From Asterella californica (taxonomy: Eukaryota; Streptophyta; Marchantiopsida; Marchantiales; Aytoniaceae): DNA of 64,000 nt. The notes beneath the pieces are model-generated. The model saw only the letters and a list, made by a program, of their open reading frames with translations, was not told where the DNA came from and made no database searches. This document shows positions 1-64,000 of this stretch, piece by piece (within the stretch, counting starts at the first letter, position 1; each line of letters starts with the position of its first letter). The stretch lies in the NCBI GenBank assembly GCA_036924285.1, contig JAYKYS010000002.1, positions 36,254,501 through 36,318,500 on the forward strand, given 5' to 3'. Made by a program: the position numbers and the translations under genes.

Positions 1-629
1 CATTAGACCCTTCTATCCAATCCGCGTCGCCATTTTGATGTCCTCGGGAGTTTCTCAGCACTGCCTTGGTGGTGAAAGTTTTCCATAAGGCCGGCACTGA
101 ACTGGAGTGCGGGCGGGTATATTTTATCCCATGGCGCTAAAAGTTAGCTTTACTTTCCAGTCACCGTAGCTACTGTATCTACTACTGTTGGCAGGCTGAC
201 GCCATGGCAGAGAGTAAGACAGATGTCGAAGGTTCCACCTACTTGGGAGCCGGTGGAAAGTGCCAGGTGGATGGACACCTAATATATGCTGTTCATGGCT
301 CATGGGTACTCTTGAACTATCAGCAAGATATCGGCTTGTGGATGACTCAGCAGCCCCGACTTAAATAAATGGGCGAGCGCCTCGGTTTTCTGCAGGCAGA
401 GTTGAGAGAGCAAGGCAGATCAACTTCTTCGTCTTGCTGTAGTTGGATGTTCAGTTGGAACTTGGAAGGGAACGTTAGTTCGAAATCGAGAAGACCAGCA
501 GGTCCACGAAGAGCGTGAGAGAGATCGATCGATTGATCTGTGGGAGGCATTGGTGGATCTAGATCTGTTGGGAGGAGGAAAAACCCGAAAAGGACCGTAG
601 CGACGAGTGTGAGAGCGGAAACTGGGTAG
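1..629. other. Upstream region and probable 5' leader of the J-protein gene
   Basis: No reading frame that looks like a gene was seen here. The right part, after the TATA-like site at 361-370, is probably promoter plus a 5' leader of roughly 235 bases. The leader is moderately GC-rich compared with the AT-rich spacers elsewhere in the window. Confidence 0.4.
361..370 (+). promoter_or_regulatory. TATA-like box of the J-protein gene
   Basis: TTAAATAAAT lies in an otherwise GC-richer stretch, about 260 bases before the J-protein start codon. It would place transcription start near 395. Seen as a motif only, with no transcript evidence. Confidence 0.35.
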
Positions 630-1391
630 ATGATGGCAAGCACAGTGGTGTCCGGGTTAGGTTCGCCGGTGGCAAGATTAGCAATTTCAGCAGCGGATGC
701 GCACCCCAGTGCGTCTGGTGTAGACAGCCAATTCTCTTCCGCTTGCGCGTTGAGAAGCCCTGGAAGGATTGCTTCACCATCATCTGGATTTGCAGGCGCC
801 AGGAGAATCTGTGTGGAGAGCCTCCGCGTGGTGTCCCCGAGAAGGGATGGCGGCAATTTGTGTCAGGCTTACGCGCGTACAACTACTTACGGTGAGACCG
901 AGGAGAAAGAGGAAGTTGCGAACCCTAGCTCTCATAGCAGAATAGGGCGGGAGCAAACTCTTTACGATGTTTTAGGGGTTACTGAAAACGCGGGTGTCAA
1001 GGACATCAAATCGGCTTTCCGCCAGCTTGCCAGAAGATTTCACCCTGATGTGAATGCAGAAGAGCAGAGGGATGAGTGTACGAGGGACTTCATGGAGATT
1101 CATGCAGCCTACACTACTCTTTCGGATCCTCAAAGTAAAGCGGCTTACGACTTGCAGCTTTCGATGCAAAGATTTCAGAGAAATGGTTACGGTAACAGTC
1201 GGGTGACTCTCCTGACGTCGAATTGGGACTCCTCGACTACGACAACTGAGGCCACTTCTCCCGGGCAAAGTTGGAACATCTCGGTGCCGACTGGTTTCTC
1301 GTCGCCCAGCGGCTACTCCGCGCCAAGCTCCTACAGTGGTTCGAATACGGAGTGGAGAGGACGAAGGTGGGAGACCGATCAGTGCTGGTGA
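630..1391 (+). CDS. Chloroplast-type small J-domain protein (J11/J20-like, DnaJ family C)
   Basis: A 253-residue co-chaperone expected to stimulate the ATPase of an Hsp70, probably in the plastid stroma. Residues 1 to about 85 are rich in Ser, Ala and Arg and poor in acidic residues, as in a chloroplast transit peptide. The J domain spans about residues 110-175: helix I (TLYDVLGV), helix II (FRQLARRF), the HPD motif at 138-140 and helix III ending in AAYTTLSDP. The rest is a Ser/Thr/Gly/Tyr-rich tail without the G/F, zinc-finger or C-terminal domains of full DnaJ. The protein ends in WETDQCW, which I recognise as the conserved C-terminus of the plant J11 type. Two Met codons open the frame and either could start it. 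No introns interrupt it. No neighbouring gene appears linked to it. Confidence 0.9.
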   Translation: MMASTVVSGLGSPVARLAISAADAHPSASGVDSQFSSACALRSPGRIASPSSGFAGARRICVESLRVVSPRRDGGNLCQAYARTTTYGETEEKEEVANPSSHSRIGREQTLYDVLGVTENAGVKDIKSAFRQLARRFHPDVNAEEQRDECTRDFMEIHAAYTTLSDPQSKAAYDLQLSMQRFQRNGYGNSRVTLLTSNWDSSTTTTEATSPGQSWNISVPTGFSSPSGYSAPSSYSGSNTEWRGRRWETDQCW

Positions 1392-2260
1392 ATAATAAGC
1401 AGCAGGGCCTCTTTTGCATAAATGTTTTGGGGGCTCTTCGTAGAGTGACTTCCTAGTATCCGCGTGGAGCTGCGTATTTCCGTTCAGCGGCAATGTCTCC
1501 GTATAGATGAACATAATCTTCTTTCTAACCCCTGTACAAAATTGTAACAGTAGATGGCTACCACAAGTTTACCAGTCTTTGTCATGACGAATTGTAAAAT
1601 ATAGGGCAGTCATGACATACTGGCGCCAGTGAATACATATTTCCGTATCTTTTGGCCTCAGGCATTGTGTAAAACCTCGATTGAATGTTTCGTGGGACTG
1701 ATTGGCTTGTCTTCCTTCGTGAGTTGGACTCGCGTACTTCCAATTCACCGTTACGATAATGCATTGCACATGATACTCATCCCACTCAGAGCTGTAACTT
1801 GCAGCAGAGTGTAGCGCACTCAGACCCACTCGGACCTACCATAAGACTTTTTCTTTTCTTCGGAGTAAGTTCGCGAATGCGTGGCATGGAAGTGGGTCAG
1901 GTGATAAGCTGAAGAAGGCGTCTACATCCGTCGCTTATGCTTTCTATTCGCATCGCATGAAAAGTCGCTCACCAGACAAGTAAAGCTTACAAAGAAGCTT
2001 TCATCAGCAGCTTAGGTTTTTCTTCTAGTATATGTTCCACGTGAGTAAGCTTAATCCATAGATAATGCTTCTCTCAAATATAAGAAATACCTAGCGAAAT
2101 GCACTTTTAGTTAAGATCACAGCGGTACTGTCCTTAGCTTGCTTATGAAGTTTTTATTCGTTAGCTGCGGAATGATAGCCCATCGATAGTTAGAAACAGT
2201 CGCATAGCATTTTGCATATCGAAATCCATGCGGTCTCTGCGAGTTGCCTACTGACAGGAC
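1392..2260. other. Spacer after the J-protein gene
   Basis: The first 100-150 bases probably hold the 3' UTR, with a TGTACA-type element near 1530. Nothing else recognisable was seen, and the short frames on both strands have no family features. Confidence 0.4.
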
Positions 2261-2321
2261 TCTCCCACTAGATTCTTACCTCGAGCCAAAAAGGGACTCG
2301 AGGTAAGTATCCAGTGGGAGA
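2261..2321. repeat. Long perfect-type hairpin (25-bp stem, 11-base loop)
   Basis: The left arm 2261-2285 and right arm 2297-2321 are reverse complements with two mismatches in 25. The loop 2286-2296 is CCAAAAAGGGA. The arms begin and end with TCTCCCACT and AGTGGGAGA and contain the palindrome-forming ACCTCGAG. It could be a miniature inverted-repeat element, a remnant of one, or a structured transcript; nothing in the flanks decides. Confidence 0.7.
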
Positions 2322-5300
2322 ACCAACTAAGTTACTTCCTTGTGAAGAATGAAATAGTTTCTAAGACGAGTTAAAGGGATGGAGGGGAAACGTGTTTCCA
2401 CCGATTAATAATTGTTACTGTAGACCCGCTTTCATATGTTTGTTACCTGTATTCATGCCAGCACTCTTCGGAGATAAAATAGCGGAAGCAGTTTGGTTCC
2501 TTTCACTCTTTCTGGACTATGTTTCGGCTCGGTTCAATCGCATTTTGAGCAAAAACAGTTCGGTCGTTGGAGATTTCATGGGTATACTTGAACAACTGCT
2601 CCACCTCAGTGCTGCATTTACTATCTGATGTTCGGCTCGGTGTAATGGAGTTTGGATTGCTCATAAATTTATCCACTCGTCTGGACATGCGGGTCAGGTG
2701 CCGGTATTAATAATCTCCTCTCTCGACTTCACTTTCTTTTTGTGGAATTCACCGAACCGAATCAGTTTGTAAACCTTCCAGTCGAAACTGAACTACGTCA
2801 GTTGAATGGAGCTCAACCACTTGGAACCAAATCAGCTAAGTCGAACCACCCAATTACATTAGAATCGAAGCACTCAAAATGAAAGAATCCACCGGAACTA
2901 CTGTGTTGGAGCTTTTCTTGGAATAGACACCAAACCGTTGAAAGTGCAAAAGCTGAATCGAATCGAACACTTTGAAATGGTATCGTTTCTTTCCCTTGCA
3001 GTCGCCTTGGGACAGAATCACCTTCTTTGGAACGGAATCTTCTTATTTAAGCCCAAACAACTTTAGCATCGATCCAAAACTTATGGTTCAGTTCTAGTCG
3101 ATTTGATTCATACCGAACTGAGAGAGAGCCCTAGCCAACATCCAAATTAGAAAAGTAGAAGTCTCGTTACAGTTACACCTCATACTGTCACAATTGCGTT
3201 ACAGTCATACATTTCGTGAGGACGGATCCTCTTTGTAAATTTTATTTCCTTATAGTTATTTTCACATACTTTTACAGGGAAAAATAAAACAAATTTTATT
3301 TTTTTTACAAAAACACTTTATATGGGATATTTTATCTTATTTTCGTTCGTGAAATACGGTTATTCGTAAAAACACTAAACAGGTTTGATATATTATATAA
3401 TCTTCACCTCATTTTTTATTGTAACATCTGCAAATTTCTCTTTCATTAAAACGGTTATATGCATAGAATCGTTTTTAACACTTGTCATTCAGTAATCTGA
3501 TTATAAAATTTAAAGTCACCTAAATTTATAATCAGAAAATACAAAGTCACCAAGTGCTTGACTATTACGTGGTGTGAATGTAACTTAGAACCGCTTGAGC
3601 GGAAGGGTGTAGGACCCTGTAACGGAATAATATGCACGCTCCCATAGGATCTAATCTAACCTAGGGGAGAGAAAATGCATTAAATAATGTGCATGTTCGA
3701 TTAACTTTTGGGATTTTTTGTTCGTTTGTTGTTATAAAAAAATTTGTAAGTGTTAAAAAATCATTTATTATATGAATATAATAATTAAAATATTTCATAA
3801 ACATTAACACATGCTTAGAAACATAGGAAGGCCAAGAGTAAAACCATTATGCAAAGAAGAGTGAAGTTGCAAATATGTATGCAACATGAACTTTTGGGGA
3901 AGGACCATAATGTCTGAGTACAAGGTCACATCCGGAAACTTGTTATTGTTAATATATAAATTTAATTTATTACCTAATCTTTTCTGCAAGAAGGGTTAGA
4001 TAATAATTAAAACTTCTGCATATTTGCTTCCTGCATCGAAAGATGGAGAAATATATTTGCTTGCTTGTTTTTGGTGCATAATTATGCCCTAACCCGAAAT
4101 GCGAAACTCGGGTGAAATGAGAAAATGGGGTGCGAAGTGGGAAATGAGACCAAATGGAAGTGTCGGTGATGATTGATGTAAGGTACTAGTAGGAACAGAG
4201 CAAGTGGACAGATGACCGGGTAGTTGACGGAATCCTCATGCGATAACAGAAGCTCGATTTGATCTTTGCAGTAGGAGAAATCCATGTATTTGTAATTAAT
4301 GATAAGATCGAGGAGGAAAATTACTCATTTGAGAAATGACTTCAAAAACAAGATACTGAAAAGACTACCGACAAGTATTTTATGCAAGTGCTCAAGAAGA
4401 CCTACTTCCCTTTTCCTTTTCTAGAGTGAATCCTCTGCCTTGGATGAAATTGCATCAAATTCTAGCAGTATTTTGATTAATTATACAAAATAAAAAAGAA
4501 AAATTGTTTTCTAGTTCTTCTTTTAGTTAATACTTTTGGACAAATGTTTGCAGCTATTCTTGTAAGACATTGCAAGATGGAGTCCTCAAATTTGCATTAT
4601 GAACTAGGTGAGTAATGCAAATTTGATGTTTTTATTATAAAAAATAAAAGATAGTATAATATTTCAATCTACAATTTGTCCACGACAACGAAAGATTCTT
4701 CAATCAGGGCCAGGACCAGCGAAGATCAAAGAGATAGATAGAGGCAAAGAAAGATTTCTAGGTCAAGGTCCGTGAGACAAATCGAGATAAAAAAAGACTT
4801 CCTTGAGCATACATCTACATGTATTTCTATGATGACTTTTCTTATCAGGCTTGCATACATTTGGAATAAAACTCGACCGTGAGTTTATATTAAAGTGAAG
4901 TGAGTTTAGTAATTACGTTAAGCACAGAGATGAGCCTTAAACGTGAAAAGGGAGCAAATAGTGCATTGAGATGGACCGTACTCGCTTGGATAATGGCAGT
5001 CTAGAGAAAAAAAATGAGAAAACAAGAAATAAATACTTTTTATTTAGAAATGAACCTTTGAAAAGTGTATAGAAAAGAAAGTGGATGATTAAACAAAGCG
5101 AAGACTTTCTAAAAAGGCATATACGAACTCTTAAATCATGAAGGCTTGCCAAGGAAAAAGTGAATGACTTGCCACCGTAATTTATCTGATAAGCCCAAAC
5201 CTTAACTTTTCTAATTTTTTGAGAAAGATATAGTTTAGCTTGTTAGTACATTTATCAAAGGCTTTGAAAGTTGAACTAAACTTGCGAAAGAATTTTTTGC

Positions 5301-6646
5301 TATGTATGAGAATACATCAATGTTTTGTTTTTCTCTGTTTTTGTTTGATTTAGTAAGAAGCGGGTTTTGCCCTCGACACCATATTTTAGGTCTCGTTTTC
5401 GCCGTGAGTGGTGTTGTTCCCACGAGCAGCACAATTATAGAATACTATAAGTGTATATAGAATCGTGTTGAATCTTGTGAATTGATTGCATTACGCTGTT
5501 TGTCAGATTGCAGATGAATTCAGACTAAGAGCAAAACACATCATATATTAATGCGAGTCACCAAAGTCTCCTAGATTAAAAAGACAGAGGATAAAAATAC
5601 GCCACTATGATACATGAATATGCATTCAACTTGAAGTTTGGGCAATAAGGAGTAGCTCAAAAACAACTGAAGAATGATGTTGAAGATGAATGATTATTAA
5701 ATAAGCAAATAAACCAACTTACGTTTATTCAAGTTCTTATTTTGAATCTTTTAACGAAAGAAAGAAGTCAAAGGATAATCTTATATATCAATAATGGGAC
5801 ATAAGTTAGATATGAAGAATCTAAGAAGTAAGAAAAATAAATTTCAAGTTTTAAATTTTAAACATTACTTTTCCACGAGGCATCCAAATATAAGAAGGAA
5901 ACACAATTTATTCTCCACTTCTAAACATAAAACGACACCTGATGCAGCCTTTGAAAAAGAGAGATAATAAAAGTATGAACTGAGCATGAAGAGATATTCC
6001 GATTTGAGTTAAAAATTTCACTCTAGAACAAATGGTAGTCTTCGTTTTCTGTTTCGCTGTGGTTATAACTAAACCTTGTCATGAGAAAAGATTAAATAAT
6101 GAATTAAAGTTATCGACTGTCGGAGTGGTTAAAGGCGTTGAGATAACAGAATTAGTTGTTATGAGGAGTCTATTCAGTTTCTTTTCCGTTCATGCTAAAT
6201 AAATAATCTAAACCAGTTAGTACTTAATGGTCATTGGCATAGAATGATTGTTAGGTTATTATGCAAAGAAATAACAGAAGAATTCTCCATGATGCAATAT
6301 AATGGGAATGGGAAGCAAGAAAAAATTCTTGATATTAGTAAAAATCAAATACAGATAAAAAACTCGATAATTTTAAAGATGATAGATATCAACTTCGATA
6401 ACTGTATTAAAAATAGTGATAAAAATTGATAACTATAATTTAGATAGTTAAAAAAGTCTATATCTATCTCCTGATATCAGTAAATATTTTTCGATATCAA
6501 AATTATTTTTTTATAATTGATATGTTATTCGTTCTCTCATATAACGATGGCTAGTTCATTACACAAAGAAGTCATAGTAGAATTCTCCACAATGCAAAAA
6601 CAATTTTACATTATTTTAAAATTTAAAATTAAAAGAGATCTTTTTT
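2322..6646. other. AT-rich spacer without recognisable genes
   Basis: Only short open frames occur, and none has motifs, length or composition suggesting a gene. The AT content is high, with many A and T runs. One hairpin is listed separately. Around 6113-6180 there is a faint tRNA-like stretch that I rejected. Confidence 0.45.
3496..3536. repeat. AT-rich hairpin
   Basis: Left arm 3496-3512 (TCTGATTATAAAATTTA) pairs with right arm 3521-3536 (TAAATTTATAATCAGA) with one bulged base. The 8-base loop contains AAGTCACC, which recurs just after the right arm. Confidence 0.55.
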
Positions 6647-6691
6647 ATATATTCACCTTCTTTTTTTGGTGGTGGAGGAGGCAAATATGCA
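6647..6691. repeat. Imperfect hairpin of the TGCATATTCACCTC family
   Basis: TATATTCACCTTC on the left is imperfectly inverted by GGAGGAGGCAAATATGCA on the right. The sequence resembles the hairpins at 7424, 8418, 33021 and 35171. Confidence 0.4.
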
Positions 6692-7423
6692 AGGGTCCAA
6701 TTTATTACCGAAATACGTATTAGCATGTGACAAATTAATACTGCAAGGAAATTATGATCTGTTAGTGATCAGCCTCCCGAATATTTACGTTCAGAAGCAC
6801 GTCTTCTGCTCTGCTTTTAGAGGTTATGTTTGGATCTTTTCGCATTTCCATGTCCACCTATCATTTAATTTTAGAAATGATTCAGATTTTCCTCTCAGTT
6901 TGGTATAGAATTTTCACTTAACAATGATACAACAACAGAAAAAAGTTCCTTAGAAATTTATTTTCCATGCATATAAACTAAAATGTCTTGACAGAAATTT
7001 AAGTATCTTCTCAACTAAATAATATACATCCAAACTATACATATTCTGGAGGGAGACAAGAAGACAAGCGTTGATATAGTAGTAAACTGACGCAAGTGGT
7101 TGGTTAATTTCTACCATCACAACTAGTTTTGGGAGAGTTCTCTTTCTGAAAAATTAGGGTTTAGGGTATATACAAAGACAAAGGACAGAAGCGAAGAGGA
7201 TTTCTTTTATCATAAAGGAGATAAATTGATTAACTAAATTTATATTTCTAAATTTCAGTGGGTAAATTCAAGATACCATAATTAAATTTCTATAATAAGT
7301 AGTTTTATTTTTCTTATTAACCTCATTACCTTTCTGCACTTGGTAGTACGAATCTCATTATCTTTTTTGCACTCAATGAGTGATCTTTCCAGAAAGAAAA
7401 GTTTGATCATAAATTAATTGATG

Positions 7424-7466
7424 TGCATATATCTCTCTATTTGAACACGGAAGAGGTGAATATGCA
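7424..7466. repeat. Imperfect hairpin of the TGCATATTCACCTC family
   Basis: The left half begins TGCATATATCTCTC and the right half is GGAAGAGGTGAATATGCA, its imperfect inverse. It matches the consensus of the other dispersed copies. Confidence 0.5.
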
Positions 7467-9007
7467 AAACTAAATAAATATCAAGAACAAAGCAGATGGT
7501 TATTTGATATATTCAAGTATTTTCAAAACAACCTCAAGTCTGTGTTTACTTTATGATAAGGCATGTTAATGGTCAACCTTAATAATATCATTTACTCGTT
7601 ACTGTTATTCCATGGGATGAATTCCCCGAGGGTGGAAAGAACACATTCTAGGAGCTCACGTGGAGGCGAAGCAACATGGATTTGGATGTGTGATCGTAAC
7701 GATAGAAATGTGACGTTGCTTGTGTCGAGAGCTTCCAAGATCTTCTATTCAAAGTGTTTCTTTTGATTTCTCTGTCTCCCTATATAGCCAGGGGATCTTT
7801 TCATTCTTCTTTCTTTAGATAGTGATGAGTACAATGCATGCCGAATCGCATCAGACACAGACGTGTCGTGCTTCTCGAGGAACATACAGCCAAGTTCCAA
7901 CCAACCCTCCGAACCTTCGTTCCAGATCCACTGAACTCTATGATCGGTTCGACGACTCCCAGACAATGGATTAGATGGCAACACTTCTGTCGCACTTCCA
8001 TTTAGAATGTTAGCCTGTATATTTCACAACGGTGTTCAACTTCATGCGAATAACAGTTATTCGCTCCAGCCTCCAGCTTAGAGGGGATTTGATGATCCAA
8101 GGAATGACTGTCCTCAAACTTGCATACTATCAACATGGACTTACACCGATCTTAGAGCTACAGCTCTAAGATTGAACCCCATCCTTCCGTAGTTGCTGTA
8201 GTGTGGGATCGAGTCCTCCTGCTTTTGGGTCTCAAGTTGTAAATAAAATATGCATCCCAAGCGAGGTAGAGAAGCTAGAAGCGGAAAAGGAAAAGCGAAA
8301 AAGAGTTCTATGACGACAGTGGTCCGTGCATAATTAGAGGATGACGACACATCGATATCCGTAAAAGTATACTGAGAAAATAGAGAATCCAAAACGTTTC
8401 ACCGTCTATTCTCTGACTATGTATATTCTCTTTCTTCCGAACATATTCACCTCTTCCAATTCGGAAGAAGGAGAATATACATATCCTTTAATTCATTTTC
8501 TCACTATTTTTTTAAAAGAGTTAAATCATAAATTAAAGTTATTAAAGATGTATTTTATTAAATCAAGTGAACAAACTGCTGTACTTACATGCTACGAGAC
8601 GCTTTTGGACGTGTTGTACTTATGGTTCAAAGAGCATGTACTTGTGTTGTATGTTTCAAAAAAAGCCTAATGTCAAGAAGAGCAGGTAGATAAGAGCTAA
8701 GCTTTTCTCATTAATAGAATACTTAAAATAAACTGAATACTTCAAACTGATTCTCATTTCTTCTCCACCCACTCCTGTGTTCGGAGTCTTATACAGACTC
8801 CGAAGAGCTTATTATGCTCCTCAGAATCTGAATATTGATTAAATCAAAGTTATTTCTTTTTTCTCCATCCCTTCATGTGTTTGAGGTCGTATCCCGAAAC
8901 TGAATTTATTTCCATGCTTGACGTTTGTCATCTTCCCTCTTTTGCACGAAACAACGCTTCCGATGTATATTATTCTCTCTAAAAGTTTCAGAAAGTTATG
9001 TCATTTA
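7467..9007. other. Spacer without recognisable genes
   Basis: Small frames are present, but none shows family features. The stretch contains the long hairpin at 8418-8483. A run near 8770-8870 repeats short pyrimidine-rich words such as CTCCACCC and CTCCATCCC. Confidence 0.4.
8418..8483. repeat. Hairpin with 24-bp stem, TGCATATTCACCTC family
   Basis: Left arm 8418-8441 and right arm 8460-8483 are reverse complements with one mismatch in 24. The 18-base loop carries CATATTCACCTCTTCCAA, which is itself one half of the related hairpins elsewhere. This looks like one hairpin element nested in or duplicated from another. Confidence 0.7.
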
Positions 9008-9173
9008 TAGAGATCGAGAAAGCTGTTCTTTTAAGAATATATATTCCTCTCCGAGATGATGAAAGAAAAAATAGAGCACAGTTCCATATGTAGAGATCGA
9101 GGAAGCTGTTCTTTTAGAATATAGATTTCTCTCAGAGATGATGAAAGAAGAAATAGAGCACAGTTCCAGTTGG
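9008..9173. repeat. Tandem duplication, 83-bp period
   Basis: Two adjacent units start at 9008 and 9091, each beginning TAGAGATCGAG and containing AGCTGTTCTTTTA and ATAGAGCACAGTTCCA. A few substitutions and one small indel separate them. They lie just outside the 3' end of the adjacent copia coding remnants and may belong to its poorly preserved 3' terminal region. Confidence 0.75.
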
Positions 9174-9351
9174 AAATCTCTGATAAAGCGCATAAACCTC
9201 TTAGTCAAAAATGAACTGACCGTTGTCTAAAGACTATCCATAAAATTTTCAGATTTCTTTCATTTGTTTAAGATAGGAAACATTCTTTTCTGCAAGAGAG
9301 AAATCTCTTGGACAACATGAGATCTCATGTTGAAACATACCTTATGAGATC

Positions 9352-9543
9352 TCATCTCAATTTTTGAAACTTGTCTGAAGACAAAGGCTTGATGAATATA
9401 TCAGCAGTTTGATTATCAGTTGTTACCCATTGAGTAATAACCTCTCTTGAAGTTAATTTTTCTCTAATGAAGTGGACTTGCACTTCAATGTACTTTGTTC
9501 TAACATGATGCATTAGACTTTTCGTGAGTACTATTGCACTCAA
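9352..9543 (-). pseudogene. Copia 1 RNase H C-terminal fragment
   Basis: The 63-residue frame contains the copia RNase H ending: a HHVRTKYIEV block (consensus HHARTKHIEV), HFIREK, then a T(D/E)NQTADIFIKPLS block. This end of pol normally lies just before the polypurine tract and 3' LTR. No clear polypurine tract follows. The rest of RNase H to the right (9544-9970) is out of frame. Confidence 0.85.
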
Positions 9544-9970
9544 GCTATCCGTCCAGATTACTGATGGAGTGTCTTAGTTCACATTTTAGCCGAATGATCT
9601 CACGTGCTACGTTACACAAACTAGGATATTCTGCTTCAGAGGAGGATAAAACAATAGTTGGCTGCTTTTTACACTGCCAAGTGATGACACCTCCTCCAAG
9701 CATAAATGCAAATCCGGACATTAATTTACGATCTGAAGAATCGCTTGCCCAATCAGCATATGTAAATCCGACAAGTCCAAGAGACTTATCTGTGCTATAT
9801 TTGAGCTATATCTGAGCTCATAACTGATAGTTCTCTTGAAGTAGCACAAAAAACTCTCTTTGCTGTCCTCATATGCATTGTTGTGGGACACTCCATATTT
9901 TGACTGAGTTTGCTGATTGCATACGAGATATCTGGTCTAGTAGTGACAGTCAAGTAAATCAACTTCTCAA

Positions 9971-10501
9971 TCAGTTTCCTGAATTATGTTGCATCTGCAC
10001 GCTAGTTATGAACTGAAGAATACTGTCACTCTTTACAGATAACCATGGGAGTAGAGGCAGGCTTCCACTTCTCCATCTGAAAATCCCGAAGTATATTTTC
10101 TGTGTATCTTGCTTGAGTGAGGTAAAACATATCTTTGTCTTCCAAAAACTGAACTTCGAAGATCTTGAAGCTTGTTTGAGATCATACAATGCCTTGTGTG
10201 CTTGCACACTAATTGCTCACCTCTTGTACGAACAAATCTAAGTGGTTGCTGCAAGTAAATATCTTTTTGAAGAATCTCATTAAAAAATGCATTCTTGATA
10301 TCCATTTGTAGATATTTCCAACCATGTAGCTTTGCAAGGGCGGAAAGAACTCGAATGGAGTTGAGTTTTACCACAATGTGAAGGTCTCTTAAAAATCCTC
10401 TCCCGCAGTTTGCAAGTAGTCTTTTGCAACAAGGCGAGCCTTGTATCTCTCAATAGATCCATTCGCATGGCTCTTGATCTCATAAACCCACTAACAGCCA
10501 A
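9971..10501 (-). pseudogene. Copia 1 reverse transcriptase fragments
   Basis: Overlapping broken frames contain LHGWKYLQMDIKNAFFNE (the family's D-x-K-x-AF-N region), IYLQQP and HKALYDLKQASR (family [11 protein letters not shown]). They are separated by frameshifts. I could not find an intact YVDD active site, so the enzyme is dead. Confidence 0.85.
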
Positions 10502-10991
10502 GTGATTTCATGTTAGATGGAAGAGGTGCTAGGCTCTAGGTTTTGTTTTTGAGTAATGCATCATATCATTCCTCCATTGCACGTCTCCATTGATCCGTAC
10601 TGAAAGCCTCATGAAATGAAATGGTTTCTCCATCACCTTGAGCTTCACCTATGAGAATAAAATCCTCTAGCTTTGAAAGAACTTTCTTTATTCTGATGGG
10701 TCTCCTTGGTTGAGCAGCAAAATTTGAATCTAGAGTAGTCTGATGTACCAGAGGTGAATCTGCTGTAGTTGGACATGAATAAATAACTTCAACTTGTGTA
10801 GGTGGTGGTTCTTGCTGAACTTCTTCTTCATGATTCTCTAAAATAGGTGTTTGGACTGAGAGAGGTGGTAGATCAGAAAGATGATGTTGTGAATTTAGAG
10901 GTGAAGGGACCTCTAAAACTACTACAACTCGACTGATAATGATCTTTCTTGCAGCGCTCAAGAGTCTATATCCTTTCTCTCTTGTTGGATA

Positions 10992-11783
10992 TCATATAAA
11001 TGTATAAATATGAGATCTTTCATCAAACTTTTGGAGCAACTTTTGAGGACTTCTAGCATATGCTTTACAGTCATAAATCCGTAGGTTAGAGAGGTCTGGT
11101 TTCTTTCTTGTGAAAAGCTTCGAATGGAGTTTGTTATGAATCGCATTTGTTGTACTTCTTTTCAAAAGATAAACCATAGTATTCACAACTTCAGCCCAAA
11201 GATCTTGCTCATTGAGAAAACTTCGTGTCATTTTCACACCAATTATATTCTTCCGTTCAACCACTCCATTTTGCTGAGACTTGTACGTCATAGTCAACCG
11301 TTGTAGTATTTCTTTATCAGCAAAATATTTGTCAGAAGCCTTGGAAGTGAACTTTCCTCCTCTATCACTTCGCATACTCTTCACTAGCTGTCTAGTTTGC
11401 CGTTCCACCAAGTTAACAAGTTGTTGAAGATGTTAGAGTGCTTTAGATTTTCTGAACAAGAAGAAAATCCAAATATATCTTGAGAAATCATCAACTACCA
11501 GCATGAAGTTTAGCGAAGTAATCTCAATAGGTCCACAGAGATCTGTATATAGCAGTTGAAAGATTTCTGTTGCTCGTGTTGTAATAGATTTGGAGAACTT
11601 CCTTCGGGGTTGCTTAGATTTAAGACAAACTTCACATGGGGTGTTCAAAGGGACCAGTTTGGAAATACCAAGGGTCAAGTCCTCATGGAACAACTTCCGC
11701 ATGTTTTGATAATGTAAGTGTCCAAGTCGAAGATGCCATAATTGACTCGTATGTGTTACAACAGCTACAACTGGAGCAATCAA
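10992..11783 (-). pseudogene. Copia 1 gag-pre-integrase and integrase
   Basis: The frame 11783-11433 holds the HHCC-type zinc site (WHLRLGHLHY then CEVCLKSKQ) and the first catalytic Asp (YTDLCGP, then VVDDFSRYIW). The frame 11411-10992 holds the second Asp (RSDRGGKF) and the catalytic Glu (QQNGVVERKN). A frameshift separates the two. The linker between integrase and reverse transcriptase continues at 10961-10566. Confidence 0.9.
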
Positions 11784-12546
11784 AGATAAGGTTGAAGGTT
11801 GACCACTTGTAATTCATACAATTGGTCAACCTTCAACCTTGTGGCTACCACTGATCCTTGGTCGAGAATGGAACAGCCTTATGCATCAAAGGAGAGTTGA
11901 AATCTATTTACAGTAATTTTACCAACACTTAACAAATTGTGCACCACACGAGGTACAAACCAAACACCTCCAGTGGTTCTGATCTGATATGAAAGAAGCT
12001 TGATACGGATGTTTCATTCCTCCTTGACTTGATATCTCTTATCATCACCCAATCGTAGCTCTGGTCCATTTAGAGGATAGAAATCTTAAAACCACTATTT
12101 CTTCGAAGTGATGTGATTCGAGGCTCCAGTATCAATCCATCATTGTTGGTCACGAACATCTGTATACATGGCAGTGAAGAAAAGTATCACATGTCTGTAC
12201 AAATTTATATTTGTTGGTGTTTGAACATTGATCAAACACATTTCTTACAGTAGTTGCAGTTCTCTTGTTTCGTTTGTTGGAATTGTTGAACTTGCCCCTG
12301 AGTCTTGTGTAGAACTTCCTTGCTTGTTTTCCCAATGCTCCTTGTGTCTAGATTACGAATAGTGTATCATGTTTCTGATCTCTCATCTTGGAGAAGAAAG
12401 TAGCATCAGTGACAATTGCTTGAGTGAGATTTGGTCTCGATGTTCATAGCTTCTTGCAAAGCTAGTGGTTGCAGTTCTTCGAATGTGACAAGCTCTTTAC
12501 GTACATTCATAGCTTTGACAAAATGCTCGTATGGTTCTGATAAACT

Positions 12547-12873
12547 CTAGAGCACTATCAATACCAAGTCCTCAACATCTATAGCCCCACCCAGATGCTT
12601 CAGTTGTTGTATCAGACCTTTCACTCTATTCAAATGCTCTTTTAGTGAATTTCCTGCAGCCATTTGCAAAGTATTCAACTTCTTGCGAAGCATTCTCTTC
12701 CTCCCACGAGTTGCTCCTTTATGCTTTCTGATGAATGTGTCCCAAGCCATTTTTGAAGTTTTAACCTCCAAGATATCTAAGACTTCAGAGTTTTTGATGA
12801 TCATCTTGACAATGACAAGTGCTTGTTGATCTCGTTTAATCTGCTGGCGATCCAAGAGGTCTCTCTTCATCAC
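12547..12873 (-). pseudogene. Copia 1 gag fragment (UBN2-type)
   Basis: 108 residues with the copia gag signature: AWDTFIRKHKG, then KLNTLQMAAGNSLKEHLNRV and a coiled region of the L-x-x-L-K-x-L-G type. The N-terminal part is missing or out of frame. No CCHC knuckle was found with confidence between this piece and the integrase. Confidence 0.8.
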
Positions 12874-13423
12874 CTAGCACAATGTCTCACAGTCCTAATC
12901 CTGGAAGATGACTTGAAACACCATATTGGATAGTTTGTACTATCCAGCTTATGATAATCATGAAGCAAGTTGTATTAACGTTAGTCATCGATAGAATATC
13001 AAGTAGCTGAGAAAAATCTGAAACTTTCTAGAGTGGTTGTAGAGGTGGAAGTAGTGTCTATATTATTATCTATTGCAACCAATCAAGCATGGCAGCAAAT
13101 CTCAAAAACATCAAATTTGATCGTTAAGACCTTGAAAAATACAGTCAAAGTTGTGTTGACCAAGATTTTGTCAAAGTGTAACTTTCTTATACGAGCTAGG
13201 TTTGGGTCAAAAGTTGATCGTTGGAAAGCTCGTTTCGAGCCTTTTCGAGACCAAAAGAACTCTCAAAATTGCCAAATTTGATCTCTTTCATTTCCAGAAA
13301 CGTAAAACGTGTTTTGACCAGAAATTTTTCACTTTTTCTCTCTTCTCTGTTAAAGATGGTGTGCACACTCTATGTCTTTTTCACTCTCTAGTTCTTCAAT
13401 CTCCTTGTTAATGCTCTGACATG

Positions 13424-14771
13424 AACTCTAGTACTATGCTTGAGAACCAAAAGTAGTGACTACTCTCTCCTAGATGAGATATATCAATAAAGAAATCAGA
13501 TGACTCATCATCTCGCTAGAGGAGGAGTTGTTTATATACTCTAACCTATAGACAAAAGATCAATAAGAGATCAGTGATGAGTCATAGAAAGATGAAACTG
13601 AGACTGATATATTAAAGGTGACTGAACTTGATAGTATTAAGAGTGATTGAAGTCTTAACCTAGACATTATCTTTAACAAGACCTCTGTACGTATTGATGC
13701 AGAGCGTGCCATTGAGAAGATTTGAGAATGTCTGTTCACTGCACATATGATCTATCATGATAGACTGCTTCTTTTATGGAACGGAAAGGTGGTATCCTCG
13801 CAAGGCCTGAAAGTAGCGTAGCTTGTGCGAGTGATATAGAGAGATGTTGATGAATAAAACAAAACAAAACAAAATAGAAAATGAAATAATGAAAAGAATA
13901 AAAAGGTTTCTAGAAGTAAAGATGGTGTAGAATAAAAAGGAAGTTGTAGAGCACGAAGGTTTTATGGTTTCTTGGAACAAAATAAGATATTCTCTCTACC
14001 CCAAAGAATATTCTTGTCCTTAATTTTACATCCGCTTCGGGGGTTTAACTCGAAAGTCTCGTTCATACCTGCCATTTTGCAAGTGATATGCTTCTCTCCT
14101 AGATCAACTTCTTGTCCCACGTTAACTCTCAAGTATCCCCGTACTTAGGCGCCTTTATCCACTTCTGGGGTATTCAGTTTCACCAGAGCTAACGCCGTTC
14201 AACCTCATTTCCTATTACTCTGATACCCTCCTTCTCTATGTTCTCGGAAGTACAGTCCTACCGAAAGTGTCTCTACTCTCGGGACTAGCCTCTTCACGCT
14301 AATTCTCTTCTCCTCTTCCCACCGTCGTAGCCTTGGGGTCGTCGGCCTTCGCCTCTCTTACTATCGTGTGTTCAGAACTACGAGGCGCTTTAGACAAGAA
14401 GTAACAACGTACAATCCAGGAGTTGCACTCCACAAAGACCAAGTAAATAAAAGATATCAATCCCTCATTACTTGTGACCACAAGTTATGTACAGCGGGAG
14501 CTCGTCAGCCCTTCGAGGACTAGCTAGCTCTACCTTCTCTCTATCCCCTTATTGTGTGCTCCCAAAACTAATTTTCTGACGGGGTCTCCCGTGTCAAAAC
14601 AGAAGAAAACTTCTTGTCTAGTTTATATCTATTCATCTCATGACCGAAACAAAAAATTGGACAGTGATAGACAACAAAATTATAAACTGCGAAATGAACG
14701 ATGGGAGATAGCTCAAAGTACAAGGGCAGGCAGAGGCATACCGCATCAAAGGTTTTCTTATATTTGCAGGT
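13424..14771. other. Probable 5' LTR remnant of copia 1, then spacer
   Basis: The first few hundred bases should hold the 5' LTR of copia 1, but its partner was not identified. From about 14030 the composition becomes less AT-rich, with many TCTC and CCTC words. No gene was recognised. Confidence 0.35.
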
Positions 14772-15045
14772 TGTTGAAGGATAATATATAAGTTCACGTT
14801 CGTTCTATGTGTGACTGTCCAGTTTTTTGTGTGTAGTCAGTACCTGTCCTTATGACCATTCAGTTCCTACTTCAGTTCTTACCTCCCTCTTGTGTATCTG
14901 CGTTGTAACTCTCACTTGTTCCTCTGTTCCTTCACCGAGGCACCTCCAATGACCTCGATATCTAGAGATGATGACATCTATTTTTTTCTGATCTCATTTT
15001 TGCAGCTTCAGTTCTTGCAAGAACCTAACTCTTGCTTTATCAACG
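14772..15045 (+). repeat. 5' LTR of copia 2
   Basis: It starts TGTTGAAGGATAAT and aligns through most of its length with 18953-19221. It ends TCAACG where the 3' LTR ends TCAACA, so the canonical terminal CA has probably mutated to CG. Confidence 0.88.
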
Positions 15046-15058
15046 TGGTATCTGAGCT
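15046..15058 (+). promoter_or_regulatory. Primer-binding site of copia 2
   Basis: TGGTATCTGAGCT differs by one base from the usual plant copia initiator-tRNA-Met site TGGTATCAGAGCT and abuts the LTR. Confidence 0.85.
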
Positions 15059-15613
15059 AGGTAGAGAGATGCAAGAGAGAGCTTTGCAAGGGGGCTTGAC
15101 ATGAGGAACGTAAGGTTCCACCTAAAGAAAATAGAGTATGGGTGAGGATGCGGATGTATTCTTGATTGTGTGAGAAAAACATGAATGTGAGCGGAATGAC
15201 CAAATTTTTTGATTTTGAGCTTTTTTTACAGTTCAAGGGAGTTTGAAATTCGATTTTGAGAGGTTTCTCGAGTTTTTTGACGTTTTCAAGGACACCCACC
15301 TATGGTGTCTTGTCAGGAAGGGTCAAATTAAATAAGATATATCATTTCTTGAATTTTTCATGATGATGACAAGTTAGCATTTTGAGGGGGTTAGAGATGA
15401 GTTTTATGAATTCTGAGAGCACTTCATCCGTAGAACGGTGACCTTCGATTTGAAGGCTTTTGAGTTCTTTTTGGAGGAACTAAAATTTTCAGAGTTCTAC
15501 CTCTATCCACACCACATATATAGTGTGGTCCTACTTTCACTTTGCCAACAATCATACCCAGTTTCTTTTCATTTAGAGATTGTTTGATTAGATCAGGCTC
15601 GTGACAGTGTACA

Positions 15614-16410
15614 ATGGGGTCAGTTATCACAAGTGACAATTTACTTTCTGATTCTCATAAGTTGAATACTTCGAACTACCCTATCTGGAAAGCTAGGATA
15701 CAGGCCATAATTGCTGGATATGACTTGAGGAAGTTTGTTACTGATTTACATGAGAGATCTATTGTTCCTGAAGATGCTATTGTTTGGGATAGAGGTGATC
15801 AGTTAGCACTTTCTGTTATCAAGATGATAGTGAAAGATGCTGAACTAGAAGATATCCTAGTTATAGAAACTTTGAAATCAGCATGGGATACTTTTAGCAG
15901 GAATCATGAAATGATGAAAGAAGAGAAGTTGCGAGTTCTTAAGAGTAAGCTCGCAACCTTGCAGATGCAAGAGGGTAAAAGCATTGAGGACCATTTTATG
16001 GCCCTCAACTCTCTCTTACAGGACATCAAAACCCTAGGAAGAAGTGTTGAGGGTTCAGAGGCTATTCAAGTCTTGAAAGTCTCCCTCCTGCCTATGAGGC
16101 ATTTGTGAAGGCTAAGGAGGTTCATCCTGGAAAGATTGAGATGGACGAACTGGAGAGTTGGTGCTGCAAGAAGAAATCAATATCGTACAGAAGAACAAAC
16201 GAAAGACAACAACTGACGAATCAGTTTTGCTGCACATCAACAAACAGAGGAAGAGGAAACCATTTCCTCTCAACAAAAGGTGGAATAGCAGTGCTGAGTC
16301 AGGCAACCAAGGAGGAGGTTCTTCGGCATATGCACAGGGTGACAAGAAGCGAAAGACTGGAATTGTCACTATTGTGATAAACCAGGCCACTATGCTCGTG
16401 AGTGCAGATG
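15614..16410 (+). pseudogene. Copia 2 gag with CCHC zinc knuckle
   Basis: The first 164 residues (15614-16108) show the gag core: an N-terminal SNYPIWKARIQA, AWDTFSRNHE, then KLATLQMQEGKSIEDHF. After a stop at 16108 the same frame resumes and encodes a CX2CX4HX4C knuckle at 16364-16405 (C-HY-C-DKPG-H-YARE-C). The knuckle binds nucleic acid during packaging. The protein is interrupted and not functional as it stands. Confidence 0.88.
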
Positions 16411-16514
16411 AAGGCAAGAAACGAAGGTCCTGGTAAGGGCAAAAAACTGAGCAAATCTTGCTCAGGCTAAGTCTCCTGACGAAGACAATGAGCAACTGTT
16501 TTTTACTGCTCTAT

Positions 16515-17551
16515 ACACCGGTAAGTTAGATCATCCATGGTGGATAGAGTCTGGAGCATCTAATCATATTTCTTCCATTCGAGAGTGATTCCACAACTTC
16601 TAGTGGACCAACAATTGGTCTAGGAGATGATGAGAGGTATGAAGTTAAAGAACAAAGTGATATTCACCTCCAACTACCTACTGGAGCAATATTTCGAGTT
16701 GAGAGAGTTTGATACATATCTGGTGTGGTGCAAAACTTGCTCAGTGTTGGGAGGTTAGTCCAAGCTGACTTTTACATCAACTTCAACAACAAAGGCGGCA
16801 TCATACAAGACAATCAAGGTGTAGTAGCAAGAGGCAATATGGTAGATCATTTATATGAGCTTGAAGCTACTTCCTTACCTGAAGTTTTGCTTAGTGTTAT
16901 TGTACAAGAGAAGACAAATGTGTGCCACAAAAGACTAGGTCACATGAGTTCAGATAGAATGAACTTACTGTACAAGTTCAACCTAGTTGATGGAGTACAG
17001 AAATTCGATTCTTTGCACAAGCCATGTGAGATCTGCTTGACGAGAAAACACGTTCAAAAAAAGTTCCCTTCAGCAGCAAGAAGGGCTACTAGATTTATTG
17101 CATATAGATCTAGCAGGACCTATAAATCCTCCCTCATTAGGTAGAGCTGAATATTACTTATTGATAGGTGATGATTACTCACAAAAAATGTGGGTGAGGT
17201 TTTTGAGGAAGAAGAATGAAGCTTTCACACACATGAAAGACTTCATAACTGAAGTTGAGCTTCAGACTAGCAGAAAAATTCAAAAAATCAGGAGTGACAG
17301 AGGAGGGGAGTTTTTGTCCAACAGCGGAGGCTTTTTACAAAACCAAAGGCATTGTACGACAACTAAGTGCACCTTACATTCCACAACAAAACGGAGTGGT
17401 GGAGAAGAAGAACAGAGTGGTTGCTGAAGTAACGAGATGTCTACTCAAGGATGGAGGACTACCTAGGAAGCTGTGGGTTGAAGCAGTTAACACTGCAGTT
17501 TACCTTCTCAACCGAAGTCTAACAAAAGGTGGTGGAAGGTATGAGCGCTGA
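16515..17551 (+). pseudogene. Copia 2 protease remnant and integrase
   Basis: The protease active-site region reads WWIESGASNHIS near 16540-16570. The catalytic Asp of the D-S-G triad is Glu (codon 16547-16549). Gag-pre-integrase follows at 16725-17144, with CHKRLGHMS and CEICLTRKH giving the zinc site. Integrase is split by frameshifts. The three acidic positions are in HIDLAGP (17098 on), RSDRGGEF and QQNGVVEKKN. The segment 17621-18115 is the linker towards reverse transcriptase, with RRSTRIRRL near its end. Confidence 0.88.
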
Positions 17552-18119
17552 AGAGACTTTCACAAGTATAAATCCTGATATCTCAAACCTTAGAGTTTTT
17601 TGATGTAAGCATATGTACTTATGCCTAGAGAGTTGAGGAAGAAGTTAGACAATTGTTCTAAAGTCATAGACTACTTTGAACAAACGAAGGGATACAGACT
17701 ACTTGACAGTAAAGAGAAGATTGTCGTTAGTAGGGATGTTTTCTTTGATGAAGCAAATCATACTTCTCATCTTGAGGTAGAGAAGGAGACTACCACTACC
17801 TCCAATGGTACTAGTCTAGCTTTCAGATTTCCTCTTTCTGAAATGTTACAAGATAATCAGTTTGATGAGAATGTATCAGAAGCTGTTAGAGGTGGTGTAG
17901 ATGTTGATGTTGATGAAACAGAAAATATCTTACACTCACTTGAGTTGGTAGTAGATCTAAGAGATCTTGTCACACCAGTTACAGTTCTAGCTTCAGTACA
18001 TGAACAAGTGCTTCAACCACTTCCGGATCAAGTAAGAAGATCTACTCGAATCAGGAGGCTACTTGCTCGACTTGCTGAGATGTGGTTAGCAGAGGCGATT
18101 GATAACAAAGTTTGAAGGT

Positions 18120-18890
18120 GCTATGAAGTCTGAGAAGTGGATAAAGATAATGAACGAGGAGTTTACTGCATTGCAGAAAAACGATACTTGGTTCTTGACA
18201 ACTCTTCTTGAAGAGAAGAAGTGCCTACTCCAATGATACTTTCGAAGGACTGGTCTACTCAGCATGGATTTGACGAAGTCTACAAGAGACTAGTGAGAAA
18301 ACTGATCTATTTGGTTGTAAGGACCAGATCAGATCCAGCTTATGCTGTAAGTAAGCTTGGCCAGGAGATGGAGGATCCAAGAGTTCCACATTTGAAGACA
18401 GCGAAACGAGTACTCAGGTATCTGAAAGGTACTACGTTTCATGGATTGAAGTCTACTTCAATTGATCTTAAAGTTCTAACAGGCTTTATGGATGTTGACT
18501 GGACAGATGATGTCATAGACAGGAAGATCGGGTTATGCATTCTTGCTTGCAGGTGCAGCTGTTACTTGGCAAAGTAAGAAACAGAAGGTTTCTTCTTTGT
18601 CATCCACAAAAGTCGAATATCATGGATTGTGTAATGCAGTTCAAGAAGTTGTGTGGATAAGATGGATGATGGAAGATCTTGGAGAGGTCCAAAGAGAACC
18701 AACTATCATTTTTACTGATAACATGAGTAGCATTGCTCTTGTCAAAAATCCAATCCATCATGCAAAGACAAAGCACACTGAGATGCAGGTCCAATTTATT
18801 CGTGATAAAATATAAGTGGAGAGATATGTGCCACTTGGGTACATACTGATGATCAACTGACAGATATATTCACTAAACCTTTGTCTATAC
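18120..18890 (+). pseudogene. Copia 2 reverse transcriptase (core deleted) and RNase H
   Basis: The N-terminal KWIKIMNEEF and LQKNDTWFLTTL block near 18135-18210 is followed within a few codons by PTPMILSKDW (18221 on), which belongs at the C-terminal end. About 200 residues are therefore missing, including the catalytic YVDD. RNase H follows (18543-18815), with KQKVSSLSSTKVEYHG, a FTDNMSS block and HHAKTKHTEM. The element could not have moved by its own enzymes after this deletion. Confidence 0.88.
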
Positions 18891-18952
18891 TCAGTTTGAC
18901 AAACTGAGAAATGGCTTTGATATAGTGAACTGCCCGTGATCTTCCGAGGGGG

Positions 18953-19221
18953 TGTTGAAGAATAATATGTAAGTTCTCGTTCGTTTATGTGTGACTGTTC
19001 AGTTCGTTGTGTGTATCAGTACCTGTCCTTATGACCGTTCAATTCTTACCTCAATTTCTATCTCTCTCTTGTGTACCTGCGTTGTGACTTCCAGTTGTTC
19101 CCCTGTTCCTTCACTTTCACTGAGGCAACCCCAATGACACGATATCTGGAGATGATGACATCTATTTTTTTTTCTGATGTGTGTGAGCTATTGCAACAAC
19201 CTAACTTTTGCTTTATCAACA
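18953..19221 (+). repeat. 3' LTR of copia 2
   Basis: It starts TGTTGAAGAATAAT right after a purine run and ends TCAACA. It is homologous to 14772-15045. Confidence 0.88.
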
Positions 19222-21498
19222 GAGGTCGCCAAGTTGAAGAAGTTTGGAAGAGACGTGGTTAGGTGATGAAGGGGAAGATCGAATTATAAACGAGCGTCAC
19301 AAGGCCGGCTTAGGACCTCGAGCTGCAGGGCAAAGCATACATACTTGATACTCTGGATGATGAGCTTTTAAGTGTACAACCGGAACTATCAAAGCCATCT
19401 GTGCCGTGGAAAGAGCAAAATTTTAATGAAGAACTCCTGAAACCTGAAATCTAAAGTGGATTAATTTGGCTTCTCTTCTCAGGTAAGAGTCCTTAAAACC
19501 GTGAGTTGAATCTGAAACGTTTGCAACAGTACTCAGGTGAGTGTTGCACACTTACTGCGCTCGGGATGCTACTAGGCTTTTCTCAGCCGCTTTAACGCTT
19601 CTCGTGAAAATGTCACGAGCCGACCTTCGCACCACCACTACGAGCTTCTATCGCACGAGTTTCTTATGACTTTCACCTACACGCGTACGTACAGTCAAAA
19701 GATCCAGTACCGATCAGTTCAAAGTTCTGCAAGCAAAAGCTGAAGGCCAAAGGGGAACATCCGCTTCACAATGTCTCTCAACGTTCACCTAGCCATTTGC
19801 AAGGAGAAAGCACCACCAGAGCAAGCACGACTCGAGTGAAGGCCAGGCGATAACTTTCATGAACGCAGGGTCAAAAGTGGTGCCGTTAGCAAAGCAAACA
19901 GAACCTGAACACAAATCTGAAACTGCAAGAAGTTGAATTCCGAAATCGAAGTTGCCGCTGTGTTCTAATTTGAATGTCGAAATACCAATTACTTCTTCTG
20001 TAACTTCTTGTACAGAAAGCTATGAGTGGTGTCGCAAAGTGTCCTGAAATGCGTAAAACCGCACACGGGTTCTACGAACTATGTACCATTCTCCCTAGTA
20101 CTCTGACATAACGCTGGAACCCTAATCCCGTCTCAGCCATCAAGGTGGAAGGTTTGAGACCCTCTAATGTTCCGGCTGGCTGCCAAATAACGAGACCACT
20201 ACCGCGCCGATCCATGGAGTCAACTTAAGTTTGAGATGTAACTCAACTTTTAAGCCCGACGTAAAAGGTGAGTTCCTTCTGAAACTATAGGAGACACTTT
20301 CTATCAAAGCACCTCGGATACCTGAGTTTGCTATCATCAGAGTCCTACGGTAGCATTGTTAGTGTGTCAAGCGTTCTGTGAGGATGTATCCCTTAACAGA
20401 TATTGTTCAAACCACGTCAAATTACGAATGAGCTCTGATTAATGGATGGAGTTGTCGTTACAGGCTGCCATCTGCTCTGTCCAAAATTTGTCATTGGCGT
20501 AGGTGCTTCCATCGATCTTCTGCAGTGCCGACTTTAACTCCAGGGTTGAGTGCATGCGCAGAGTCTGCAGAACAGTTGCAAAAGCTCGTACGTAGCTATG
20601 ACCAGCAAAAACCAAACAGATGCAACAACAAGAAGTGCACAAGTACAACATACAAGCACTTGGAGCTGAATGAGTATGATCATGAGAATCCACAGTGTAT
20701 TCTCATCCTTCATTTGTATATATATATCTACCTCGTATGTGCTCACCGTGTATGGTATGTTACTTTTGTTCATGGTGTTACAGTATATTTTCTATTCAAA
20801 TGTCAAGACATATTAATTGACTATTTATGGTTGATTTGATAACAATTTACGACTTTTGTGTAAAGGTTAACTAGGATTTCTCTACTACTCCGGAACACTA
20901 GCATTTACCCAGGTTCCACTGTAGCAGTATCTTGTTCCACATGTTTGTAAACGTACGACGGGCTTTAAGTTGCGATTTTGTCTTCTGCGCTGCAGTACGA
21001 TACGTTTCTGAGGAGTTTTTGCAAGTTATCCATCACAGAATCTGCGAGACTAGGGTAGTTTATAAACTTCGCGGTGGAATCCAAAGTCGTAGTTCACCAT
21101 TAATTAGTATTAACTGAATCCAGTTTTGTTTCCAACTATAATCTCGATTGCCCAGGCTCCGAATGTGTACAAAAGCTATATATGCCAGTGGACATGCACA
21201 GGGATGTTTGAAGCGACGATCTAATCACAAAGTTAACTGACTTCAACTGAGTACTCGAGCTCTCCCATGGCCAGCGCTTTGGTTGCAAGTCAGTAATAAT
21301 ATTTTCTTTCACAGCTTTTCAAGTGGTACAGGATCGTGAGCCCTCATATATGATTCAGTTATTGAGGGCTCATGATCAGCTGCAGAGTATACACGTTCGT
21401 GTCCCTTCACTCACATATCTTCAGGTTTCAAGAACTAGATGAGCAGCAGACTCATGCATATTGGGAGTGATGAACCCAAGCGCATGCAAACGACTGTG
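19222..21498. other. Spacer upstream of the polyphenol oxidase gene
   Basis: Less AT-rich than other spacers. No frame has recognisable family features. A run of TATATATATC near 20717-20728 is simple sequence. Confidence 0.4.
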
Positions 21499-21506
21499 TA
21501 TATAAC
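21499..21506 (+). promoter_or_regulatory. TATA box candidate of the polyphenol oxidase gene
   Basis: TATATAAC lies about 260 bases before the start codon, which would give a 5' leader of about 230 bases. Motif evidence only. Confidence 0.4.
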
Positions 21507-21761
21507 TCAGATGAATTCACTCGTTCGTTGTCCATGATCATGACTACTGTCCTGATCACTGAGCAAGCGGTTATCCGTTACTAAACAGATAAAGCTAGTA
21601 GGTACTAAATTTACTGGTAGAAGCTGTCAGCTCACAGCAAATTGCGTGCTCTCCCAGAACGATTGGCGGCATCAAGGGACTGAAGCTAGATAGGAAGCAG
21701 GGACGAGGTTCTGAGCATCGCAGCGAAGGAAGAACCTTCTCCGATCCTGCAGCGGCACACG

Positions 21762-22991
21762 ATGGCCTCACCAGAGGAAGTGAAGCTCTTCATTCAAGTT
21801 TTAGTCTGTTTAATTTCGACAGCTGTTCATGTGCACTCAGCTCCTATCACTATCACAACGGAGACATTCAAGAGGTGTCAGAAGGGTGAATGGTTGGGAA
21901 TTCCTGCTGATTGCTGCGTGCCGAAAATTGTGGCAGGATCAGGACCTGTAACTGATTTCTGGCCAAAAAAGGTGTTATCCACTGGTCCTCTGAGAGTCAG
22001 AAAAGCTTTGCAGTGCTTGGCCGGAGAGGAACTGGGAACCTACAAGAATAAGTTGCACAAGGCTTATGAGCTGATGCGTGCTCTTCCAGATGACGATCCA
22101 CGCTCGTTGAAGATGCAAAACGCAATCCACTGTGCTTATGGAACCGGCTCCTTTCTCCAAGATGGCTCGAATAATCTCACCATCGACGTTCACATCAACT
22201 GGTTCTTCCTGCCTTGGCACAGAGCTTTTGTGTTCTTCCATGAGAGAATCCTCCAGAAGCTGCTTGATGATCCTGAATTCACTCTTCATTTCTGGAACTT
22301 CGATAATGGTGCCGACCATTCTCTGGATGTCAACAGCTCGAATGCTTGTTTCAAAGCAGGTCATTTCATACCAGCCTTATACAGCGACCCCTCGACTGCT
22401 ACGTTCGAGTCGAATCGCTCCACCAGGGCTTTCGATTCTTCCAGGCCTGTGGACCTCTCATTTGACACCCCAAAATTCAGTCCTAGCAAGGGACCTCCAC
22501 GTTTCCAAAGACGTCGATTCGAGCAGGTTGTGCATCTGAACGCTGACATCATGCACAAGACCCTGTTCGAAGATGATACTGCTCGCTTCATCGGTCAACC
22601 ATACAGAGCTGGAGATGCACGCATCGAAGTAATGACGGCGGGAGCTGGAACCGTGGAGATGCATCCTCACTCGAGTGTGCATGCTTACATCAGTGGAAAT
22701 ATGCTCGCGCCGCAGAGCGCGCCCTCCGACCCGATATTCTTCCCTTTCCATGCCAACGTGGAGCGGCTTTGGGCAGTGTGGCACTCGCTGAGCGAGAATC
22801 ACGTGGATCCAACTGATCCGGACTGGCTCGATGCACAATTCCTTCTGTGGGACGAGAACGCCGCCTTGAGGAGAATAAAGATCAGGGACTTTCTGACTAC
22901 AGAACACCTTGGCTACACATACCAGAAGGTGAATGATGAGAGTTGGATCTCCTTCCTACCTGATCCTGATGATGTTCCATTTCACAGCTAG
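21762..22991 (+). CDS. Secreted polyphenol oxidase (tyrosinase/catechol oxidase family), short form
   Basis: A 409-residue type-3 copper enzyme expected to oxidise phenols to quinones. Residues 1 to about 26 form a signal peptide (hydrophobic VLVCLISTAVHVHSA), suggesting secretion or a vacuolar route rather than a plastid thylakoid. Putative CuA ligands are His123 (HCAYG), His144 (VHINW) and His153 (PWHRAF). Putative CuB ligands are His303 and His307 (HPHSSVH) and His330 (PFHANVERLW). A DWL-type segment follows from about residue 354. The C-terminal KFDV shielding domain of typical plant enzymes (about 500-600 residues) is absent. The Cys that forms the thioether bridge in plant catechol oxidases, HCAYC in sweet potato, is Gly127 here. 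The frame is intronless and starts at the first Met that yields the signal peptide. Activity is plausible but unproven. Confidence 0.92.
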   Translation: MASPEEVKLFIQVLVCLISTAVHVHSAPITITTETFKRCQKGEWLGIPADCCVPKIVAGSGPVTDFWPKKVLSTGPLRVRKALQCLAGEELGTYKNKLHKAYELMRALPDDDPRSLKMQNAIHCAYGTGSFLQDGSNNLTIDVHINWFFLPWHRAFVFFHERILQKLLDDPEFTLHFWNFDNGADHSLDVNSSNACFKAGHFIPALYSDPSTATFESNRSTRAFDSSRPVDLSFDTPKFSPSKGPPRFQRRRFEQVVHLNADIMHKTLFEDDTARFIGQPYRAGDARIEVMTAGAGTVEMHPHSSVHAYISGNMLAPQSAPSDPIFFPFHANVERLWAVWHSLSENHVDPTDPDWLDAQFLLWDENAALRRIKIRDFLTTEHLGYTYQKVNDESWISFLPDPDDVPFHS

Positions 22992-24049
22992 CTATAGAGA
23001 AGTCCACAGTTATCACTCAGTACGCAAGTAGTTAGACCAAGCTGCTGGATCTCAGGAATGGTTAAACCTCCAAGGTTTGGCTTAAGAACTTCTTGATCGC
23101 GATGAGATCGATCAGGTGATGAAGTCATTCATCACATGCATCTTGAAAGCGATTATATATATCTACCTGTCGATGCATGTCAGGAAAGGTTGGTTGAAGT
23201 ACGTACAGATACACTGCTGAATCAGATCTAGATCCTATGTAGAGCGGCGTTCCATTCTCGAATTCACAGTCGATAACAGCCGGCGGGTGCTGGTACGATG
23301 CACCGCAAGTTTTCCATCGCTCGAAAGGAGGGCATTCTAGTCTGCTCTTGCAGTTGGTTTCGGGCTACAGCACTAGCTGCAGGGCAGTACACTCTCATCG
23401 AGATAAAACGCACACAAATTTTGCCCATGGCACGAGGGACAATGACTGTGCACGCCATAATCAGTGGATTCTGATGTGTGCATATTTAACTGTTGGGCTC
23501 AGTTCGGTGAAATTGCACTTTAAACCGGTTTCAGTTCAGATGTTCACGATTGAATTTTGTTTTTCGGTTCAAGTTCAGATGATGTTTAATGGGTCCAGGT
23601 TTGAGAGTTTCGATCATAGGGCCTGAAGGAGACAAGGAATGAATGACATAATTCACGCTCCGAGAGATGAAACGTAACGAAAAATTGATCCATAACTATT
23701 GCACGAAGTACTAACAACATTTCTCTAACATTCTAACCTCGTAAAGAAGTCGATCGTTGAAGCACATACTGTAAGTAGACCGAAAGAATAAAGAAGTTTG
23801 AAAGCTAGACGCAATGAATAGCCGACGGATGGAAAGAACTCATCAAGTGAAAGACTTACCCCAAGGTTAGAGCATTTGTAGGAGAAGGAGAAGGAGGAAG
23901 AACATTTGTAGCTTATCCTTCTTAAAATAGAACACTGGTAAATCAAAACTACTCCATACAGCAGTTGCACATGTATATGAAGGAGCATTGTCTATTGTAA
24001 TTGCTCTCTTGTGGATCTCGTTTGCTAAAGCTCTTTGCATAGCAATAGA
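22992..24049. other. Spacer after the polyphenol oxidase gene
   Basis: Contains the presumed 3' UTR. No other gene was recognised. A run GAGAAGGAGAAGGAGGAAG near 23880 is simple purine-rich sequence. Confidence 0.4.
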
Positions 24050-24427
24050 ACTCAAAAGACCGGGAAAACCAAACTAGGTCTTAGCTTACTATTGCTGATT
24101 GGGTATTTGCGGTTCCTAGTGCTATACTAAGGATGCAAGGGGTCTGCTTGTTCATTATCTGAAAAATTTTCATGTACGTGACTGACGTACGTGAAGATTC
24201 ATCGTCTGCGACTTGAGGTTGAGTTGTTCTTCGCGATCAGTGAGCCAAGTTCTTCGTTCTTGGTGCGATCAAGGAGTCTTCACGTAAGCATAGGAGAAGA
24301 CCGTTTGTCGATTGGATTATTGATTTGGTTATGATGAGCGAGTTTGAGTCGTAGGGAGTCGATTTACGTTAATTTTTTCGTCTTGTGACCAAATTTCTTA
24401 CTTCGTTTCTTGAGAGAATCTCCAAAC
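24050..24427 (+). repeat. Dispersed repeat R, copy C, left part
   Basis: Homologous to positions about 39870-40622 of copy A, with deletions. Shared blocks include GCTATACTAAGG, GAGCCAAG, CTTGGTG, GATCAAGGAGTC and CAAATTTCTTAC. It stops exactly where the copia LTR begins at 24428. The missing remainder of the copy is found in inverted orientation at 45000-45089. Confidence 0.75.
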
Positions 24428-24716
24428 TGTCACGATGTATGGTAGCAAGAACCCAATTCATAGCACCACTCCAACAGGGGAGGAAAACCTTCGAACAAGG
24501 AAGGAGGCTCTCGCAGGCTTCACAAGAGGAAGAAAAGAAGGAACATACTATCACTAAAGAGACTTACTTGGGGGCAGAGCCCCTTCTCAATATATAGGGA
24601 GAGTCAAAAGACTTTTGGGGTTGAGTCTCCGTAACATAGTTGTACCAAAGTCTTACAGGACTTGTGCCTAAAGTCTTACAAGACTTCAGGAGCTTGTACT
24701 ACTACTCATGTCAATA
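24428..24716 (-). repeat. 3' LTR of split copia 3
   Basis: 289 bp, the same length as the LTR at 45090-45378 and highly similar to it in reverse complement. On the minus strand it starts TATTGACATGAG (partner TGTTGACATGCG) and ends CATCGTGACA. A polypurine tract (GAGGGGGAC) directly precedes it at 24717-24725. Confidence 0.92.
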
Positions 24717-24729
24717 GTCCCCCTCAAGC

Positions 24730-25992
24730 TCATATCTATCTTTAACACCTAGACATAATCTGAAAATATCAAATTTATCTCTAGGTAAAGCTTTAGTGAA
24801 TATATCAGCAACTTGTTCACCTGTAGGTACATATCTCAGATCTATCTCTCCAGCCAATACTTTTTCTCGAATAAAGTGATAATGAACCTCTATATGCTTG
24901 GTCCTAGCATGAAAAACAAGATTAGAAGCAAGTTTAATATTGCTGATATTGTCTGTGTGTAAAGCAACAAGGTCAGAAAATTCCACACCCATATCTTTCA
25001 GTAAGGTATGAAGCCAAACGGATTCACAAGTAACATTAATGACACCTCTGTATTCTGCTTCAGTCGATGACAGAGCAACTGTAAGTTGTTTCTTCGACTG
25101 CCAGCTAACAGCAGACTCTCCAAGGCTGAAGATAAAACCTGACCTAGATCTTCTATCTTGAGCACTTCCTGCCTAGTCTGCATCAGTAAAACCATGTAAC
25201 AAGAGAGGACCACCCGCTGCGTAGTGAAGTCCATACTGGATTGTGAACTTCACGTATCGTAGAATCCGTCGAACTGCATCAAGATGAGGTTTCCTAGGTG
25301 TCTGCATGAACTGACTAACTAGGCCTACAACATAACTTAGATCAGGTCTAGTAATGATCAAGTAGATCAGGCTGCCTACAATCTGTCTATAGAAATTAGG
25401 ATCTGCTAATAGCTCACCATTCTCAGCATTCAACTTCAGAGAAGACGCAAGAGGGATAGAGATAAGCTTACAAGCTGTCATTCAAAACTGTTCTAGCTTA
25501 TGCAGAGCATACTGTCTCTGTAACAACCATGTATCACCTCCGTCCTTGATGAACTCAATAGCTAGAAAGTATTTCAATTCATCTAGATCTTTCATATCAA
25601 ACTCTCCTTTCAGTTGATCTTTCACTTGCTTGATAAGGCTCTTAGAGGTTCCAGTGATAACAAGATCATCTACATAGATGTTGATCAGTATTATGTTATC
25701 CCGACCTGCAAAGAGTACAATCAGGAGTCTGAACTACAAAGACGGAAGCCAAGCAATAGTAGAAACGAGTAAGCTTGGCATTCCAAGCTCTTGGAGCCTG
25801 CTTAAGTCCATACAAGGACTTCTGGAGTCTACAAACTTTATTTGGATACCTCTGGTCTTCGTATCTAGGGGGTTGCACCATGTAGACCTCCTCCTGCAGA
25901 TCTCAGTTCAAGAAAGCATTATTGAAGTCTATTTGATGCAGTTGTCACCCTTTACTTGTAGCCAATGTCACAAGGGTGCATATGGAAGCCAT
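24730..25992 (-). pseudogene. Split copia 3 reverse transcriptase C-half and RNase H
   Basis: Reading leftward from 25992: KMASICTLVTLA, the D-F-N-N-AFLN block, [22 protein letters not shown], the intact active site YVDD (25665-25676), FDMKDLDELKYFLA, then IVGSLIYLIITRPDLSY (25173-25481). RNase H follows with FHARTKHIEVHYHFIREKV (24711-24992). Several stops and frameshifts are present, so the protein is not continuous, but the YVDD is preserved. Confidence 0.9.
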
Positions 25993-26430
25993 TTTTCTAT
26001 TTGTGTAGTTGCCTTACATATTCTTCTTGGTTGGCATAAATATGGCAGATGCATACTCTCCACGCAATATCTCCACCAAGTCTTGAGTCCTACTTTTGAT
26101 CAAGGCTACCTTCATATCACTATATCTATAGAGACACTGAAAGGTTGACGTATAAGTAGTCAACTCGATTCTATACCATGTCCTTTTAAGGTACCCAAAT
26201 CCTTCATACTTAAGGTGAAACCTTTCCTGACTCTCAAGAACTCGTGTATCTTACGTCTCTCTCCTCTTGTAAGTTTGGTCTCAATCTCTGACTCCCAAGT
26301 ATCTTTCTCATGACGCTAAGAGGTTGAAAATGACATCTTTGGTTGCTATCTAGCAACATCGAGAGCAATACTCTGCTGCTCGTCACCAACGGACTCAACC
26401 ACGTCCTCCTGAACAACCCTTGTAATCCTA
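25990..26430 (-). pseudogene. Gypsy reverse transcriptase, N-terminal part, cut at the inversion breakpoint
   Basis: The segment shows the linker before gypsy reverse transcriptase (TREERRKIHEFL, then FTLSMKDLG) and then YRYSDMKVALIKSRTQDLVE, GEYASAIFMPTKKNM and GNYTNRKM. The family normally continues with a C-G-D-Y-R type motif. Here the ATG of the final Met (25992-25990) is followed by copia codons. The expected continuation (CEDCIYHRQTKSDKYA) is at 48874 onward. One stop and at least one frameshift occur. Confidence 0.85.
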
Positions 26431-26579
26431 GCTGCAAGCTCCACATGCACTTTCACCACATCCGTTGACGTCTATGGATGAGGATCGCATACCCCGCTCC
26501 CAACTTTTATCTCTACCTTGTCAGAAGACAAAGAGCTCATGAGTGCTTGAGTACTCATACTTGTCGATTGCATCCGACG

Positions 26580-27505
26580 TTGTTCAGTCAGTTGAAGGTT
26601 AGCAATCCAAGTCAAGCAATTCAGATCATTTGTTTGACCTAACACTTGACGACGTGAAGCTTTCGACACTGAAGGTACCATCATAGTATCAATAAGAAAT
26701 CCTATCGCTCGCTCTCTCTCGTCGACGTTGATCTCCAACAACTGCTGTAACTAGGCATCTCATACAAGCCAAAGATCCCCCTCTCTATAAGCGTAGAAAG
26801 TCAGAAAACTCAACAACGTAGACAATATTGCTCTATGTTGTCCTACTAAGTCCTCCACTGCCATGGGTGATCGCTCTGCGACTCTCATTACTTGAGACAG
26901 TCGTCCACCGTAAGGTATGCTGGTCGTTGAACTTAGGTATCAAGTTCGTCCACCATAGACGTGGATGATATGCACGAGATCCCGCTCGTGCTACATCTAG
27001 TAAAACTGCCGATCTAATCCATGATTGTACTGATGTACACTCGTCACTTCTCGTGCACAAGAGTCACCTAACAAAAGAACGTTCTCCAATATATACACTA
27101 CAAGCAACTCTTGACGTACTTGTGGACGTCGTAAGATCCTCAACATCTTTCAGAACATGATAGACTACAAGTCGTGCAAACCATGACCTTGTCTTGCACG
27201 TGTGTGGACTTGACATGGCCACCTTGCAATCACCAAATAAATCCCTCAACTCGCTTGAGGTCCGACACCTCCAGTAGCAAAATATTTGACGGTAATGTTT
27301 GTTGGTATTCTCTAACTACTCACATCCGTAGTAGATTAAGGTATCTCTATATTAATTGCGCCACATGACATGATGATACGTCATGCACTTTCATCTCTCT
27401 CCACATACAAGTACCACTGTACACATATGCCGGACTGCAAGATTGCAGCCAAACCAATGCTGATCCCATGAATAGATCGAGCAAACGTACACCTTGTTCT
27501 AGATT
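26580..27505 (-). pseudogene. DNA (cytosine-5) methyltransferase-like domain inside a gypsy retrotransposon
   Basis: About 300 codons on the minus strand hold C5-methyltransferase motifs in the correct order. The SAM-binding motif I is GVRLLDLFMG (near 27470-27490), continued after a frameshift by ISIGLAAILQSGI. Motif IV is VIARWPCQVH, with the catalytic Cys codon at 27213-27215. Motif VI is YILENVLLLGD, with ENV at 27078-27086, about 42 codons after the Cys as expected. A late motif is SRAYHPRLWWTNL (about 26941-26980). Motif X-like sequence is VLGQTNDLNCLTW (about 26605-26645). Motifs IV and VI share one frame, interrupted by two stops. At least three shifts break the rest, so this copy is inactive. 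It sits between protease and reverse transcriptase. Captured C5-methyltransferases are known, to my knowledge, in retrotransposons of some algae. Confidence 0.8.
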
Positions 27506-27779
27506 GCTATACAATTGATGTAGTCCCCAAAGGTGATAACGTCATAAGTCCAGTAGAAGAAACATCACTCGACTCCACTATTGGTGGTATAAAAGCTTAG
27601 TTCCAAGCTTGATGTACCAACTCATCAGCGTACCGCTGCAACCTGATCTCGAACTCCAAAGTGGAACATGCAAGGTAGACAAAACCACTCCACTCCTACT
27701 AGGTAAGTTCTTCGTCTCTTCTAATACCGGAATATCATCCGCATGAGCGTTGTCTTCCAACAACTTACTGGACCAAGTA

Positions 27780-28400
27780 ACAACCAAACTGAATGCAGCA
27801 ACTGATGCCATGGTCCTTGGCTATGATGACTCAGTTCTACTAGTGAACCGAATTGGTAAACGACTCATCCGCTGATCATTGACTGACATTTTGATCTAGA
27901 GGAGGCTATCTCTTTCCAATAGTCGATGATGAAATCTGTTAGGTATAAAACGGTTCTACCAATCAAGACGTCGTAAGATTATGCGCTCGTAACAATGGCC
28001 TTGGCTTTCACCATCGAGTCATCCATCAAGCGGTCAGTTGAGCGCTTACAATCAATCTCTCTTGCGTCATAAACTAGGTTGATTTTGTTGACTCACCTAA
28101 AGATGCATGAATATGCAATGGGATACTTCTCTATGTCGACATGCATAGACCTAATCCCACAACTGATGCATTTTCTGACATCAAAAGTTGTGCTCTGGAG
28201 TCCAACAAGACTCATTACGGTCTTTGTATCTTCCTAGAAGGTCCAACCAAACAGAAGATCTCACTTCTGTTGTTTAACAACACCACACATTGTGTCAACT
28301 TAGCCCACTCAGTGGTTGACCTAGTTGACAACTCTGTCAATCTAGCATTTATTGTTTGCCATGAACCTCAATTTAATGGACGAGTCTACCATACAACTTT
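27780..28400 (-). pseudogene. Gypsy retropepsin-like protease region
   Basis: The segment reads TTEWAKLTQCVVLL, then VLLDSRAQLLM, which aligns with the D-S/T-G-A active site of retropepsins (Asp codon 28200-28202). The Gly of the triad is Arg here. Downstream, YDVLIGRTVLY and FIIDYWKEIAS follow. Retropepsin would cut the gag-pol precursor. The changed Gly and several stops indicate a dead copy. Confidence 0.7.
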
Positions 28401-28804
28401 CAGTCACTTTCGTACTAACATCATCGTCCTCGCAAAGAGTGGCAGCCAACCGAAATACTAGAGCTAATTCGACTCGCAATGTCCTCATGTCTGTGGCTGA
28501 GAACAACGAGAATACATTATTGACGTAGCTGTCCCAACATTGGATTGGACATCGCATCTATGGATGTAATCGACTGACATGTGTCTCCTCCAGTCAACAA
28601 TGCTCGTGCACTCAACTCAACTACACCATCAGTAGATCGACTAGGAACCATTGATGATGTTCTCATTGCTTCCGATAAAGTAAAATACTGATAAAGTCTG
28701 ATCTGTCTACTAGCTTCTCCTCTCTGTGGATCAAACTCCGTTGATGCCTCTCGTGACTTGTAGTGCTCCTCGAGTCATTGTTGCGGATGCATCAACCTAT
28801 GCAG

Positions 28805-29620
28805 CAATTGTCAACCACTGGATACAAGCATGGATGATCCTCGTTGTTGATTGTCATCAAGACGGTAAGCCTAGGAACACAATCTGAGACTCAGAGAACT
28901 TTACATCTCAGCCGTATGATAGAGGTCGATTATACATGAGTCAAATGTCTTACTTGATTAATTTTCAGCCGTTGGATATAAGTCCAAATTCTTTACATAC
29001 GTTGATTTCTACCCAAGCTGTTGTCCAAAATCAAGCCCGAGATTCTCAGCCGTATTATATTTCAGCCATCAGATACATGTACATGATTGATTATCTAAAA
29101 GTCTTAGTTGAGTAATTGTTAGCCGTTGGATACGAGTATGGATGATCATTGTTGTTGATTTTTACGAGAAGATAAGTCCGAGAACACAACTCGAGATTCA
29201 GAGCTGTAGGATTCACTCGAATTTACATCTTAGCCGTAAGATAGAGGTAGATGATTCATGAGCAGATTGCCTTACCTGATTAATTATCAGCCGTTGGACA
29301 TATGTCAGATCGACTTTTCTATGTTATTTTAACTTGAGGTTGGAGCTCGTAATTTACAATTGAGCTCAAAAATAGACATGTTTGGATTTAGCCGGAGGTT
29401 TATGACCGTTTGATTGCATAAAACCCATTTGGTCCAACTCATATCCGCTTGAACTATCCAGAAACGTCGATGAGTCTGAAATATTAATAGCCATCCGAGT
29501 GTACCTGATGATTGTAGCTCAAGTACTTAGACTGAAGATATTCATCGTTGCATTTTACCGGAGGTTTTTATCCATTGGATTGATTCACAGCCATTTGATT
29601 TGGAGAAAGTCTTGGGCTTA
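28805..29620. repeat. AGCCGTTGGAT-rich direct repeats interrupting the gypsy element
   Basis: Two homologous blocks of about 190 bp begin near 28805 and 29113, with a period of 308 bp. Both contain TGGATGATC, GTTGTTGATT, TTACATCT and AGCCGT. AGCCGTTGGAT or close variants recur about eight times to 29620 (for example 28967, 29121 and 29289). They lie between gypsy gag and protease, where no coding signal is visible, so they are probably part of a later insertion of about 28.6-30.0 kb. Confidence 0.6.
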
Positions 29621-30009
29621 AATAATGGTCAATCTCAGGCTCAAGTATGTCAGAAGGAATATTATGTTCATTGCTAATTGTGGAACTTATTGTTCATATC
29701 ATATATGTAATATTGTCCATCTAGCAAATCTTTTGTCATGGAGGAAGTTGGTGTTCCATGGTGACAAACATTCTCTTAATCAGACAGGAAGACATATCCT
29801 CGTGACACATTATAATGTTTTTAAATAAATGTACCAAGTCACGATATCATTTTTGTGACTAGATTTGTATATATTACTCAATAAGTCATAGTTTCATAAG
29901 AGTATGATATGTTATGACAATCTTTTAGTATCCACATCATCCCTAGTGAGTTTATATTACTCGAATTGAGAATATGACTAACTGAATCAATCGAGTCATA
30001 AAATACGTA

Positions 30010-31290
30010 GTCATACTATCTTCATTTCTTCTAGTGAACAATCTGAATAGTCATAGCAACATCGGAGGTAATGTTAGGAGTATGATCGATTTGTCCTCTA
30101 CCAAGTGCTAGACCTCTATCTCCAGCTCGACCACCTTGGTCTCCTTTAGCTCGTCCTCGTCCTCGTCCTCGTCCTCGATATGTACTTGTCATCGAGGCTA
30201 TCTCTTGTCACAACTCCAGATGGAGATCAAAACATCGATCGGTGGTGTGATCATATCGATGACAATAGTCACAATGTTTTTGCACTCAAAGATGTCTCAG
30301 GAGTCTCATGTCCACCACTTTGTCAACATTCTATCTTGTGGTGGTTACCATCACAAGTCCAATGGTGATACAACTTGTTGCCGACTAAAGAACGAAGGCA
30401 ATGACTTCTACTCTTCTATCCTCTAAATGCTCCTTGGGTCTGTAGAGATGCACCATGATCTCGTGAGTCACTTTTTTTGTGAGCATGTTGCTCCCGAGAA
30501 GAGGTAGATACATCTTGTGTCACATCTCTACTAAACCCAACAGTCACCACTCTCTCCTTCACCATTTGAGCTTTATCTGATCAGCCAAACCAAAGACGAC
30601 GACCAACTTAGGTGGCGTCGCTTGTAACAGAGTCACATCTCGGACTCTCAGTCGCAACTCTCTGTCCAGTATCCCATACCATAACTAAATTGTGTGTGTC
30701 TCTGTCACGTCTTACGTGAAACTGATCAACCGTCTCATGCGAGTGTAAGCCTCGCGTAGACTCTCTCCAGTCTTCTACTAGAACTCTTGTAGACTCCTCA
30801 ACTTATCGGCCCGACACTTGATAGTTCTTCCGCAAACACCGGAAGAACTGAACCACATGGTGAAACCTTGGTGGTGTATCAGTGACACCTCCTCCATTAT
30901 TACTACCAACTCTCATCGTCGCACTAGAACTCGAAAGTGTAATGCCTCTTAAAACTACGTCAGTAGTGATAGAAACATAGTTGGAAGATCAATGTTATCT
31001 CCACAACTCAATCTCCACACTGTAATCCTGCCTAAACTCACGGTAGTCATCCATAAGCGGTTCTTCCAAGTGCTAAAACAACCCCTTCCATGTCATGAAG
31101 GGTATAAATAACTATGAGTTCTACATCTGCTGCATGTCGCATCAACTATCAAAGTCCTCGATGAAGTCATCCAACTCAAACATATCCACTGTACTCGAGT
31201 ATTGTCTGAGATCCTTTGTGATCTCAAAGATCTCATCCATATCTCACATGTCTAACCTCTACCAACTCATCCTCTAGATCGATATCCATC
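30010..31290 (-). pseudogene. Gypsy gag with CCHC knuckle and Arg-Gly tract
   Basis: The minus-strand frame opens near 31290 with MDIDLEDELVEV. It continues through a Retrotrans_gag-like block with GESLREAYTRMRRL near 30720-30780. A CX2CX4HX4C zinc knuckle (C-DY-C-HRYD-H-TTDR-C) lies at 30232-30273. It is followed by TYRGRGRGRGRAKG, encoded by CGTCCT-type repeats on the plus strand at 30147-30178. Knuckle and RG tract are nucleic-acid binding features. Many stops are present. Confidence 0.75.
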
Positions 31291-33020
31291 GTGGATCAAA
31301 ACTGATAGCAATGATTGATACATCAGTCTTTATGTGTAAACCCACCACGTACTATAGAGGAACCTCTCTAGAGTATTCTTGAGAACTTCGTGATGACAAA
31401 ACCTCGTGCCAACCGTGAACAAACATTTCAAATCAAAGCATTGACAACCAGGTACCAGCCCTTATCTGCTCATACCAAACTAACCTATCCTCTACTCGTA
31501 TGAGTACGAATGACATGTACCTACCATCATCACACAAACTCCTACAGTCTATCGGTTCACAAGTCCAACCTCACCAAGAGAGAAATAAAGTTAATCTGAC
31601 TGGTCCGCAATTGCATTCTCACTATCAACATCACACTAGAATGAAACCGCTCTGGAACATCAACACCACAAGCAAACGTGGCGTACAAACAAGAAGTAAA
31701 GCATGGAGGGGTCCAATCACAAGAAGTTCAAACGAGAACCCTCAACACAAAACATACACAAAAGAGAAATCCAGCCTCCCCGGACTAACTCTACCTCCAT
31801 ATGATAACCATATGTATAATATATGACAATTACGAATAGTGTATAGAGTCACTAATTAGATGTCTTACTAGCTAGTAGTCTCCACCAATATCCATCACGA
31901 TGCACTTAATATTCACACCACCAAACATCTTCTCACATGTACTACACATCCATCTAACTCGTAAATATGCTACTACAATGCTACCTCTCCCTACTAGGAT
32001 GAACGTCATCACATCGCTACTCTCTGGGTGTCCAATATGTGCTTCTAAAACCTTTAAGAAGTGTGTAAATATCTACATGTTTCCTTATGTAACACCAAGA
32101 GCAAGTGGTTAAGTCGTAGATGAACTATAAGCTACGAGTAGTTAAGTAACTTCACAAGGAATAGTGTCAGGATGGTTGACCTGATTTTGAGACTTAGACA
32201 CAACTAGAAAGTTGTCTCTAACTCGCACGTTGGCTTGTTGGCTCCGCTCCATAAACCAAAAACTCACAGTCTGCTTTGATGTCTTCAAAGCCTCTCTAGC
32301 TCACAACTCACTACACCCTTTGTAGAAAGAAATCATTAACAACTGACAACGCGAGTCCGTGGATGCGAATCAGCCGACCCACTATGAGAAATTCGACTGT
32401 CATAGTCAATTTTAGTAGCATTTCTACACCAACTCTCCACCAAATACTCCAAAGAACTAGTACAGGACCCAGCAATCTGATCAGCGAGCGATCAGAACTC
32501 TGAAACTGAACTTCTCGCACACGTACACTTGTAAATAAAAATACCACCGATCTATGCACTCTGAAAATACCAGCGACAAAACTTCACAAACTGAAATCAC
32601 TCAAATCAGACCTCACGATTCACTTCTTTCGAGTAATCTTCTATTCATCCATATTGAAATGCCAACCGGCATCACAAAGATCACTCTAGTCAAGCCAAAC
32701 CCACTGTACGCATTAGAGAATCAATGTTATCTTTACTCGACTCATCTACCATAGCCAAGAGCTTGAAGACTCAACTCGAAAGAAGTGAGACCTACAAACT
32801 CTTACCTCGCAGTGTACTCCCCAAAAAGAGATCCGAACCAAGAACTTCTCCTAACATCGCTAATGGTCTTAACGGGACTAGCTACCGTACACTCTGCTAA
32901 CTAGCAGAGCCGCTACACATGACATGCCATGCTAACTGGTTTGCTGACGCTGGTTCCTGTGATCTCACGCTAGCAAGCTCAAAGTTTAAATACTTGCGGG
33001 GCTTACCATGTCCGCAGGCA
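31291..33020. other. Region right of the gypsy gag, probably including its 5' LTR
   Basis: The composition resembles the element rather than the AT-rich spacer that begins near 33060. No LTR partner was found, partly because the 3' end of this element is hard to define after the inversion. No gene was recognised. Confidence 0.35.
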
Positions 33021-33067
33021 TGCATATTATTCACCCTCTTCCAAGTTTGAAAGAGTGGAAATATGCA
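33021..33067. repeat. Hairpin of the TGCATATTCACCTC family
   Basis: TGCATATTATTCACCCTCTT is imperfectly inverted by AAGAGTGGAAATATGCA, with a short loop containing CCAAGTTTG. Confidence 0.55.
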
Positions 33068-35120
33068 CTCTTTTTTATTGATATTTTAACTTTTCTCTTG
33101 TAAGGATTAAATCATAAATTAATATATAATAAATAATAAACAATTGTATTCATCCATTGCTAGTGTTTGTGTACTAGGAACGAAAGCATTTGACATCCAT
33201 TACTTACAGATTTTTACAGAAAGAGCCAAGTGCAGTAAAGATAATCTTGTTTATTTTTCACTTTAGTCATTTAAATTAACTATATAAATTTAGTAAACTA
33301 AATTTAGGAAATACTTCTTCCTGCAGCTTTGCTTCTCTCCTGTGTACTAAATCAAGCGCGTTTTTCCTAACTATCCATCCTTAACCAATCACCATGTCCA
33401 GCTACACGAACAGCTTGTGACAATTTTTTGATTACATTGCAGCTTTTCTTTTTCTTTTTCCGGGCCAGAAGTTCATATTACATGCATATTCATCTCTTCC
33501 ATTTGAAGATGAAAGAGTACGGAAAACTTAATTTATTATATAAACCTTCTGAAAAGAAATATTAGATAATAAAAATTAAATTATCTATTAAAATAATCTT
33601 TATATTCAATAACTGCTGGACTTATACTATTGGAGATGCATTGGTATGGGTTTCACTTATGGGTTCTTAGGGATTTATACCGTTGGAAGTGCATTTGTAT
33701 GGGTTTCACTTACAGGTTATCTGGGAAGTTTTTGCAGTTCTCTCTACGACTAACCTTTAACAGTTATACATTACTTTTTGATTTTTTACAAAAATTAATA
33801 TAGAATTTTTGTATAATAATTATATCTTTTCAGGTAAAAAATACCGCACAAAAGTTCCCCAAAGGTAGTTGAGCATGCTTATTTATTTATTCACTTCATA
33901 GAAGGGAAAACCAAGAACTATTTCCTTTTCAATTTTCAGTATTTTGAACGGCACAGTTTGTCGGAGAACTTGATTGCAATCGATGAGGAAGATGACAGAA
34001 AGTCGGCGGAAAACCCGAAAGGGCCAGGCCAAGCGGCGCCATTTTTTCACCGGATCTACTTCTCAGTTACTGTGCAGTTATGTTGGCAAGGGCGCAAGTT
34101 TCCGCCATACGGTCCGGAAACCGTATGACAAAGGCAGCTGCAAGGGGCCGTATGGCCGGCCTTACAGAGCGGCACAGAAAATATACTGGAATGCGTGGGA
34201 CCATGCGGCCCCACCATCTCCTCGTAGAATTTGACTCCTGGACTTATAGGAGATAAAGTTCTCTCGGAATTGCCGACATAAAGTACACTTTCATGACTTG
34301 CATGGTGCGGCAGCCGACACACAAGGTTTATATTCCTCTTTTCCTTGTTAGACTTAGAACACGATCCAAGTTTCCAGGCTACATTACAGTCCCAGCCCAG
34401 GTTTTTCCTGCTTACCTGTAATTTGCCGGCGGTGTCTGGCAATTTGACGTACTACTGTGTTAAGTCACCGGCAACTTTTTAACAAATTTCGAGTATTTTT
34501 TCATTTTTTTGGTTTTGAGAAAAAACCAAAAAAGTTGCTTTCACTTGTTCTCTTGCACTTTTAGAAAAGTTGCCGTGTACATTACACGGGATGCCTGATG
34601 TAAGCTGGCACTTGGCTACAAGGGACTGACAAAAGCGATGCAGATCGGTATTTATAGCAGTGATCGGGTATAATTTTAGTAAAGATCAGAAATTTTCTGA
34701 TTTTTTGTTACTGAGAGCGGTTTATTTTTGTTTCTATAGGTATATATTCGAAATTCCGAGTTTGCAAGCGGGTGTTTTCTGGTTACTGCAAAGTTTTTAG
34801 GAGAACATTTCTATATTGTTCATCATTGCGTATAATATGCATAGCAGTGGCGGTTCCGGCCAGGGAGCGGAAACAGATAAACGTGAAAACCGGGATGTAA
34901 ATATACATCCCTTGATGAACTTTAGGAATTTTGGAAATCTGTTCGTTTAGTGTTATCCAAAAAATATATAAGTGTTAAGTGAAAAAATATATCAAATAAT
35001 TAAAATATTCTATAAACGGACAGAACAAGCAGAAACCCATAAGTGTAATCTGGATCCTTGCTCTTCAGAAGATACAAGTCAGAGGCACTGTGCTGAACAA
35101 TTATATTAATACGTGAGACG
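33068..35120. other. Spacer with hairpins
   Basis: Mostly AT-rich, with a GC-rich island at about 33990-34230 holding an 86-codon frame of unclear meaning. A partial member of the TGCATATTC hairpin family lies near 33482-33520. No gene was recognised. Confidence 0.4.
34471..34538. repeat. Nested inverted repeat
   Basis: The outer arms GCAACTTTTT (34471-34480) and AAAAAGTTGC (34529-34538) enclose an inner hairpin with stem TTTTTTTGGTTTT (34504-34516), loop GAG and AAAAAACCAAAAAA (34520-34533). Confidence 0.6.
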
Positions 35121-35170
35121 TTTAATTTACACCTAACCCTTCCTGCCGGAAGGGTTAGGTATAAATTAAA
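35121..35170. repeat. Hairpin with 23-bp stem and 4-base loop
   Basis: Arms 35121-35143 and 35148-35170 are complementary with one mismatch. The centre reads CCTAACCCTTCC-TGCC-GGAAGGGTTAGG. Confidence 0.75.
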
Positions 35171-35210
35171 TATTCCCCCTCCTCCTAACTTGGAAGAGGG
35201 TGAATATGCA
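35171..35210. repeat. Hairpin of the TGCATATTCACCTC family
   Basis: TATTCCCCCTCCTCCTAA is imperfectly inverted by TTGGAAGAGGGTGAATA and ends TGCA. It abuts the previous hairpin. Confidence 0.55.
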
Positions 35211-35362
35211 CGCCCAGTGTTCATCATTGCGTATATAATGCATCCCAAATGAATTTGAGAACCAAGAGACACAAAACGACATCCAGAATTATAGGTTTAA
35301 AGTTTTTAGAAATAATTCGCTGGGTAAAAAGTATTTTCTTCAAAAGTGAAAATATGTGCTCT

Positions 35363-35401
35363 ATGCAGTAAGCAAACATGCGCAATGTTTGCTTACTGCA
35401 T
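35363..35401. repeat. Perfect hairpin, 17-bp stem
   Basis: ATGCAGTAAGCAAACAT (35363-35379) and its exact reverse complement (35385-35401) enclose the 5-base loop GCGCA. Confidence 0.8.
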
Positions 35402-35427
35402 ACAGCAATGTTATAAGATAAATCTAA

Positions 35428-35461
35428 ATGCATATCCATTAATAAATTTATGGATATGCAT
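35428..35461. repeat. Perfect hairpin, 12-bp stem
   Basis: ATGCATATCCAT (35428-35439) and ATGGATATGCAT (35450-35461) flank a 10-base AT-rich loop. It follows the previous hairpin by 26 bases. Confidence 0.65.
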
Positions 35462-35901
35462 GCCTATGCAAATTTTCAACGAGAATATTGCTCTGTCGTT
35501 GTCATAGTCCATTGTTTATGTTTAACCCTCAAGTTTTTCTGATTGTTTCTCTTCTGTTGACATTTGCTCGTGTTCTATAACTAACTCACCCCTCTGTTTT
35601 TCAGGTCCACTAGTAAAGCTATAAGTAACTGAGTGAGAAATGGCAAGACATCTCTTTCGTTTGGAACTAGATTTGCAGTCACCTACTTGACATCACGGTT
35701 TCCATGTTAATTTGAAAGCTAATCTCATCCAAATCGGCACAAGTTAAACAGATTCAAACGGGACCAGTAAGTTCAGACCGAGTGTGTTTGACCGTGGTGC
35801 ATCATTACTATATACTGTTGTTGGATTTTTATTTTAGATTGTGTCTTGAAGATTTATAATTATGATGAAAAAAGGCAGAAAGGAGGAGGTCGACCTGTTA
35901 C

Positions 35902-36365
35902 TAGAACCAAAAAGCGAATGTCAAATACACTAAATGAATCGTATTGCTGTTAGAATAATATATGTAAAACTACAACCAAATATGAAATCGTAAACCACAA
36001 TCGAATCGTATTAAAACATACTACAAAAACACTAACTATAACCAAATTGTAAATGTTATGTACACTAAACTACTATCAGTAAATAGCCAGCCATGCGCAC
36101 TTATATTACAATCGATATATTCCTAAGACACCTATTACATTCAAAATGATGTAACGTTACTATGAAAATCTTAAATTACAAATGAACCACTCTAAAACAA
36201 ATTAGTCATATTGTAATTAAAATTATATGCATGAAACTACAACCGAATCATACTTAAACTACGTTTCAAATTATATAAACAAAAACTAGAACCAAAACGT
36301 AAATGTCAGCTACCGTAAACTACAACCTGACTATTTGTGACTATAAGTAAACAGACATGCATGAT
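35902..36365. repeat. Degenerate direct repeats with AAACTACAACC core
   Basis: CTAGAACCAAAA-type blocks followed by GTAAATGT and ACTAAACTAC recur near 35902, 36037 and 36287. Similar AAACTACAACC words occur between them. The period is irregular, about 135 and 250 bases. Function unknown. Confidence 0.5.
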
Positions 36366-36481
36366 GTATCTTAGCATATGAAATCGACAAACAAAATCAT
36401 AGTGGACATTTTGCGGAAACTAATAGAGAAGAACTAGAGACATGTATCATCAGTGTGAGGATGAGACTGCATATAAAACAA

Positions 36482-36720
36482 CTACAAAGCACACTCCATT
36501 CCATTTAATATACGGAGTAAAAGCAGTATTAGCAACGGATATGTAATACTGTCGCTCCGGATTATCATGGAATACGAGATTAATCAGGATAGGTTTTTAC
36601 AACAGAGGATGAAGCAGCTATTGCAGTTGGAAGAAATCAGAGAACAGTGTAAAACACGGTTCTCTGATTTCTTAAATAAGAAGAAACAAAATATCAGTGC
36701 TCAAGAAAGCTATACAATTT
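36482..36720 (+). pseudogene. Relic of a Ty3/gypsy integrase C-terminus
   Basis: One frame reads TPFHLIYGVKAVLATDM and the next frame continues with ILSLRIIMEYEINQDRF and LQQRMKQLLQLEEIREQ. This is the typical C-terminal integrase block (TPF.L.YG.EAVLP followed by a coiled segment). It is a different gypsy lineage from the methyltransferase-bearing one. Only this fragment is visible. A 15-bp perfect inverted repeat lies inside it (36631-36645 with 36659-36673). Confidence 0.65.
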
Positions 36721-39583
36721 GAAAGGAGGAGATGCAATTCTGTAGTGTAAACACACAAAGAAGATTAAAAAGAAGAAGTTCAAATATAGATGAGAAAGAC
36801 CATATCTGATATACCAACTGCTAGCCAATGGAACTAACTCATTGCAACATCAGATGGGATGGACGTCAGGTATGTAATGAGAATTAAGTTAAGACCTTTC
36901 TATTAAAAGTGTTACAAATCAAGAGATTGGCTGACAAGACATATGGAGGAATTAATCCGAGATACGAAGGAAGGACATAAGGAAAGATCGGAGAAGAAGA
37001 CGAACACGGATAGATCGGATCAACTAGATACAGAAGAAATCCGGGAAGTGAATACATTTTTTATACAGATCATCCGGAAGAGATACAACGAAGAAGCAAC
37101 ACAAAGATTGAATGAATAATCAAAATTATGTCGAAGGTAATGGAACTAGATGAACGAACGGCGGATGACAGAAGGGTATGATCACAACACGTGGGAGCAA
37201 ACAAAACCATGACATAATCAAGTACCATTAGCTTATCGTTGAAACACAAAACCCCAGAACAGCAAATTATTATGTACCATATGAAGTACACACGGATGAA
37301 TGATCAAGGAATGACAGCGGGATGTTACATGAGCGGGCTGGAATCATGCACATGAGGTGATCGACGATTGAAAAGATACAACTGGAGAAGATCTGCAACT
37401 ATAGCGCTAACAAGAGTCGAGACAATTTCAAAGTTCAAAGAGTTAGAAATCGGCGCTGTCGAGGTGAGAGTTTTTCTGGGAAGAGCGGAACCTTCTGGCT
37501 GTGATATGATCGTAAAGGTTGTGTTACATCTACTCAGAGAAGCGTTGGACTTCTGACTGTGGTTACTTACTCAAGAGTAGGCTCAGGTCATAAGGGCACT
37601 ATAGACACTCATACAGGTTGATTGGATCCTCTAGTATGTTTAGAAAATGAAAATCAAGTCGAACTAGCAATAATAAGATCAGACAGTGAACTTTAACAGT
37701 CAAGAATAAAAAACATATGATGACTTAGATCTCAAAACTTCTCTTACATGTAAATGAGGCCCTGATGAACACACATACAAAGTTTCAACCTGATATCAAA
37801 TTCGAGCACCGAGATATGATCAAAAGCGTTTTGAGTAAGAATTTTATGACAATTTCTGATACCCAGACAGCTATTTTGAACTAGAACAAAGAACTGGCTC
37901 GATAACTTTCGATGATTCTTACAGAATTTGGAGTATATAGCATGCTGAACATCCCTATGAAGTTTGACTTGATTGTACACATTTCTCCAGCTCTCGATCT
38001 CTGAAGTTGCTGCTCTAGATTGAGAGTTTTTCAGGCCCCTTCTGCTTCAGCGGTCGCCTTGAATTACTCACTCACTCAATTGACATGAAAATTTGTTAAC
38101 AGTCGTAGCCCTGCTGACAATGAAGGCGACCATGAAGGTTTGAAGCGATTTTCTTAATTCTGCTGCGATTGACACCGAAAATCCCAAAATCAACCAAAAG
38201 TGATGCAATCCTGACACAATCCATAACTTTAATCTCCTTCTTTATTGATCAAAAATTTCACCAACAGTGACTGGCAGGACGAGCCTTATCCTCTTGTGTT
38301 CTCAGATTTCAGAATGTTCTTATCAATTGCTCGAACTCCTCTTTAGACCCCTATTTCTAAGTTTAGTATTTCATTAAAGACAAAAATAGACTAATAGGAG
38401 TTCATAGCTTCACTTTCCTGTCCTTTTGTGCCCCAAACCACGTGGTGACTTCATTTCACACATAGACTACCACGTCAAGCCCTTAAAGTGCCAGAGTAAA
38501 CTTTAAACTACATGCGAAGATATGTAAAACGACACGTAATCTCGAAAGATAACCTAACCACGCTAGGAAGCATGCATGGACGACATGTAAGTGCAACCCA
38601 TGAGCTTAAACTCTATCAACACGATAAACAACCTACTAGGACTCAAAATATATATTATCATCCAGAATCGACTTCTCTGAGGTCCTAACTTCACTCAGAG
38701 AGACTAATTCTTGACAGAGAGATGAATTATTTACTATGTGAAATGATTCACATCGGGACAACACAAACTGTGGTAGTCTGAGTAGTAAAACCTATTTCAC
38801 TTAGCAAAACCTATCCAAAGAAGAGGAACGAGAGAACATGAAGGTTGATTGTTCAATTCTAGCACTGCAATAGAATCAGAAAGCAAGTAGGAAGAGAACA
38901 ACATGCATAACAATGGCTCCGATCAGATTGATGGTAGCAGATGTGCCGAGAGCTAGTGAAGTCAAAATCAATTTCACCGTGAGAAGTTCTCCAAAGTATG
39001 ACCTCGAGGAGAAGAAGAATACGAGAGAGTGACTAGAGCAGTTCGAGAAATTCAAAGACCTTCGTATCGCAAACAAAGGAGCGTAAAATTCACAACAAGC
39101 TCAAAATTTCGATGAGTGGTTGTAGAATGCATATCCAAAATAGGCAACGAGTAAGAAAATCTACTATGCTTGGAGGTGCAATGACAAATTGTGGAGTCGT
39201 CGTTCGAGTTGGATCAATAGAAGACAAGAAGGAAGAGATATCACAAAAAGCATGACCGCGATGATGATATTGAATGCGGAAGATGGAGGACAAGTCGACA
39301 GACACGGTACATGATAAAACGACTTAGATGCGAATGTGTGAGACTACAAGGGATGAAGATAAGGAAGATAGCATCTTCATACGCAAGTCCATAGTTCACG
39401 TGGATATCACCTACAAAGTCATTGAGAGAAGAGAAGTATGTAGATAGCTCAAGGAAGAGAACTCGGAGCATAAGAATTCTAGTGGTAGAGCATAGATCCC
39501 AAATATTAACCACATCAAGAGAGAAGCCGTAGGAGATAAGGAGAAAGGTGATGATCTTGGAAAGTTCAGAATCATCCGAAGAA
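36721..39583. other. Spacer with probable eroded retroelement sequence
   Basis: Purine-rich sequence at 36720-37560 may be the continuation of the gypsy relic, but no motif supports it. The remainder to 39583 holds only short frames without family features. Confidence 0.35.
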
Positions 39584-41444
39584 GACAAGACGTGTGCGTG
39601 TCGATTCACTCTTGGTTGGTATCTCTGGTGCGTACTAGAAGATGTACAGATTTAGAGGGTGTGAATGTTGAGTCGGGGACCGGCTCCTACTTGAAAATCA
39701 TAATTTGGGGTTCTATATTTTGCTCCAAAGATGTTCATGGAGGGAAATCCGACTTTTTGATCTATTTTTGATCTTGACTTTCATTGCAACAAGTGGTAGA
39801 GCTTGTTATTTGGTTCTCAAAGTCATTTCATTTGTTTTATTTGGGCACTTAATGATGATCGTATGAGGTTTGAAAGATGGGAAAATCAAGCTAGACCTTA
39901 GCTTCTCGATGCTGACAAGGTATTTGTTGTTCCTGGCGCTATACTAAGGGTGCAAGGGGGCTGCTTGGTCATAATACGGAGAAAACTCACAATTGTGAGT
40001 GACGTAAGGGGGCAGCTTAAGAGGTTAGCTTGTATTTGTCTTTTGTCCATTGACAATTTGGGAGATTGGGAGGTCCAATGCATATGCACAAGGTGTCACT
40101 GAGAGCAGATATGTGCAAGCTACACGTTGGTTAAGAAAATTCGTGAAGAGACAAATCGTGGTGTGTATATCGGAAGAAATTGAGACGTAGGGAGAGAATT
40201 TTAGAGTGCTTCAATGACCTACGGAAGAGAGATGGATCGTGCAGACTGTTCTGGAGTCCAAACTTGATGTCCTTAGATCCATCGAGGTCAAAACGCCAAG
40301 TTCTTCAAGAAATTGAAGACGATCCAAGTTTCATCAGACGATTTGAGAGTTCTGGGTGAAATTGGCTCACACGGAAACGCTTACATCAGTTTTTTATTCA
40401 CTTGCAACCTAAGGTTGGACTGTTCTTCGTGATCGGTGAGCCAAGCTCTTTGTTCTTGGTGCCTATGTGATCAAGGAGTCCTTATCTTCGCATAAGAAAG
40501 ATTGTAAGTAGATCACAATGTTGTGTTGTGCGTGATGATGAATTGAACCGCAAGGGAACTATTTACGTCAATTCTTTTTGCTTCATGTGATCAAATTTCT
40601 TACGTGGTTTCATGAGAAGAACTCCAAATGGTTTGTTTTGGAGTCTCATTGGATTTAGGACAGACAAATCTCTCTATTAGAGAAGACGGATCTTAGATAT
40701 GGAAGTCCATTTTATGGATGTACATGGTTTAAGTCGCAAGGATGAGTTTTTGGAGGTTTTGTCACATGCGATCAAAAATTGGAGATATCTCAGCTGTCAG
40801 AGGTCGATTCTGAAAGTTCTTGGAGCCAACAGAGTCAGGAAAGAAGACCAGATCGACATCTGAAGATCGTTTGACGAAAGAAGAAAATTCTCAGATAGAT
40901 CTTCTTCGATTCCTTCGTTACGGTTTTTGTTCTTTTGGATTCGTTAGAGTCCTAGTTGGTTATGCATAGCTTGTGGTAGCTAGCTTTAGCTAAGGGCTTG
41001 TACATGTATGTTGTTTGGACTAGGGTTTGAATCGTATGATATTGGTGCAAAGTTTTGTTAGCAAAATATGTTTTTTTTGCATTGAACTACGCTTCTGTAG
41101 TTTCGGGTCTAGGTTGCGATCTAGAGACTTGTTTTAGGAGATTGGGTGCAGATTACACATCATTCAGGTATGTTTCTTGGTTTTGTATTCCTAGAGAGAA
41201 AGAATGTACGTAAAGTGAAAGTTGGTATATCTTGTGAAGCTTGTTCTCATGGTTGTTTTTCTCTTTCTTGTCTCTGTTTAGCATATTATATCTCCACAGC
41301 CAAGAGCCTCATGTTTTCTTAGACAAGCTTCACGTAAGATCCGATAAGAATGGATGGATTGTAGATCACCTCCTAGATCTTAAGTTAGAGACCTTCTGTC
41401 ATGTCTTTCTAGTCTTCTTCTGCCATGAAAAAAAGACTTTTATC
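39584..41444 (+). repeat. Dispersed repeat R, copy A (about 1.86 kb)
   Basis: Matches 52838-54702 along its whole length with a few percent difference by eye. It starts GACAAGACGTGTGCGTG. It contains no long coding frame. A sequence AGTGGTAGAGCTTG near 39790 resembles a damaged retrotransposon primer-binding site, so R could be a non-autonomous LTR-type element, but I found no terminal repeats. Confidence 0.85.
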
Positions 41445-41615
41445 GTATCAGATTTTGCGTGTGAAAGTTGTCCAAAAAAACACGAGGTTTCTAGCTGTAG
41501 AGATATCGTCTGCTGAACAGAGGCAAGAAAGAGAGAGACAAGCACGAGAACGAGCCTTGATAAGTAGTCGAAAGAAAGACAGAAGAAGTTGTAACACTTT
41601 AGTGTATGCAACTTA

Positions 41616-43060
41616 TTAGTTTGTCAACTCCTTTGCGAGATTAGTCAACTTATCCCTGATCCGCAGAACTTCCTGCTCGTGTTGCTGAAGTCGCATCTGC
41701 AACTCTTGGTTGCTCTTCTCCTCTGTGGTGCGGAGGTTGGCTTCCAGAGCTTCCTGCTTCTGCTTCTAGACTTCCTCCTGCTGCATCAAGGTTTGAAGAC
41801 CGAATCCAGGGTAGTGGCTTCTCCTGAGCCATCGTGCGCTTTTCCACCAACTCCATCGCTGACTGGATCTTCGAACTGAAGAAGGCGCTGAACTCTTCCA
41901 GCCGTCTTCTCGCAGAAGACAAGTTCATGCCCACAAATCGATCTGAGGGGTCTTCCCTGTCTTCTAGATATATGGATACCTCTTCCACCACCATGGTCTT
42001 CTCCTTCTACGCTCGGGAAGACGCTACCCTCAATGTCTTCCGGGATGGAAGATCTCTTCCCACTACAGAAGTAGTCCTCTTCGCTGCACTTCCGCTGATC
42101 GCAGTCTGGCATATCTTGGCTTCTAGAGTTTTCAGAAAACTCTCTGTAGTCATAGAAGTTGTCTTCCTCACGATCTTTGTGCTAGGCGTGTCATCTTGTG
42201 AATCCGACTTGGATCTAAAGTGGATGGTCGGGAAAGATGCACTCTTCCTAGGAATGCTCCTAAGTTCCATCTTCCTCGGCGGTGACGCGTCTTTTGTATC
42301 GCTGGAGTCTTCTTCCCGCACCATTATCGTCCTCTGCTGCGTGCCTAGTCCTGCATGAGGCACTAGAGTGTGAGAGAAAGACATGGTAGTTGCACGGTCT
42401 TCTTTCTCCGGGGTCTCTTCTTTCACCTCTCGCTGTCCTGCTGGTCCATACTTGGCCAACTGGTCTTCCTTCAGATCTCTTTTGGACACATACAGATAGC
42501 AAAAGAAGGGGATAAGAGGCCTTCCTGTTGGAGTGCCCAAGTACACTAACTCGGCCTAGAAGTAGGTGTGGAAGAAGGCGCCCCAGTTGACGACCTGTCC
42601 TTCTCATATAACTTCAAGGAACTCCACGTCTTGGTCTCCAAGGTATCTAACCTTCTAGACCTTTCCTTTGGGAAAAAGATGAAGGTACAACTTCTCCAGA
42701 AGACGCTTCTTTGGCTCCCGATAAGCTTTTCTTCCATCCGTTCCTCCCATGTCTATCTTCCAAGAAGAAGCATGTAGTACTTCCAGGTACATACCCCTCC
42801 CTTGAGATCATCGATAGAATCTTCTTCTCCAGCTCATATCCGCGGTTCTCTGCTTCTCACCGGTGAAAAGCTCTATGTCACCACTCCACCGTCCACGAAG
42901 ATGGTCTTCCTCGAGCGACTCCTGCCTTGACAAGTACACGGTTGCGAAAAGGCAATGCTGCTCAGATCTCTTCCAGAATACCTTGGTCCGCGAGATTTCA
43001 GTCTCATGTGAAGAAGTCGAGGTCCAACTCCTTTATGAAGGTTTGGCCTCGACCAACTCT
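41616..43060 (-). pseudogene. Decayed coding block with C-terminal coiled coil, family unknown
   Basis: Minus-strand translation gives a coherent series of broken frames. From right to left these include GRKAYREPKKRLLEKLYLHL, GQVVNWGAFFHTYF, YLGTPTGRPLIPFFCYLYVS (about 42490-42546), a charged linker, then ALEANLRTTEEKSNQELQMR and HEQEVLRIRDKLTNLAKELT ending at 41616. The last part has the heptad look of a coiled coil. Several stops and frameshifts separate the pieces. It looks like one member of a lineage-specific repetitive family, possibly carried by a transposon, and I do not recognise a function. Confidence 0.5.
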
Positions 43061-44990
43061 TCTGACGGTAACACCAATCCTCGAGGATGCATCGACATTT
43101 TTGAGCTTCTGTTACACTAAACCACGCATACTTGTTTTGATCCTAAGGCTCAGTCCTTACCAGGCTCTCACAGTCCAGCTTCCACTCTCAGAAGACAAAT
43201 TTAGTCTTCTAGAAGACAGATATTCCGTCTTCTAGAATTCTAACGGTGTTTTCTAAGTGCATCACGTCTTCCGAGCTATATCTAAGTAATCTTAACTAAA
43301 CAAGGCATCGCATGGATTCCTAAGAAGATAATCCACTTTGCAATTCATCCTACCTCCTAACTGAAGATAACAAGGTATGTGAAAAGCGTAGTCTACAAAT
43401 GGTTCCGAAGAAGGCTGAGGACTCTTGTAGTGACAGTGGCCTCCAAGAAGACTCTCGGGACAACTTCTGATTAACTGACGTCTTCAGAAGACTTCTCGCA
43501 GCCAAGCTTCTCATCACTGATGTCACCTATCTTCGGCTTCCTACACGCAATCTAGCCTCACAATAGATACGGAACATTCGTACTCTATTTTTTCGACTCC
43601 TCACCTCGCATACACTCTCAGAATGCGTAACGAGAAGACATGATCCTTGATCATTCTCTCCAGATTCTGTCAGCAAAGCTTCTCACAACTCTCTTCTAAG
43701 TTCGAGAAGAAGAAGGAACAGGCTGCTATGGATCAGACAAAAGAGACCCGTAAAGGACCCTCACATCTTCTCGTGCATTCTGCCAACCTTTCCAATCTTC
43801 TAGCTCTCTAAGAAGATGTGGATTTGAGAAGTCATGAAGCTTGGGAGGCACAGATTTGATTCTCAATTTCTTGCTTCTCGAAACAACAATCAACTCTCAA
43901 GTTCACTCTGGATTCACATCAATCTTCTCACAATTCCAATTCTAAACCAATCCAACTACTTAATGCGGATTGTAAACATTCAGCTTCTGAAAATGTCCAG
44001 ATATTCAGACACGTCTTCTGTCCACGGATTTTGGAACAGAAGCGCAGTAGGGTAGAGAAATTGATAATCAAACCATCGAATTCTAGAATGGAAAGAAGAG
44101 AAGCTCGGTTTCGATTCGGGAAGAAGTAGCAAAGACGGCTGACGAAATTTGGACAGCGCTTCCGTGTCCAAATCTTCTCAGAGAAATTTTAGAGGTGGGG
44201 AAGGTTCGATATGCTTCATGCAAACGCTCACTGAAGCGTGGAAGGTGCAGGAACAAAGGGCGGAAGAGATGGAGAAGGAGGAAGAAATGGAAAGAACCTC
44301 AGTACTGCTTCTAGTACGCTTTTGATTGTTTCTTCAGTCTTTTGTGCGCTTCAGGACTTCTATCTCGTCTTCAATGTCTTTCCATGATCTTGCTTCTGCC
44401 TCCAATCTCGAGCTGCTGCAACATTGCTTTCACAATCGAGCTCGATCTGCTGCACTCCGAAGCTTCACTCTCGATTTCCACCTTGACCCTCTTCTAGTCC
44501 CTTGGAGATTCTCAACTCTTCTACCTTGAGTGCGCTTCCAGTTGAAAGACGTCCTCTCTTACTCACTCACTTCAATTCGCTTTTGCGCTTCCAGTGTCAT
44601 TCTTGAATTCGAGATCAATTCTTAAATCAAGAAGCATCAAGGAGAACTATGGTGCGGGTGCGCCTTTGCTTTCTTGTCTTCTCTTCACGATTTAGGTAAT
44701 GGCATCGACTATCCTAGACCTACCTACTGCAATCGTTACTGCACGATAGGTATACCTACCCCTTATCTAGTTGGTGCGTGATTGGTATCTCCATGGTTAT
44801 AGTCATTGTCTTCCCGGAAGCGTGCTCTGTCTTCCGGCTTCGGAAGAAGTCGACTTCTTCTCACAAATTCTCTTAAGATCATCTTCCCGCTAAGCAGGGT
44901 ATAATCTTAAATAATAAGGTTACTTTAATTATATAGATCCATCGTTAACTTAAAATTTTCAACATTGTAAATTATGGACACCACAAATCA
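43061..44990. other. GTCTTC/GAAGAC-rich spacer
   Basis: No gene was recognised. The hexamer GAAGAC or its complement recurs very often here and in the adjacent pseudogene, for example GTCTTCTAGAAGACAG near 43205. The sequence from about 44700 returns to AT-rich spacer. Confidence 0.5.
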
Positions 44991-45089
44991 CGCACACCGG
45001 TCAAACGAATCATTTGATCTAAGATCCGTTTTCTCTGGTAGGTAGATCTAGCTACCTTGAACTCAACGAGACTCCAAACAAGTTGTTTG
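44991..45089 (-). repeat. Dispersed repeat R, copy C, right part (inverted)
   Basis: On the minus strand this reads CAAACAACTTGTTTGGAGTC, then ACGGATCTTAGAT. It aligns with copy A from about 40619 (CAAATGGTTTGTTTTGGAGT, then ACGGATCTTAGAT). It is the direct continuation of the left part that ends at 24427. It abuts the copia 5' LTR at 45090. Confidence 0.78.
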
Positions 45090-45378
45090 TGTTGACATGC
45101 GTAGTAGTACAAGCTCCTGAAGTCTTGTAAGACTTTGGGCACAAGTCCTGTAAGACTTTGACACAACTATGTTACGGAGACCCAACCCCAAAAGTCTTTT
45201 GACTCTCTCTATATATTGAGAAGGGGCTCTGCCCCCAAGTAAGTCTCTTTAGTGATACTCTGTTCCTTCTTTTCTTCCTCTTGTGAAGGCTGCGAGAGCC
45301 TCCTTCCTTGTTAGAAGGTTTTCCTCCCCTGTTGGAGTGGTGCTATGAATTGGGTTCTTGCTGTCATACATCGTGACA
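45090..45378 (+). repeat. 5' LTR of split copia 3
   Basis: 289 bp, starts TGTTGACATGCG and ends CGTGACA. Highly similar to the reverse complement of 24428-24716. Confidence 0.92.
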
Positions 45379-45392
45379 TGGTATCAGAGCTT
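45379..45392 (+). promoter_or_regulatory. Primer-binding site of split copia 3
   Basis: TGGTATCAGAGCTT is the canonical plant copia primer-binding site, complementary to initiator tRNA-Met, directly after the LTR. Confidence 0.92.
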
Positions 45393-45950
45393 GAGTGAAG
45401 AAATTAGAGATTGGAAGCATACAGAGGACTCAGATTGCAAGTGGGGGTGCTACAATTTTTTGCACATGGAGATTTCTCTTGAGAGGAAACTCTAATAGGC
45501 ATCCTTGCTGTTTGGAGCTACTTCCGAAAGTCCAGACATCACTTTTTCTGGTGCAGCAAGGAATGACAGTGTTGGTGACAGGTTCTGAATTTTTGAATTG
45601 TCCCTCTGCTGTGTTTGTTGTGTGTTTTTGTGAGAGTTTTCACAATTCTAGTCAGTCAACAAGCTTTGACTGCATTTTTTAAGGCTCTATTCATTTTTAG
45701 TCCAAACGGACAAAATTTTTCTGGACTCATTCCGAGCTATTTCATTTTATGTCATACACTCAACTGTACTTTGACCACGTATTTGAAGGTGTAAACGACA
45801 TCTTTTAGACATTCTGACAGTTTACGTCACACAGACCTACGTCTAGACCTACATCTGTATAACCCTAGAATCAACATTTCTATCACTGTGTGAAATTCCG
45901 ATCTGTTCAGAGACACTGTCTGTATCTTCGTTTCTTACGTCTAATCCATC

Positions 45951-46770
45951 ATGAGTAGAATAGATACGTTTTCAGCCATTACCGGTGAGCCTTTAGACAA
46001 AAACAACTACTCCATATGGAAGTATCGCATGTCCGTCTTCTTGAAAGATCAAAGCCTGTTTGGTTTGATCATAGGGACAGATGCGAAACCCGTTGGAGTT
46101 GATACAGATCCTGATGTTGATGCATGGAACAAACGAGCTTGTCAAGCTATGCATTATCTTTCTTTGTGTGTCTCACCTTCCATGTTTGGTTACATACAGT
46201 CTGTTGATACCCCAAGAGATCTAGGATGCACTAGCTAATGTTTTCCAGACATCTACCAAAGCTCGTAAGTTACAACTCAAACAACAACTCTTAGATGTTA
46301 AGAAGGGTTCATTGAGCATTACAAATTATGTTTATCAAGTGCGAGGTCTAATTGAGCAGCTTAACAGCATAGGGGTGAAAGTAGAGAATGATGATCTCAT
46401 CCTACACACCATCAATGATCGTGGGAAAGAGTACAAACCTTTAGAGACTTCCATTGCTGTCAGAGATACTTTTCCCAAGTTCGATGAGTTGATTCTTATG
46501 TTAGTGTCAGAAGAGATTTGTCTTCAGGGCAATGGTGGTTCTGTCTCATCACAAGAGCAAGCTTTCTTTGCTAGAGGTAGAGACAGAGGACGAGGAAAGA
46601 GCTTCAGTGGTAGAGGTAAGAACCGATTTGGTTCTTCTGGTCGATGTCAGTTCTGTCAGCAGCAACACAACCTTCGACCTGACCATCAGCAACAGCAAGC
46701 TAAAGGAGGGGTGAGCAGCGGTTCTGTGCATATTGCAAAACCAAAGGTCATGTGATCAAGACTTGCTTCA
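45951..46770 (+). pseudogene. Split copia 3 gag
   Basis: The frame starts at 45951 and shows the gag N-terminus (GEPLDKNNYSIWKYRMSVF). A frameshift near 46235 separates it from the second part (46312-46755: VYQVRGLIEQLNSIG and an RGRDRGRGK basic tract). A CX2CX4HX4C knuckle (C-AY-C-KTKG-H-VIKT-C) lies in another frame at 46725-46766. The product is therefore not translatable as one protein. Confidence 0.9.
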
Positions 46771-46894
46771 AGGGGCAAGCAGACATCAGGTCTGGTAAGC
46801 TTCCACAGCAAAACTATGTGTCGACAGAGGAATCTTTTTCAGATGACAGTCTTCTAACGATGACACATGTCATGGGTTCCATGAGCAAACCTGC

Positions 46895-48520
46895 TGATGA
46901 GTGGTTTTGATTCTGGAGCTTCGAACCACATGACAGCACATGGTGAATGATTCAGCCAGAAGGAGCCACTTAAGACACCAGCAATAGTCTATACTGGTGA
47001 TGATACCCAGCACAACATTACACATATGGATACAGTTCCTCTATCTGTTGCATCTTCAAACATTTTTGCTTTGGGAGATGTACTGTATGTGCCCACCATT
47101 ACTAGGAATCTAGTTTCAGTAGGTCAGATGGTGGAGCACGGTTATCAAGTTCAGTTCAACAGCAAGGGATGTATTGTTGAAACCAGCGATAACAATGTAG
47201 TTGCCAGAGGGTCAAGAGTAGGAAGGTTGTTCAAATTGGATGCTGTTCAATCTCAACTTCAAGCCACGATGTTTGTTCATACATCTGGAATCTCTGATTT
47301 GGAGATGTGGCATAAGAGAGTAGGCCATATGAACTATCAGCGGTTGAAGACCTTATCTACGTCAGAGTTAGTTACAGGTCTTCCCAAGTTCACATCTCCT
47401 ATCCCATCTCAGATTTGTGAAGCTTGTCAGTTTGGCAAGCAAGCTAGACAACCATTTCGCCATCAGGGCACTAGAGCCTCTAGGGTGTTGGAGTTGATAC
47501 ATTCTGATGTATGGACTACATCTCAAGCAAGCTTGAATGGTTCTCAGTACTTCGTCTCATTCGTAGATGACTTCTCGTGATTTACGTGGGTCTACTTCCA
47601 CAAGGCCAAGTTAGACGTCTTTGCTGTGTTCCAGTCATTCAAGACCCTAGTTGAGAAACAATATAACCATTGCATCTTACGGCTCCGTTCGGATGGAGGA
47701 GGTGAGTTCATCTCTCGTCACTTTGACACTTTTTTGCAAGAGCATGGGATCAAGAGAGAGGTCACGTGCAGCTACAGCCCGCAACAGAATGGTGTAGCAG
47801 AGAGGAAGAACAGACACATTACAGAGTCAACACGTGCGATGCTGAATGAGAAGTCTATGCCTAAGTGTTATTGGGCAGAAGCTGTTGCATGTGCTGTCTA
47901 CCTCATGAACCGTGCACCAACTACAGCGGTACATAAGAAGACCCCTACGAGGTATTAGTAGGCAAGAAACCAGACCTCTCATGTCTCAAAGTGTTTGGTT
48001 CTATATGTTTTGTACATGTACCAAATGAAAGACGCAGCAAGCTAGACCCGAAAGCTGAGAAGTGTATCTTCTTAGGCTATGCTTCTGATACGAAGGGATA
48101 TACGTGTTATATCTCAACTTCGAGGAGACTGCTCATCAGTAGAGATGTTGTTTTTGATGAGTTGTTATCTTGGTATCAGGTTACATCAGGCTCTGTTGCT
48201 ATTTCACCTATTCTATCCTCTGTCCAATCAGTTCAGGTTGGCTCTACAACTACTCAAACCACTAGTTCAGATAGTGGTAGTGCTGTATTTCATCCAATGC
48301 GCATGAGAGCTCCTTGGTCTGGCCAAGTCCCTGTAGTTGCTATACCTACGGTTCAGGTCCCTCCACTTGTTGTTCAACTTATACAGGTTGCACATTCCAA
48401 TAGCTCTCCAGTGTTGCAGCAGATGATCAATGAGCAACGCAGTGCAGATATTGTGCATGCTTTTAACGACCACGTCAGCAGCTCTCAGCCAAATCAGAGA
48501 TCTGAAGCTGGACCATAAGG
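46895..48520 (+). pseudogene. Split copia 3 protease and integrase
   Basis: The protease site DSGASNHMT begins at 46909 with the catalytic Asp preserved. Gag-pre-integrase has MWHKRVGHMNYQ and CEACQFGKQ. Integrase catalytic residues are visible in LIHSDVW, LRSDGGGEF and QQNGVAERKNRH, so the DDE triad is preserved although a TGA (47578-47580) and frameshifts interrupt the frame. The 47991-48518 segment is the integrase tail and linker (FGSICFVHVPNERRSKLDPK, then LISRDVVFDE). Confidence 0.9.
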
Positions 48521-48530
48521 TCAATCTGAT

Positions 48531-48873
48531 ATGCGAAGGTCCACCAGAGCGAGACATCCTGTCCAACGTTTTCAGTGTGAAGGTTTCTTGGCTGAACACC
48601 ATGCCTACATGGTGAATGTCGTGCATGAGCAGGAATCAAATTCTCTTGAGGAGGCGATGCATCAGGCAAAATGGGTGCAAGTCATGCAAGTTGAGCTTTC
48701 AGCTTTGCAAAATCAGCAGACTTGGGAGCTGGTTGATTTACCTTATGGTAAGAAAGCTATTGGTTGTAGATGGGTTTACAAAGTCAAGAGAAATTCGGAT
48801 GGTTCAGTCCACAGGCGTAAGGCGAGACTTGTGGCTAAAGGATATGCGCCGCAGTATGGTCATGACTTTGATG
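48531..48873 (+). pseudogene. Split copia 3 reverse transcriptase, N-terminal part
   Basis: RRSTRARHPV, ALQNQQTWELVDLP, IGCRWVYKVK and KARLVAKGYAPQYGHDFD are the standard opening of copia reverse transcriptase. The next residues of the family (a short F-S-P-V-V-K-M type motif) are not here; the enzyme resumes at KMASICTL on the minus strand at 25995. A handful of codons appear lost at the junction. Confidence 0.92.
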
Positions 48874-49995
48874 TGTGAAGACTGTATCTATCATCGACAG
48901 ACGAAGTCCGATAAGTATGCCTTGCATACGTCTGAAGAGATCTTTGATGCAATTGGGCAAGCAAATAATTTACTCCAAGGACAATATTGATGGTGCGGTA
49001 TGTACTCTAACATGCAACAATTTGTTAGACGATGTATGGTTTGTAATCGAGTACAAGCATCATTCAATGCTCCTACTCCATAGCTACACCCCTTATCAAA
49101 TATGAGGTTGGATGATCATTCGAGTTTAGATTTTGCAGGACTCTTATTGTTGATCGTACATCATCGATATGTATTAGTGATGTTGGAGCAATTCTCCAAG
49201 TGGATTGAGTTGGCAGCATTACCAAACAAGGTGACTGAAGAGAAGCGTATGCATTCCTCGATCGAGTGCTCAATCGTTTTGGTGCTCCAGCTGAAGTGTT
49301 AACTGACCAAGGCATAAAGTTTCTTGGTGAGTTGCAAGTCTTATGTGATCAATCGATGATTGATCATTGTACTATGTCTCAAGATTATCCTAAGACAGAT
49401 GGTTTGGCAGAGAGAGTTGTTCAAACAATGAAAAAAGGATTGCATAAGTATGGTCTACAAAGAGAAAATGAGACTTTTAGTTATCGTGGTTGGCTATGAG
49501 ATATCGATGTAATTGATAAGCATCATTGGTGTCTTTTTCACCGTACTCTTTACTATATGATTTAGAACCAGATTTACTTGCGGCCATTCGACGTGATTCT
49601 GCTGAGATTTTGGACCTTGATGACCCACATATGTGAAGGAGAGCATGTTCTCAACGTGCCAAGGTGTTTCAGAGAGTTATGTCGATAATATTTGAGAACT
49701 TAGCAATTTCTCAACATCGAGTGTGGGATGCGACTATCTAGGAAGGAGGTTACTGACAGTCCATACATAAGTTTCATCTTGACGATTATTCTTATTCGCA
49801 GCAGATTGCACCGTCGACCTTAGATGTTACTGTAGGTGCACTATCTTACATGTGCGTGAGGTGTTATCTTTTAAGGTTCTCATGTTAGAGGACCGTGATG
49901 GTGTTGTTTGGAAGCATCATGTGCATAATTGTGCATCATGTCATGTTCCAAACATCGATGGTACAATAGATCCAAGCTTAGTAGCAGTACAAGTT
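48871..49995 (+). pseudogene. Gypsy 3' half, copy 1: reverse transcriptase fragment fused to integrase
   Basis: Starts MCEDCIYHRQTKSDKYALHT, then EEIFDAIGQA, which is the continuation of the gypsy reverse transcriptase cut at 25990. It jumps directly to the integrase zinc region (NLLQGQYWW-like, then QQFVRRCMVCNRV), so the reverse transcriptase core and RNase H are deleted. Integrase acidic residues are in SLDFAG (near 49120), VLTDQGIKFLGE (49290-49330) and DGLAERVVQT (near 49400-49430). Faint traces of the C-terminal region run to about 49995. Stops and shifts are frequent. Confidence 0.82.
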
Positions 49996-50015
49996 GGCTC
50001 AAGTGGTTGATGGAG

Positions 50016-50045
50016 TCCGACAAGCTTACAAGGAAGCTTGTCGGA
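50016..50045. repeat. Perfect hairpin between the two gypsy integrase copies
   Basis: TCCGACAAGCTT (50016-50027) and AAGCTTGTCGGA (50034-50045) with loop ACAAGG. Confidence 0.65.
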
Positions 50046-50084
50046 TGAGCTTTGATCTTATAGGAGTATGACTTCTAGGTAGTG

Positions 50085-51762
50085 CATAGACCTAGAGTTG
50101 CAAACCTAGATGTCAATGGATTGAGTCGCAACTCATGCACAAGTTAGCAAGATCTGACTCGAGCTCGATGACATGACGAGGTTGATGAGGAGATGGTGCC
50201 AAGGTGACATGCATATGAACTTCTTTGTGTGTTGGTCATGAACTCTAGTATGGAGGACTAGGTCGTATTTTTCTCATGTCAGAAAACAGATGATGACTCT
50301 CTAGATCCTCAGTGTGGAGATGATGTTCCATATTAGCAAGATATCCATGACGATGTGACAATAATGGAGTATTTACGTACTGACGTGGTGGTAGGCACAA
50401 TGAATGCTAAGGAGCGAGATCACGTCCTCCAACAAGCGAAGAGATTTTGATGAGAAAGATGACATGTACTTTGAATGAGAGACGATGAGAGAGTACGGAC
50501 AGTGTCACATCCATTTCCTAGGGCACAATTAGTACGATATGCCCATGAGGAGTTGAGACATTTTGGAGTGAAGCGTACACATAGCTTACTCCAAGGACAG
50601 TATTGGTGGCGTGATATGCACATCGACGTATAGCAGTTTGTCGTATCGATGTATGGTTTGTTATCGAGTACGAGCATCGTTTAACGCTCCTATTCCATAG
50701 TTACATCTCTTATCGATTGGAGTTGAGTTATCGTTGGAGTTTGGATTTTTATGAGACCTTTATCATTGACTATACTATCACCACCAGTATGTGTTGGTGA
50801 TAGTGGAGCACTTCTCCAAGTGGATTGAGTTGGTGGTATTACCAGACAAGACGAGTGAGAGGATAACGTATGTGTTCTTAGATCGAGTTCTGAGTCGTTT
50901 TGGAGCACCAGCTGCTGACAGACCAAGGTATAGAGTTTCTTGGTGAGTTTCAAGCCTTATTGATCATTAGACTATATCTCAAGATCATCATGAGGCGGAT
51001 GGTTTGGCGGAGAGGTTGTTCAGACGGTGAAGAGAGGATTTTGCAAATATGGCTTGCAGAAGGACCACTTGAGAGACTAACATTTGCAGTTACCATGGTT
51101 GGCTAAGGGTTACCGGTTTAGCCGGCAAACGTCTTTGGCTTCCTTCTCATCGTATTTTTTATTGTATGATCGAGATCGAGATCTATCTTCAACCATTCAT
51201 CGTGATTCTGCTGAAATGCTGAACCTTGATGACTCAGATATGTTGGTGAGAGCATATTCTCAACGAGCCGAGACATTTCAGAGAGTCATGTCTATAACTT
51301 TTGAGAACCTAACGATTGCTCAACATAGAGACACGTTGTCATATGCGACTATCCGAGGAGGAGGTTAACGGCCGTCCATTTGCAAGTTTCATCTTGATGA
51401 TTATATCTATTTGCAGCAGATTGTACCAACGACGCTGGATGTAACTGTATGACGTACTATTTTATGAGTGCATGAGGTGTTACCTTCTAAAGTACCTCAT
51501 GTTAGAAGGCCGTGATGGTGTTGTTTGAAAGGACCATGTGCGTAATTGCATGTCATGTCATCTTCCAAACATCGATGGTATTGTTGATACATGCTTAGCT
51601 GTTGTACGCTCGAGCTTGAGATGTATGTTGTGTGGGTATGCTGGTGGAGCAACCCGTATGTTGGTGTGTGATCATTGTTCGAGAGGTTGGTACATGTCGA
51701 GTTTGATTCCACCTTTCATTGTCATTCTTATTGGACGGTGGATTTGTCCTCGGTGTATATAG
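50085..51762 (+). pseudogene. Gypsy 3' fragment, copy 2: RNase H end, integrase and PHD-like tail
   Basis: Begins at the end of RNase H (RVANLDVNGLSRN) and runs through MNAKERDHVLQQAKRF and the integrase zinc region (HEELRHFGVKRTHSLLQGQY). Acidic catalytic positions are in WSLDF, LTDQGIEFLGEFQ and ADGLAER. The integrase C-terminal part is ASLASFSSYFLL to AQHRDTLSYATIRGG (51084-51368). The last 75 residues (51538-51762) hold CMLCGYAGG, CDHCSRGW and WICPRC, a PHD-type zinc finger in which the His and one Cys are replaced (WYMSSL). Homologous to copy 1 at 48960-49995. Broken by several frameshifts. Confidence 0.82.
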
Positions 51763-52837
51763 CAAAGATAGCCTATTAGATCTTTACGTGGTATGGATTG
51801 AAGGCAGACGACTAACAATGTGGTGATGTAGAACCTAGCCTCCTGATCCTTGCACCCATGAAGATATGTATCACGTAGTTGGGATATGAGGCTATCTGGA
51901 GTTAGAGGGACCTAACCGTCAGTTAAGAGAGCAATTGTGGTACACTTGTTTATGTGTATGACACTGTCCATGCGTTATGTGTATTTGTGGTGTACCTATG
52001 ACAATGTTGTATGTTGTATAGCGATGTGTATGCGCATAATAGCTGTCATGTCAGCATAGCACATCGGCTAGATTGACCGAGTGCGTAGTGACTAGTCTCG
52101 ATAGGGCCGTTAGTGTCATTAAGGCATGTTCTTGGGCTAGTCTCACTAAGGATAAACTTCGCATGTAAGGCTTATACGCTTCAGTTCTTCAAGTTGAACC
52201 TTCAAGCTCATGGCTATGGTAGATTGTCTTCTTGAGTGCAACCTAGATTCTCTGTGCACATAGTGGATGTGGCTCGACTTTAGTGTTTGGTATTGCCGTT
52301 GGCATGGTGGAGTGAATACCATCCTTATTATTGTGGTACACATGTGTATGTGTATGACATTGTCCATGTTTTATGCATATGTGTTGTGTACCTTTGACAA
52401 CGATGTATGTCGTGTAGCGATGTGTATGCACACGACAAGGATTCTGATTGCAGAAATGTATAATTTTTCAAAAAGCAAAAAATTAAGAGAAAGATATGTA
52501 CAATGACATGTACAATGACATGTATTGGTTTGAGGTCGAAGGTTAAAATCAGGATGCATGGTGATGATCGAGATGACAACTGATGTCTACTACGTGAGAA
52601 ACCTCGACAGTGAGGTTCAACTGGGTGCATGAGAGATGTTTCTAGAGTATGATGGTTTCAAATGCATATTGAAAGATATATAGATAAGATAGGATGACTC
52701 AAGACAAGCGATTGGATGAATGCTAAAGAGAAAAAAGACGACAAGGATCGAGAGAAAATCATAACAAGGTTGCAACTTCAAGATGACGATCATGTTGCAA
52801 ACTTGAGGATGAGTTTGACTAATATTATAAGTAGGAT
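51763..52837. other. Region after the gypsy copies, possibly its 3' UTR or LTR
   Basis: No gene was recognised. It contains a spaced direct repeat (listed separately) and a short tandem ATGACATGTACA near 52500-52521. Confidence 0.4.
51934..52440. repeat. Spaced direct repeat of about 110 bp
   Basis: 51934-52048 and 52331-52440 share TTGTGGTACAC, GTGTATGACA, TGTCCATG, GTGTACC and TAGCGATGTGTATGC at an offset of 397 bases. The sequence between them is not repeated. They could be LTR remnants of the gypsy element, but this is not shown. Confidence 0.6.
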
Positions 52838-54702
52838 GACAAGACGTGTGCGTGCCGATTCATTCTTGGTTGGTATCTTTGGTGCGTACTAGAGGATGTA
52901 CAGGTTTAGAGGGTGCGAATGTCGAGTTGTGGACCGGCTCCTACTTGAAAATCATAATTTGGGGTTCTATATTTTTGCTCCAAAGATGTTCATGGAGGGA
53001 AATCTGACTTTTTGATCTATTTTTGATCTTGACTTTCATTGCAACAAGTGGTAGAGCTTGTTATTTGGTTCTCAAAGTCATTTCATTTGTTTTATTTGGG
53101 CACTTAATGATGACCGTATGAGGTTTGAAAGATGAGAAAAAATCAAGCTAGACCTTAGCTTCTCGATGCTGACAAGGTATTTGTTGTTACTGGTGTTATA
53201 CTAAGGGCGCAAGGGGACTGCTTGGTCATAATATGGCTAAACTCACAATTGTGAGTGACGTAAGGGGCAGCTTAAGAAGTTAGCTTGTGTTTGTCTTTTG
53301 TCCATTGACAATTTGGGAGATTGGGAGGTCCAATGCATATGCACAAGGTGTCACTGAGAGCAGATATGTGCAAGCTACACGTTGGTTAAGAAAATTCGTG
53401 AAGAGACAAACCGTGGTGTGTGTATCGGAAGAAATTGAGACGTAGGGGAGAGAATTTTGGAGTGCTTCAATGACCTATGGAAGAGAGTGGATCGTGCGGA
53501 CTGTTCTGGAGTCCAAACTTGATGTCCTTAGATCCATCGAGGTCAAAACGTCAAGTTCTTCAAGAAATTGAAGACGATACAAAGTTTCATCAGACGATTT
53601 GAGAGTTCTGGGTGAAATTGGCTCGCAGAGAAACGCTTACGTCAGTTTTTTATTCACTTGCAACCTAAGGTTGAACTGTTCTTCGTGATCGGTGAGCCAA
53701 GCTCTTTGTTCTTGGTGCCTATGTGATCAAGGAGTCCTTATCTTCGCATAAGAAAAGATTGTAAGTAGATCGGAATGTTGTGTTGTGCGTGATGATGAAT
53801 TGAACCGCAAAGAAACGATTTACGTCAATTCTTTTTGCTTCATGTGATCAAATTTCTTACGTGGTTTCATGAGAAGAACTCCAAATGGTTTGTTTTGGAG
53901 TTTCATTGGATTTAGGACGGACAAATCTCTCTATTAGAGAAGACGGATCTTAGATCTGGAAGTCCATTTTATGGATGTACATGGTTTAAGCCGCAAGGAT
54001 GAGTTTTTGGAGGTTTTATCACATGCGATCAAAAATTGGAGATATCTCGGCTGTCAGAGGTCGATTCTGAAAGTTCTTGGAGCCAACAGAGTCAGGAAGG
54101 AAGACCAGATCGACATCTGAAGATCGTTTGACGAAAGAAGAAAGTTCTCAGATAGATCTTCTTCAATTCTTTCGTTATGGTTTTTGTTATTTTGGATTCG
54201 TTAGAGGCCTAGTTGGTTATGCATAGCTTGTGGTAGCTAGCTTTAGCTAAGGGCTTGTACATGTATGTTGTTTGGACTAAGGTTTAAATCGTGTGATATT
54301 GGTGCAAAGTTTTGTTAGCAAAAATATGTTTCTTTTGCATTGAACTACGCTTCTGTAGTTTCGGGTCTAGGTTGCGATCTAAAGACTTGTTTTAGGAGAT
54401 CGAGTGCAGATTACACATCATTTAGGTATGTTTCTTGGTTTTGTATTCTTAGAGAGAAAGAATGTACGTAAAGTGAAAGTTGGTATATCTTGTGAAGCTT
54501 GTTCTCATGGTTGTTTCTCTTTCTTGTCTCTGTTTAGCATATTATATCTCCACAGCCAGGAGCCTCGTGTTTTCTTAGACAAGCTTCACGCAAGATCCGA
54601 TATGATAATGGATGGATTGTAGATCACCTCCTAGATCTTAAGTTAGAGACCCTCTGTCACGTTTTTCTAGTCTTTTTCTGTCATGAGAAGAAGACTTTTG
54701 TC
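52838..54702 (+). repeat. Dispersed repeat R, copy B (about 1.86 kb)
   Basis: Full-length match to 39584-41444 in the same orientation, starting GACAAGACGTGTGCGTG. The flanks differ from those of copy A, so it is a dispersed element and not part of a larger duplication. Confidence 0.85.
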
Positions 54703-56641
54703 ATGATTGGGAGATATTATTCTTGGAGAGAATGTTAGTTGAAGACCTGACAGACTACGGGCGCACCTTCCACGAGTACACCCGCTATGATGAGTCTGAG
54801 TTAGGACAAGAGATAGGATAAGTAGGGCCAGCCTCTTCTGATCTTTCTCTACCTACTAAGACGTTAGATCTGAAGATGGATACGGTTTAGAGATCGACTT
54901 ACCGGATGTTAGTGTGATGTCAACGTCAGTAGTAGGTTACATGTGTCAGATCTCTCAGATTAGACTTCTACTTGCTACTTTTAGTGGTTGCTAATTTGAA
55001 GCACCACCTAGCAAGTCAAGGAAGGTAGACTCATATTACCCTTTTGTCTTTAGTTTAAGTTTTGTATCTTGGTGTACCTTCTCCTGGTCTTTGGTGGTTG
55101 GAGGTGGTGTCCCGAGGATGCGTGGGTGTTTGTGCTTGGAGTTATACGGGCTTGCTTGCCTTGTGCCTCCTTTGTGATCTTTTAGGTACTACAGCTACTT
55201 GCTAGCAAGTTCTACGAGGGAGTCTAGGAGCTATGAGTAGCTAGAGGAAGGAGTAAGACCTAAAGTTTTCTTTCTCTTCTCATTAAGAAAATATTTCTTT
55301 CCTAACTTTCAAATCTAATATTGATGACCAGATTACAATCAAAACTCTTTAAGTGCGCTTCCTTCAGTGGATAATACCCTCCCTCACAGCCTTGTACTCT
55401 GTTGTATGTTTTATTATTCAAAAGATGCAAGTGTTATCTAAAAAATCGTCATTAAATTGATACTAAAAATTAAATATATCTTTTAACGGTAAAATAATAA
55501 TCGAGCTTGGAGTTGTCAGCAGATCAAGACATAACTTAAAACCAACCTCGGACTCAGGCTTTGCATAACCTACCAACAAAATATATCAATTTAATCTAGA
55601 TGTTAATTTACTCCAAAGACTTTTTTATCATAAGAGTTAAGCAATAAAATAATAAAAGAAACCCTCGGGCCTTCTAACTGTACATTTAGGGTATATCCTC
55701 GTATATAGTAGTAGTCACTAAGAACTGAAGTGGAATCCCATAGAAGTGAATGCTCTCCTTCTACTCCAGGACAAAATACACGGAAAGTGTAAAAATGTTT
55801 ATCTTAGATAAACGCAAAGCGGGTTAAAAACAAACCCTCTACGGACAAATATGTAAATATAGACTTTGGTTAATGTAAGATTTAATTATTGTATCTTATT
55901 ATTAAAAATTTGAGTTGTCGAGAAAGATGATGTTTCAAGCTAGGGTTAGTCTCTTTTATTGACTTTCAAACTGATATTTCTGTGATAACTCCACTCTATA
56001 AATTGACATTTTTCCTCCTAGTAATGAAGTTAATTACCACTGATTTAATGTTAATAATATATTATTATATTTATGTTCTAATCAAAATAGGTAATTAAGT
56101 AAATTGAATCAAATTAAGCTAAAATTTTTCTTATCTTGTTAGCAAAAGAGTTATGAGTTCAGTATGATCATTGAGATATAACACTGTTTTTTTTTCTACT
56201 TGTACTTGAGTAAATTTATTATTATTTTCAAGAATTATTTCGCCAAATCAGTAAAATATTAAAGATATTTTCTTATACAGATGGAATAAAATATATTTAA
56301 TTCCTTTTTAAAAAATATATTATATGACATAAAATATATAACAGCAACCGATTTATATGCATCAAGACATCTCCATATACCGATAAATTTTGTTCTCCAC
56401 ATTGTTGTCGTTGCAAACATTTAGACATAAATAAAACGGGCTAAAATAGCATATTCAAACTAATCCAAATAAAGCATGAATATAAATCCACAAATAAAGC
56501 ATAATCAATCCACGGGCGGCAGTGGATACTAGGCAGGACAGTTGAGGACACTTTCGGCATATTCCATTCGGAAACTGCGAAATTCTTCAAATTAGTCACC
56601 TACGTTCATTAGTGGGTACACATACAAATTCCAACATGAAT
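54703..56641. other. AT-rich spacer upstream of the receptor kinase gene
   Basis: No gene was recognised. From about 55300 it is very AT-rich, with no frame of interest. Confidence 0.4.
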
Positions 56642-56650
56642 CTATAAATA
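56642..56650 (+). promoter_or_regulatory. TATA box of the receptor kinase gene
   Basis: CTATAAATA is a consensus plant TATA box, about 500 bases before the start codon. It would give a transcription start near 56675 and a 5' leader of about 470 bases containing upstream ATGs. Confidence 0.45.
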
Positions 56651-57145
56651 TTGTGTGCCGGCGTCAATCGATCAGGCGTTGCGTTCTAGACAAAATTCGA
56701 GTATGCAGATCTATGCAGAATGCAGATCCAGATAAGAAGACACTGTCAATCCGAAGATCTACAGCTGTTGACGACTGTCGTTCTCACTTCTCACATGAGA
56801 CTGACTCGTTCCGATGAACTAGAACATCCAGTCCAGACATTCGGGAAGGTGTCCACAGGTTAGCATGTTCACAGTGAAACTCAACGGGATCGTGCACGTT
56901 ACATTTTCTTCTGTGAAGTGCTATTGAGATGCAGTTTGTAGGATAGAGCGAAATTTAAAGAGGGTTATCATGGTTTAGAGCTCGAGCTGGGAAGGAGTGA
57001 GTGCTAACTCAAGAGGAAGCTCAGAGATACCTTGCGTTTGGTGATCATGCTGTGGAGATAGATGTATCTGAAACTGGACCCGCAAGCTGTTTCGAAAGGT
57101 GTACAGTTCACCCGAGCGGGAGGACCATTGTGCACCCGAGGTGGA

Positions 57146-60052
57146 ATGGCCCTTACTGTAACAGGTGGTAGATGGAGGTCACTAGTGATCGTGCTCATGC
57201 TGCTGCTGATTTCTCAAGTCGCGCAGGCGCTCGTCTCGGAGGCGGTGTTCCTTCTGCAGTTTAAAAGCGCGGTGATTGATAGACAAGCAAACCTAGTTGA
57301 CTGGGATACCAGGTCAAGTGCAGATCCATGCTTCATTAATGGCACTTGGTACGGGGTGACTTGCTCTCCTCCAGATAACCAGGGTAATATGACAGTAACA
57401 GACCTTGACCTCTCCTCCTTTTCTCTGCGCGGCAGTATCTCGGAGGCGTTGTCTGGTCTGGAAAACCTGCAAGGTCTGGATTTGTCATACAACTTCTTTG
57501 ATGGTCTGATCCCCGACAGCATACTCGACTTCAAAAAGCTTTGGTACCTGGATCTCTCAAACAATCAGCTGACAGGCCCCATACCCAAACTTCCTCTATC
57601 GTTGACAAGTCTGTACCTTTCCAGTAACTCCCTTGACGGAGATATCGATGTGGATAGTCTGTTCAACTCGAAACTGCAGTATCTGGATCTCCACAGCAAC
57701 CAGCTCACTGGTACGCTCCCAGATAAGTTCAAGGAGTATCCATTAGTGGAAGACAATTTACTTTACCTGGATCTTTCACAGAATCAAATTGAGGGATTGT
57801 TACCGACGGATTTTGGAGGCGTTGGAATAGCTTACATCGACTTGTCAGCCAACAAATTCGTGGGTGGAATTCCGGAGCAGCCCTGGGATTTTTTGTATTA
57901 CCTTGATTTGTCCGGAAATGAACTCCGTGGTAGCATTCCTTCTAAATTGTTTAGCAGCTCTGCAGATCCAACATATTTGAATCTTTCTGGTAACTCGTTC
58001 AGCGGTTCTATCAGTTTCAAGAACAGTACGCTCACGAGAATACAGTTCATAGATTTGAGCCTTAATGTGCTCGAAAACGAGCTTGATCTTGAAATTGGGA
58101 ATGGTATGGCTGAAACTCTAGAATTCCTGCTCCTTCAGAATAACAGGTTCTCTGGAAGCTTGGACTGGATTTTCCGAAGCAATTTCTCTGTGTTGCGAGA
58201 ACTCCGTCTGGATGGCAATCAGTTCCAAGGCGGCGAGCTGGCATCGGTTTTCAGTTCAGCAGGTGCAAGTTTTCCTTTCCCTCACCTCCAAGTCATGAAT
58301 ATTAGCGGCAGCGGACTGGTTGGAGAGGTTCCGTCCGAACTGTTTCAAAGCGAGAGCCTGCCCTCCCTGAAGATCTTGGACTTATCCAACAACTCTTTAT
58401 CGGGGACGATTCCCATCACCCTCTCCCAGATGCCAAGCCTCCTGGAGCTTCGACTTCAAAACAATTCCTTAGAACGAGGAATATATGCACAGGAGGCTGG
58501 CAACTGGACACACCTTGAAGTTTTGGATCTCAGGAACAATTCGTTTCAGTTTGATGGGATGGAAATACATCTAGGAGCGGCTCTATCCTCTTCCTACTTG
58601 CGGGAGTTGCGATTAGGCGGCTCCAACCGTTTCAACAGGGCCGCCCTTCCGGCGATACTGGGAAATGTTTCTTTGTTGGAGATCCTTGATTTGAGCCGCT
58701 GCAACCTGGAGGGGACCATCCGAGAAGAGTACAGCAGAAATGACAGATTCCCCTCTCTCAAGATCCTGGACTTGTCTCACAATTTCCTCAAGGGATCCTT
58801 GCCCAAGGAATTTGGGGAAATGCCCTTGCTGATTGAACTAGATGTCTCCTACAACAGCTTGTCAGGAAGACTTCCCTACCTCCCTTTTCCTCTGCTCAAC
58901 TCAAGTTTCTTCTCCGAAAACCCGGGCCTTTGCGGACCTCCTCTTCAAGAATGTCCCTCGGGATCCAGTGGTTTAACACCCTGGGAGGTAGTCATCATTG
59001 TGATCGCCTGTGTCGGTGTATCAGGTGGCAGCTGTCTATTACTTGGATGGGTATGGAGCAGGAAAATCGTTGGCAAAAAGCACGAGCAGGACAGGGAGTT
59101 GCTAGCGGCGTTGCTGGACACAGATAGCACTGCTTCCTTAATGCACTTTCGTGAGCTTCGGAGATCGACAGGTGATTTTTGCGAAGAGAATAAGATAGGG
59201 GCGGGAGGATTTGGCACGGTCTACCGAGGGATTCTGGACGATGGCACTGAGGTGGCCATCAAAAGAAGCAAGGGTGACTGTTCTTCTTCCGTGGAGAAGC
59301 GTCTGTTCTTGAACGAAGTCAAGCTCCTGTCTAAGGTGAAACACCCATACCTGGTGCGGCTGTTGGGCTGCTGCCTTACCAACAGGGACGCCCTGCTAGT
59401 GTTCGAGTTCGTTGAGAACGGCACGCTCCAAGAACATCTGAACAAAAGGAGAGGCGCGAGTCCACTGAGCTGGGAGAAGCGCCTTCGCATTGGCGTTCAA
59501 ACTGCAGACGCGCTGGACTACCTCCACACATCGTTAAACCCCCCAATCTATCACTTGGACGTAAAATCTGCCAACATCCTTCTGGACAGAAACTTGGATG
59601 CCAAAGTAGCAGATTTCGGAATATCGAAGCTGGCGCCAAATGTGGATGCTACTCACATAACAGCCTTGGGCATCGAGGGAACTCCGGGCTACATGGACCC
59701 AGAAGCCGTCGTGGATCCGTTTCTAACAGACAAATGTGACGTTTATGCATTCGGCGTAGTGCTGCTGGAGCTCATCACGGCGACACCGGCGGTGGATTAT
59801 ACTCGAGGGGAGGATGCCAGCCTTGTCAAGTGGGTAGTACCTCTGGTAGAGTCTGGTACGTTGGAGGAGATCATCGATCAAACTATTTCCGCCACATTTG
59901 GTACGCCATACGGCAGGCACTCTATGATGGCGGTCGCAGGACTTGCTGCACGGTGTTTGCGGTTTCACTCTGTAAAGAGGCCATCAATGAAAGAAGTGTG
60001 GAAAGAACTTTTGTTCATCGAACAGGAATTTGAGGTCAAGAACTCGACATAA
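57146..60052 (+). CDS. Leucine-rich-repeat receptor-like protein kinase, non-RD type
   Basis: A 968-residue single-pass plasma-membrane receptor kinase, expected to sense an extracellular signal and signal through its kinase. Residues 1 to about 28 form a signal peptide (LVIVLMLLLISQVAQA). An LRR N-terminal cap follows at about 31-75, then roughly twenty leucine-rich repeats (about 84-590) with many N-glycosylation sites. A Cys pair (LCGPPLQEC) closes the ectodomain. A transmembrane helix lies at about 613-635. The kinase has the glycine loop (GAGGFGTV, 685-692), Lys706 of VAIK, Glu724, catalytic HLDVKSAN (803-810), DFG (823-825) and GTPGYMDPE. The Arg of HRD is Leu. The frame is open from an ATG at 57062, but I chose 57146 because it puts the signal peptide at the N-terminus. 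No introns are visible. The ligand is unknown. Confidence 0.93.
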   Translation: MALTVTGGRWRSLVIVLMLLLISQVAQALVSEAVFLLQFKSAVIDRQANLVDWDTRSSADPCFINGTWYGVTCSPPDNQGNMTVTDLDLSSFSLRGSISEALSGLENLQGLDLSYNFFDGLIPDSILDFKKLWYLDLSNNQLTGPIPKLPLSLTSLYLSSNSLDGDIDVDSLFNSKLQYLDLHSNQLTGTLPDKFKEYPLVEDNLLYLDLSQNQIEGLLPTDFGGVGIAYIDLSANKFVGGIPEQPWDFLYYLDLSGNELRGSIPSKLFSSSADPTYLNLSGNSFSGSISFKNSTLTRIQFIDLSLNVLENELDLEIGNGMAETLEFLLLQNNRFSGSLDWIFRSNFSVLRELRLDGNQFQGGELASVFSSAGASFPFPHLQVMNISGSGLVGEVPSELFQSESLPSLKILDLSNNSLSGTIPITLSQMPSLLELRLQNNSLERGIYAQEAGNWTHLEVLDLRNNSFQFDGMEIHLGAALSSSYLRELRLGGSNRFNRAALPAILGNVSLLEILDLSRCNLEGTIREEYSRNDRFPSLKILDLSHNFLKGSLPKEFGEMPLLIELDVSYNSLSGRLPYLPFPLLNSSFFSENPGLCGPPLQECPSGSSGLTPWEVVIIVIACVGVSGGSCLLLGWVWSRKIVGKKHEQDRELLAALLDTDSTASLMHFRELRRSTGDFCEENKIGAGGFGTVYRGILDDGTEVAIKRSKGDCSSSVEKRLFLNEVKLLSKVKHPYLVRLLGCCLTNRDALLVFEFVENGTLQEHLNKRRGASPLSWEKRLRIGVQTADALDYLHTSLNPPIYHLDVKSANILLDRNLDAKVADFGISKLAPNVDATHITALGIEGTPGYMDPEAVVDPFLTDKCDVYAFGVVLLELITATPAVDYTRGEDASLVKWVVPLVESGTLEEIIDQTISATFGTPYGRHSMMAVAGLAARCLRFHSVKRPSMKEVWKELLFIEQEFEVKNST

Positions 60053-63000
60053 GTTCCAGATCGAGAACCTTACCATCTATTTTATCGAGGTGGAGTCAGT
60101 CCTATATAGTTCCAGTGGTGATCTTCCGAGATAGACCGATAAACGTGTAGCTGAATGTGCCTTCAAAAACCCAAAGAGCGCGATCGGTAGGTTTCAAGTC
60201 TTTTGTCAGTGATATCTTGAGTGATATTCACGAGACACAAAAGAGATGAAAGGTTCTTATATGCATGTAACTTGAAATGACTACTGTAGCTCGTATTTCA
60301 AATTCGGAGGACGACTGAACTGTCAGTTGATATACATGCCTCACCTGTACAGTAAACCGGGACTTTGACGGACCTGTGGTTTCGATAACCACTCTATTTG
60401 AAGGAAAAGGAGCCTTGGTTTGAGTGGCCCTACCACTTGCCTTGCCTATAAGGGGGTGTCAAAGTTATAGAGGAAATATTCCACACCTGTTTCGAGAGAG
60501 AAAGCTATAATATTCGTCGTGGGTAATTTTGTATAGATTATTCTGGGTTGTTGTTGTAAATGGACACTATGATCTTCTTGTTAATTTTTTTTCAGTTCTG
60601 GTAATGAAAATAATTATTCAGAGCAGTAGATTCTTTATTATAGAAAAAATTGAGGAAAAGAGTGAAAATTTATTCAGAAACCACTCTCCAAAATCTAACT
60701 AAAATAATAATTCTCTTTACGAGTCCAAACTCTTTCAGAAAGGTTCTAACTTTGACATGTTCTGTTACACAAAGATAGTAGATGGATGAAATTATGTATA
60801 TTTTTTGGTCTTATTGTCTTTTTTTGTTTTTTTTGTGTGCTGCATAACTGGAAGATATTGAAAATTGATTTATTATACATCCAATAAATTTGTTGTGTTT
60901 GATAACACCTCTCTTAACAAGATATTATTTTATCACATCCACTGGTTGTCAATAATAAAATTAATTATTTTGCTATTTTTATCATGACTAAATACCTGTT
61001 CCATTCTAATCGTTTCAACCATAAAATACACTCTAGATAATACATACGCAGAAAATTAGATGTGTGGAGTAAAACATGTCACTAAAGTGATTAGTTTTAC
61101 AAACGATAACCAATCGAAGACGTGATCAAACCGACTATCAAGGAAATCATAAAACAAAACATAGTTAAGAAAAGTATGATCGAACAAAACGAATTTAACA
61201 AGGATGTCCTCAAGCAAATATCTGCCATTGAGATTGCGTTGGACTTCACTCCATACCGGATACCGGATACCATTGCCGAATCTTGAGTGTATAATTTCTT
61301 CCTTTCTGCCTTATGAGCAGAAATTTACTTTACAGCACCGCCTGTACCTTCATCTCATAAAGGATTTTGGATATATAAAAGCTCTTCTCTTTTATATTTT
61401 AGGGTGGCTTTATCTACAATACATCATCCTTCACAATAGATTATCAGGAAACTATAACTTTTATATATTATTTTGATAAACTTAAACATTAATTTCTAAA
61501 AATACAGTTAACCATTAGATCTTCTCGAAAAACATTTCAGACTTCATATTTCTTTTAATCTTTACATTACAAAATCCACTGTATTAGCCGTGGCCCCTCC
61601 GTCCTAAACATTCCACTCCTTGGAGGAGTAGTCTACGACTAAAAACCACTCCCTCCCGTGGCTTATTCTATACTTCAACCCTTTATGCAAGAACTGCCCT
61701 CGCAGGGTCTATTTGGGGTCTGAAGAAAAACTTTTTCTATCTTTTTGTTTCCATATGAATGAGATTTGTATATGGCTTTGAAGGGTTTTGAAGGCAAAAC
61801 TTTCATAGAAGGGAGATGATTTGACTGAGATTATAGGATTAGATCGTCAAGTTGCTTTTCTTTTTATCTTCGTGTTTTGGCTTGGTCTGTCAATTCGATC
61901 GAACAAGTCATCAGAAAGATAGTCTGAGAATTTTACAACAGAAAAGCGAGAGGTAATTGTTTCATCAATGTCTGGTCATATTTATGGTTGAAAATTTCTA
62001 TCCATAGTAATATTCAGTCAGGAAATTTTACGAAAATGACTCGAGAGTTAAAGTAAGGGTTAATGAATGAGACAAGGAAAGAAGGGACTTCTAAGAAGAG
62101 GACGTACGAGGATCAGCAGCATCAGTGTGGACAACGTTATGACGAGTTACAGAGGAACTTCGGCCAAAGTTGTTGCTCTCCTCTCCTAGCTAGACGATGT
62201 TGAACTAGTTATCTTCTTGTCGTATCCTGTTGTTGTATGTTATAGCCGACAGTGTTCTCCCTTGGCCCACACGCTTTTCCTCTGGACGAACTGACGCTCA
62301 TCTTGGACAAGTTGACCAGTTGCCACTGCTGTCCTCTGTCTTGAGTCGTCTCTACAGTACTCGTGACTGTGTAGAGCATATTGTGTATATGAATATTGTA
62401 TGAGTGAAATTCTAGATCAATAGTGTGATGGTTCGAGAGATTTCACTTAGATACTGGAGGATTTCTTGCTCTTCAATATTAATTAAACTAAGCGGCATGT
62501 GGCCGCTTGCTTGGGGTCCTTGGGCCCTTGCGGTGCGACAGCAGGCCGCAGACTTAGGGCTTGGGAAAAATTGATAACTTAGAGTTCTTAGGGAAAATAT
62601 GATTCTAGTATTGGAAGAGGATGAATAGGCGCGAGCAAGAGGTATCATGAATCAACAGAATCTATGCAAGTAAAACAGCTGGATCCTTTGAATCCGCACA
62701 CACGTTCCAAATCCCGACCATATCTACCGTCTTTGCATGTACTGCAGGTATCGACCTTTCTTTTACTTTGTATTTTGTTTGCTTTATACTTTTATACTTT
62801 TTCGTTGACTTGAGATATGTAGCAAGTACAGAGTTGATCGGACCCTTTCACGACGCGGTTTTCTTTTCCCTTAGGAATATGGCACTTCTTTGATCAAGCT
62901 ATTACGGGTTTCAACGTTAAAACCTTTCTGAAAGATTTTGAACTCAAGGGAAAGAGTTACTACTTCGACAGTACCTTGATGGGTGTTTTTTACAGGTATT

Positions 63001-64000
63001 TCTGGAAGTGCCCGTAGAAAGACGTCACGGACATTTTCTTTTTAGTTTTCACTCATTTTTTTCATTTTCTATTTTATAAAAAATCTATTCTTCAGAGTAA
63101 TAATTTCAGATGATCGAGTTAAAAAATAAATAATTAAGATATTGTACTCTCTGTTCAGAAACGGTTCAATACAAAACTAACCGTCGAAAAGTTATGGTCT
63201 TTGTCTTTCAGTCGTCTAGGAATATTTCTGCTTAACTTTGACACCTTAATTTTGTTTGCCATGTCAATAGTAGATTCTCTTGTCTCTAGAACTTGAACTG
63301 TAGCTTTCTTTTTCTAAAATCACCCACGGATGATTTTATTCCTCCTATCATGTTCAATTTAGAGCAAAAACATGATTGCTTCACTATTTTCTCCCGTCAA
63401 TGCTTTGTCTTGTCGTAGATCGACTATGGCATGAAAAAAAAATCAGGAGAAAAGTATTTTTCTAAACTTATTACTAACACAGATTTGGCAGCAGCGTTAG
63501 ATAGATCCCGTCGAGAAAATCTGATGTTTAAATCTTCACAAACGGAATAAAGATGAAAAAGTTATGGTGATTTCAATTTTTATGGATTTTTGGGTAGATG
63601 GTCGACAGCCGAAGAGCCGATGGAACACAAAAATTATTAATAAGTTGTTATTTCTAGATCGCCAGTGAACAGATCACCTACGGACCATGGAAATTAACAA
63701 CAAATTGTTATTTAGGAAGGACCATCGGCGGACGAGCCTGTATCATATCAAATTCCACAAAGTCACATTCTGGAAAGCACCTGGCTCCTGCTGCTAAAGA
63801 CGATATAGTAATGTGCAAAAGAGATAACAACCTCAAGGGTGGCTCTTCTGACTTGACACTTTGACTTTTTTGTGTCCTAAAACTATACCCAAACTTCAAA
63901 TGCTTGAAGTAGGCTCAGCTTTTCTCCAATCCTTTGATTTTTGTTTCATCAGAAAGCCCTAAGAATTATCCTTCCAACGATACCAATATTGCTTAAAACT
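60053..64000. other. Spacer downstream of the receptor kinase gene
   Basis: Probable 3' UTR at first, then AT-rich sequence. A GC-richer patch near 62490-62570 carries a minus-strand frame of 78 codons without recognisable features. A short inverted repeat ACTCC-TTGG-AGGAGT lies near 61615. No gene was recognised to the end of the window. Confidence 0.4.

What the first reader, a model, noticed from the sequence alone, without database searches (positions are those of the whole stretch)
26580..27505. A Ty3/gypsy retrotransposon carries a DNA cytosine-5 methyltransferase-like domain
Seen: on the minus strand, between a retropepsin-like site and the start of reverse transcriptase, C5-methyltransferase motifs appear in order: LLDLFMG (motif I), WPCQ (motif IV, catalytic Cys codon 27213-27215), LENV (motif VI, about 42 codons later), a late W-rich motif and a motif X-like LGQTNDLNCL. 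Motifs IV and VI share one frame. Known: C5-methyltransferases use exactly PCQ and ENV with SAM-binding DLF; captured copies have, to my knowledge, been reported in retrotransposons of some algae. Inference: this element family acquired a methyltransferase, perhaps to methylate its own or host DNA. This copy is dead, so intact relatives must be sought.
Basis: partly seen in the sequence, partly recalled or inferred. Interest (0 to 1): 0.9.

Follow-up and report, generated by a model that had tools for sequence, protein, structure and literature searches.

The report
Jumping gene carrying a DNA-methylating enzyme
This is the wreck of an old plant retrotransposon that carried its own DNA-methylating enzyme; cleaner relatives occur in liverworts, so a trick published for algae also exists in land plants.

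Summary
A frame-tolerant alignment places a whole cytosine-5 DNA methyltransferase (DNMT) domain at 27493-26577 (minus): about 60% identical to clean relatives, 7 frameshifts, 6 stops, score 729 against a maximum of 41 in 40 shuffles. Gag, zinc knuckle and protease regions lie upstream and Ty3/gypsy reverse transcriptase (RT) follows. Clean relatives exist in Marchantia polymorpha and Calypogeia fissa; partial ones are annotated in M. paleacea and Sphagnum fallax. By sequence and predicted fold the domain is DNMT3-like and not permuted. The kind is known: de Mendoza et al. 2018 reported KnitGypsy-Dnmt3 in the charophyte Klebsormidium. Apparently new, after ten paper searches: land-plant hosts; proteins that are gag-protease-DNMT and end before RT; and a second architecture (RT-RNaseH-DNMT-integrase, PHD in four of six) whose DNMT falls in the same lineage. 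Function is inferred, not shown. The window's own genome could not be searched (genome search did not complete).

The parts
26577..27493 (-). Decayed cytosine-5 DNA methyltransferase (DNMT3-like) domain; catalytic Cys codon 27213-27215 (WPCQ), motif VI Glu codon 27084-27086 (LENV)
   Evidence: motifs; tblastn E 2.9e-60; frame-tolerant alignment, 60% identity, 7 frameshifts, 6 stops
30296..31240 (-). gag region of the same Ty3/gypsy element
   Evidence: P0015 residues 1-324, 34% identity, E 2e-42
30043..30273 (-). zinc-knuckle part of gag
   Evidence: P0015 residues 334-403; a CCHC motif starts at P0015 residue 334
27880..28506 (-). retropepsin-like protease region
   Evidence: P0015 residues 529-745 and P0016 residues 42-257, two frames; protease named from the DSGAQP motif (P0015 residue 636) and from a below-cut-off Asp_protease_2 match in P0034 (E 1.6e-4)
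27650..27877 (-). linker between protease and DNMT conserved in the relatives
   Evidence: P0016 from residue 260, P0037 residues 578-649
25990..26297 (-). 5' end of Ty3/gypsy reverse transcriptase, cut at P0016 residue 804
   Evidence: P0016 residues 696-804, 48-51% identity
24700..25989 (-). Foreign 3' half of a Ty1/copia RT-RNase H joined to the gypsy RT (not part of the DNMT element)
   Evidence: RVT_2 in two frames, E 2.8e-22 and 2.8e-18, profile positions 61-137 and 157-242
24428..24714 (-). 3' LTR of the copia element
   Evidence: 275 of 287 identical to 45092-45378; a G-rich tract directly upstream
45092..45378 (+). 5' LTR of the copia element, followed by TGGTATCAGAGC (primer site of copia elements, recalled)
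46225..48872 (+). 5' half of a copia element (gag to RT), cut inside RT
   Evidence: Retrotran_gag_2, Pol_BBD, gag_pre-integrs, rve; RVT_2 positions 2-53
48874..49980 (+). Probable 3' half of the DNMT element: RT from P0016 residue 805 on, a deletion, then integrase up to just before where a PHD finger would start
49998..51759 (+). Second, related 3' piece: RNase H end, integrase, PHD finger (51622-51756)
   Evidence: P0016 residues 1075-1189, E 1.6e-25; P0019, P0039; PF00628 E 0.0016, below its cut-off; PF17921 E 1.2e-8; 73% to 48962-49981
32659..32934 (-). Candidate 5' LTR of the DNMT element
   Evidence: 67% over 279 to 52040-52305, E 5e-26; best E 3.1 in the wrong orientation
52040..52305 (+). 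Candidate 3' LTR of the DNMT element

Best explanation
This is an old, dead copy of a bryophyte Ty3/gypsy LTR retrotransposon family whose first polyprotein is Gag - zinc knuckle - protease - DNMT, with RT - RNase H - integrase (probably with a C-terminal PHD finger) in a following reading frame. The DNMT is a DNMT3-like, non-permuted cytosine-5 methyltransferase that keeps the catalytic residues in nearly all relatives. Most likely (inferred) it is made as part of Gag-protease-DNMT, so in structural-protein amounts, is released by the element's protease inside the particle, and methylates the element's own double-stranded cDNA before or at integration. New copies would then arrive already marked and quiet, which limits harm to the host or avoids sensing of naked DNA, while a PHD finger on the integrase would read histone H3 to choose the site. 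Shown: domain, family, order of domains, catalytic residues, predicted fold. Inferred: particle packaging, cDNA as substrate, benefit, role of the PHD finger.
For: Domain and copy. Family: 14 proteins with E<=1, best 4.6e-82; 5 with E<=1; 29 with E<=0.001, query included: 16 M. polymorpha, 1 Calypogeia fissa, 1 Sphagnum fallax, 11 unnamed. P0016 carries PF00145, RVT_1 and RT_RNaseH in one protein. Zinc-knuckle motif, protease motif and DNMT occur in one protein in, for example, P0015 and P0021 (M. polymorpha) and the unnamed P0028, P0034, P0035, P0036. DNMT3-like: PDB ranking for P0002 is DNMT3A E 6e-12, DNMT3B 1.4e-9, DNMT3C 6e-9, 4onj 1.2e-8 (listed as 'DNA methyltransferase'; a tobacco DRM by recall), named DRM2 1.6e-4, HaeIII 3.5e-4, HhaI 4e-3, DNMT2-type 7e-3; no DNMT1 or CMT among the 52 with E<=1. 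AlphaFold pLDDT 89.5, pTM 0.90; all 50 fold matches shown (of 161 with E<=0.001) are DNMT3A/B/C entries. Catalysis kept: motif IV Cys in 29 of 30, motif VI Glu in 39 of 40, motif VIII Arg in 38 of 38 domain rows that cover the site. ORF end: 13 of the 35 proteins that reach the end of the domain end 57-85 residues after it, P0034-P0036 end 109-141 after it. DNMT identity of the second architecture to P0002 (34-37%) is close to that of RT-RNase H between the two (36-44%). SymbioDIRS retrotransposon DNMTs methylate CG in yeast (PMC5890265, section read).
Against: No activity, expression or methylation data. The KnitGypsy-Dnmt3 enzyme showed no activity in yeast (called inconclusive by its authors). 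The window's DNMT stretch is not CpG-poor (o/e 0.88, rank 112 of 126 windows; the copia pieces are 0.31 and 0.42), so it bears no scar of heavy CG methylation. No Ka/Ks could be computed (no DNA of relatives). The ORF-end argument is soft: I did not check that these proteins end at stop codons, several are annotated 'partial' (P0021, P0023, P0026), and seven proteins do run on into RT or later sequence (six M. polymorpha models P0012, P0016, P0017, P0018, P0024, P0027, and Sphagnum P0037), some or all perhaps through predicted splicing. The PHD finger of the window piece is below the Pfam cut-off, and no bryophyte protein in hand joins DNMT and PHD.
Confidence: 0.7

Rival explanations
1. The enzyme's main target is not the element's own cDNA but host chromatin near the integration site (or RNA): a host-directed factor that spreads silencing around insertions or damps rival elements.
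For: A PHD finger goes with the DNMT in the sister architecture (P0019, P0039, P0040, P0043) and possibly here, a writer-plus-reader pairing like host DNMT3. No CpG loss in the DNMT stretch of the element.
Against: Placement after gag-protease points to the particle. No host methylation data.
Confidence: 0.2
2. The domain was captured from a phage or bacterial DNMT3-like methyltransferase rather than from a plant DNMT3 gene.
For: By one and the same blastp, a phage enzyme and not the DNMT3A fragment is the best hit of 17 of 19 element domains; P0002 scores 84.7 bits to Pelagibacter phage HTVC309P and 63.5 to DNMT3A. 202 phage records match P0002.
Against: PDB and fold rankings favour DNMT3A/B, though those libraries hold few phage enzymes. 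The DNMT3A row was a 165-residue fragment, which costs it score; two second-form domains (P0019, P0042) prefer it by E-value. No plant DNMT3 was available, and outgroups sit on long branches.
Confidence: 0.25
3. A host DNMT3 or DRM pseudogene that happens to lie next to a dead gypsy element.
For: The window copy alone could not exclude it.
Against: Relatives carry zinc knuckle, protease motif and DNMT in one protein (P0015, P0021, P0028, P0034-P0036), and P0016 adds RT and RNase H. DRM is permuted and this is not.
Confidence: 0.01
4. Chance motifs in non-coding sequence.
For: 0 Pfam hits in 6 raw frames.
Against: Score 729 against a shuffle maximum of 41; tblastn E 2.9e-60.
Confidence: 0.001

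Closest known systems
KnitGypsy-Dnmt3 of Klebsormidium nitens (de Mendoza et al. 2018, PMC5890265)
   Same: LTR Gypsy element of a streptophyte with a non-rearranged Dnmt3-type DNMT; intronless, several copies
   Different: Host is a charophyte alga; the paper's text puts the DNMT in the Pol polyprotein ORF, and its main text does not mention Marchantia, liverworts or mosses. Its sequence was not compared here, so P0034-P0036 or the window family could be its direct kin. Its domain order is in a figure I could not see.
SymbioDIRS-Dnmt3 and SymbioLINE-Dnmt of Symbiodinium (same paper)
   Same: Retrotransposons with captured DNMTs; SymbioDIRS enzymes active on CG in yeast
   Different: DIRS and LINE elements, other order of domains, dinoflagellate hosts
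DNMT3 (mammalian DNMT3A/B; Physcomitrella PpDNMT3b)
   Same: Order of motifs; best PDB and fold matches are DNMT3A/B
   Different: Host genes; 19-23% identity in the fold alignments shown; the element enzymes have an extra stretch of about 20 residues (YPxxLP in most) where the DNMT3A alignment has a gap. PpDNMT3b itself was not compared.
Chromoviruses (Ty3/gypsy with a chromodomain at the integrase end; recalled, and titles)
   Same: A histone reader at the integrase C-terminus

Membership tests
Cytosine-5 DNA methyltransferases (PF00145) | Profile match above the curated cut-off | tested here: met
   Of 14 relatives scanned, 9 pass (P0001, P0002, P0015, P0016, P0018, P0019, P0034, P0041, P0043), 3 are below cut-off (P0039, P0040, P0042), 2 have no match (P0017, P0037); window frames alone 0 hits
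Cytosine-5 DNA methyltransferases (PF00145) | PCQ Cys, ENV Glu, motif VIII Arg in order | tested here: met
   29/30, 39/40, 38/38 domain rows; window has all three. P0039, P0040, P0042 read ECQ and ENT
DNMT3 | Closest to DNMT3 among structurally known C5 enzymes, motifs not permuted | tested here: met
DNMT3 | Phylogenetic nesting within eukaryotic DNMT3 | tested here: inconclusive
   only one DNMT3A fragment, long branches; phage enzymes score as well or better
DRM | Permuted motif order | tested here: not met
   motifs I to X run in the canonical order; DRM2 entries match only residues 44-170 of P0002
MET1/DNMT1 and CMT | Similarity above other C5 classes | tested here: not met
   no DNMT1 or CMT chain among the 52 with E<=1
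Ty3/gypsy (Metaviridae) LTR retrotransposons | gag, protease, then RT-RNase H before integrase, Ty3-type RT | tested here: met
   window pieces by tblastn; RVT_1, RT_RNaseH in P0016
Ty3/gypsy (Metaviridae) LTR retrotransposons | LTRs flanking the element | tested here: inconclusive
   one pair, 67% over 279, in places that fit only if the segment is inverted
KnitGypsy-Dnmt3 | Same element lineage (RT and DNMT trees) | not tested
   its sequence was not obtained
Active DNA methyltransferase | Methylates cytosine in DNA | not testable with these tools
   needs an assay

The most novel reading that the evidence does not exclude
One ancient DNMT3-like module entered a Ty3/gypsy lineage and has since travelled within the element, from between RNase H and integrase to the end of gag-protease (or the reverse), in elements that also carry a PHD histone reader: a mobile writer-plus-reader. 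In the liverwort form it is made in Gag amounts. In Marchantia the one gene list I saw (Schmid et al. 2018, drawn up by Arabidopsis genes) names MET, CMT and DRM but no DNMT3, so the elements could be a main source of DNMT3-type enzyme and feed de novo methylation of the host genome; a review (PMC8566409) speaks of DNMT3-type enzymes in bryophytes, so this last step may fail.
Probability: 0.2. Interest if true: 0.85.

Novelty: new member of a known kind. Interest (0 to 1): 0.58.

Why it matters
DNA methylation is a main host weapon against transposons, so an element that carries and maintains the weapon is a standing puzzle. The published cases are in algae, where genetics is hard. Clean copies in Marchantia polymorpha, a plant with easy transformation and gene editing (recalled), would make the question of what the enzyme is for directly testable. 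Finding one DNMT lineage at two positions within Ty3/gypsy elements also suggests that the module is kept over long times and can move.

Tried and rejected
Single-frame Pfam scans of the window (0 hits) and phmmer of one window frame against the PDB (0 hits): the copy is too broken; relatives settled it. Chance and host-pseudogene readings rejected. A viral-contig scan with a DNMT alignment found one pattern match and no relative, so no DNA of relatives and no Ka/Ks. Phage and plasmid searches (202 and 4 records) left the ultimate donor open. CpG depletion as a trace of self-methylation: not seen in the DNMT stretch. Ten paper searches and passages or sections of eleven papers gave no report of DNMT-bearing gypsy elements in liverworts or mosses; [quoted passage not shown] I considered calling this a new variant; because KnitGypsy-Dnmt3 was not compared, I kept 'new member'. 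The single-inversion reading was tested by the copia flanks: no shared target-site duplication, which weakens it.

Full report
1. The observation. They are there: motif I LLDLFMG, WPCQ with the Cys codon at 27215-27213, LENV with Glu at 27086-27084 in the same frame 43 codons later, RLWWTN, and LGQTNDLNCL. None of the six raw frames matches any Pfam family, because the copy is broken. A tblastn with the relative P0002, in which no frame was chosen by hand, runs through the stops in one frame from 27620 to 26577 (41% identity, E 2.9e-60). A frame-tolerant alignment gives 27493-26577, 184 of 307 residues identical, 7 frameshifts, 6 stops, 16 residues missing; its score of 729 compares with a mean of 34 and a maximum of 41 in 40 dinucleotide shuffles, 32 for the reversed protein and 40 for the other strand. 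The window copy keeps the catalytic Cys, the ENV Glu and the motif VIII Arg.

2. What surrounds it. Relatives map the rest of the element on the same strand: gag 31240-30296, zinc knuckle 30273-30043, protease 28506-27880, a conserved linker, DNMT, then the first ~100 residues of Ty3/gypsy RT, 26297-25990. Gag and protease carry no Pfam match in P0015 or P0016; they are named from the CCHC and DSGAQP motifs and from weak matches in P0034. The gypsy sequence stops at P0016 residue 804, and a Ty1/copia RT-RNase H follows (25989 to about 24700; RVT_2), ending in a copia LTR at 24714-24428.

3. Where the other half went. On the plus strand a copia element (LTR 45092-45378, gag from 46225) is cut inside RT at about 48872 (RVT_2 positions 2-53) and runs into gypsy RT from P0016 residue 805 at 48874, then integrase, then a second related piece with RNase H, integrase and a PHD finger at 51622-51756 (PF00628 E 0.0016, below its cut-off). 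The two copia LTRs are 275 of 287 identical in opposite orientation. A weaker LTR-like pair (67% over 279, E 5e-26) lies at 32934-32659 (minus) and 52040-52305 (plus), again in opposite orientation, outside the gypsy halves. A single inversion of about 22.9 kb with one breakpoint in each element explains this. Against it: the copia flanks share no target-site duplication, and the integrase part occurs twice (48962-49981 and 50578-51598, 73% identical), so part of the plus-strand material may belong to another copy. An assembly error is not excluded.

4. The family. Protein searches gave 14 (E<=1), 5 (E<=1) and 29 (E<=0.001, query included; only the 7986 candidates sharing most words were scored) proteins. 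Of the 29, 16 are named Marchantia polymorpha, 1 Calypogeia fissa (P0025, full domain), 1 Sphagnum fallax (P0037, domain in three pieces), 11 unnamed; M. paleacea appears (P0003, the second half of the domain). P0015 (M. polymorpha) stands for 18 member sequences at 90% identity; whether these are separate copies was not checked. In the DNMT tree (19 of the 44 proteins, those with most of the domain, plus the window and six outgroups) the window falls in a clade of 12 rows (96/100): six M. polymorpha, Calypogeia, four unnamed and itself; it is 57-60% identical to the five of them compared.

5. Two architectures. In the first form the order is zinc knuckle - protease - DNMT in one protein (P0015, P0021, P0028, P0034-P0036), with RT - RNase H after the DNMT in P0016. 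Of the 35 proteins that reach the end of the DNMT, 13 end 57-85 residues after it, 12 of these with a shared tail like HPWSxWDV, and P0034-P0036 end 109-141 after it; so the DNMT seems to close the gag-protease ORF, RT being in a following frame. I did not check that the ends are stop codons; some are annotated 'partial'. Seven proteins run on into RT or later sequence (P0012, P0016, P0017, P0018, P0024, P0027, P0037); two of them (P0017, P0037) keep the tail. In the second form (P0019, P0039, P0040, P0041, P0042, P0043; unnamed sources) the DNMT lies after RNase H and/or before integrase, with a PHD finger in four of the six (P0041 and P0042 stop earlier). All element DNMTs in the tree lie on one side of a branch against five phage/plasmid enzymes and a DNMT3A fragment (100/100, midpoint root; the program warns of long branches and of odd letter make-up in the phage/plasmid rows and P0039), and share a stretch of about 20 residues, YPxxLP in most, where DNMT3A has a gap. 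The simplest reading is one captured module that changed place, or was exchanged between related elements; the outgroups are too few to prove it.

6. What enzyme it is. P0002 against the PDB: DNMT3A E 6e-12, DNMT3B 1.4e-9, DNMT3C 6e-9, 4onj 1.2e-8 (listed as 'DNA methyltransferase'; tobacco DRM by recall), named DRM2 1.6e-4 (only residues 44-170 align), HaeIII 3.5e-4, HhaI 4e-3, DNMT2-type 7e-3; DNMT1 and CMT are not among the 52 with E<=1. P0034 also puts DNMT3A first (1.9e-6), then DNMT3C and 3B, but HaeIII and HhaI come before 4onj. The AlphaFold model of P0002 (pLDDT 89.5, pTM 0.90, 26-row alignment) matches DNMT3 entries in all 50 rows shown (best E 9.6e-18, TM 0.83 by target and 0.64 by query length, 19-23% identity). 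Across relatives the catalytic Cys is kept in 29 of 30 domain rows covering it, the ENV Glu in 39 of 40, the motif VIII Arg in 38 of 38; three second-form proteins (P0039, P0040, P0042) read WECQ and ENT. Against a host-gene origin being settled: in blastp with the same settings a phage enzyme is the best hit of 17 of 19 element domains, though the DNMT3A row was a fragment.

7. How it probably works. Inferred: packaging as Gag-protease-DNMT, release by the protease, methylation of the element's cDNA. Support is positional and by analogy with the shown CG activity of SymbioDIRS enzymes; the KnitGypsy enzyme showed none in yeast, which the authors call inconclusive (section read). DNMT and RT-RNase H diverge at like rates between the two architectures (34-37% to P0002, 36-44%), which fits selection on both, but no Ka/Ks was possible. 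The DNMT stretch shows no CpG loss (o/e 0.88; window 0.69; other gypsy pieces 0.72-0.81 but the RT stub 0.45; copia pieces 0.31 and 0.42), which speaks against strong CG self-methylation having marked this copy.

8. What is known. De Mendoza et al. 2018 (PMC5890265; first two of seven parts, the activity and discussion sections, and passages read) described this kind in Symbiodinium and in Klebsormidium nitens (Gypsy). Its main text has no Marchantia, liverwort or moss. PMC12344493 (2025; passages) refers to streptophyte cases from that paper. Schmid et al. 2018 (PMC5784723; passages) list five M. polymorpha methyltransferase genes, MET, CMTa/b, DRMa/b, found by Arabidopsis genes, so an unlisted DNMT3 is possible; a review (PMC8566409; passages) speaks of two DNMT3-type enzymes in bryophytes, citing the Physcomitrella work (PMC6453930; passages). 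Ten paper searches found no report in bryophyte retrotransposons; subscription papers and supplements were out of reach.

9. Verdict. The locus is a dead member of a known kind, extended here to land plants, with an ORF layout and a second architecture that deserve follow-up. Copies in the window's own genome could not be sought, because the genome search did not answer in 14 tries.

Noticed in passing
window 25989/25990 and 48872/48874: Reciprocal junctions between a copia and a gypsy element, with copia LTRs (96% alike) in opposite orientation, suggest a ~22.9-kb inversion (or an assembly error). The copia flanks share no target-site duplication, which is unexplained.
   Followed up: partly
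window 48962-49981 and 50578-51598: The integrase-to-PHD part of the gypsy element occurs twice in the same orientation, 73% identical.
   Followed up: partly
window 39581-41444 and 52835-54702: Direct repeat of 1.87 kb, 95% identical; longest reading frames under 80 codons, no terminal inverted repeats found; nature unknown.
   Followed up: partly
P0039, P0040, P0042: Three second-form element DNMTs have WECQ instead of WPCQ and ENT instead of ENV, a joint change beside the catalytic residues; whether they are active is open.
   Followed up: no
window 24700-25985 and 46225-48855 against the gypsy pieces: The younger-looking copia pieces are strongly CpG-poor (o/e 0.31 and 0.42) while the DNMT-gypsy pieces mostly are not (0.72-0.88, RT stub 0.45).
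   Followed up: no
window 21690-22991, 57062-60052, 630-1391: Likely host genes: tyrosinase-type polyphenol oxidase, LRR receptor kinase, DnaJ protein (Pfam).
   Followed up: partly
window 10033-11813 (minus) and 15605-16108 (plus): Further copia-type remains: integrase and RT by Pfam at 10033-11813, gag at 15605-16108.
   Followed up: partly
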